From the IMG/VR virus record IMGVR_UViG_3300045579_000116, positions 1-33,850 of that record: a stretch of DNA of 33,850 nucleotides; one strand, given 5' to 3'. This document shows positions 1-33,850 of this stretch, one piece after another; position 1 is the stretch's first letter, and every line of letters starts with the position of its first letter. The DNA is from a virus. Made by a program: the position numbers and the translations under genes. Under the pieces are notes generated by a model. That model had not been told where the DNA came from. It saw nothing but the letters and a program-made list of their open reading frames with translations, and did no database searches.

Positions 1-47
1 CGGGTTCGGGGAGACTGTGATTGAGGTCTGTTTATTAAATATACAAA

Positions 48-758
48 ATGAAATCGCAGACTGACGGTCTATTGAGCAAGGTGACAGCGCAGAACATCCG
101 CCTGCTCATCGAGAAGCAGAAGTCGGGTAAACCGTTGACCCGCGCTCAGTTGCAACAGGTGGAGAACTACCTATCGGGCAAAGAGGAGAAGCCGAGGACG
201 TGGGCGAAGTCACTCGCTGAGTTGGCCGCTATGTTCGGGGTGACTCGGGCCGCGTGCAAAAGCTGGATCACCCGCGGAGCACCAGCCGCCAACGCTTCAG
301 GATTTTATCCGATCGAAGAGTGGCGCGAGTGGGTCGAGGCGCACGGTGCGGGTGCATCGGGCGACGATGGCGACCTTGACAAGAGTAAGCTGACCGCTCG
401 TCAGGTTCACCTCCGCAACCAACTCCTCGAACTGCAAATCCAACAGGCCAGAGGCGAAGTCATGCACCGTGACGAGATTCGCAAAAAGCTGTACCAGACA
501 TTTGACACTTGCAAACGCTTGCAGCTCCGCATCGGACCATCACTCGCTGGCCGACTCTCGGGGATGACCCCGACGCAGATCTCCACTGAAATCACAACCG
601 CAATACGAAACAGCTATGCAGAAATACAACGATGGGCAGATGAACAAGCCGCAGCCGAAGCTGGAACAGATGCACCCAGCCGACTTGATACCCTACGCGA
701 GGAACGCGAAGAAACACGACCCAGAGCAGGTCGTAAAGATCGCGGGAAGCATCCGTGA
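48..758 (+). CDS. Terminase small subunit (Nu1-like)
   Basis: Likely the DNA-recognition subunit of the packaging terminase, which binds the packaging site and loads the large subunit. The protein is 236 aa. Residues about 50-100 form a winged-helix-like segment (SLAELAAMFGVTRAACKSW, then a proline/glycine turn and EEWREWVEAH), as in lambda Nu1-type proteins. Residues about 115-165 are a helical segment rich in Leu, Gln and Glu that could dimerise or contact the large subunit. The C-terminal about 40 residues are charged and lie in the overlap with the next gene. It sits two genes before the large terminase, the expected place. The start follows an AT-rich leader with no Shine-Dalgarno sequence. 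The family call rests on the fold-like pattern and position, not on a search. Confidence 0.75.
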   Translation: MKSQTDGLLSKVTAQNIRLLIEKQKSGKPLTRAQLQQVENYLSGKEEKPRTWAKSLAELAAMFGVTRAACKSWITRGAPAANASGFYPIEEWREWVEAHGAGASGDDGDLDKSKLTARQVHLRNQLLELQIQQARGEVMHRDEIRKKLYQTFDTCKRLQLRIGPSLAGRLSGMTPTQISTEITTAIRNSYAEIQRWADEQAAAEAGTDAPSRLDTLREEREETRPRAGRKDRGKHP

Positions 759-1797
759 GTTTGGCTTCAACAACCCCGTCCTCGTTGACCAGGACAACGG
801 CATCATCGCTGGCCACGGGCGCGTCATGGCCGCCATCAAGCTCGGCCTTGAGTCAGTTCCAATCATCAGGCTCTCACACCTGACCGAAACTCAGCGCAGG
901 GCTTACATCTTGGCCGACAACAAACTCGCCGAACTGGGTGGCGGTTGGGATGAGGAGATGCTCAAGGTCGAACTCGAGGCCATCAAAGAGAGCGACCTCG
1001 ACCACCTCCTGACGGGTTTTTCGGATGAGGAGATGGCCGAGTTGCTCGCGGAAACCAATCAACTCAACGGAGACCCCGACGAAGTACCAGAGACACCGGA
1101 CGACCCGATCACCAAGCCGGGCGACATGTGGATCCTCGGGGAGCATCGCCTGCTCTGCGGCGACTCGACGAAGGCGGAGGATGTCGAGCGGCTGATGGCG
1201 GGAGCGAAAGCGGACGCTTGCGTCACCGATCCGCCTTATGGAATTGGCGTGGACGCCGCGATGCACAAACAAAGCGGGACGCAGTATGGAAAAGCAGCAG
1301 CGGCAAAGAGGCACTACGCTGCGACCGACTGGGACAAGCTGCCACCACAGTCTGTGATAGACAACGCCGCGTCTCACTCCGAGGCCATCATTTTCGGCGG
1401 CAACTATTTCAAACTTCCGCCTGCGCGATGTTGGCTTGTGTGGGACAAGGAGAACGGCGACAACGCCTTCGCGGACTGCGAACTGGCGTGGACAAACCTC
1501 GACAAGCCCGTGCGACTAAAGCGGCATCTTTGGAACGGGATGATTCGCAAAGGTCGAGAAGAGAGAACCATCCACCCGACGCAAAAGCCAGTGGATGTAA
1601 TGGCTTGGTGTATTGGCATGACGGCGGGCGTCGTCTACGACCCGTTCCTCGGCTCCGGCACCACGCTGATCGCCGCCGAGCAACTGGGCCGCAAGTGCTA
1701 CGGGATGGAGATCAGCCCATCTTATTGTGACGTCATCGTGAAGCGGTGGGAGACACTGACAGGCAAAAAAGCCACCAGAGAATCAGATGTTCTTTGA
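640..1797 (+). CDS. ParB-domain / DNA methyltransferase fusion (beta-class N4/N6)
   Basis: A two-domain protein of 385 aa from ATG 640; an in-frame ATG at 616 would add 8 residues. Residues about 10-75 are a ParB/Srx-type domain with the signatures YARNAKKH, a GIIAGHGR motif and an AAIKLG helix. The C-terminal half is an S-adenosylmethionine-dependent DNA methyltransferase: catalytic DPPYGIG near residue 197, HPTQKP near 313, and SAM-binding DPFLGSGTT near 335. The catalytic motif precedes the SAM motif, which is the beta-class order. DPPY suggests adenine-N6, but cytosine-N4 is possible. The gene overlaps the small terminase by 119 bases and the large terminase by 11. Such fusions are known in phages, where they may protect DNA from restriction or mark it for packaging. 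Specificity cannot be read from the sequence. Confidence 0.9.
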   Translation: MNKPQPKLEQMHPADLIPYARNAKKHDPEQVVKIAGSIREFGFNNPVLVDQDNGIIAGHGRVMAAIKLGLESVPIIRLSHLTETQRRAYILADNKLAELGGGWDEEMLKVELEAIKESDLDHLLTGFSDEEMAELLAETNQLNGDPDEVPETPDDPITKPGDMWILGEHRLLCGDSTKAEDVERLMAGAKADACVTDPPYGIGVDAAMHKQSGTQYGKAAAAKRHYAATDWDKLPPQSVIDNAASHSEAIIFGGNYFKLPPARCWLVWDKENGDNAFADCELAWTNLDKPVRLKRHLWNGMIRKGREERTIHPTQKPVDVMAWCIGMTAGVVYDPFLGSGTTLIAAEQLGRKCYGMEISPSYCDVIVKRWETLTGKKATRESDVL

Positions 1798-3499
1798 GAC
1801 GATCTCAGAAATCGCGACCCTCCGCGATTATCGGCACCCCTGGCAATGGGCCGAGGATCACATCATCATCGACAAGCAGTCGTCGATGCCGGGTCAGTTC
1901 AGCGCGAACACCGCGCCGTGGACCAAAGAAATCATGGAGGTGTTCGCCGACGACTCGATCCGTGAAATCTCCATCATGTGTTCCGCGCAGTCTGGCAAAA
2001 CCCAGACGATGATGATCCTCCTCGCGTGGGCCATCGCTGAGGATCCCGGACCAGCGATGTGGGTGCTCGCCGCTCAAGACGAGGCCGAGGACTTCATGCA
2101 GACCAGACTCCTCCCGACCCTCATGGACTGCCAGACCATCAAGCGGATGATGCCGAAGGAACGGTCGGGCAAGCGAAAGGGCACCATCGACTTCGCTCCC
2201 ATGACGCTCATGGTTCGCGGAGCTGGCTCACCCTCGAAGCTGCAGTCGGTGCCGGTGCGATGGCTCATCCTCGATGAAGTTCGCAACTACCCGCCGGGGG
2301 CGTTGGAGATGGTCCGCAAACGTGTCCGCGCACAGTGGAACTACCGGATCGTTCAGATCTCCACCCCGTTGTTTGAAAACGACGCGGTGCACCAGTCATT
2401 CCTCGACGGGGACCAGCGAAGGTTCGAATGGCCGTGTCAGGCGTGCGGAATGTTCTTCTCGCCGCTCTGGGAGCACGTTGAGTGGGAAGAGTCGGAGCAG
2501 ACCAAGACACCCGAGGGAAAGTGGTTGTTCGAGAAGGTTGCGGAAAGCATCAGGCTCAAGTGCCCATCGTGCGGTCACGGGCACACCGATGACCCCGTGA
2601 CGCGCCGCACCCTCGTGGAGAAAGGCCGATGGGAGAAGGGCAACCTCATCGCACCGAAGCACAAAGTCAGCTTCACTTGGTCGTCTCTCGTCCCGTGGTG
2701 GATCCCGTGGCGTGAGGCCGTCGAGGAGTTCTTGGTGGCCAAGCGGCAGATGACATTCGGGAACGTCATCCCGATGCAGACGTGGAAGCGAGAGACAATG
2801 GGAGAGCCGTGGATCAGTGACCTCAATGCCGAGCAGTTCGGGGATGACCTCCGAGGAACTGACTACAAGTTGAAAGAGACCACCGGAGGCCGTGTCTTCC
2901 TCTCCATCGACGTGCAGAGTTATGGGCTGTGGTTCGTCGTTCGGGAATGGCACCCCGGGGGAACCTCTCGCCTCGTCGACTTCGGGAGTGCTGTCAGCCT
3001 GTCGATGATGGACGAGGTGGTGGCGAAGTACGGCATCGCGTCGGGCGATGTCATCATCGACTCGGGGTTCGACACTCAAACCGTGTACACCGAGATCGCG
3101 AAACGGGGAGGAAAGTGGAAGGCCAGCAAAGGCCACGATTCGGTCAACGGCTACATGGTCAACAACGTCCGAAGGCCGTTCATGTGGAGCAAAGCCGATG
3201 CGATGCTGGGCCAAGGACAAAAGCGAACCATCAACCTGCTCGTGTTTTCCAACCCAATGCTCAAAGACGCACTGGCTCATCTCATGTCAGGCAAGGGTCC
3301 AGCGTGGGAGTTCGCGAGGGAGGCCGGTGATATCTACCTCGCTCAGGTAACCTCCGAGAGACGAGAGGAACGGGTCGACGCGCACGGGCGGGTGAGCCAC
3401 ATTTGGAAACAGATCCGAAAGGACAACCACTTGTTCGACTGCGAGGTGCTTCAAGTTCTCGCTGCACTGGCGACCAACTTCATCGGAGCCGCTGGTTGA
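1787..3499 (+). CDS. Terminase large subunit (gpA-like)
   Basis: The packaging motor: an ATPase that pumps DNA into the prohead and a nuclease that cuts the concatemer. The protein is 570 aa, close to the usual size for gpA-type large subunits. Walker A is CSAQSGKT near residues 65-72. Walker B is LILDEVRNYP near residues 159-168. Two CxxC pairs (CQACG near 216, CPSCGHG near 258) look like a zinc ribbon, which the gpA family often carries. LSIDVQS near 372 fits the first acidic residue of the RNase-H-like nuclease. It starts inside the end of the methyltransferase gene (11-base overlap), and its TGA shares one base with the next ATG, so translation is probably coupled. Confidence 0.92.
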   Translation: MFFETISEIATLRDYRHPWQWAEDHIIIDKQSSMPGQFSANTAPWTKEIMEVFADDSIREISIMCSAQSGKTQTMMILLAWAIAEDPGPAMWVLAAQDEAEDFMQTRLLPTLMDCQTIKRMMPKERSGKRKGTIDFAPMTLMVRGAGSPSKLQSVPVRWLILDEVRNYPPGALEMVRKRVRAQWNYRIVQISTPLFENDAVHQSFLDGDQRRFEWPCQACGMFFSPLWEHVEWEESEQTKTPEGKWLFEKVAESIRLKCPSCGHGHTDDPVTRRTLVEKGRWEKGNLIAPKHKVSFTWSSLVPWWIPWREAVEEFLVAKRQMTFGNVIPMQTWKRETMGEPWISDLNAEQFGDDLRGTDYKLKETTGGRVFLSIDVQSYGLWFVVREWHPGGTSRLVDFGSAVSLSMMDEVVAKYGIASGDVIIDSGFDTQTVYTEIAKRGGKWKASKGHDSVNGYMVNNVRRPFMWSKADAMLGQGQKRTINLLVFSNPMLKDALAHLMSGKGPAWEFAREAGDIYLAQVTSERREERVDAHGRVSHIWKQIRKDNHLFDCEVLQVLAALATNFIGAAG

Positions 3500-3759
3500 T
3501 GAGTGGGACTCAGGTGATGGCCGACGACATTGATTACCAAGGGATTTTCCGCGCGATGACCGCCGCCGAACTGGCGGAAGCATACGCTCGACTCAAGGCC
3601 GAGTTCGCGGACCCGTACACCTCTGTGTCGTCAGCCGGGACCTCTTCCCAACGCGACCGAGTGCAGATTGCCAAAGAACTCGCCGCGTGCGCTCAGATCG
3701 TCACCGAACGCTCACGCTCGACTCCTCGCAACCGCGTGCGAGCATCCTTCAGCCGATGA
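3499..3759 (+). CDS. gpW-like head-tail joining protein
   Basis: A small protein of 86 aa between the large terminase and portal, exactly where lambda has W. It is mostly helical with a TAAELAEAYARLKAEF helix, a polar linker, then QIAKELAACAQIVTE and a basic Arg-rich tail. gpW proteins are about 70 aa with two helices and a basic tail, and they close the portal after packaging. The start at 3499 overlaps the terminase stop by one base; a second ATG six codons later (MADDIDYQ) is also possible. The call relies mainly on position, size and helix-linker-helix pattern. Confidence 0.65.
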   Translation: MSGTQVMADDIDYQGIFRAMTAAELAEAYARLKAEFADPYTSVSSAGTSSQRDRVQIAKELAACAQIVTERSRSTPRNRVRASFSR

Positions 3760-5486
3760 AACTCATTCGACGCATCCGCAACGCTGTACGGGCTTTTCGC
3801 TGGGAGGGCGCGGAGCCAACCGAGAGTCGAGCACAGACTCCCTCGAACTACTCGAACCATGCCGAGAGCGCATCGACAAACCGAGGCCGCGTGCAGTTGA
3901 TCTGGGAGGCTCGAGACCTTGAGAACAATCACCCACTCGTCTCTGGCATTCTGAGGAAGCTCACCCTCTACACACTCGGATCCCTACGCTATCAGGCACG
4001 CACCAGCGACCCCGCAATCAACTCAGCTTACGAATCCTTTTTCGCCGACTGGTGCAAACGTGCTGACTTCTCGGGCCGATTCGACTTCCTGAGTCTGATG
4101 CAACTCGCCTTCGTCTCGTTCGTGCGGGACGGTGACTGTCTCCTCGTCAAAAGCCTCACCGAGGACGGGCCGCGCCTGCAACTTATCGAAGCCGACCGCA
4201 TCGGGAACCCGTACCACTCGACCGTGGCCGACGACCTCATCGGGGGCATCCGTATCGACGTCAAGACGGGCCGACCAGTGGCCTACCAGATCACGCGCCG
4301 CAGCATGGGAGCATCCTACGTCGACGAGCAGGAGGTGCCAGCCGAGCGGTGCCTGCACTTGTTCGACCCTCAACGCCACGACTCTTACCGTGGTGTATCG
4401 GCCTTTGCTCCCGCCATCGCAACCTGCAAGGACATCGTGGAAATCCTCGCGGGGGAGAAGGATGCGGTGAAGTGGGCGAGCAGACAGACAGGTGTGGTGA
4501 AGACTCCATCAGGCGAGGGTCTCGGATGGGACGAGCAGACAACCACCGGAGACTCCATCGAGCGCATCACACCCGGCACCATCCACTACCTCAAGCCTGG
4601 CGAGGAAGTGACTGGGTTCATGAGCAACCGTCCGAGCGTCACATTCCAAGGTTTCCTCGAGTCGCTGCAACGGCATCTGGCCGACGCTCTCGGTCTCCCA
4701 TACGGGTTCTTTATCGACCCTTCGGATCTCGGTGGGGTGACCGCTCGGCTCGACTCACAGCAAGCCGCTCGCGTTTGTGGACGCTACCAACGCATTCTCA
4801 CAAATCGGATCCTCGACCCCATCCTTGAGGCTGTCATCGCGTTTGGAATCTCGAACGGAGACATCCCGCAATCCGCTGAGTGGAGGGCTCACCGGTGGCA
4901 GTTTCCACCGTGGCCATCAACCGACATCGGGCGAGAGACCTACGCAGAATTGGCTGAACTTAAGCAGGGCGGGTCTACGTTTGCTGAGTATTACGCGAGC
5001 AAAGGCGAGGACTGGGAAGAGGCGTTTATTCAGTCCGCCAACGAGCGCAAACGCCGTGCGGAGATCTTCGCCGCCGCTGGCGTTGAGGATCCGTTGTTGC
5101 TCCTCCAACCTGACTCTGGAGGGTCTCAGCCGGGCATGAGTTCCGCCGAGGAGTCCACACAGTTTGCTGAAGATTCATTTGAGCCGCCTCAGGCCGTGCG
5201 TGCCGCAGCTGCGCGAGCACTCCGTGAACGTGCCAAGAAGCCAGCATCGCAGCGCGGGATGACTCCGGTCGGGATCGCTCGCGCTCGTGACTTGGCCAAC
5301 GGGAGACCAGTTTCAGCCGATACCGTGAGACGGATGAAAGCCTATTTCGACCGGCACCAAAGCGACAAGCAGGGCTCGACGTGGGACGACTACGGCAAGG
5401 GCCGTCAGGCTTGGGATGGATGGGGCGGGGACGCTGGCCAAGCGTGGGCGAATCGCATCGTGGAGAGACTCAACAAAACTGCCTGA
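3756..5486 (+). CDS. Portal protein (lambda gpB family) with C-terminal extension
   Basis: Forms the dodecameric ring at the capsid vertex through which DNA passes. The protein is 576 aa. ATG 3756 is chosen because it overlaps the preceding TGA as ATGA. Family signs include the basic N-terminus, NHPLVSGILRKLTLYTLG, FVRDGDCLLV, LQLIEADRIGNPY, AYQITRR, RCLHLFDPQRHDSYRGVSAF and DALGLPYGFFIDPSD, all typical of lambda-type portals. After about residue 485 comes an extra domain (MTPVGIARARDLANGR, then RRMKAYFDRHQ and AWDGWGGDAGQAWANR). I associate this short domain with head-morphogenesis proteins of other phages, where its role is unknown. The next small gene starts on the last base of this stop codon. 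Confidence 0.9.
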   Translation: MKLIRRIRNAVRAFRWEGAEPTESRAQTPSNYSNHAESASTNRGRVQLIWEARDLENNHPLVSGILRKLTLYTLGSLRYQARTSDPAINSAYESFFADWCKRADFSGRFDFLSLMQLAFVSFVRDGDCLLVKSLTEDGPRLQLIEADRIGNPYHSTVADDLIGGIRIDVKTGRPVAYQITRRSMGASYVDEQEVPAERCLHLFDPQRHDSYRGVSAFAPAIATCKDIVEILAGEKDAVKWASRQTGVVKTPSGEGLGWDEQTTTGDSIERITPGTIHYLKPGEEVTGFMSNRPSVTFQGFLESLQRHLADALGLPYGFFIDPSDLGGVTARLDSQQAARVCGRYQRILTNRILDPILEAVIAFGISNGDIPQSAEWRAHRWQFPPWPSTDIGRETYAELAELKQGGSTFAEYYASKGEDWEEAFIQSANERKRRAEIFAAAGVEDPLLLLQPDSGGSQPGMSSAEESTQFAEDSFEPPQAVRAAAARALRERAKKPASQRGMTPVGIARARDLANGRPVSADTVRRMKAYFDRHQSDKQGSTWDDYGKGRQAWDGWGGDAGQAWANRIVERLNKTA

Positions 5487-5650
5487 TGCCTTACGCAATC
5501 CGCAAAACACCAACAGGATGGGCCAAGGTCAAAGTGTACCCTGGGCAGGAATCGGTCGTCTCTCACCACAAGACCCGCGAAGATGCCATCGCAGCGATCC
5601 GCGCCTACTACGCCAACAAGCGGAAACTCCAGAACCGAATGAGCAAATGA
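5486..5650 (+). CDS. Small conserved-type phage protein, unknown function
   Basis: 54 aa, MPYAIRKTPTGWAKVKVYPG, ending in a helix with AIAAIRAYYANK. The pattern (a beta hairpin of basic and aromatic residues, then a helix with AIRALYA-like sequence) recalls short proteins beside portal or protease genes in many phages. No function is established. It is coupled on both sides: its ATG shares a base with the portal TGA, and its TGA overlaps the protease ATG. Tight coupling makes it likely to be real despite its size. Confidence 0.7.
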   Translation: MPYAIRKTPTGWAKVKVYPGQESVVSHHKTREDAIAAIRAYYANKRKLQNRMSK

Positions 5651-6564
5651 AGACCACATCCTTTCAATCTCTCTCTCCCGCGAGCATCGACGCTGACACC
5701 ATCTTTGGCGTCTCTGTCATCACTCTCGGGGTGGCCAAGGGTCACGGGCTCCTCATCGACGAAACGACCCTCTCACAGGTCGTCAAATGCGGCAACGCAG
5801 CAAGGAGCGGAATCAAGGTCAAGGTCGGCCACGAGTCAGGCGTGGAGGAGATTGTCGGGCGACTCGTCAACTTCCGCATCGAGGACGAGAAGGTGCTCGC
5901 GGATCTTCAGCTGTTCCAGACCTCGCCGCGTCGAGATTTCATCCTCGAACTGGCCACCAAAACCCCCGAGGCATTCGGCCTTTCCATCTCGTTCGAGGGC
6001 AAGCCGCAGGACGTCAACGGGGCCGCCTACGCACGCTGTACGCGCCTCCGATCGGTGGACCTAGTTGACGAACCGGCAGCCAATCCGGACGGCCTTTTCG
6101 AGGCACCAGTTGATGACGCGCAAACAAGTGAGACTCCAATGAAGGAAGAACCAAAACCCGAAGCAATGGCCGAGGCACCCGCGCCGACCGTCGAGGAACG
6201 CCTCGCCACGGTCGAAGCATCGATCTCGGAAATCAAGGGGATGCTGACCGCACTCCTCACCGAAGAAACGACCGAAGCTCCCGAGACGGAAGTTGAAGTT
6301 GAAAAGGAAATGCCAGCAGCGATGAGTGCAAAGGCCGAAGAGGTCGCCGGTGCTGCTTTCGAGGCGGTCGAGGAGAAGATTCTCGGGGCCGTCGAAACCA
6401 AGTTCGAGGCACTCGCCGCTCTCATTAAATCATTTGGCACACCCGTCGCACCCGGTGTGGCGACCGAAGCAAAGGCTGACCAGCCTACCGACTTTTCCGA
6501 ACTCCGGAAAAACCCTGAAGCGTACAGGAACCACCTGATCGCCAAAGGAATCCTCAAACCCTAA
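5647..6564 (+). CDS. Prohead protease fused to scaffold-like C-terminus
   Basis: 305 aa from the coupled ATG at 5647. Residues 1-160 look like a capsid-maturation serine protease of the S78/herpes assemblin type: KVGHESG puts a likely catalytic His at 62, and FGLSISFEG a likely catalytic Ser at 113, followed by LRSVDLVDEPAANPDG, a common end of this domain. Residues about 165-300 are Ala/Glu/Lys-rich and predicted helical, as expected of an internal scaffold that is digested later. lambda gpC/Nu3 also joins protease and scaffold. The scaffold function is inferred from composition and from the lack of a separate scaffold gene before the cement and capsid genes. Confidence 0.85.
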   Translation: MKTTSFQSLSPASIDADTIFGVSVITLGVAKGHGLLIDETTLSQVVKCGNAARSGIKVKVGHESGVEEIVGRLVNFRIEDEKVLADLQLFQTSPRRDFILELATKTPEAFGLSISFEGKPQDVNGAAYARCTRLRSVDLVDEPAANPDGLFEAPVDDAQTSETPMKEEPKPEAMAEAPAPTVEERLATVEASISEIKGMLTALLTEETTEAPETEVEVEKEMPAAMSAKAEEVAGAAFEAVEEKILGAVETKFEALAALIKSFGTPVAPGVATEAKADQPTDFSELRKNPEAYRNHLIAKGILKP

Positions 6565-6576
6565 ATAACAAAAAAC

Positions 6577-6948
6577 ATGGCACAAAACGACTCCGGGTTC
6601 AAAGCGTTCGCCGTGGGGGCCTCGGCTCTCTCGGTCGGTCAACGCGTTGCACTCTCCTCTGGGCTGGCTGTTGCAGCTGGCGCACCAAACGGCACCGCTC
6701 TCGGCGTGGCTCTCGCTGACGCAGCAGCAAGCGGCATCGTGACGGTCAAACTCAACTCCGCTTCCGGAACCTTCGAGATGAAGGCTGGTGGCGCAATCAC
6801 CGCCGGTGCTGCAGTTTATCCCGCAGCCTCTGGCAAAATCCTCGCCACGGCAACGTCGAGCAACAACCCGATCGGAATCGCTCTCGAAGCGGCAACCGCT
6901 GACGGGGACGTGATCGAGGTCGCACTCGGGGTCAACGCTCACTCTTAA
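6577..6948 (+). CDS. Capsid cement/decoration protein (DUF2190-like)
   Basis: 123 aa, rich in Ala, Gly, Val and Ser with alternating hydrophobic residues. Its repeated pattern of VGQRVALSSG, AGAAVYPAASGKI, PIGIALEAATADGDVIEVAL matches the DUF2190 capsid-cement family, small beta-barrel proteins that sit on the outside of the expanded shell, like lambda gpD. It lies between the protease and the major capsid gene, as in lambda. The start has an A-rich leader (aataacaaaaaac) and no Shine-Dalgarno sequence, although decoration proteins are made in large amounts. Confidence 0.78.
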   Translation: MAQNDSGFKAFAVGASALSVGQRVALSSGLAVAAGAPNGTALGVALADAAASGIVTVKLNSASGTFEMKAGGAITAGAAVYPAASGKILATATSSNNPIGIALEAATADGDVIEVALGVNAHS

Positions 6949-6966
6949 ACCGAAAGGACTTAGAAA

Positions 6967-7911
6967 ATGTACGCAAACACTGGCGCAGTACTACGCGGCG
7001 ACATCCAGCAGGCTGTCATCCAATCAGGCGGGGCCGACTCAGGTCTCATTGGCGGTCTTGTGATGCCACCTCTCTCGGTGGCCACGAAAGCCGGACAATA
7101 CCTCAAAATCGACACCGCGACGGGCCACCTGATGCGGGTTGACGCTGACGCAGCAAAGCGCAACGCTGACGGTTCATACAGCCGCATCAGCCGTGCTTTC
7201 ACGTCCGACACCTACCTCTGCGAGGATCGCGGATTGGAAGAGTTGATCGACGACTCGAATCAAGCGGACCTCTCGCGGTTCCTCGACACTGAAGCGACCA
7301 TCGCAAAACTGTTGCTCCGCAACATCAAACTGGCTCACGAGACCCGTGTGGCCGCTGCGATCTTCAACACGTCGAACTTCAATAACACGACGGTTGGGAC
7401 GGTGTGGAGCAACTCCGCAGCAGACCCCGTGAGTGACTTGCAGGATGCCATCTCACGCCTCCGCAAAAAGGGCGTGGATGCGAACACCCTCGTGGTCAAC
7501 CTCGACGTGTACAACCTGCTCAGGAAGAACGCCAAGATGCAGAGCTACATCTTCGGTTCCGTCGGGACCGGAGACCTCCGCAACGTAGACGCCGCGCTGA
7601 TCGCCGCCAACATCGGCATCGACAAGGTGCTGGTCGCCTCGTCCGCGTACGACTCCTCGAAGAAAGGGCAGTCCGCTTCGGGCTCGTTCATCTGGGGCTC
7701 GAATCGCGCATGGATCGGTAACGTCCAATCCGGTGACTTCGTAGCGGGTGGCGCAGGCCGCACGCTGACGTGGACTGGAGACGCATCCGACCTGTTCGTC
7801 GTTGAGACGTACCGCGACGAAGCACGCCGCTCGGGCGTTGTGCGCGTGCGTCAGCACACCTCCGAGAAGGTCGTTGACTCGACCGCTGGGGAGTTGCTCA
7901 CGATCGCCTAA
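6967..7911 (+). CDS. Major capsid protein
   Basis: 314 aa; builds the icosahedral head, most likely with the HK97 fold. Support comes from position after the protease and cement genes, size, and sequence features: an N-terminal arm, LIGGLVMPPLSVATKAG, a long helical segment (LDTEATIAKLLLRNIKLAHE) resembling the spine helix, LQDAISRLRKKGVDANTLVV, and a C-terminal FVVETYRDEARRSGVVRVRQH region typical of HK97-fold capsid proteins. A weak aaagga sits upstream of the ATG, one of the few Shine-Dalgarno-like sequences in the window. A strong terminator follows 18 bases after the stop. Confidence 0.88.
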   Translation: MYANTGAVLRGDIQQAVIQSGGADSGLIGGLVMPPLSVATKAGQYLKIDTATGHLMRVDADAAKRNADGSYSRISRAFTSDTYLCEDRGLEELIDDSNQADLSRFLDTEATIAKLLLRNIKLAHETRVAAAIFNTSNFNNTTVGTVWSNSAADPVSDLQDAISRLRKKGVDANTLVVNLDVYNLLRKNAKMQSYIFGSVGTGDLRNVDAALIAANIGIDKVLVASSAYDSSKKGQSASGSFIWGSNRAWIGNVQSGDFVAGGAGRTLTWTGDASDLFVVETYRDEARRSGVVRVRQHTSEKVVDSTAGELLTIA

Positions 7912-7928
7912 AGCATTGCATTCTAAAG

Positions 7929-7959
7929 GGGGAACGGGAAAACCCCGTTCCCCTTTTTT
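7929..7959 (+). terminator. Rho-independent terminator after major capsid gene
   Basis: A perfect 10-bp stem, GGGGAACGGG (7929-7938) with CCCGTTCCCC (7944-7953), a 5-base loop and six T residues (7954-7959). This is a textbook intrinsic terminator. It lies in the middle of the structural operon; the next gene starts 3 bases after the T run. It probably lowers transcription of connector and tail genes relative to the capsid. Confidence 0.92.
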
Positions 7960-7962
7960 CGT

Positions 7963-8184
7963 ATGGTTCCACCGATTTCGCAGGTTCAACGATATACCGG
8001 ACTCGACACCCCCGGGGGGCTCGCAGTGCTGGCCAAGGTCACGTTTCAATCGGGGCCGAAGGCTGTCAATCCTCCTCCAATCACCTCCACACCGCTCACT
8101 CCGAAAGGTGCTGGGATTTACGACGAGAACGGAATGCTGCCGACCATCAAAGGCAAAGGCCTTGAGTTCATCGCCTACGCATGA
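7963..8184 (+). CDS. Hypothetical protein, head-tail region
   Basis: 73 aa, not recognised. It has a Pro-rich middle (NPPPITSTPLTPKGAG) and an N-terminal QVQRYTGLDTPGGLAVL. It starts 3 bases after the terminator T run and has no Shine-Dalgarno sequence. Its TGA overlaps the next ATG (ATGA), which supports expression. Position suggests a small connector or capsid-associated protein, but nothing in the sequence proves this. Confidence 0.55.
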   Translation: MVPPISQVQRYTGLDTPGGLAVLAKVTFQSGPKAVNPPPITSTPLTPKGAGIYDENGMLPTIKGKGLEFIAYA

Positions 8185-8504
8185 AACTGGCTTTTTCCAA
8201 CGCTTTGCTCCGCACCTTCAACCATGCTGCATCGACCATGGGCGCATCGGTGTTGCTCAACGGGGAAAGCGTGCAGGCTGTCGTCTCAAACTCTGAGTAC
8301 TACACGATCCCGGAGGAGACTGGGGTCAACAACGAGGGCAACCTCACGATCCGCATTTCTCGCGCATCGTTTGATGAGTTCGGTAAGGGTGGGGAGCCGA
8401 GGAGGAACCAGTTCACGATCGACGGGATGAAATACCGTGTGGTGAACGTAAAGAGTCTTCCGGAAAACCCCATTCTCGAGTTTGAAGTTAAGCAGGATTC
8501 ATGA
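8181..8504 (+). CDS. Putative head-tail connector / head closure protein
   Basis: 107 aa, mostly beta-type. The first 30 residues form a helix (NALLRTFNHAAST), followed by alternating hydrophobic strands: SVLLNGESVQAVVS, LTIRISRASFDEF, NQFTIDGMKYRVVNVKSL, PILEFEVKQ. This is the pattern of lambda FII or HK97 gp7-type closure proteins, where a small beta barrel binds below the portal and takes the tail. Size and position fit. It is coupled by ATGA to both neighbours. Confidence 0.6.
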   Translation: MKLAFSNALLRTFNHAASTMGASVLLNGESVQAVVSNSEYYTIPEETGVNNEGNLTIRISRASFDEFGKGGEPRRNQFTIDGMKYRVVNVKSLPENPILEFEVKQDS

Positions 8505-8929
8505 GCACCAACTTTCTCGCCGACGTCGCTGGTGGAGTCGTCGCCGCTGTCAAAGCGGATGACGACCTCGCGACGTTACAGGTGCTCGGTGCCGACACTG
8601 ACGAGCTACGCGAAACCGCATCCTTTTTCGTCGGCGTTGAGATCAACCGTGAACTCGTCGCTGGCTCACGAGTCTTCATCCTCGACGGCCAAGCCATCCT
8701 CCGCATCAACCGCTCCGCTTACACCGCGGACGAGGCCGGGCAAATCAAGCAGAACGTGCTGGCCGCGATGCTCAACCCCGTGGCCGATGGAGACTTTGAC
8801 CAGTTCTCTTTTGGGTCGGCCAAGGTGCTCGGGTTTGTGCTCGGGACGCAGAACACAACATTCGCCGAGGAGGTCCAGTTGGACACATTCGCTTTCAAAC
8901 TCTGGGCTTATCAACTCACTCAACAATAA
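8501..8929 (+). CDS. Putative tail terminator / completion protein
   Basis: 142 aa. It starts with a helical part (FLADVAGGVVAAVKAD), then alternating strands (SFFVGVEINREL, SRVFILDGQAILRINRSA) and a last segment containing TFAFKLWAYQL. Length and helix-plus-sheet layout resemble gpU/gpZ-type tail completion proteins, which cap the tail tube and join it to the head. The gene sits directly before the candidate tube proteins. No motif is decisive. Confidence 0.55.
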   Translation: MSTNFLADVAGGVVAAVKADDDLATLQVLGADTDELRETASFFVGVEINRELVAGSRVFILDGQAILRINRSAYTADEAGQIKQNVLAAMLNPVADGDFDQFSFGSAKVLGFVLGTQNTTFAEEVQLDTFAFKLWAYQLTQQ

Positions 8930-8933
8930 CGAC

Positions 8934-9260
8934 ATGGCAACCATCCACGACAATGGGCAGGACTATGGCACACTTGGAACGCTGCAAACCCAATCGGGGA
9001 TGCTCGTTACGCAGTACAACGCCAAGAAATCCTCCGCATCCAAAGAAATCATCGGGCCAACCGGGGACGTGCAGAGCGTCGCGCTGTACAACCTGAAAAC
9101 GGAAATCACCATCGACGGCTACATCAGCGGTTCCTTCACCGGAACCATTGGTAGTGCAGCCGGTTCCAACACGTTCATCGACTCCATCAACCGCTCGTTC
9201 TCAGCCGAGGACGTGGCGAAGCTCACGGTCTCGAAGACGCTCTACGCTGGATTGACCTAA
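8934..9260 (+). CDS. Small tail protein, paralogue 1 (candidate tube protein)
   Basis: 108 aa, rich in Thr, Ser, Gly and Ile, of beta type. It aligns with the protein of the next gene: SASKEIIGPTGDVQSVALYN against TSSKKEIPDGNGGFGAVVYF, and SAEDVAKLTVSK against SSEDLTKSNVQA near the C-terminus. This indicates an old tandem duplication. The pair takes the place of lambda V (tail tube), between terminator/completion and chaperone genes, so a tube or tube-adaptor role is possible, though each protein is short for that. There is no Shine-Dalgarno sequence; the leader reads actcaacaataacgac. Confidence 0.65.
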   Translation: MATIHDNGQDYGTLGTLQTQSGMLVTQYNAKKSSASKEIIGPTGDVQSVALYNLKTEITIDGYISGSFTGTIGSAAGSNTFIDSINRSFSAEDVAKLTVSKTLYAGLT

Positions 9261-9279
9261 TCTGAACCGACTCAAAATC

Positions 9280-9621
9280 ATGGCTGAAATCATAAAAGGC
9301 ACAGCGGTAACATTCGGCACCGGAGGGTCATCCGCGACGCTCCTGACCACCGCAACCGTCAACAAGACCTCATCGAAAAAGGAAATCCCTGACGGAAACG
9401 GGGGATTCGGAGCTGTCGTTTACTTCGCCGTTAAGGACGAGGTGAACTTTGAAACCTACGAAGCGACCTCGCCAAACGTTGGAGACACCGCAACGCTCCC
9501 GAGTCTCATCTCAGGCTTCGTGACTGGCGCGGTGTTCGTGACTTCATCGGAAGTCGTCGAATCCTCCGAGGATCTCACGAAGTCGAACGTGCAGGCGGTC
9601 GCTTACGACGGCATCTCTTAA
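9280..9621 (+). CDS. Small tail protein, paralogue 2 (candidate tube protein)
   Basis: 113 aa, a diverged copy of the preceding gene product with the same size, a KEI-x-G-x-G-x-V pattern near residue 35 and an SSEDL segment near the C-terminus. Strands are suggested by GAVVYFAVKDEVNFETYEA and ISGFVTGAVFVTSSEVV. Two copies may be the tail tube plus a minor variant at one end of the tail, or two unrelated-role structural proteins. There is no Shine-Dalgarno sequence before the ATG (gaaccgactcaaaatc). Confidence 0.65.
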   Translation: MAEIIKGTAVTFGTGGSSATLLTTATVNKTSSKKEIPDGNGGFGAVVYFAVKDEVNFETYEATSPNVGDTATLPSLISGFVTGAVFVTSSEVVESSEDLTKSNVQAVAYDGIS

Positions 9622-9699
9622 TCCATCAACCCCTGAGGAGTTTCCGGGAGCGTCGGGGCAAAGGCGCGTCTCCTTTCAAAACCGGATTCTTACCTTGTC

Positions 9700-10218
9700 A
9701 TGATCACCTCTTTTTACACCACGGGGAACCAGCGACTGGCCGTCGCACTGGCCACCATCGGGATTCCTCCGCACGCCGAGAACCCCGTCACTGTTGAGCG
9801 TCGAACGCTCCCAAACGGAGAAGCAGAAGTTCGCACGACCTTTCACTTCGAGGTCGCTGGAACGTGGAAGGGGTTCGGCGGAGAACCTCAGATCGCCATC
9901 AAAGCAGACGCAATCGCGAGCGCATACTTCGCTCTGACCAAAGGCAAAAGACCCGAGAACCTCGACTTCCGAATCCTCGCTGAACTGCAAATCATCCATG
10001 CGTGCCTAGAGGTTCGCGACGAAATCAACCGAGTACGAAAAGCCGCAAACCCTGAGCAGTCCTACATCGGCGTGGCGATCTGCGAGAACGCCACCACGCT
10101 CGCCTCATTCGTGAATGCCACTCACGAACTGACTCGTCAAAAGCTCCGCCGAGGAATCCTTTACGCTCCCACGGAGACGCTCCAAGACGCGCTCAAAACC
10201 TTTAAACATTTCGCCTAG
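9700..10218 (+). CDS. Hypothetical tail-region protein
   Basis: 172 aa, not recognised. The N-terminal third is beta-like and mentions no known motif (QRLAVALATIGIPPHAENPV, then TTFHFEVAG). The remainder is helical: ILAELQIIHACLEVRDEINR and NATTLASFVNATHELTRQKL, ending ETLQDALKTFKHFA. It follows a 78-base gap without an obvious promoter or Shine-Dalgarno sequence. Location before the chaperone gene suggests a tail assembly role, by context only. Confidence 0.6.
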   Translation: MITSFYTTGNQRLAVALATIGIPPHAENPVTVERRTLPNGEAEVRTTFHFEVAGTWKGFGGEPQIAIKADAIASAYFALTKGKRPENLDFRILAELQIIHACLEVRDEINRVRKAANPEQSYIGVAICENATTLASFVNATHELTRQKLRRGILYAPTETLQDALKTFKHFA

Positions 10219-10226
10219 CCATAACC

Positions 10227-10610
10227 ATGCTGACTGACATCCAACACCTCATCACGGGCACGTCCAACGCTGCCGCCACCGTGGCCGGAATCCCATGCCG
10301 ACCACTCACGCTCCAAACCTTCGCGCTGATGGAGTTGACGGGGAACGAACTCCTCACCGCACCGAGCACCCGCATGGCCGATGTCCTGGGGTTCATCTAC
10401 CTCCACTCGGCACCTCAAGAAAAGGTCGCCGAGGCAACTGCCGCTTATCTCGCCGGTGACAAGGCGCGGATCCTCAAAGAGTCGCTCAACCTTCCATCGA
10501 TCCCGCTCGCCGACTTGGCCGACATCGCTCGCCAGATCCGCGAGATGATCGAGCAAGCCACAGGTTCGCAAGTCGTCATCGAAGGGTCCGAGGCCACACC
10601 GGGAAACTGA
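10227..10610 (+). CDS. Tail assembly chaperone (G-like)
   Basis: 127 aa. It lies just before the tape measure region and ends in a programmed frameshift site, which is the hallmark of lambda G-type chaperones that coat the tape measure during tail assembly. The protein is helical with RPLTLQTFALMELTGNELL near residues 25-43, similar in style to other G proteins. Its last codons are CCG GGA AAC TGA: the bases GGGAAAC are in the right phase for slippage, directly before the stop. Most ribosomes would stop here and give the short form. Confidence 0.8.
   Translation: MLTDIQHLITGTSNAAATVAGIPCRPLTLQTFALMELTGNELLTAPSTRMADVLGFIYLHSAPQEKVAEATAAYLAGDKARILKESLNLPSIPLADLADIARQIREMIEQATGSQVVIEGSEATPGN
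10601..10607 (+). promoter_or_regulatory. -1 ribosomal frameshift slippery site GGGAAAC
   Basis: G GGA AAC in the reading frame of the chaperone gene, so both tRNAs can re-pair on GGG and AAA after a one-base backward slip. The zero-frame stop TGA (10608-10610) follows at once. The -1 frame is open to 10789 and has no stop upstream for at least 100 bases. lambda uses GGGAAAG at the same point between G and T. Confidence 0.88.
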
Positions 10611-10789
10611 GTCGGGCAGGGATGGTCGCTAAGTACATCCACCACTTCGCGAGTGCTTACGGATGGACTCCGAGCGAGATCCTTGCCCTTTCCATGCAGG
10701 ACGCAAACGCGTTGTTCGGGGCCTCACTTGAGGCTCAGGGTCATCGGATTAGGCCGATAGTGGATGACCCGCGCTTAAGTGACGCATGA
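10607..10789 (+). CDS. T-like frameshift extension of the tail chaperone (GT)
   Basis: Read after the -1 slip at GGGAAAC, this adds 60 residues (LSRAGMVAKYIHHFASAYGW onward, then TPSEILALSMQDANALFGAS) to the 127-residue chaperone, giving a 187-residue fusion. An ATG at 10622 could also start a free 55-aa protein, but there is no Shine-Dalgarno sequence and the lambda model favours fusion. In lambda, gpGT made in small amounts bridges tape measure and tube protein. The frame ends in a TGA that overlaps the next gene's ATG, so ribosomes that shift can couple into the next gene. Confidence 0.8.
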   Translation: MSRAGMVAKYIHHFASAYGWTPSEILALSMQDANALFGASLEAQGHRIRPIVDDPRLSDA

Positions 10790-11433
10790 AACTGACGCTC
10801 TCAATGGACCTCACGAACTTCAACCGAGTGCTCGGGATTTACATCCAGAACTCGCGGAAAGAGGTGAAGAGCATCGTCGGTAGGAAGTTTCGCGACGTCG
10901 TTCTCCGCGCTGGCAAGTTCCACATGGACACTCGGCCGGAGACGCTCCAAGCCATCGAGAGGCGAAAGAAGGACGGGAACCTGAGAATCTCCAAGCGCAT
11001 CATCGACCGCGTTGGTGCTCGCCGATCCAAACTCCAAGCCGAACTGGAAAAGCAAAAGAAGTACATCGGGAAGAAAGGAAAGCGGGGGGAAATGGCCGTA
11101 GTTAAAATGATGATGGCCGCCGCACAACTCCAACGCACGGTGCAGCAGGATCGCTGGGGCCTCGAGATCAAGCAGCGACAAGACGCAGCTGGTCGAGCAG
11201 GGGCGTGGGGCTGGCTAGTCAAAGGAGCCAAGTTTGACACCATCGAGTCAAAGCACCCCGCCGCAGTCGTTCGGAAGTTTGACGGGCTCCTTGAGACGTA
11301 CCTTGAGATTCAAAACAAGCGACCCGGGATCAGTTCGTTCGTCGACCGCAAAGGCTACATCGAAAAGGCGTTGGGCGCAGTGGCCGCAGATATGGCTGAG
11401 TACCTTTACCGCAAACTTGGAATCGCAATATGA
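10786..11433 (+). CDS. Hypothetical tail protein upstream of tape measure
   Basis: 215 aa, strongly basic in its middle (KLQAELEKQKKYIGKKGKRG). The first 45 residues (LTNFNRVLGIYIQNSRKEV, then RKFRDVVLRAGKF) resemble the start of HK97 gp10-like tail-completion proteins, a weak similarity. The rest includes a coiled-coil-like stretch with AAAQLQRTVQQ and a C-terminal helix. It is coupled by ATGA on both sides, to the chaperone frame and to the tape measure. Role is unknown. Confidence 0.6.
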   Translation: MKLTLSMDLTNFNRVLGIYIQNSRKEVKSIVGRKFRDVVLRAGKFHMDTRPETLQAIERRKKDGNLRISKRIIDRVGARRSKLQAELEKQKKYIGKKGKRGEMAVVKMMMAAAQLQRTVQQDRWGLEIKQRQDAAGRAGAWGWLVKGAKFDTIESKHPAAVVRKFDGLLETYLEIQNKRPGISSFVDRKGYIEKALGAVAADMAEYLYRKLGIAI

Positions 11434-13622
11434 GCACGGCCACAATCCGAATCGGCGCAGACACGAGCAACTTCAGGCAGGGGCTCACTCAGGCAGGGTC
11501 TCAGCTGCGATCATTCGCTGCTTCCGTCGCTTCCGTCGCCGGTGGGCAAGCTCTGTTCGCGGGATTGCAAGCTGGCATTGGTGCCGTCGGGAGTGCATTC
11601 CGCGCACTCGGTCAGACGTTCGCCGAGAGCATCTCGGTGGCTGGAGAGTTCGAGGCCGTGGTGGCTCAGTTCACCACATTTTATAAGTCCGCTGAGACAG
11701 CACAGGGGGCCGTGTCCGAGTTGGCAAAATACGCCGCAACAACGTCCTTCCAGTTGAGTGAGGTGGCCAATGCTGGCGCATCGCTCGCCGCCGCAAACGT
11801 ACCGGCCGAGCAACTGAAGGAGTCCATCCGAGTGATTGGGGACATCGCCGCCGCGACGAAAAAGCCGATGTCCGAGATCCTTCAGCCGTACGTCAAAACG
11901 CTCTCGGTCGGTAAGATGCAGACTGAGACTTTCCTTCAGTTCCTCGAGCGAGGGATTCCCATCGGCGAAGAGTTGAAAAAGGCTCTCAACCTCAGTGACG
12001 CTGGACTTCAGGAGGCACTGACGAAGAGCAAGATCTCAGCGCAGGACATGGTTAACGCGCTCCAAGCGATGACCACCACGGGCCTTTTCTCGGGTGCCGC
12101 AGCAAACCAAGGCCAGACGCTGAACGGGCTCATCTCGACTCTCAAAGACAACGTGGAGGAGGTAAAGCGGAACCTCGGCCTCGCAGCGTCGGAGGGGCTC
12201 AAACCCCTCATCGAGTTTGCTCAAAATCTCGTCGGCAAGTTCGCGCCAATCGGAACCGCTCTCGGCAACATCTTCTCAACCGCGACGAAGAAGGCTCTAC
12301 AGTTCTCAAGCGACTTCAGCGCAGGCTTCGGTCGGGCCGTCGACACAGCGGTGCGAGCGTTCCAAATCATCGAGGGAGCCATTCAAAACGGCACCCTCTG
12401 GGACATCCTCACGGTCTCTGGCAAACTTGCATTTGCTGAAGTGCAAGCATTCGGAATTCGGGCTCTCGAAGGCATCACGGAGGTGTTTTCCGGTGCCGAT
12501 CTCATCGGGGCTCTCGCTCCAGTGGCCGACTCGTTTATTGACCGGATCATCAATGCGGGCCCTGCCATTGGTGCCGCTCTCGAGTCTCCGCTCGGGCAGG
12601 CATTCATCCGCGCAGTCGATGCGTTTGCGTCCTACCTCAAGCAGCAAATCGGTTTTGCCGTTGCCGGTCTCGCTGACATCGTGCTTCCGAGTTTTATCTC
12701 GCCAACGCAAAACGAGACAACAGGCCGAGGGATGCGGATGGGTGGCCTCGGGCTCGAGGGGCCGATTGGGTTTGCCTCCGGTGGCGTCACCTCGGCGCAG
12801 GCCGGTGAGATGCTCGCAGCACAGGCCGCAGGCTACCCGACCCCACTCACCCCGGGCGAGGTACGCGAGACGTTCGCAAACGGGAAGCGCATCACGTACA
12901 ACACCAAAGAGTCGTTTTCCAACGGTGTCATCGTGCCTCCGAGCAACGCTGACGCTTACGCCGAGGGGACACCAGGACAAGGAGTGATCGCCGCATTCGA
13001 ACGAGGATTCAGCCGTCAGACAGCAGCGACCGAGAAACTCCAAGTTCAGAACGAGCGACTCAGAGCCGAGTTGGCCAAGCTCACCGAGGCCGCACTCCGA
13101 AACGCAACAGCCATCCGTGAGCAGTCCAGCACACTCAAAAACCAGACGGAGTTGACCGCAAAGACTGCTCAGGCAGAGGAGAAGAAAAGCAAGGCGACCA
13201 AGACCGGAGACTTCTTCACCTCGCTCGAGAAAATCGGAGGGGGCCGACGGATGATGAACCTTGCACCTCGGGGCGAGATGATCGGGATCGAAGGCAGAGC
13301 ACCCGGACTTCGAGGGGCTGGAGATCTGGGCGGAGGATTCGCAGCATCACCGGCATTCCTTGCCGCGAAGAAACGCGAGGAGATCGCCAAGATTCCAGTT
13401 CAAGGACCACCCGCCGAGGAGTTCTTCCGGATCCAGCGTGAGAACCTCAAACAGGCCACCGACATCGTGGCCGAGCCGTTCCCGCTCCCCATTCCCGGGG
13501 GCGACAAAACAGATCCTGTCATCCGTTCAATCCAAATCTGGCAGCAAGCGGTCACCGGCAAGCTCGACAACGTGGTGAGCGCAATCTCGAAGCAGGGTTC
13601 TCTCAACGTGGCCGTGGTATGA
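11430..13622 (+). CDS. Tape measure protein
   Basis: 730 aa, the longest protein of the tail-building group, directly after the chaperones. It sets tail length and is ejected with the DNA. The N-terminus reads IRIGADTSNFRQGLTQAGSQ, a common tape-measure opening. Residues 30-90 and 270-460 are helical with long hydrophobic stretches (LIEFAQNLVGKFAPIGTALG; LADIVLPSFI). The segment TFLQFLERGIPIGEELKKAL matches the conserved part of phage tail tape-measure domains. At the usual about 1.5 angstrom per residue the tail would be near 110 nm; this is an estimate from the family rule. It is coupled by ATGA at both ends. Confidence 0.88.
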   Translation: MSTATIRIGADTSNFRQGLTQAGSQLRSFAASVASVAGGQALFAGLQAGIGAVGSAFRALGQTFAESISVAGEFEAVVAQFTTFYKSAETAQGAVSELAKYAATTSFQLSEVANAGASLAAANVPAEQLKESIRVIGDIAAATKKPMSEILQPYVKTLSVGKMQTETFLQFLERGIPIGEELKKALNLSDAGLQEALTKSKISAQDMVNALQAMTTTGLFSGAAANQGQTLNGLISTLKDNVEEVKRNLGLAASEGLKPLIEFAQNLVGKFAPIGTALGNIFSTATKKALQFSSDFSAGFGRAVDTAVRAFQIIEGAIQNGTLWDILTVSGKLAFAEVQAFGIRALEGITEVFSGADLIGALAPVADSFIDRIINAGPAIGAALESPLGQAFIRAVDAFASYLKQQIGFAVAGLADIVLPSFISPTQNETTGRGMRMGGLGLEGPIGFASGGVTSAQAGEMLAAQAAGYPTPLTPGEVRETFANGKRITYNTKESFSNGVIVPPSNADAYAEGTPGQGVIAAFERGFSRQTAATEKLQVQNERLRAELAKLTEAALRNATAIREQSSTLKNQTELTAKTAQAEEKKSKATKTGDFFTSLEKIGGGRRMMNLAPRGEMIGIEGRAPGLRGAGDLGGGFAASPAFLAAKKREEIAKIPVQGPPAEEFFRIQRENLKQATDIVAEPFPLPIPGGDKTDPVIRSIQIWQQAVTGKLDNVVSAISKQGSLNVAVV

Positions 13623-14266
13623 GTCTCAACACCGAGTTTCCCATCTCTGCACAGGTCGACGAGCAAGGTGCCATCGAGGTTGTTTTCCGCACCCGCTACG
13701 CACGCACGGGGCCGAACACGGAGCCGTACGAGTGGCCAGCAACGAAGACCCTCGGCTCGGTCCAGCTGGCGTTCGTGGGGTCGAAGGAAAACGTCGAGAT
13801 GCTGAGTGACAGCCTCGGAACCTCGGAGGGAACTTACAGAGGTGCCGCGTTCACCAAGAACTTCGTGACCGTCGAGGGGACAATCTCCAACGAACCCATC
13901 ACCGCACACCCAGACTTCACCACATGGGCGGGAGATGCTGAGACGCCTAACACGAGCAACGCAATCTGGGAGGACTACGACGGAGCGAAACGGTTCGTTC
14001 AGTTCCGCGATGACTTCGAGTTGGCTGGCATCACCACCTACCTCGCTCCGCAGTGGACATTTAACCTAACGTGGATGGCCATCAACGCGGACGACGCGAC
14101 GGTTCCGGGGCAGGTCTACGCGCTGCCACCCATTCCCAACTTCGCGATGTTCAACAACCTCTCACTCCTCGGGACTTCCGTCTCGCAGGAGCAAAACGGG
14201 GCCTCTTGGAAAATCACCGCTCAACTTCTCGGCGCACCAGCATGGTCGTCCGACATTTACACTTAA
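13619..14266 (+). CDS. Distal tail protein, paralogue 1
   Basis: 215 aa, not recognised by family. It aligns with the next gene product along its length: both have EPITAxPxF, then AGxxExPNxxNAxW, KRFVxF, and a C-terminal ending in WSSDIYT or WSSLIYS. The composition is beta-rich with many aromatic residues. Position directly after the tape measure is where lambda M/L or distal tail (Dit) proteins are found, so a tail-tip hub role is likely but inferred. ATGA coupling joins it to the tape measure. Confidence 0.65.
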   Translation: MSLNTEFPISAQVDEQGAIEVVFRTRYARTGPNTEPYEWPATKTLGSVQLAFVGSKENVEMLSDSLGTSEGTYRGAAFTKNFVTVEGTISNEPITAHPDFTTWAGDAETPNTSNAIWEDYDGAKRFVQFRDDFELAGITTYLAPQWTFNLTWMAINADDATVPGQVYALPPIPNFAMFNNLSLLGTSVSQEQNGASWKITAQLLGAPAWSSDIYT

Positions 14267-14267
14267 A

Positions 14268-14972
14268 ATGTCCCGAATCTTCAAAGGCGAAACCGCCGTT
14301 AAAACCTCGCACTCGTTTGACACTGACGAGTGGGGAAACGTCATCCAGACCTCGGTCCACATCTTCAAGGACAACCAAATCAACACCATCCTGAGCCCAA
14401 CTGGTTTACCGGACATGGGCGCAGACACGCAGCGGACCATCATCTCGCGCTCGATGACGTTCGACGAGGGATCGCAAACCACAACTCTCGAGCAAAGGAG
14501 CATATATGCCTACGCATCAGCCGCGAAGAAACGGTTGAGCATCGATGCCAACAGCGGGACCGAACCGATCACCGCCAACCCGAGATTCCAAGACCTCGCA
14601 GGGACACCCGAGAACCCGAACGAAACCAACGCTTTATGGGTCGCCTCGAACGACACCGAGTCGACCAAGCGATTCGTTGAGTTCAAGAAGCCGGGATTGG
14701 TTGGCGTTTCAAACTACATCGCTGGAAATGGCTGCACCCTCAAAGTGACCTACTTTGACATATGGGGAGCGTTTGCACTGCTGGTAAACGACATCGGGAA
14801 AATCTCGTTTCCACCCGTCGCAATCTGGGGCAGCACTCAATCGTGGCTCCTCGCTGGAGCAACCGCAGAGCCGTTTGGGGATCGGTGGAAAATCACGCTC
14901 ATGTATCGCAACGCATCGGCGAACTACGGGCAATACACCGGCGCGGGATGGTCGTCCCTCATCTATTCATGA
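14268..14972 (+). CDS. Distal tail protein, paralogue 2
   Basis: 234 aa, a clear paralogue of the preceding protein (shared EPITANPRF, NETNALW and TKRFVEF blocks and a matching C-terminal WKIT and WSSxIY). The copy adds a longer N-terminal section (MSRIFKGETAVKTSHSFDTD onward). Two stacked rings of related proteins, or a ring and a fibre adaptor, would be one explanation for keeping both. The TGA overlaps the next ATG. Confidence 0.65.
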   Translation: MSRIFKGETAVKTSHSFDTDEWGNVIQTSVHIFKDNQINTILSPTGLPDMGADTQRTIISRSMTFDEGSQTTTLEQRSIYAYASAAKKRLSIDANSGTEPITANPRFQDLAGTPENPNETNALWVASNDTESTKRFVEFKKPGLVGVSNYIAGNGCTLKVTYFDIWGAFALLVNDIGKISFPPVAIWGSTQSWLLAGATAEPFGDRWKITLMYRNASANYGQYTGAGWSSLIYS

Positions 14973-16099
14973 TCCCGACGGTCACAACACCGGGTCCCAT
15001 CGGACGCACACTCTCGGCCATTCGCCGTGAGTTGGTCCGATTGCAGGTGCAAAAGACCAAAGACTTCTCCGCCAACGAAACGCCGAGGGGCACGTTTCTC
15101 ACTGTCGCCCCACCGAGGACAATCACACAAGGGGAGCCACAGGGCCCACGCTATCAGCCGTTTCTGAGTGAGGGATCCACTCGCTATTTCGTGACTCCGT
15201 GGCCGTACGGACTCGTTGGACCGATCATCCAAATCGGGGACCGTCAATATCGTGGGTTCGCTTTGAGCGGAGGATCCAAGCGCATCGTGGCCACCGTGAT
15301 GCTCCGAGCAACCGCAACGCGCAACGCCGCAGTGGATTACGACCCCGAGAACTCCAATCCGGAAACTTACGCGATCCTCAATTCGATCTACCTGATCCAC
15401 ACAGAGGATGTCAGTTTCGGCACCAGACAGACATCGTTCGACCCGCTGACGGGCTTTCAAGGGCTCAACTTCGGAGGGCAGAACTGGTTTTTTCCGGTCA
15501 AGCTGGTCGACTCTTGGAACGAACCGGCCTCTCGCATCTCCGCCGATGATGTCGTCCAAAGTGGAGATCGGAAGATCCCACTTGAGCCGGGCGAGCAGGA
15601 CAACCCGTGGTATCCGACCGAGTTCGTCAAAGAGTACGAGGTCGACGTTCTGGTCGGATTCATTCACCAGACGGGCACTGTGGGCTCAACGAGCGGCTAC
15701 GTCCTCGATGGATTCGGGAGCGACATGGCAGCGATGCCGGAGGAAACCGAAATCACGGGAGGAAAGGACTTCCTCAACGATCAACCATACCCGCGCTGGC
15801 ACGCCGAGGTTGAGCTTCAGGCGCGGGTGACGGTGCCAAGTTGTGATCCTGAGGAGACGTTTGCAAAACCCGTCGAGGAGTTTGGATTCATGCTCAGAAA
15901 TCGCGATGAGAATGGCTACATCCCGGGGAGTGAATACCCTGGGAGTGATGAGACGCATCCACTCCGCAACAACTACCAGCGACAATCCGCTTTCATGCTT
16001 CCGCTTTTGGGAGGCGGGACCGGCGGGACCGGAATCCCATCGAGTTTCCGAGGGGAGACAGCGACCAACGACCTAAGAGAAATCCCATCATGCCTGTGA
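14969..16099 (+). CDS. Hypothetical tail-tip structural protein
   Basis: 376 aa from the coupled ATG at 14969. Not recognised. An N-terminal helix (RTLSAIRRELVRLQVQKTKD) is followed by a long polar, aromatic, beta-type body (YFVTPWPYGLVGPIIQIGDR, QTSFDPLTGFQGLNFGGQNW). Near the C-terminus is a Gly-rich turn (LLGGGTGGTGIPSS). It is likely a virion protein from its place between the tail tip and fibre genes. The last 10 bases overlap the next gene. Confidence 0.6.
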   Translation: MIPTVTTPGPIGRTLSAIRRELVRLQVQKTKDFSANETPRGTFLTVAPPRTITQGEPQGPRYQPFLSEGSTRYFVTPWPYGLVGPIIQIGDRQYRGFALSGGSKRIVATVMLRATATRNAAVDYDPENSNPETYAILNSIYLIHTEDVSFGTRQTSFDPLTGFQGLNFGGQNWFFPVKLVDSWNEPASRISADDVVQSGDRKIPLEPGEQDNPWYPTEFVKEYEVDVLVGFIHQTGTVGSTSGYVLDGFGSDMAAMPEETEITGGKDFLNDQPYPRWHAEVELQARVTVPSCDPEETFAKPVEEFGFMLRNRDENGYIPGSEYPGSDETHPLRNNYQRQSAFMLPLLGGGTGGTGIPSSFRGETATNDLREIPSCL

Positions 16100-16653
16100 T
16101 CCCACGTCTCAAAAGCGGTGGCCAGTTGGCCTCTGCCATCAACGCCATCATCGACTACCTGCCGCGGTTGGCCATCCAGTCGACCCCTGACATCACCGCG
16201 ACCGTCACCCCGCGTGGCCAGCTGGTCTCGCTAAAGAACCGTCGGACGACGCAGACAGGGGCACCATCGGCAACAACGAACTTCCCATTCAAGGCGACCA
16301 TCAGAGCCGACAATCCCGGATCGCCGAGTCCGACTTACAAAGTGTTTGTGCGATGGGGAACGGTAAACGGGCAGAGCGTCATGACTTACCCCGAAGAGGA
16401 AGTCGGGACAGCCGCTGACGGCAAGCGGGTCGTGCTCAACGTGGTCGGCAATTTCTCCTCGACGACATCAACGGGCATCTCCAACCCATCTCTCGCCATC
16501 GAGGACACCAGTGCTCTACTGGTGGCCGGTGAGGTCGGGGGGGCCATCAACTACAAAATCGTGCTGGCCTATATCATGGAGGAGGAGGATGGGACCTTCA
16601 CCGTTTCGCAGCAAACGGGGGGGCATCAAATCATCGGACTTTACGGGGCGTGA
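16090..16653 (+). CDS. Hypothetical virion/tail-tip protein
   Basis: 187 aa, not recognised. After a short N-terminal helix (SGGQLASAINAIIDYLPR) the protein is beta-rich, with strands such as YKVFVRWGTV, GKRVVLNVVGNF and YKIVLAYIMEE. This layout, a helical anchor followed by a beta sandwich, is common in small fibre or tail-tip proteins. It overlaps the preceding gene by 10 bases. Confidence 0.6.
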   Translation: MPVIPRLKSGGQLASAINAIIDYLPRLAIQSTPDITATVTPRGQLVSLKNRRTTQTGAPSATTNFPFKATIRADNPGSPSPTYKVFVRWGTVNGQSVMTYPEEEVGTAADGKRVVLNVVGNFSSTTSTGISNPSLAIEDTSALLVAGEVGGAINYKIVLAYIMEEEDGTFTVSQQTGGHQIIGLYGA

Positions 16654-16678
16654 CGGTTGATGACGGGCGCATGATTGA

Positions 16679-17713
16679 ATGCTAACGCTCACCGTCGCTC
16701 TCGACTCTGGACTCGTCTACGTTGGTGGTCTCCGCCGCTCTGACGACCAGGAGGTGTTGCTCCGCAACGGGGACGTGATCCCAACCGCCATCGAGTTTCG
16801 CAGCACCATCTCGAGCACCTCGACGGTCGACATGGGCTCATCCACGGGCCTCAGGTTGACCGTGAAACCGAAGGGTGACTTTGACGCTAACCCTCTCCTC
16901 TCGTTTGCCAGCTGGACCCGCACGGTGACGGGCTCAACCGTTGACTACCGAGCGACGCTCAACACGGCCTCAGGTGAGATTGACCGCCTTCTCGGCATCG
17001 ATCCCTACGACTCCGCCGAGGTCGTGGCCATCCAGACGACAGCCACCACGGCGAACGGAGTTTACTTCGATCTTGCTGACTCGGTCGGACCGGTGCGGGT
17101 TTGGATGGGCACCTCATCCTCGACGGGACCAGAGGCACCCGCTGATGGCCGGCTCATCAAGGTTACCACGCTCGGAACCGAGAATGCGTCAGCGATGGCC
17201 GCGAAGATTGCGACCGCTCTCGATGCGGACTTGGCCTTCGTCGCTTCCTCATCCGCCGACATCGTGACCGTGGCCGCGTCGACATTTGGCCAACGTCAGG
17301 CACCGCACTGCCGGTCATCTGGCTACGGTGTGACGGTGCTGGTGGCTGGCGGAGATGAGACGGTGACAGACCTCCCATCCGTGGTGCTCCAAGCGGAGAT
17401 TGCGTGGTCTTACTCTGGAAACCTGACGACGACTCAGGCACTTCGTTGGAAGGTCCAGAACACGAACCGCCGCGCATCGCAACCCGTTTCGCTCCCTTTT
17501 TTCGACACGTCCAACATCGCCGCGACAGCTGTGCAATTTGTCGCTCAGGGCCTCACATCACCCCAGCAAGCTCAGGCTCGAGCGAACATTGGTGCCGGAG
17601 CCGCGATCGCTGGCACAGGCGCGGACGGTGACGTGGTCGGCGTCGTCGGAGGTGTGACGACCTACACGACGCTTGCCGCTTTGGGCGCATCAGTTGACGG
17701 TGGCCAAGTTTAA
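16679..17713 (+). CDS. Tail fibre/receptor-binding-type protein
   Basis: 344 aa. The N-terminal 115 residues are beta-rich (LTVALDSGLVYVGGL; STGLRLTVKPKGDF), similar in style to BppU-like N-terminal domains of fibre proteins. Residues 130-230 include an AMAAKIATALDADLAF helix and strands. Near the C-terminus, GLTSPQQAQARANIGAG is a widespread phage fibre motif. No catalytic motif is seen. Together with the next three genes it forms a run of fibre-like proteins. Confidence 0.65.
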   Translation: MLTLTVALDSGLVYVGGLRRSDDQEVLLRNGDVIPTAIEFRSTISSTSTVDMGSSTGLRLTVKPKGDFDANPLLSFASWTRTVTGSTVDYRATLNTASGEIDRLLGIDPYDSAEVVAIQTTATTANGVYFDLADSVGPVRVWMGTSSSTGPEAPADGRLIKVTTLGTENASAMAAKIATALDADLAFVASSSADIVTVAASTFGQRQAPHCRSSGYGVTVLVAGGDETVTDLPSVVLQAEIAWSYSGNLTTTQALRWKVQNTNRRASQPVSLPFFDTSNIAATAVQFVAQGLTSPQQAQARANIGAGAAIAGTGADGDVVGVVGGVTTYTTLAALGASVDGGQV

Positions 17714-17728
17714 CAACATCAAGATATT

Positions 17729-18865
17729 ATGCCGAACACGATCCAACTTAAACGCCGCACGACCTCAACGGGCGTGTCAGGCATCACGCTCGCAACTGGT
17801 GAGCTACTCTTTCAAGAGTTTGATAACCAGCTACTCATCAAAAAGTCCAATGGGGACATCGTTCCGGTGGGTGGCGAGGGCACTGCCACCGCCGAAGGGA
17901 TGGTCACGACGGCCAACCGCAACCAGACGATTCAAGGGACGAAGACGGTCTCGGGGACGTTGAACATCACTGGAGCACTCCAGATCGGTGGGACGCAGGT
18001 GACCGTCGACGCCGCCGAGTTGAACAAGCTCGACGGGGTGACGGCAACGACCGCCGAACTCAACACCGTCGCAGGTGTGACGGCTGGCACCGCGAGCGCG
18101 AACAAGGCTCTCGTGGTTGACGCGTCGAAGAACCTGACACTCGGTGCCGGGCTGATCTCGACGACCGGAGTGCCGACCGCGGACGCTCATCTCGCAAATA
18201 AAAAGTACGTCGATGACGTCGCACAAGGACTTGATGTCAAGGCATCGGCGCACGTCGCAACGACCGAGGCACTACCTGCTTGCACCTACAACAACGGATC
18301 CAGCGGAGTCGGAGCAACGCTCACAGCAGATGCCAACGGAGCACTCACCATTGACTCTCACGCGGTCAACGCGGGAGAATACGTGCTCGTCAAAAACCAA
18401 GTCGCAGGGCTCCAGAATGGCCTCTACACGGTCACGAGTGCAGGCGCCGCCGATGGCCCATTCATCCTGACCCGCCGCACGGATGCTGACAGCGGCACCG
18501 AGTTGAGTGCTGGTTCATTCGTCTTCATCGAGCAGGGGAGTTCCAACGCATCAACGGGTTGGGTGGTTTCCACGTCAGGCGCGATCACGATCGGGACGAC
18601 GGCCATCACGTTCACGCAGTTCTCGTCGGCTGGCGTGGCTGACGCTGGTGATGGTCTCCAAAAGAGTGGCACGACGCTCTCGGTCAAAACCGTATCGTCG
18701 AGCCGGATCGCCGTCTCATCGAGCGGTGTCGACTTGGCCACCTCGGGTGTCACCGCCGCGTCAAATCAGGTGCTCTTCACGGTCGACGCTTACGGAAGGG
18801 TGACGAGTGCAACAAACTCGATTCCTGCCTCAGCAGGGATTTCCATCGACTGCGGAGACCTCTAA
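17729..18865 (+). CDS. Tail fibre protein
   Basis: 378 aa. The N-terminus, IQLKRRTTSTGVSGITLATG then ELLFQEFDNQLLIKKSNGDI, is the common phage fibre opening in which a small beta element carries a GEL-x-F-x-x-x-x-x-LxI pattern. It contains VDAAELNKLDGVTATTAELN, a fibre motif, and a middle domain with GEYVLVKNQVAGLQNGLYTV seen in many fibre or lyase-associated proteins. The C-terminal 100 residues are Ser/Thr/Val-rich and probably form a trimeric stalk. There is no Shine-Dalgarno sequence; the leader is AT-rich. Confidence 0.78.
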   Translation: MPNTIQLKRRTTSTGVSGITLATGELLFQEFDNQLLIKKSNGDIVPVGGEGTATAEGMVTTANRNQTIQGTKTVSGTLNITGALQIGGTQVTVDAAELNKLDGVTATTAELNTVAGVTAGTASANKALVVDASKNLTLGAGLISTTGVPTADAHLANKKYVDDVAQGLDVKASAHVATTEALPACTYNNGSSGVGATLTADANGALTIDSHAVNAGEYVLVKNQVAGLQNGLYTVTSAGAADGPFILTRRTDADSGTELSAGSFVFIEQGSSNASTGWVVSTSGAITIGTTAITFTQFSSAGVADAGDGLQKSGTTLSVKTVSSSRIAVSSSGVDLATSGVTAASNQVLFTVDAYGRVTSATNSIPASAGISIDCGDL

Positions 18866-18874
18866 TCTCGGGGG

Positions 18875-20629
18875 ATGCCGAACTTCATCCGCCAACTCCG
18901 AAAGGCCACGTCGGGAACCCCTCCAATCGAGGGCATTCCGTCGGGCGTCCTGATCGTTAACACAGCAGACCAAACGCTCTCGTTCCCGAACGCAGCGGGG
19001 AATGGATGGGTGACGTTTCAAGCGGGGGCGTCGGCGCCATCGTTTGCACTGCAACAGTTTACGTTCACTGGAAACGGAGCGCAGACGGTCTTCACCACGA
19101 CGTCCACCGACTCGACGGACGACCATTTCGTCGTGGCCATCGGTGGTGTCTTCCAAACCGCTGGCGATGACTACACGGTCGCAGCTGGCGTTGTGACGTT
19201 TACGAGCGCACCTCCGAGCGGGGAGAAGATCAACATCCTCGTGGCGTCCGGCGGAGTTGCTGGGCCGCAGGGTCCGATTGGCGCGACTGGTGTCGGATCG
19301 CAAGGGCCGGTCGGTGCAACTGGAGTTGCTGGCGAAATCGGCGCAACGGGACCTAGTGGAGCAGATGGGGCCACCGGCATCGCTGGACCACAAGGTGCGA
19401 CTGGACACGTTGGCGCATCGGGCGCAACGGGACCATCTGGACCGCAAGGCGAAGTGGGAGCACCGGGGCCGACTGGACCGCAAGGCGAACCGGGATCACC
19501 TGGAGGTGCAACAGGTGCCACTGGCCCATCGGGGGCCGTCGGCGAGCAAGGGCCGCAGGGCAACGTCGGCGAGGCTGGGCCAACTGGCGCAACAGGGCCT
19601 AGCGGGGACGTTGGACCCACGGGTGTTGACGGGCAGGTCGGAGCAACAGGTGTCGCAGGTCCAAGCGGAGAGCAAGGACCTTCGGGGCCAGCGGGAGATG
19701 CAGGCGCTACAGGGCCACTCGGCGCAACAGGTGCAACAGGCGCAACAGGTGCATCGGCACTTTGGAACTACACCGCCGCTTTTGACCTCGGAGTCAGCTA
19801 TGCTGTTGGAGATTTGGCGACCTACGAGGGAAACCTTTGGTATCGCACCGATGCAAACGGCGGCAACACCGGCGACATCCCAAGCACGATGTCCGCATTC
19901 TGGGACTTGATCGCGAGCCGTGGAGCAAATGGAGCAGCTGGCAATGACGGCGCAACAGGTGTCGGCTCCACCGGTGCAACTGGTATCGCAGGCACCATTT
20001 TTTATGGGGGAACCGACGCACCCTCTCCATCGCTTGGCAAAGATGGTGACGTCTATTTTCAGGAGATGCCTGAGTCTGACAACTACGACGACGTGCAGAC
20101 GGTGTCGGTTTTTGTCAAAGCGTCCAACGAGTGGAATTCATCGCTCAACATGCGTGGTGGCCGCGGTGCCACTGGTGCCACTGGCGACGTTGGACCTAAA
20201 GGGGATCAGGGTTTTCCCGGTCCCGCAGGACCGAGCGGGATGCAGGGTCCCGAGGGAAATCCGGGCATGCCGGGACCGAGCGGGATGCAAGGTCCCGAGG
20301 GGCCACCCGGGTTTCCCGGGGACACCGGCGAACAGGGGCCAGAGGGGCCACGAGGTGCCACCGGACCAGTTGGTGATCCCGGAGCGACCGGCGCAACAGG
20401 ACCAGCTGGCATTGACGGCATCGACGGTGCGGTCGGTGCAGTCGGTGCAACTGGACCCGACGGCGAAAAGGGCGCCACGGGATCCACGGGGATCACCGGG
20501 GAGCAAGGCGCAACAGGCGCAACAGGACCCAACTGGACCGTCTCTGAGGAGACCCCATCAAACACCGTGGTGCCAGCGGGTTATTTCGATGCAGGAAACG
20601 GGAAGTTGGTGCCATTTTACACCGTATGA
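18875..20629 (+). CDS. Collagen-like tail fibre with inserted CBM-like domain
   Basis: 584 aa. An N-terminal beta domain (1-125) has [14 protein letters not shown] and [20 protein letters not shown], typical of fibres. Then comes a first block of Gly-X-Y triplets (about residues 127-293, one short break at GVGSQG), then [29 protein letters not shown] and FWDLIA (about 296-345), which resemble a carbohydrate-binding module of the CBM5/12 type. A short spacer leads to a second Gly-X-Y block (about 428-555) and a small C-terminal tip ([20 protein letters not shown]). Such triplets form triple-helical stalks. No lyase or peptidase motif is seen. Confidence 0.85.
19255..19757 (+). repeat. Collagen-like Gly-X-Y repeat block 1
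   Basis: DNA coding for more than 50 Gly-X-Y triplets, dominated by GAT, GPS, GPQ and GPT types, with one register break. The DNA is correspondingly repetitive (many ggcgcaacagg-like units), so assembly errors and length variation are possible. Confidence 0.85.
20155..20535 (+). repeat. Collagen-like Gly-X-Y repeat block 2
   Basis: Second triplet block in the same fibre. It has a short internal duplication ([11 protein letters not shown] occurs twice, about 20 residues apart) and more GFP, GPE and GPP triplets than block 1, so the two blocks are not recent copies of each other. Confidence 0.85.
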
Positions 20630-23616
20630 CGAAAGTTTCGAATAGCTTACTCAAGGACGCGGGCACGACGGGAAAGGAACTCATCACCGCGGCATCCGCA
20701 TCCGCCGCACGCTCAACCCTCGAACTCGGGACCGCTGCAACGACCGCTGCGTCAGATTACGCAGCCGCAAACCACACCCACTCGACGGCACAGATTAGTG
20801 GCCTTGCAACAGTGGCCATCTCAGGCTCTTACAATGACTTGACAAACAAGCCGACCTCAAGCGGGGTGACGTTTGCCAAAACAAAGGTCGTCGGAGTGGA
20901 CGCTGCAACCATCCAAGGTTGCATCGATCTTGTGACAGGTGCGACCGGACTCAACCAGACCCAGATCCTCATCCCGCCGGGCGTGTACGCCGAGAACTTG
21001 ACGCTCAAACCTTGCGTCTCGCTCGCGTCCACCGGAGGCAACAACGGGCAAGGGTCCGTCGTGAGGATCAACGGCTACCACACTTGCCAAGGGTCCGCGA
21101 CCGCTGGCGATTCCATCCTCGAGCTCAATGGTTTACGCTTCGACACCAACACCACCAACCCCGTTCTCACGCTGACGGCCAACGGGTCGACCAAGTTCTT
21201 GGTCCACATGCAGGATTGCATGGTTGGCAACTCCAACAGTTCGACGGCGGTGGTTGGCGTGCAGATCAACGCCAACGTGTCAGTCCGCGCTGCAAACGTG
21301 CGAAGCGTGGCCAACTCAACCGCCGGTGCAGGTGGCACTCACTGGGACGTCAACGGCGGAAGTCTCTACCTCGAGAGATGCTCGGGCGAGTTCGGGACTG
21401 GCGCGATCTTGATGCGCGGAACCAACGGAGCGCTCACACCTTACGTCGAGTGCAAATGGTCGAACTACATCACCAACGGCGCCAACGCCATCAGCATCAC
21501 GTCCGCCACGGCGCTGCTCACGATGGGATGGTCCGCGTTTCAAAATCTCGCGACGACGGGCAACGGCATCTCCATCGCCGCGGGCTCAGTTGCTGGAGTG
21601 TTCAACTCGACGTTCACGGTGGTTTCTGGTGCGTCAAACTACGTCGTGACGGGTGATGCGGGCTCTGTGCTGTACCAACAAAATAACAACTACAGCAACG
21701 CACCGTACGCGACTTACGAGACCAAAATCAATTCGCTGGTCACGCAATTCACTTATTCGCCGAGCCGGCTGAACCTAGGGCAGACCGCAACGCCGAGCGC
21801 ACCGAACGGGGGCGAGGCGTGGCTTTCGTCGTCCAATATCCTTACTTGGTACGGGCAGAACTCGACGCAGTACACAGCAGCCGCTTTGTCGGTGGCCAAC
21901 CAGTTCACCGCGCAGCAACAACTCAACAGCGGGCTCAAGCTAACAAGCTCGAGCGGACCGACGATCACCGCCGGGGCGAACACCCCGGAGGGAGCCGTGA
22001 CCGCGCCTGTTGGTTCACTTTTCCTCCGCACTAATGGAGCGGCCAACACGACGCTCTACGTAAAACAAACCGGCTCCGGCAACACTGGATGGACTGCCAC
22101 TGCACCGGCTGCCATTACGCAGTTGACCGGAGACGTGACAACCAGCACGGGTGGCGGATCTCAGGCAGCCACTCTCGCGACATTGGCGGGTCTGACAAGT
22201 GGTCAGTACGGCACCGCGTCGAGCGTGCCGCAGATTACGGTCAACGCAAAGGGGCTCACCACACTTGCCACCAATGTTGCCATCGCGATTACAACTGCTC
22301 AGGTAACAGGATTAAGCGCAACCGCTTTAGGAGCCATCACGCAACTCACAGGAGACGTGACAACGAGCACTGGCGGAGGATCACAAGCGGCAACGCTCAA
22401 GACTTTGTCCGGGCTCACGAGCGGGCAGTACGGAGGCGCCGCATCGGTGGCGCAGGTGACGGTCAACGAAAAGGGTTTGACCACCGCAGCCTCGAGCGTC
22501 CCGATTGCCATCACCACCGCTCAAATCACCGGCCTCAACGCGGCAGCCGTGCAGGCGCTGGCTCTGACGGGAGGAACGGTTTCCGGATCGCTTTCGGTGT
22601 TGACGACTGGCTCGGTCGCATCGTTGACCGCGACCCAATCCGCGACGGGGACAGGCTCAGGACTCACGGTCGACATCAACAACACCTCTTCAACCGCGGC
22701 TGCAGTCCGGATCACCAACCAAGGGCTCGGTGCCACTCTGCTCATTGAGGATTCGCCGAATCCGGATGCCACTCCGTTTATCATCACGACTTTGGGCAAC
22801 GTCGGAATCGGAACTTTAGCGCCCACCGCAAAAGTGGACATCGCTGCTGGAGACTACAGCAGCAACCAAAATTTTGGACTGCAAATCAGCACCTACAACC
22901 ACGAGTGGGTCAGCGCGGTTAAACTCAAGTCCGACACCTTTGGACAGTCGCGGCTTGCATTTGAGGTGCCGCTCAATCCAACAGGAGGGGTGCTTGAGGC
23001 GATGTCCATCGATGGTCAACATGGCAACGTCAGAATTGGCCAAGGTGCAAATTTTGCCCCAGCAACAGCACCCAAGCTCTACGCCATCGCATCCACTGCT
23101 TATGCAGCACTTAAAGCTGAGCAACTCTCAACAGGACCAACCATTGAGATCCTCAACACGACGGCAGCGACCACAGACTGTGTGACCATCACAAATCTGG
23201 GATCTGGAAACAGTCTCGTGGTCAATGACGACACGGTCCCAGACTCGACACGGTTTGCAATCTCCGCAAGTGGGCGGGTTGGTATTGGCACAACACCCGA
23301 TGCAACAGTGGCGCTCACCCTGGACTCGACGGGGATCAAGTTTTCCGACGGAAGCACTCAGGTCGGCGGGTTTTTTACGGGCTCAGCAACGTACGACGCG
23401 CCGTCGCTTGCAGCTGGTGCGTCGACCACCACCACCGTCACGTGCACTGGTGCGTTAACCAGCCACTTTGCTCAGGCGACTTTGTCGAGCAACACTGGTT
23501 TAACCATCAACGCGTTTGTCTCCGCGGCCAACACGGTGACCGTGCAACTCCGCAATGACACCGCATCGACCATCGACCTAGCGAGCGGAACGCTCAAGGT
23601 GCGCGCCTCTCAGTAA
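20626..23616 (+). CDS. Large tail fibre / spike, beta-helix type
   Basis: 996 aa, the largest protein of the window. The N-terminal 60 residues carry [20 protein letters not shown] and NDLTNKP, classic fibre motifs. Residues about 85-380 resemble a right-handed beta helix ([29 protein letters not shown], many Asn/Ser/Gly turns and evenly spaced strands), a fold used by host-polysaccharide-binding spikes. Residues about 496-643 are two tandem 74-residue repeats. The C-terminal third has [16 protein letters not shown] and [19 protein letters not shown], stalk-like motifs that often precede an S74 peptidase, but no S74 domain is visible. ATGA coupling ties it to the collagen-like fibre. Confidence 0.8.
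22111..22554 (+). repeat. Two tandem 222-bp repeats in the fibre gene
   Basis: Units 22111-22332 and 22333-22554, each 74 codons and in frame. Both start [20 protein letters not shown] and contain LTSGQYG, a VTVN/ITVN-x-KGLTT segment and an AITTAQ-V/I-TGL end. The DNA has diverged at many third positions, so the duplication is not recent. Confidence 0.85.
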
Positions 23617-23642
23617 ACGCGGACTGGCCTGCCTAAAGACTC

Positions 23643-23688
23643 AACCCCTAGGCTGGAGAGCATGACAACTCTCCACTGCCTAGGGGTT
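23643..23688 (+). promoter_or_regulatory. Hairpin enclosing the glycosyltransferase start codon
   Basis: AACCCCTAGGC (23643-23653) pairs perfectly with GCCTAGGGGTT (23678-23688), and GGAGAG (23655-23660) with CTCTCC (23669-23674). The 17 pairs are interrupted only by a 1 x 3 internal loop. The 8-base loop (23661-23668) holds the ATG of the next gene. GGAGAG is also the only Shine-Dalgarno-like sequence, and it is in the stem. No T run follows, so it is not an intrinsic terminator. A translation-control role is inferred. Confidence 0.75.
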
Positions 23689-24807
23689 CCTCACACGGTG
23701 ACGCATCCTGATTACTCCGCTTGTGCATTCACCCAGAAAGTCTTGAAGTTCTTGGAGATGTTCAAGGACTCGAGCGAGTACCGCACGATCCACTACGGAC
23801 ACCCAGACTCCATCACATCCGCTCACGAGCACGTCAACGTCACCTCTCGTGACATCCTGCAAGAGACCTACGGCGATTACGACTGGAGGAGAAACCAGTT
23901 CAAGCACTCGTCACAAGACCTTGCACATCGGGCGTTTAACCTCATCGCAGGAGAGGCAATCAAGCGACGGAAGAAGAAAGGCGACATCGTGCTGGCTTTC
24001 TGGGGTGGGACGCAGGAAGCGACTCACATCGCCAACGCTGAAAAGGATCTCATCATCGTCGAGCCGGGCATCGGCAGTGGCCATGCGTTCGCTCCTTTTC
24101 GCTGTTACGAGTCGTATCCGCTCCGCTCGGCATTCGTCGGGACTGAGGGCGTCTCCTACTGCAATCCAAAGTGGTACTGGAGGGTCGTGCCGAACTACTT
24201 CGACACGCGCAACTTTGACCCCACGCAAAAGCGAGAGGATTACGCGCTGTTCATCGGTCGCCTAGGCACGAACAAGGGATTGGACATCGCAATCGATGCG
24301 TGCAAGCGGATGGGGATTAGGCTCAAGGTCGCTGGCCAAGGAGGGCCCGAGGGCATCGGATTAAAGGAGTGGCCGGAGCACGTCGACTTCATCGGCTACG
24401 CTGGCATCGAGGAGCGCAAAGAGTTGATGGCCAAGGCTCAGTTCGGGTTTCTTCTCTCGACCTACTGGGAGCCGTTTGGCGGGACCGCTGTCGAGATGAT
24501 GCTCTCTGGGTGCGTTCCGATTTGCTCCGACATGGGTGCCATGACTGAGTACATAGTGGATGGCGTCAACGGGTTCCGGTGCTCGACGATGGGCGACATC
24601 CTGCGAGCGATCCGCATCGGCTACCGCATCGACCGAGCGAAGATGGTGGCGTTTGCTCAGGCGAATTTCTCGCTCGACGCGGTGAGACCAAAGTTCGAGC
24701 GAGCGTTTGCCGACTTCCGGGACGTGTTCAGCGGTGCAGGTTGGTATGAGGACCACAACCGGCCTTTCACGGTCGGCTACGGGTTGGATTACTCGCCACT
24801 CAGTTGA
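23662..24807 (+). CDS. Glycosyltransferase, GT-B fold, GT4-like
   Basis: 381 aa. The C-terminal half has the GT4-type signatures: YALFIGRLGTNKGLDIAIDA (about 193-212), RLKVAGQGG, and the nucleotide-sugar site STYWEPFGGTAVEMMLSG (about 268-285) with the two Glu residues spaced as in the E-x7-E motif, followed by VPICSDMGAMTEYIVDGVNG. The N-terminus MTTLHCLGVPHTV and CAFTQKVLKFLEMF resembles viral and bacterial GT-B proteins. It would move a sugar from a nucleotide donor to an unknown acceptor. It lies between the fibre genes and the lysis cassette, so virion proteins or host surface glycans are more likely targets than DNA, but this is inference. Its start is inside a hairpin loop. Confidence 0.85.
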   Translation: MTTLHCLGVPHTVTHPDYSACAFTQKVLKFLEMFKDSSEYRTIHYGHPDSITSAHEHVNVTSRDILQETYGDYDWRRNQFKHSSQDLAHRAFNLIAGEAIKRRKKKGDIVLAFWGGTQEATHIANAEKDLIIVEPGIGSGHAFAPFRCYESYPLRSAFVGTEGVSYCNPKWYWRVVPNYFDTRNFDPTQKREDYALFIGRLGTNKGLDIAIDACKRMGIRLKVAGQGGPEGIGLKEWPEHVDFIGYAGIEERKELMAKAQFGFLLSTYWEPFGGTAVEMMLSGCVPICSDMGAMTEYIVDGVNGFRCSTMGDILRAIRIGYRIDRAKMVAFAQANFSLDAVRPKFERAFADFRDVFSGAGWYEDHNRPFTVGYGLDYSPLS

Positions 24808-24823
24808 TGGCGGACAGTAGGGT

Positions 24824-25312
24824 GTGGACTGGAAATCATTGTTACCAACGATCGGACGGGCCCTAGGTGGCCCACTCGCAGGCATGGCCGTCGAGGCTGT
24901 CGGCAAAGCTATTGGGATCAGTGAGCCAACGAGTGCTAAGGTGCAAGATGCTCTCGACGGGAACACGCTCACCGACGCGCAGATCGTGGCATTACGCGAA
25001 GCCGACGCTCAACTGAAGGTGCGGATGCGCGAACTCGACATCGACCTCGAGAGACTGGCCACGCAGGACCGAGACAGCGCGAGGACGATGCAAGCGAAAC
25101 TGAACAGCCGCGTGCCAGCCGTGCTCGCTCTCGTCATCACGACCGGATTCTTCGGTGTCCTTGCCGGTCTGCTTACCGGACACTTTGACCTTTGGGACAA
25201 CGCGGGAATCACCATGCTCATCGGGTCACTGGCAACCTCCTGGGGCATGGTCGTCTCGTTTTATTACGGGTCAGCTGCAAACATTGGCGGGAGGCCACCG
25301 GAGAAGAAATGA
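24824..25312 (+). CDS. Holin-like membrane protein (3TM holin type)
   Basis: 162 aa with a GTG start (an in-frame TAG lies just upstream). The N-terminal half is soluble and helical, with an amphipathic LPTIGRALGGPLAGMAVEAV segment and an acidic-basic helix ending DIDLERLATQDRDSARTMQA. Two membrane segments follow: VPAVLALVITTGFFGVLAGL (about 106-125) and ITMLIGSLATSWGMVVSFYY (about 135-154). The DRDSAR motif before the first segment is common in phage holins of the 3TM / gene-transfer-agent type, which release endolysin. It is the first of four membrane proteins before the endolysin. Confidence 0.78.
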   Translation: MDWKSLLPTIGRALGGPLAGMAVEAVGKAIGISEPTSAKVQDALDGNTLTDAQIVALREADAQLKVRMRELDIDLERLATQDRDSARTMQAKLNSRVPAVLALVITTGFFGVLAGLLTGHFDLWDNAGITMLIGSLATSWGMVVSFYYGSAANIGGRPPEKK

Positions 25313-25638
25313 ACCTCAAGGAGTACGGCATCGACATCGCCTTTCTATGCGCCGGGCTTTTCGGGGCCGTCCTCACGACTGGAAAAAACGCCGCACGCAA
25401 CCTCGGGAGCACCATCTCCTCGCTCGTGGCCGGTGCCGCAGCCGCGAACTACCTCACCCCGGTCGTGGTGCAGCTGGTCAAGGTCGAGGGGGAACGCACG
25501 CAGTACGCAATCGCATTCCTCCTCGGGTTTGTTGGTCTTCGAGCCGTCGAGTTCGCAAGCCGCAAACTGATCCCACACTCCATCACCGAAGAACACCATG
25601 AACCCGAACCTGCTCACACTCGCAAACGGAGTCGCTAA
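25309..25638 (+). CDS. Small membrane protein in lysis cassette (holin-like)
   Basis: 109 aa from the ATGA-coupled start at 25309. Likely membrane segments are IDIAFLCAGLFGAVLTTG (about 7-24), TISSLVAGAAAANYLTPVVV (about 34-53) and YAIAFLLGFVGLRAVEF (about 65-81). The tail is hydrophilic, ending HTRKRSR. Three segments with a basic C-terminus fit a class I-like holin, but the preceding gene is a better holin candidate, so this may be a regulator, second holin or antiholin. The last 41 bases overlap the next gene. Confidence 0.65.
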   Translation: MNLKEYGIDIAFLCAGLFGAVLTTGKNAARNLGSTISSLVAGAAAANYLTPVVVQLVKVEGERTQYAIAFLLGFVGLRAVEFASRKLIPHSITEEHHEPEPAHTRKRSR

Positions 25639-25984
25639 CGCGCTGATAGCGTTGGGTGGGATTGCGTTTGTCCTGTTCGTCTTCGGGCGACCAGAGTCAA
25701 AAATCTACGAGTCTCCGAAGATTGCAAAGATGATGAAGCTCGGGCTTTCGCTCGTGTCGGTTGGGGCACTGCTCAACATCGTCACATTCTCAACGCCGCC
25801 GGTCTCGGAAATCGTGCTTAACTTCGGCCTCGGGCTCACCTTCGTGCTCGCCGCCGTGTGGCACTTTCAAACCTTTGTCCGCCATCAACAAACGAAAACC
25901 GATGAACTTCGAAAACTCAAACCCGCACGACATGCTCGTCGTACCAAGCGTCAACATCGCCGCGCTGATGCTCGGGTTGACTGA
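25598..25984 (+). CDS. Membrane protein in lysis cassette
   Basis: 128 aa with three likely membrane segments: GVANALIALGGIAFVLFVFG (about 11-30), MKLGLSLVSVGALLNIVTF (about 46-64) and EIVLNFGLGLTFVLAAVWHF (about 71-90). The last 35 residues are strongly basic (RHARRTKRQHRRADAR) and lie largely in the overlap with the next gene. Function unknown; the setting suggests lysis control. It starts 41 bases before the end of the preceding gene, and the overlap with the following gene is 83 bases. Confidence 0.6.
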   Translation: MNPNLLTLANGVANALIALGGIAFVLFVFGRPESKIYESPKIAKMMKLGLSLVSVGALLNIVTFSTPPVSEIVLNFGLGLTFVLAAVWHFQTFVRHQQTKTDELRKLKPARHARRTKRQHRRADARVD

Positions 25985-26075
25985 GGTGCACCAGCTGGTC
26001 AGCATCGGTGCAGCATTGGCAGCACTGGTCTATACGGTGCTGAAAATCGTCCAACTCTACCGAGACTTAAAATGA
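25902..26075 (+). CDS. Short single-span membrane protein, lysis cassette
   Basis: 57 aa (MNFENSNPHDMLVVPSVNIA onward) with a hydrophobic span VSIGAALAALVYTVLKIVQL and a short basic end. A second in-frame ATG at 25932 would give 47 aa and reduce the overlap with the previous gene. Its TGA overlaps the endolysin ATG, so the two are probably coupled. A short holin or pinholin-like role, or an antiholin, is possible; no lipobox is seen, so it is not an obvious spanin. Confidence 0.6.
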   Translation: MNFENSNPHDMLVVPSVNIAALMLGLTEVHQLVSIGAALAALVYTVLKIVQLYRDLK

Positions 26076-26677
26076 CCCTTTCAGACAAAGGCCGCAAACT
26101 CCTGCTCGACTACGAAGTCGGCGGTGGCGAACCGTATTACCGGAAATTTCTATCTCGGCCAACGTGGCCGGGGGAGCAATCGGGCGTCACCATCGGTGTC
26201 GGATTTGACCTCGGCTACAACACCGAGAGTCAAGTGGGAGAGGCGTGGGGCACATTGTCCAACACCAGCCTCGAACTCCTCATGGGTGCAATCGGGATCC
26301 GTGGAGAGAGTGCTCGTTTGTGGCTCTCCTCGAGGCCAATGGTACGCGACATCGAAGTGCCTTGGGACAAGGCTCTCGACGTGTTCGAGCGCATCACCGT
26401 CCCACGTTTTTACCTACAGATGTTGAGGGTTTACCCACAAGCGGAGACTCTGCCAGCACCTGCTCGAGATGCTCTGCTCTCGCTCGTCTTCAACCGTGGC
26501 ACTGCGCTTTCTGGAGATCGTCGAGCCGAGATGCTCGGGATCCAAAATGCTCTCCGTGACGGTCGAACGCACGACGTCCCGCAGCTGCTCCGCTCGATGC
26601 GCCGACTCTGGCCAAACACGACGGGTCTCCAAAAACGCAGGGACGCCGAAGCTGACCTGTTTGAGAGTGCGTTGTGA
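26072..26677 (+). CDS. Endolysin (lysozyme/pesticin-like muramidase)
   Basis: 201 aa. The N-terminus has LLLDYEVGGGEPYYRKFLSR then PTWPGEQSGVTIGVGFDLGY, a recognised pattern of phage muramidases of the T4-lysozyme/pesticin type. Glu15, Thr40 and Asp46 are the likely catalytic Glu-Thr-Asp set. The rest is helical, with ARDALLSLVFNRGTALSG as a typical lysozyme C-lobe helix. It cuts the glycan strand of peptidoglycan. There is no signal peptide, so it should need a holin; four membrane proteins lie directly upstream. ATGA coupling joins it to the last of these. Confidence 0.85.
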   Translation: MTLSDKGRKLLLDYEVGGGEPYYRKFLSRPTWPGEQSGVTIGVGFDLGYNTESQVGEAWGTLSNTSLELLMGAIGIRGESARLWLSSRPMVRDIEVPWDKALDVFERITVPRFYLQMLRVYPQAETLPAPARDALLSLVFNRGTALSGDRRAEMLGIQNALRDGRTHDVPQLLRSMRRLWPNTTGLQKRRDAEADLFESAL

Positions 26678-26693
26678 CCGCTTGAGTGGTACA

Positions 26694-26710
26694 GGGTTGC
26701 AATGCAACCC
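26694..26710 (+). promoter_or_regulatory. Perfect dyad over the HTH gene start (possible operator)
   Basis: GGGTTGCA-A-TGCAACCC: two perfect 8-base arms around one base, with the ATG of the following gene at 26702-26704 inside it. As DNA it has the form of a site for a dimeric repressor; as RNA its one-base centre makes a tight hairpin unlikely without opening a few pairs. I saw no second copy in the window. Confidence 0.5.
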
Positions 26711-27267
26711 GCCGACTGGACACCTGAGGACCTCGACACCCCTGCCGAACAACTCGCCGAGCGATTCGGGATCTCGGTTGCAACCGCTCAACGGATGGCC
26801 GACTGGCACCAAGCCGAGTTGGCCAATCACGTCGAGAGGACATCCCAGCCGCATCGGCCGCGCACCTGCACCGGATTCTCGCGTGGATGCTCGGTCCCGG
26901 GGATGCCAAGGCGAAAGCGGTGGCCTTGTGTTTCGCTGCCGATCTCCAGCCATTGATTGGATGGCACAACCTTTCTGAGGCCGCGACGGATCTCGGGATG
27001 ACGTCAGCCAACCTCTCCAAACTGCAGACGGAAATCCAAGCGTGGCTGGCACTTCCAGAGACGCAATGGAACAAAACCAAGTATCGTTTCAAACAGTCTA
27101 ACCAGCCCATCCTCAAGGAGATGCCGACGGTCGAGAGGGTAGCGCAATCGTTCAGACGATGGGTTCAACGTGTTGATGTGGAGAAACTTACCGCAGACCA
27201 AAAGGAACGCATCATCGCTTCCCTCGCGGAGATTGTCCTATTTTCGCAAAGCCTAGAGGAGCAATGA
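26702..27267 (+). pseudogene. HTH-type DNA-binding protein, apparently frameshifted
   Basis: Two overlapping frames together read as one protein. Frame one from ATG 26702 gives WTPEDLDTPAEQLAERFGIS and VATAQRMADWHQAELANHVE, an HTH-like segment, then turns into Arg/Pro/Cys-rich nonsense to 26956. The -1 frame, open from 26728 to 27267, continues sensibly from about 26836 as EDIPAASAAHLHRILAWMLG, then CFAADLQPLIGWHNLSEAAT and DLGMTSANLSKLQTEIQAWL, a second HTH-like motif. The join needs one lost base, a sequencing error or a ribosomal shift; no standard slippery heptamer is at the join. An alternative is a separate short gene from ATG 26887. Position before the early region suggests a regulator. 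Confidence 0.6.
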
Positions 27268-27351
27268 TTTAAGCGACGGTTGACGGGCTTGGTTTTGTGT
27301 GGGACGATTTTCCGTGTTCATCCGGTGCTTGACCGGGATGTCTGGTATGCT

Positions 27352-27383
27352 CCGGTGCGGGAGGATGGGGCCTCCCGCATCGG
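27352..27383 (+). other. GC-rich hairpin in the early leader region
   Basis: CCGGTGCGGGAGG pairs with CCTCCCGCATCGG with one G-U pair and a six-base loop (ATGGGG). With no T run it is not a typical intrinsic terminator on either strand; it could be a Rho-dependent stop aid, an RNA processing site or the mark of a decayed terminator. Confidence 0.6.
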
Positions 27384-27438
27384 TAACCGCCTCAAACTCA
27401 ACGAGTTTGCAGGGCATAAAAAAAGATGAAAAAAACTG

Positions 27439-27467
27439 TGGACAGAAAACGAGAAATGTTGTTTACT
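27439..27467 (+). promoter_or_regulatory. Candidate sigma70-type promoter for early operon
   Basis: TGGACA (27439-27444), a 17-base spacer, then TTTACT (27462-27467), which match 5 of 6 and 4 of 6 bases of the -35 and -10 consensus. The site lies about 55 bases before the first early gene, in a locally AT-rich stretch. It assumes the host uses a standard housekeeping sigma factor. Confidence 0.4.
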
Positions 27468-27521
27468 GGTGGAAGTTGAGGGGCGGAGACCCCGAGACGA
27501 AACAACCAACCAGACAACAAA

Positions 27522-27743
27522 ATGAGCATCGAACCAACAAACCTCGGAAAACCAGCAACCCTCCACGTCGAGGCAATCATCGGCGACCGTCAAATCGGAA
27601 TCGCAATCGTGGATGGGCACCTTGTCCAATGCATCAACCGCAAGTGGTCGCATCAAAATCCAAAGCCGGGGATGACGATCGAGGAGGCAGCAAACGGCGC
27701 AGCGGCAATGCTCCTCACAAAAGGCGGAGTCAAGTTTGCATAA
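27522..27743 (+). CDS. Hypothetical early protein
   Basis: 73 aa, not recognised. It is mixed alpha/beta: GKPATLHVEAIIGDRQIGIA and IVDGHLVQCI form likely strands, and EEAANGAAAMLLTKGG a helix. First gene after the control region. Its leader is A/C-rich (accagacaacaaa) with no Shine-Dalgarno sequence. Confidence 0.6.
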   Translation: MSIEPTNLGKPATLHVEAIIGDRQIGIAIVDGHLVQCINRKWSHQNPKPGMTIEEAANGAAAMLLTKGGVKFA

Positions 27744-27767
27744 CGCAACCCCACACCACCTCACACC

Positions 27768-27980
27768 ATGCAAACCAACACCCGCACCATCCAAACCGCC
27801 GCAGCCGAACTCACCGCCGCAGGATTTGAAACCCACGTCACCCGCGACGGGTGGATCATCGTCCTAGGTGAAAACTGGGCAGCATCATTTTCGTCCAACG
27901 ACGGAAACGACGTGACCGTCGGCGACGTTCCGCAGGAGGTATTTGACCTCGCGTATTTCGAGACCGAAGCGATGGCCTAA
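27768..27980 (+). CDS. Hypothetical early protein
   Basis: 70 aa, not recognised. TRTIQTAAAELTAAGFETHV is a likely helix followed by strands (GWIIVLGENWAASFSS). The net charge is acidic. The leader is almost only C and A (acaccacctcacacc), without a Shine-Dalgarno sequence. Confidence 0.6.
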   Translation: MQTNTRTIQTAAAELTAAGFETHVTRDGWIIVLGENWAASFSSNDGNDVTVGDVPQEVFDLAYFETEAMA

Positions 27981-28002
27981 TCCAACCCCATCAACCCCTA
28001 AC

Positions 28003-28024
28003 CAACTCAACACCATGACAACCA
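28003..28024 (+). repeat. 22-base translation-start repeat, copy 1
   Basis: CAACTCAACACCATGACAAC plus CA. It is identical to bases 28364-28385 and places the ATG at the same point in both copies, so the second and third start regions share a recent origin or a common initiation signal. Confidence 0.8.
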
Positions 28025-28362
28025 CCAAAGGATTTGCTCAACTCGTCCAAGCGATTGCAGACATGATGGACGGCCCTGCTAACACCAACACGACCGGCAT
28101 CACCCTCCATCGAGATCTGGGTTGGTGCGCCACCTTTCAGGCATCGGACATCAACCCCGAGGATGAGATCGCGATTGTCTACAAAAACGACATCATTCAT
28201 ACCGCTCATTGCGCGGAGGAAGAAATCGACCCGCACGGCATCGCCGAGTGGATCCGGGACAACGTGGTCATGTGGATCTGCGATGCTCAAGACCGACTCG
28301 ACGAGCACGGGATCAAAAATCCACAGCTGACCCCTAAAGAGATTGTGGCGCACCTCTCCTAA
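28015..28362 (+). CDS. Hypothetical early protein
   Basis: 115 aa from ATG 28015, chosen because an identical 22-base start region recurs at the next gene. Not recognised. The N-terminal helix GFAQLVQAIADMMDG is followed by a strand region and an acidic patch (CAEEEIDPHGIAEWIRDNVV). An upstream in-frame ATG at 27943 would run through the preceding gene and is unlikely. Confidence 0.65.
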   Translation: MTTTKGFAQLVQAIADMMDGPANTNTTGITLHRDLGWCATFQASDINPEDEIAIVYKNDIIHTAHCAEEEIDPHGIAEWIRDNVVMWICDAQDRLDEHGIKNPQLTPKEIVAHLS

Positions 28363-28363
28363 T

Positions 28364-28385
28364 CAACTCAACACCATGACAACCA
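28364..28385 (+). repeat. 22-base translation-start repeat, copy 2
   Basis: Exact second copy of the start region at 28003-28024, here before the 61-aa membrane protein. The coding sequences that follow differ after the first three to four codons. Confidence 0.8.
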
Positions 28386-28561
28386 AGGCAAAAACCATCC
28401 AATGGGAGGTCCTCCTCGCTCTATCAACCATCGACTTTGTCCTGCTCGGCACCCTCGAGTGGGACGCATGGACAGCCGCGGTCGGCGTGCTCGGTCTCGT
28501 GTCGGCCGCCATCGGGATCACCTACGTCCTTGAAGCCGCGAGAGAGGAGGCTGGTAAATGA
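28376..28561 (+). CDS. Small membrane protein, early region
   Basis: 61 aa from ATG 28376. Two likely membrane segments: WEVLLALSTIDFVLLGTLEW (about 9-28) and AVGVLGLVSAAIGITYVLEA (about 34-53), with a short charged end. Function unknown; early phage membrane proteins can act in superinfection exclusion or host takeover, but no motif shows this. The TGA overlaps the next ATG. Confidence 0.65.
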   Translation: MTTKAKTIQWEVLLALSTIDFVLLGTLEWDAWTAAVGVLGLVSAAIGITYVLEAAREEAGK

Positions 28562-28848
28562 GCACGCAAACCATCCAACACGAGGGCCGAGAGTGGTGTC
28601 TCGTCTCGCCTGAGGACCACGCGACCCTCATCTCGGCTAAGGATGCCGCTCTGTCCATCGCGCAGCGGCTCCTCGTCGCTAAACGCATCGAGACCCCCCA
28701 CGGGGATCTCATGCTAGCACCTAGCAAGAGGTGCCGTCGGTGCAACGGGGACAAGCCGTCCAAGCGAGGGCAACGCTATTGCACGGCATGCTCTCGAATC
28801 AGCCGAGTTGAGTGCATGCGTGCCTACTGGCAAAGGAGGGCAAAATGA
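28558..28848 (+). CDS. Small zinc-finger-like protein
   Basis: 96 aa. The C-terminal half carries CRRCNGDKPSKRGQRYCTAC, a Cys-x2-Cys ... Cys-x2-Cys knuckle that should bind zinc and perhaps nucleic acid, followed by a basic end (MRAYWQRRAK). The N-terminal half is helical. It is coupled by ATGA on both sides; the downstream partner is the RuvC-like nuclease, so a role in DNA processing is plausible. Confidence 0.65.
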   Translation: MSTQTIQHEGREWCLVSPEDHATLISAKDAALSIAQRLLVAKRIETPHGDLMLAPSKRCRRCNGDKPSKRGQRYCTACSRISRVECMRAYWQRRAK

Positions 28849-29300
28849 TTGCCATCGATCCCGGAGTCGCGGGTGGGTGGGCATACGACATGGAGCACGG
28901 CACCGTGGAGTGTTGCCGGATGCCAGAGACCGACGGGGACATCCTGACGGGCCTTCGCAACCTCTACGCGGTCGGCCATCGGGAAATCAGGATGGAGTTG
29001 CCAGCCAAGGCGATCTTCGGCGCAGGGCACTCCTCGCTCGCAGTCCTACACCGCAACGTCGGGTTTATACAAGGGGTGGCGATGGCCATCGGGTTTAGCC
29101 TCATCCTCGTCCAGCCGAAGGCATGGCAAAAGGTCATCGGCCTCTCCAAAAGGCAAGGAGAGGAGCAACGAAAGTGGAAAAACAGACTTAAGGAGGAGGC
29201 ACAGAGACGATTCCCGGGCCTCCACATCACTTTAGCAACGGCGGATGCCGTGCTGATCCTCGCTGCCGGGTTGGCAGCACAAAACAAAACCAGACAGTAG
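28845..29300 (+). CDS. RuvC-like Holliday junction resolvase / RNase H-fold nuclease
   Basis: 151 aa from the ATGA-coupled start 28845. MIAIDPGVAGGWAYD is the RuvC-type first strand with Asp5; IRMELP places a Glu at 51; LATADAVLILAAGL supplies the late Asp at 134. The middle NVGFIQGVAMAIGFSLILVQ then PKAWQKVIGL is typical of phage crossover-junction nucleases. It would cut branched DNA before packaging or in recombination. The ORF could start at 28812, but that would overlap the zinc-finger gene by 37 bases. Confidence 0.82.
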   Translation: MIAIDPGVAGGWAYDMEHGTVECCRMPETDGDILTGLRNLYAVGHREIRMELPAKAIFGAGHSSLAVLHRNVGFIQGVAMAIGFSLILVQPKAWQKVIGLSKRQGEEQRKWKNRLKEEAQRRFPGLHITLATADAVLILAAGLAAQNKTRQ

Positions 29301-29305
29301 AAAAC

Positions 29306-30040
29306 ATGAACAACGAAAATAAACCACTGGCCCTGTTCGCAGGGGTGAACGACCCCGTCGGGGCCGCAATGCAACTAGGTGAGGCCTTTGCCTCGAGCGG
29401 GATGTTCGGGTGCACCAAACCCGCGCAAGGGGCCATCCTCGCGCTCCAATGCCTGACCTCGGGCCTGACCCCGTTTGAGGTGACCCAGACCTATCACTTG
29501 TTGGACGGGAAACTGTCCATGAAGGCCGATGCCATGCTTGGCCGGTACAAGGCCGCAGGAGGCAAGGTGATCTGGGGGACGCGAACCGCCGAGCGGGTCA
29601 AGGCTCGGTGGGTCTACGGTGAGAACGACCTCGAAATGGAGGTCACGATGCAGGAGCTGGTGGCCAACGGGGTCGCCCTGGGCAAGGGAGGCGAGTTGAA
29701 AGAGAACTACAAGCGGCACCCTCGCCAAATGCTGACCGCTCGTCTCATCTCAGAGGCAGTGCGGTTGCTCGCACCGGAGGTCGTGAGCGGGATTTACACT
29801 CCCGAGGAAGTCAGCGACTTCGGCATCATCGAGCGAGTCGAAAAACCCGCTCAGGCGCAGGTCGTAACACCGGAGGCGTTGCCACCGGCTGAAGATCCAG
29901 AGCAAGAGTTTAGGGACATGCTCGGGGAGCATTACACGTCCGCACTCGCGTTTTTCAAAACGGACTTGCTCACGCTCCTCAACGCTAAAGTCCAAAAGGA
30001 CATCCGCACTCGCACCGCTGACCTCATCTCCAAACTGTAA
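29306..30040 (+). CDS. RecT-like single-strand annealing protein
   Basis: 244 aa. GLTPFEVTQTYHLLDGKLSM (about 53-72) followed by a strand with KVIWGTRTAERVKARW, then ENYKRHPRQMLTARLISEAV, LLAPEVVSGIYTPEE (about 133-167), is the pattern of RecT/Bet-type annealing proteins, where the late helix reads R-x-x-S-x-x-x-R-x-L-x-P. The C-terminal about 70 residues are acidic and helical. It would pair ssDNA for recombination-dependent replication. No partner exonuclease is seen in the window; the SSB-like gene follows directly. Confidence 0.72.
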   Translation: MNNENKPLALFAGVNDPVGAAMQLGEAFASSGMFGCTKPAQGAILALQCLTSGLTPFEVTQTYHLLDGKLSMKADAMLGRYKAAGGKVIWGTRTAERVKARWVYGENDLEMEVTMQELVANGVALGKGGELKENYKRHPRQMLTARLISEAVRLLAPEVVSGIYTPEEVSDFGIIERVEKPAQAQVVTPEALPPAEDPEQEFRDMLGEHYTSALAFFKTDLLTLLNAKVQKDIRTRTADLISKL

Positions 30041-30046
30041 ACCACC

Positions 30047-30547
30047 ATGTTCAAAATCGACCGAAACGCAGCACCGGAGAGTTCGTGGATTAAGACTCCG
30101 GGCATCTACTCAGGCACCATCAAGTTTCCGAACGAGATTGAGTGTACGCCGAAAGGCGAGATGAAGATCCGCCTCGAGTTCGTCACGGAGTCTGGAGCAA
30201 AGGCCACCGATGACATTATCAACGCTGAGAGTCTCTGGTGGAAACTGAATGTCCTGCTCGCCGCGGCTGACCCCGACGGGAGCAAGATCAACATCCCCAA
30301 CGGCCAGAGCGCGGACTTCTCGAAAAACTCAAACTTTATCGAGTTTGTGAAAAAGTTCGATGGGCTGTGGGTGACATTTGCCATCTACCTTGAGACGTAC
30401 CAGAAAAAGGACGGATCGCAGGGGACGGCCACGAGGCTCAGGCCAATGGACCCGAGGAAGGGCAAAACGCAACTGCCAGCGAAGGCACTTGAGCAGATCA
30501 AAAAAGCCGAGGAGGAGGCCGAGGGACCGGATGAGGTGCCGTTTTAA
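30047..30547 (+). CDS. SSB-like protein (DUF669-type) with acidic tip
   Basis: 166 aa. The N-terminal domain is beta-rich: TPGIYSGTIKFPNEIECTPK, MKIRLEFVTESGAKATDD, and LWVTFAIYLETYQKKDGSQG, consistent with an OB-type or DUF669-like ssDNA-binding protein. The C-terminus is EEAEGPDEVPF, close to the acidic DDDIPF tip by which bacterial SSB recruits partners. Between RecT-like and replication genes, this fits a phage SSB. DUF669 similarity is from memory of pattern, not from a search. Confidence 0.65.
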   Translation: MFKIDRNAAPESSWIKTPGIYSGTIKFPNEIECTPKGEMKIRLEFVTESGAKATDDIINAESLWWKLNVLLAAADPDGSKINIPNGQSADFSKNSNFIEFVKKFDGLWVTFAIYLETYQKKDGSQGTATRLRPMDPRKGKTQLPAKALEQIKKAEEEAEGPDEVPF

Positions 30548-30550
30548 GCC

Positions 30551-30805
30551 ATGCAACCGCAGCAACTCGACAACCTAATCAGGCAAGCCATGAGCACCGT
30601 CGAAGCAATCAAGACCGAGGTAAGAGCAGTGCTCTTGTCCTCGGAGTACCGGAGCCAACTCCGAGAAATCGTGCGGGACGAACTGACCGACGAACTCCGC
30701 GATCAAGGGAAGCATCCCGACGCGCTCGCGTTCGAGGTCCGGTTTCTCCGCCGCGAACTCGAAGCAATGACCAAGCAACTCGCAGCAATAAACGAAATCC
30801 AATGA
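30551..30805 (+). CDS. Hypothetical helical protein
   Basis: 84 aa, all helical and highly charged: LREIVRDELTDELRDQGKHP then FEVRFLRRELEAMTKQLAAI. The last 35 residues could form a coiled coil. Not recognised. Lies 3 bases after the SSB-like gene, and its TGA overlaps the next ATG. Confidence 0.6.
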   Translation: MQPQQLDNLIRQAMSTVEAIKTEVRAVLLSSEYRSQLREIVRDELTDELRDQGKHPDALAFEVRFLRRELEAMTKQLAAINEIQ

Positions 30806-31122
30806 CACAAGAACTTAGGGAACTGCGGCCGGTGTTCGCCGACATGATGAACAACGTGTTCCGCATCGTGAACGACAAACCAGTGAGGGACGTATCTTAT
30901 GACGTCGCCTATTGGGACTTGGTTAACCGGATTGGGAAACTCGAACAGTGGGCAACATGGCGCACCAATCAAGCGACGGCCATCGAACAGTTTATCGGCA
31001 ACCCCGAGATCACGGAGACGGTCGAAAAGCTGATGCGTATCTTGTTGAGCGCGAGGAAACAGTGGGTTGACCCCACGGAGTTTCATCAACTCTCGGCGCA
31101 CCTCAAAACCCTACTGAAATGA
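30802..31122 (+). CDS. Hypothetical helical protein
   Basis: 106 aa, helical, not recognised. It contains VAYWDLVNRIGKLEQWATWR and ETVEKLMRILLSARKQW, with no catalytic motif. It is coupled by ATGA to both neighbours. Confidence 0.6.
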   Translation: MTQELRELRPVFADMMNNVFRIVNDKPVRDVSYDVAYWDLVNRIGKLEQWATWRTNQATAIEQFIGNPEITETVEKLMRILLSARKQWVDPTEFHQLSAHLKTLLK

Positions 31123-31217
31123 ACAACCTTCACCGCCTCGGGGCTGGCATCATGGCCGTCATTCTTGTCACCGTGTTCGTTGGCCTCGTGGCGGTGGGAT
31201 CCTCAAAACGAAAATGA
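31119..31217 (+). CDS. 32-residue single-span membrane microprotein
   Basis: MNNLHRLGAGIMAVILVTVF then VGLVAVGSSKRK. One membrane span of about 18 residues (GIMAVILVTVFVGLVAVG) with a basic end. Its ATG overlaps the previous TGA and its TGA overlaps the next ATG, so it fits perfectly into the chain of coupled genes, which argues for a real gene. Role unknown. Confidence 0.6.
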   Translation: MNNLHRLGAGIMAVILVTVFVGLVAVGSSKRK

Positions 31218-31444
31218 AATCCACACTCTACGCAGATCCGAAATCCATGCTGTTCTGGATCGACGCTAACGTCGAAATGCCCAAGCGTGACATCCCGGTG
31301 ATCGTCCTAGTTCGAGACGGCAAGCGGACATTCTGCACGCCGTCACATCGCATGGCCTTTGCATGGTCAGGCATCAAATCGCCGAGCGTCGTGACCCATT
31401 GGGCCGCGATGCCGAAACCACCAATCATCGGAGAAAACGAATGA
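31214..31444 (+). CDS. DUF551-like small protein
   Basis: 76 aa. MLFWIDANVEMPKRDIPVIV then LVRDGKRTFC and, at the C-terminus, VVTHWAAMPKPP. The opening W-x-x-x-x-x-x-P pattern and the closing THW-x-x-x-P-x-P-P are typical of DUF551, a family often found in phage early regions and of unknown function. Coupled by ATGA at both ends. Confidence 0.65.
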   Translation: MKSTLYADPKSMLFWIDANVEMPKRDIPVIVLVRDGKRTFCTPSHRMAFAWSGIKSPSVVTHWAAMPKPPIIGENE

Positions 31445-31611
31445 AAATGCGCGATCAAATCGAGCGACTTGAGCAACAGGTGGCCAACCTCCGCGAGGCT
31501 TTTGCGGAACTCTGGGGCAGCGTCTCGCTCTACCTCTCAGCCGAGCAGATTGAGAGTCTCAAAACCTACCATGCCGAGGAGTTTGCCGAACTGGAGGAAG
31601 ACGAGCAATGA
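31441..31611 (+). CDS. Hypothetical coiled-coil protein
   Basis: 56 aa from the coupled ATG at 31441 (MKMRDQIERLEQQVANLREA). Heptad-like Leu spacing suggests a coiled coil; the C-terminus is acidic (EEFAELEEDEQ). Function unknown. It neighbours a second coiled-coil protein to which it may bind. Confidence 0.6.
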   Translation: MKMRDQIERLEQQVANLREAFAELWGSVSLYLSAEQIESLKTYHAEEFAELEEDEQ

Positions 31612-31913
31612 ACACTGAACTGCTAGAAAACGGGGCCGCATCGGAACTCATCGAGGATCTGGTGGCCGAGTTGGCGAGCGTCGTTAAACGCCTCGAGGCA
31701 GCAAACAAGGACTACTGGGGCCTGATGGATGCCTTTAATCGCCTCACTAGGACCTGTCAGGATTTACAACAGCACAACGCCCAACTGCACGACAAGCTGA
31801 AGGAGGCTTATGATGCTGCCAACCCGATGACCCTCGTGGAGAGGGGCAAACACAAGGCGTTGCAAACCATGTACGACGCAGCACTCGAGGAGATCAAACG
31901 ATTGAAGAACTGA
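31608..31913 (+). CDS. Hypothetical coiled-coil protein
   Basis: 101 aa, helical throughout with heptad-like spacing (LIEDLVAELASVVKRLEAAN; LQQHNAQLHDKLKEAYDAAN). Not recognised. It precedes the primase-helicase by 25 bases and could be an accessory factor such as a loader, by position only. Confidence 0.6.
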   Translation: MNTELLENGAASELIEDLVAELASVVKRLEAANKDYWGLMDAFNRLTRTCQDLQQHNAQLHDKLKEAYDAANPMTLVERGKHKALQTMYDAALEEIKRLKN

Positions 31914-31938
31914 CCTCGGAGCAGGTCAAAAAACAACC

Positions 31939-33822
31939 ATGCTGACACCGTATGAACGCGCCGCATCCTACGCGGCCAAGGTACCCGGGGCCATCTCCGG
32001 GCAGGGAGGCCACTCGGCCACCTACGACCTTGCCAGAGTACTGGCTCACGACTTCGCGTTGAGCGAGGCCGAGAGTCTCCAGATCCTCGAACAGTGGAAC
32101 CAGCGGTGCTCGCCACCGTGGAGTCGAAAAGAACTCGAGCACAAGGTCCGACAAGCCGCGACGAAGCCACACAACAACCCGCGAGGGTCGAAGTTGGACA
32201 CGCACCAGACTGTCAGTCCGACGGGGAGGTTCATCGTCAACCGCAATGCGGCACCCGTTGACCTGTCAGGTGATGACTCGTCGGCTTCCACGATCCGCTT
32301 CCTTCGCGCTGCGTTCCTTCCGGGGGAACTGGTGTGCGTTTGCACTCAGGCACTCGAGGACGAGGACGGCAAGCATCGTCCCGGATCGCACGGCACATTC
32401 AAGCCGCTCGAGTGGTTCATCGACCAGATCGAGCAGGGCGACAACGCATTCACTTGCGCCTCGGCCTCGGGGCGATGGATCAGGATTAACCCCTACCGAT
32501 CAGAGAGCACGACGGGGGCGGACTCCAACGTCTCCGCGTACCGCCACGTCCTCATCGAGTTCGACGACCTGCCAGAGGCCGACCAGTTGGCCACGCTCAA
32601 GGCGTCGAACCTACCGCTCACAGCCATCATCTCGAGTGGGGGAAGGTCGTTCCATGGATGGGTCCGCGTTGACGCACCCGACAAGGCAACGTGGGAGGCT
32701 CGTCGTGATCTCGTTTACCAGTACCTCGAGGACGCTGGACCATGTCCCGCGAACAAGAATCCTGGCAGGTTCTCGAGGCTCCCGGGCTGCAAGCGGGGCG
32801 ACCAGTGGCAAAGGCTGGTTTCACTCCGCGAGGGACCGGAGACGTGGGAGGAGTTCGAGGTTTGGCTGAGACGCCGCGATCTGCCACAGGTCATGACGTG
32901 GGAGACGCTCAAGGAGATCCCGATCATGCCGGATCCGACGTGCATTCTCGGTGAGCGATGGCTCTGCAAAGGTGGTTCACTCACCATCGTCTCCTCGTCT
33001 GGTGTGGGCAAATCCTCGTTCTCTTTGCAGTTCGCGACCGCGATGGCCACCGGCGCCCCGTTCTTCGGGATCGCTCACCCGGAAGGCAAACCGATGCGGG
33101 TCGGCATCATTCAAGCCGAGAACGACTGGGGTGATGTGCTCGAGGCCATGTTTGGCTCGGTGCAGTGGTTGCTGACCGCTGGCCGCGGAACCGTCGGGGC
33201 CGGCCAACTCCTAAACGAAAATCTGAAACTGTTTCGAGAAAACACGAAGACGGGCCATGTCTTCCTAGGGATCCTCAGGCAACTCATCAAGGAGCATCGG
33301 CTGGAGGTCGTCATCATCGACCCGCTCATGGCGTTCTTCGGGGGCGACGTGAACGACCAAAAGGGGATGTCGGTCTTCCTCCGCAACACGCTCCAACCAA
33401 TCCTCGAGGAGACCGGATGCGTCGTGGTGCTCATCCACCACACGGCCAAGCCAAAGGCCGAGAAGGCCCAATCCGCGAGCGAGGTGGCCTATCTCGGAGC
33501 GGGTTCGAGCGAACTCACCAACTGGTCCCGCGAGGTGGCCGTACTCCAACGTGAGCCAGATCGGAAGGACGGAAACAAGGCCGCGTTCAGCCTGACTCTC
33601 TGCAAGCGAGCCGGTCGCTCTGGGATGGTTGACGAGGACGGGAACCGTCAGTCAAGAATCCGAATCGATCACTCGACGCAGGGCATTTGGTGGGTCTATG
33701 CACCCCAACTCCCTCCCGATTCCGAGCCCGAGAAAAAGGCGAAAAAGGAGGGTGAATGGACAGCAAACCGAGACCAAAAAAGTCCCGTACCTAAGCGATT
33801 CCGGAAGGAGCAGGGAGAATGA
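31939..33822 (+). CDS. Primase-helicase (AEP-like domain + RepA/DnaB-type ATPase)
   Basis: 627 aa. Residues about 1-75 are a PriCT-like helical domain (YDLARVLAHDFALSEAESLQ; SRKELEHKVRQA). Residues about 100-320 have primase-like signatures: HVLIEFDDLPEADQ (near 200), IISSGGRSFHGWVRVDA (near 230), and GRFSRLPGCKR (near 280). Residues about 340-560 are a RecA-fold ATPase: Walker A SSSGVGKSSFS near 352, Walker B EVVIIDPLMAFFGG near 455, then VVVLIHHTAK near 500. The layout matches phage replication proteins that prime and unwind DNA. The C-terminus is Lys-rich. The DNA-binding origin cannot be seen. Confidence 0.82.
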   Translation: MLTPYERAASYAAKVPGAISGQGGHSATYDLARVLAHDFALSEAESLQILEQWNQRCSPPWSRKELEHKVRQAATKPHNNPRGSKLDTHQTVSPTGRFIVNRNAAPVDLSGDDSSASTIRFLRAAFLPGELVCVCTQALEDEDGKHRPGSHGTFKPLEWFIDQIEQGDNAFTCASASGRWIRINPYRSESTTGADSNVSAYRHVLIEFDDLPEADQLATLKASNLPLTAIISSGGRSFHGWVRVDAPDKATWEARRDLVYQYLEDAGPCPANKNPGRFSRLPGCKRGDQWQRLVSLREGPETWEEFEVWLRRRDLPQVMTWETLKEIPIMPDPTCILGERWLCKGGSLTIVSSSGVGKSSFSLQFATAMATGAPFFGIAHPEGKPMRVGIIQAENDWGDVLEAMFGSVQWLLTAGRGTVGAGQLLNENLKLFRENTKTGHVFLGILRQLIKEHRLEVVIIDPLMAFFGGDVNDQKGMSVFLRNTLQPILEETGCVVVLIHHTAKPKAEKAQSASEVAYLGAGSSELTNWSREVAVLQREPDRKDGNKAAFSLTLCKRAGRSGMVDEDGNRQSRIRIDHSTQGIWWVYAPQLPPDSEPEKKAKKEGEWTANRDQKSPVPKRFRKEQGE

Positions 33823-33850
33823 ATAATCCGTTCTTATTTAATACCTATTC
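33819..33850 (+). CDS. Start of next gene, cut by window end
   Basis: ATG at 33819 overlaps the primase-helicase TGA (ATGA), and aggagcaggga lies 10-20 bases upstream. The first residues are MNNPFLFNTY; the frame is open to the window end. The DNA here is abruptly AT-rich. Product cannot be named. Confidence 0.45.
   Translation, partial: MNNPFLFNTY

Follow-up and report, generated by a model that had tools for sequence, protein, structure and literature searches.

The start of the glycosyltransferase gene in this phage lies inside a strong hairpin, which is best read as limiting translation of the enzyme, for example from read-through fibre mRNA. We put the probability at about 0.6 that the hairpin is a cis-acting translational damper of the glycosyltransferase cassette, which would keep the enzyme low relative to the fibre made from the same message. 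The structure is supported by prediction and by covariation: it is an outlier in strength, it is conserved by compensatory change, and it is inherited together with the gene. The whole stretch of DNA analysed, 33,850 nucleotides long, is referred to as the window, and the features discussed are as follows.

18875 to 20629, + strand: collagen-repeat tail fibre gene (PF01391, E 3.6e-40; tail fibre PHROGs).
20626 to 23616, + strand: long upstream ORF of 996 aa, presumed fibre or adhesin.
23643 to 23653, + strand: outer left arm, AACCCCTAGGC, non-coding, which pairs with 23678-23688.
23654 to 23660, + strand: inner left arm, TGGAGAG, including a weak Shine-Dalgarno (SD)-like GGAG 3 nt from the ATG; folds with 23669-23675.
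23661 to 23668, + strand: 8-nt loop, CATGACAA, with the start codon ATG at 23662-23664 (predicted fold).
23662 to 24807, + strand: glycosyltransferase, GT4-like, phrog_3408 (PF00534, E 2.5e-17; phrog_3408, E 2.2e-99).
23669 to 23675, + strand: inner right arm, CTCTCCA, codons 3-5 (predicted fold).
23676 to 23677, + strand: 2-nt bulge, CT, the site of synonymous CAC/CAT variation (fold and coding alignment).
23678 to 23688, + strand: outer right arm, GCCTAGGGGTT, codons 6-9 (fold and covariation).

Folding prediction confirms a start-enclosing hairpin in the window. Positions 23643-23688 are predicted to form an 18-pair stem, consisting of 11 outer and 7 inner pairs, with an asymmetry in the form of the 2-nt CT bulge on the 3' side (23676-23677), and the ATG (23662-23664) is held in the 8-nt loop. 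A preliminary description of this DNA had placed the ATG in an 8-base loop, as the predicted fold also has it, within a stem of 17 pairs whose right arm lay in codons 6-9. The hairpin stands, but the count is one short (there is an extra T-A pair) and the right arm really spans codons 3-9. The outer right arm uses the rare Leu codon CTA (5% usage). It had also been suggested that the only SD-like site of the gene is locked in the stem. GGAG is indeed in the stem, but its spacing of 3 nt is poor and most genes of the phage lack an SD sequence, and the SD is therefore not central to the hairpin. The same description considered a terminator unlikely because there is no T run, and both the sequence and a scan agree: no U-run directly follows the stem, and an intrinsic terminator was rejected as the identity of the window hairpin. 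A tRNA was likewise rejected by search, and Rfam covariance models gave no match at gathering score for the hairpin region.

The RNA from 23600 to 23720, whose folding had been proposed as a check, has a minimum free energy of -45.7 kcal/mol (z = -3.6), and none of 200 shuffled sequences was as stable. The core hairpin alone accounts for -31.4 kcal/mol, and is the longest short-range inverted repeat of the 33.85-kb window. The first 42 coding nt pair with the 45 nt that precede them at -35.5 kcal/mol (z = -4.2); here the coding side was kept fixed and the upstream 45 nt alone were shuffled, and again none of 200 shuffles was as strong. Opening the region from -15 to +15 at the glycosyltransferase start costs 28.5 kcal/mol. 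At the 33 other putative starts examined the average is 8.5 kcal/mol (sd 4.7, maximum 18.2), and 29 of them are less structured than the mean for random positions. A GGAG, GAGG or AGGA motif at ordinary spacing is present at only about 3 of the 34 listed starts, so that by its listed gene starts in the window the phage is nearly devoid of SD sequences. SD-independent initiation requires an unfolded start (PMC3121790), and the weakly structured, SD-poor starts of this phage appear to fit it, as expected. Against such starts the hairpin is out of character for the phage.

The phrog_3408 profile match covers residues 4-363 of 381, i.e., the full length of the glycosyltransferase. Across 13 relatives neither the first Met nor the motif H-x-L-x-x-P-H-T varies, and the annotated start is therefore very likely right. 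The stop codon of the 996-aa ORF precedes the left arm by 26 nt; Pfam and PHROG searches with this ORF gave no match. The collagen gene (18875-20629) stands two genes upstream of the glycosyltransferase in the window, while other members of the clade have collagen-repeat fibre genes in place of the 996-aa ORF. More widely, GXY-repeat (collagen-like) fibre genes, with Pfam and PHROG support, lie upstream of the glycosyltransferase in most lineages, and in cyanophage ACG-2014f a related enzyme (46% identity) is found downstream of a collagen-repeat gene and before PiuC. From gene order, the collagen-like fibre may be a substrate of the glycosyltransferase. Positions 18875-24807 of the window, and 1-3160 of locus L144, could represent a fibre glycosylation module (with hydroxylation), to which PiuC is linked in ACG-2014f. 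Elsewhere in the window, at 616-1797, a fusion-like protein with ParB-like and DNA methyltransferase PHROG matches adjoins the terminase.

Relatives were collected by scanning viral contigs with the glycosyltransferase protein, which gave 51 loci; DNA-pattern scans for further relatives yielded no new contigs, and a nucleotide search of the phage collection gave no match. The hairpin is kept in 13 distinct leader sequences (the window, the L001-L017 group, L042, and L018-L021). In an alignment of 13 distinct sequences (A2), 95.7% of cells are paired, and four pairs have changed on both sides, namely three of the 11 outer-stem pairs and one inner-stem pair. In L016 an A-U pair has become G-C, and in the inner stem a G-C pair has become A-U; the G-C to A-U pair type occurs in one further row, either L001 or an aligned relative. 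In the L018-L021 group one C-G pair is replaced by G-C and another by U-A. When the alignment was slid as a control, shifts of -3 to +2 gave no both-sided changes and a shift of +3 gave two. Apart from these, every standard change on a single side of the outer stem yields G-U on the mRNA strand, and swapping arms among the window-type, L016 and L018-L021 groups usually weakened the pairing. The covariation evidence is small, comprising four pairs in two or three independent lineages.

The left arm also marks the edge of homology. Aligned by BLAST with the window, L010, L013, L018, L019 and L021 are homologous upstream of the gene only as far as 23643, where the left arm starts; for L016 the limit is 23644. 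The genes preceding the left arm differ. The left arm is therefore part of the glycosyltransferase cassette and does not come with the fibre gene. In L016 a fibre-like gene (4172-6058) homologous to the upstream ORF of the window (20800-21759) is found downstream of the glycosyltransferase, which implies that fibre modules have moved across the cassette of hairpin and enzyme. The preliminary description had argued that the complementarity of the left arm looks selected, and had proposed aligning this junction in related phages to look for paired changes. The four both-sided changes support such selection, as does retention of the arm beside unrelated fibre genes. A conserved N-terminus with a lost left arm, which it had named as contrary evidence, was seen in none of the 13 sequences of the hairpin clade.

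The sequence ATGACAACT at the start codon loop is invariant in 16 distinct coding sequences, and all 13 sequences share TAGGCT within the left arm, 7-8 nt before the ATG. Synonymous change is only marginally suppressed in codons 2-9 (5th percentile), and the case therefore rests on the left arm and the covariation. Pairing of the inner left arm is partly lost in L018, L019 and L021; in the L018-L021 group the inner 7-bp stem is weak, the AUG lies in a larger loop, and the opening cost is 16-18 kcal/mol. In some relatives (L013, L018) extra pairing lengthens the stem to about 22 pairs.

The wider glycosyltransferase family was divided into lineages on a tree of 46 sequences. In lineage C (L037-L039) the hairpin is a different one, of 7 bp, and places the ATG in an 8-nt loop. 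A 10-bp stem encloses the start in lineage D (L043-L047), with a 6-bp hairpin upstream; within lineage D alone (6 sequences) there are no both-sided changes. In L023 and L030 the ATG is contained in an 8-bp stem. The strong hairpins of lineages E (L024-L028) and F (L091-L095) end just before the ATG, mostly with U-runs, and resemble intrinsic terminators. They share with the window hairpin their strength and their position at the fibre/glycosyltransferase junction, but the window hairpin has no U-run and encloses the ATG. No structure was found near the glycosyltransferase start in L031, L034, L101 and L125. Across 23 lineage representatives the start region has a median z of -2.07, with 52% below -2, as against a median of 0.08 and 8% for 121 control starts (Mann-Whitney p = 6.5e-8, which is optimistic since the loci are related). 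Two further observations were made in these leaders. In L087 (1951-2045) a D-type leader and first codons are joined to a G-type enzyme body, an apparent recombination just after the hairpin. Upstream of the start in L035, L088, L097 and L127 there is a second small hairpin, GCAGGC/GCCTGC versus GCAGGT/ACCTGC, showing a compensatory change.

The proposed mechanism is simple. Read-through transcripts from the late fibre gene would carry the non-coding left arm, which would pair with codons 3-9 and shut the AUG in the 8-nt loop. The closed loop would block loading of the 30S subunit, and output of the enzyme would be low compared with the abundant fibre proteins. Such a stem is expected to be strongly inhibitory in a phage that mostly initiates without SD sequences, using unstructured starts. 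Within the clade 15-26 nt separate the fibre stop codon from the left arm, so the terminating ribosome is probably too far off to open the stem. We infer that translation is lowered, with enzyme-to-fibre dosage as the reason, and that the level is fixed rather than switched. The U-run terminators before the ATG in some lineages could be a different route to damping the same gene. Against the damper, the covariation events are few and a template-switch mutation could restore pairing without selection; moreover, the inner stem is weak in L018-L021, several lineages (L031, L034, L101, L125) have no structure near the start, and no release mechanism for the hairpin was seen.

By analogy, the hairpin would fall into the known class of start-sequestering phage hairpins, of which those of T4 e, soc and I-TevI seem the closest; that of gene e cuts synthesis 100-fold (PMC3014915). 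In T4 e, soc, 49 and I-TevI and in Aeh1 mobE, as proposed here, a gene that read-through transcripts reach has its start region sequestered in a stable stem, and the product is accessory or timed. The feature common to the T4 e type, an AUG and/or SD in a stable RNA helix, is present in the predicted structure. The T4-type hairpins usually hide an SD, whereas the window phage is SD-poor, and where studied a phage late promoter at their left strand produces transcripts that lack the hairpin, whereas no such promoter was found here.

This last comparison bears on the reading that the hairpin is a timing switch of the T4 gene e or I-TevI type, with read-through transcripts carrying the left arm silent, and a promoter in or next to the left arm giving short or leaderless transcripts that are translated. 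The geometry is as in T4 e, soc, 49, I-TevI, segB and Aeh1 mobE (PMC3014915; PMC2988022), and the invariant TAGGCT is located where a leaderless gene could have its -10 element. However, there is no sigma-70-like site on the + strand in 20000-33850 (a sigma-70 pattern may not fit the phage promoter), no conserved sequence upstream of -19 across the clade, and no left-arm motif in lineages C and D. Nor is the left-arm motif clearly enriched in the window, with 8 matches (at most 2 mismatches) against 4 expected. A timing switch is thus unlikely, though worth keeping in mind. The left arm was also rejected as a repeated phage motif, two of the 8 matches being the hairpin's own arms.

A second reading is that the hairpin is the target of a regulatory protein. 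In the MS2 replicase operator a start-codon hairpin can limit translation and is bound sequence-specifically by a protein; a repressor could act here in the manner of MS2 coat protein, or an activator could melt the stem as Com does on mom in phage Mu. The loop (CATGACAA/GATGACAA) is nearly invariant, and a precedent exists in Mu mom, a modification gene whose start is sequestered in a structure that a phage protein opens (PMC6483171). The start codon is held in an RNA stem in both cases, but in Mu the Com activator binds a separate hairpin next to that structure. The loop here is coding and hence under protein constraint. As with MS2, the hairpin is at the start codon, but the arm sequences diverge completely between lineages; the hairpins at the same place in other lineages are unrelated in sequence and have no common binding motif, which argues against one shared operator. 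We regard a protein target as improbable.

It is no more probable that the hairpin is an mRNA processing or 3'-end element, either an RNase III-type site or a stem protecting the fibre mRNA, which would affect enzyme translation only incidentally. It is a bulged stem between genes of a polycistronic message (of the extended length noted above in L013 and L018), and other lineages have terminators at the same junction. It lacks a U-run, however, and cleavage within the right arm would disrupt codons 6-9. Nor would an element of this kind have to coincide with the start codon, whereas the loop holds the ATG clade-wide and in lineages C and D.

At the DNA level, the repeat could be a joint for module exchange, or a quasi-palindrome maintained by template switching without RNA function. 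Homology stops at the arm, there is exchange of fibre modules around the cassette, and template switching can yield compensatory change. On the other hand, a shared joint need not be complementary to codons 3-9, the 2-nt bulge has stayed unpaired, the one-sided standard changes in the outer stem all give G-U on the mRNA strand, and the enrichment of start-region structure reaches beyond the clade. This makes a purely DNA-level origin very unlikely. The preliminary description had also raised an RNA thermometer, with which the position of the start codon within the hairpin would agree, and a switch in which GCCTA (23631-23635) pairs with the complementary TAGGC in the arm; both are highly improbable, because in the model the stem does not melt in the physiological range, with about 90% of outer-arm bases still paired at 85°C, and because the forced alternative fold is 15.5 kcal/mol worse and GCCTA is confined to the window, L001 and L007/L008, being missing from most relatives.

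Scanning bacterial genome contigs with the glycosyltransferase alignment revealed no bacterial home of the gene. A terminase scan gave one match (39% identity), in a Verrucomicrobia MAG (Pedosphaera) in which only distant glycosyltransferases are present, and this is a weak lead to the host.

The hairpin is a covariation-supported candidate regulatory RNA in a group of SD-poor phages known solely from metagenomes, and it is located where a probable virion-modifying enzyme comes after structural genes. If the damper reading is true, these phages set the ratio of enzyme to substrate inside one transcript without SD tuning, and translational and transcriptional forms of the limiter are interchangeable. 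A broader proposal, which we offer only tentatively and consider rather doubtful, is that a glycosyltransferase modifying collagen-like fibres travels with its own expression limiter, built independently as a start hairpin or a terminator, so that the enzyme is scarce relative to its substrate in SD-independent hosts. As a hypothesis, the findings point to a link of collagen-like fibres with a glycosyltransferase family that is common in phages.
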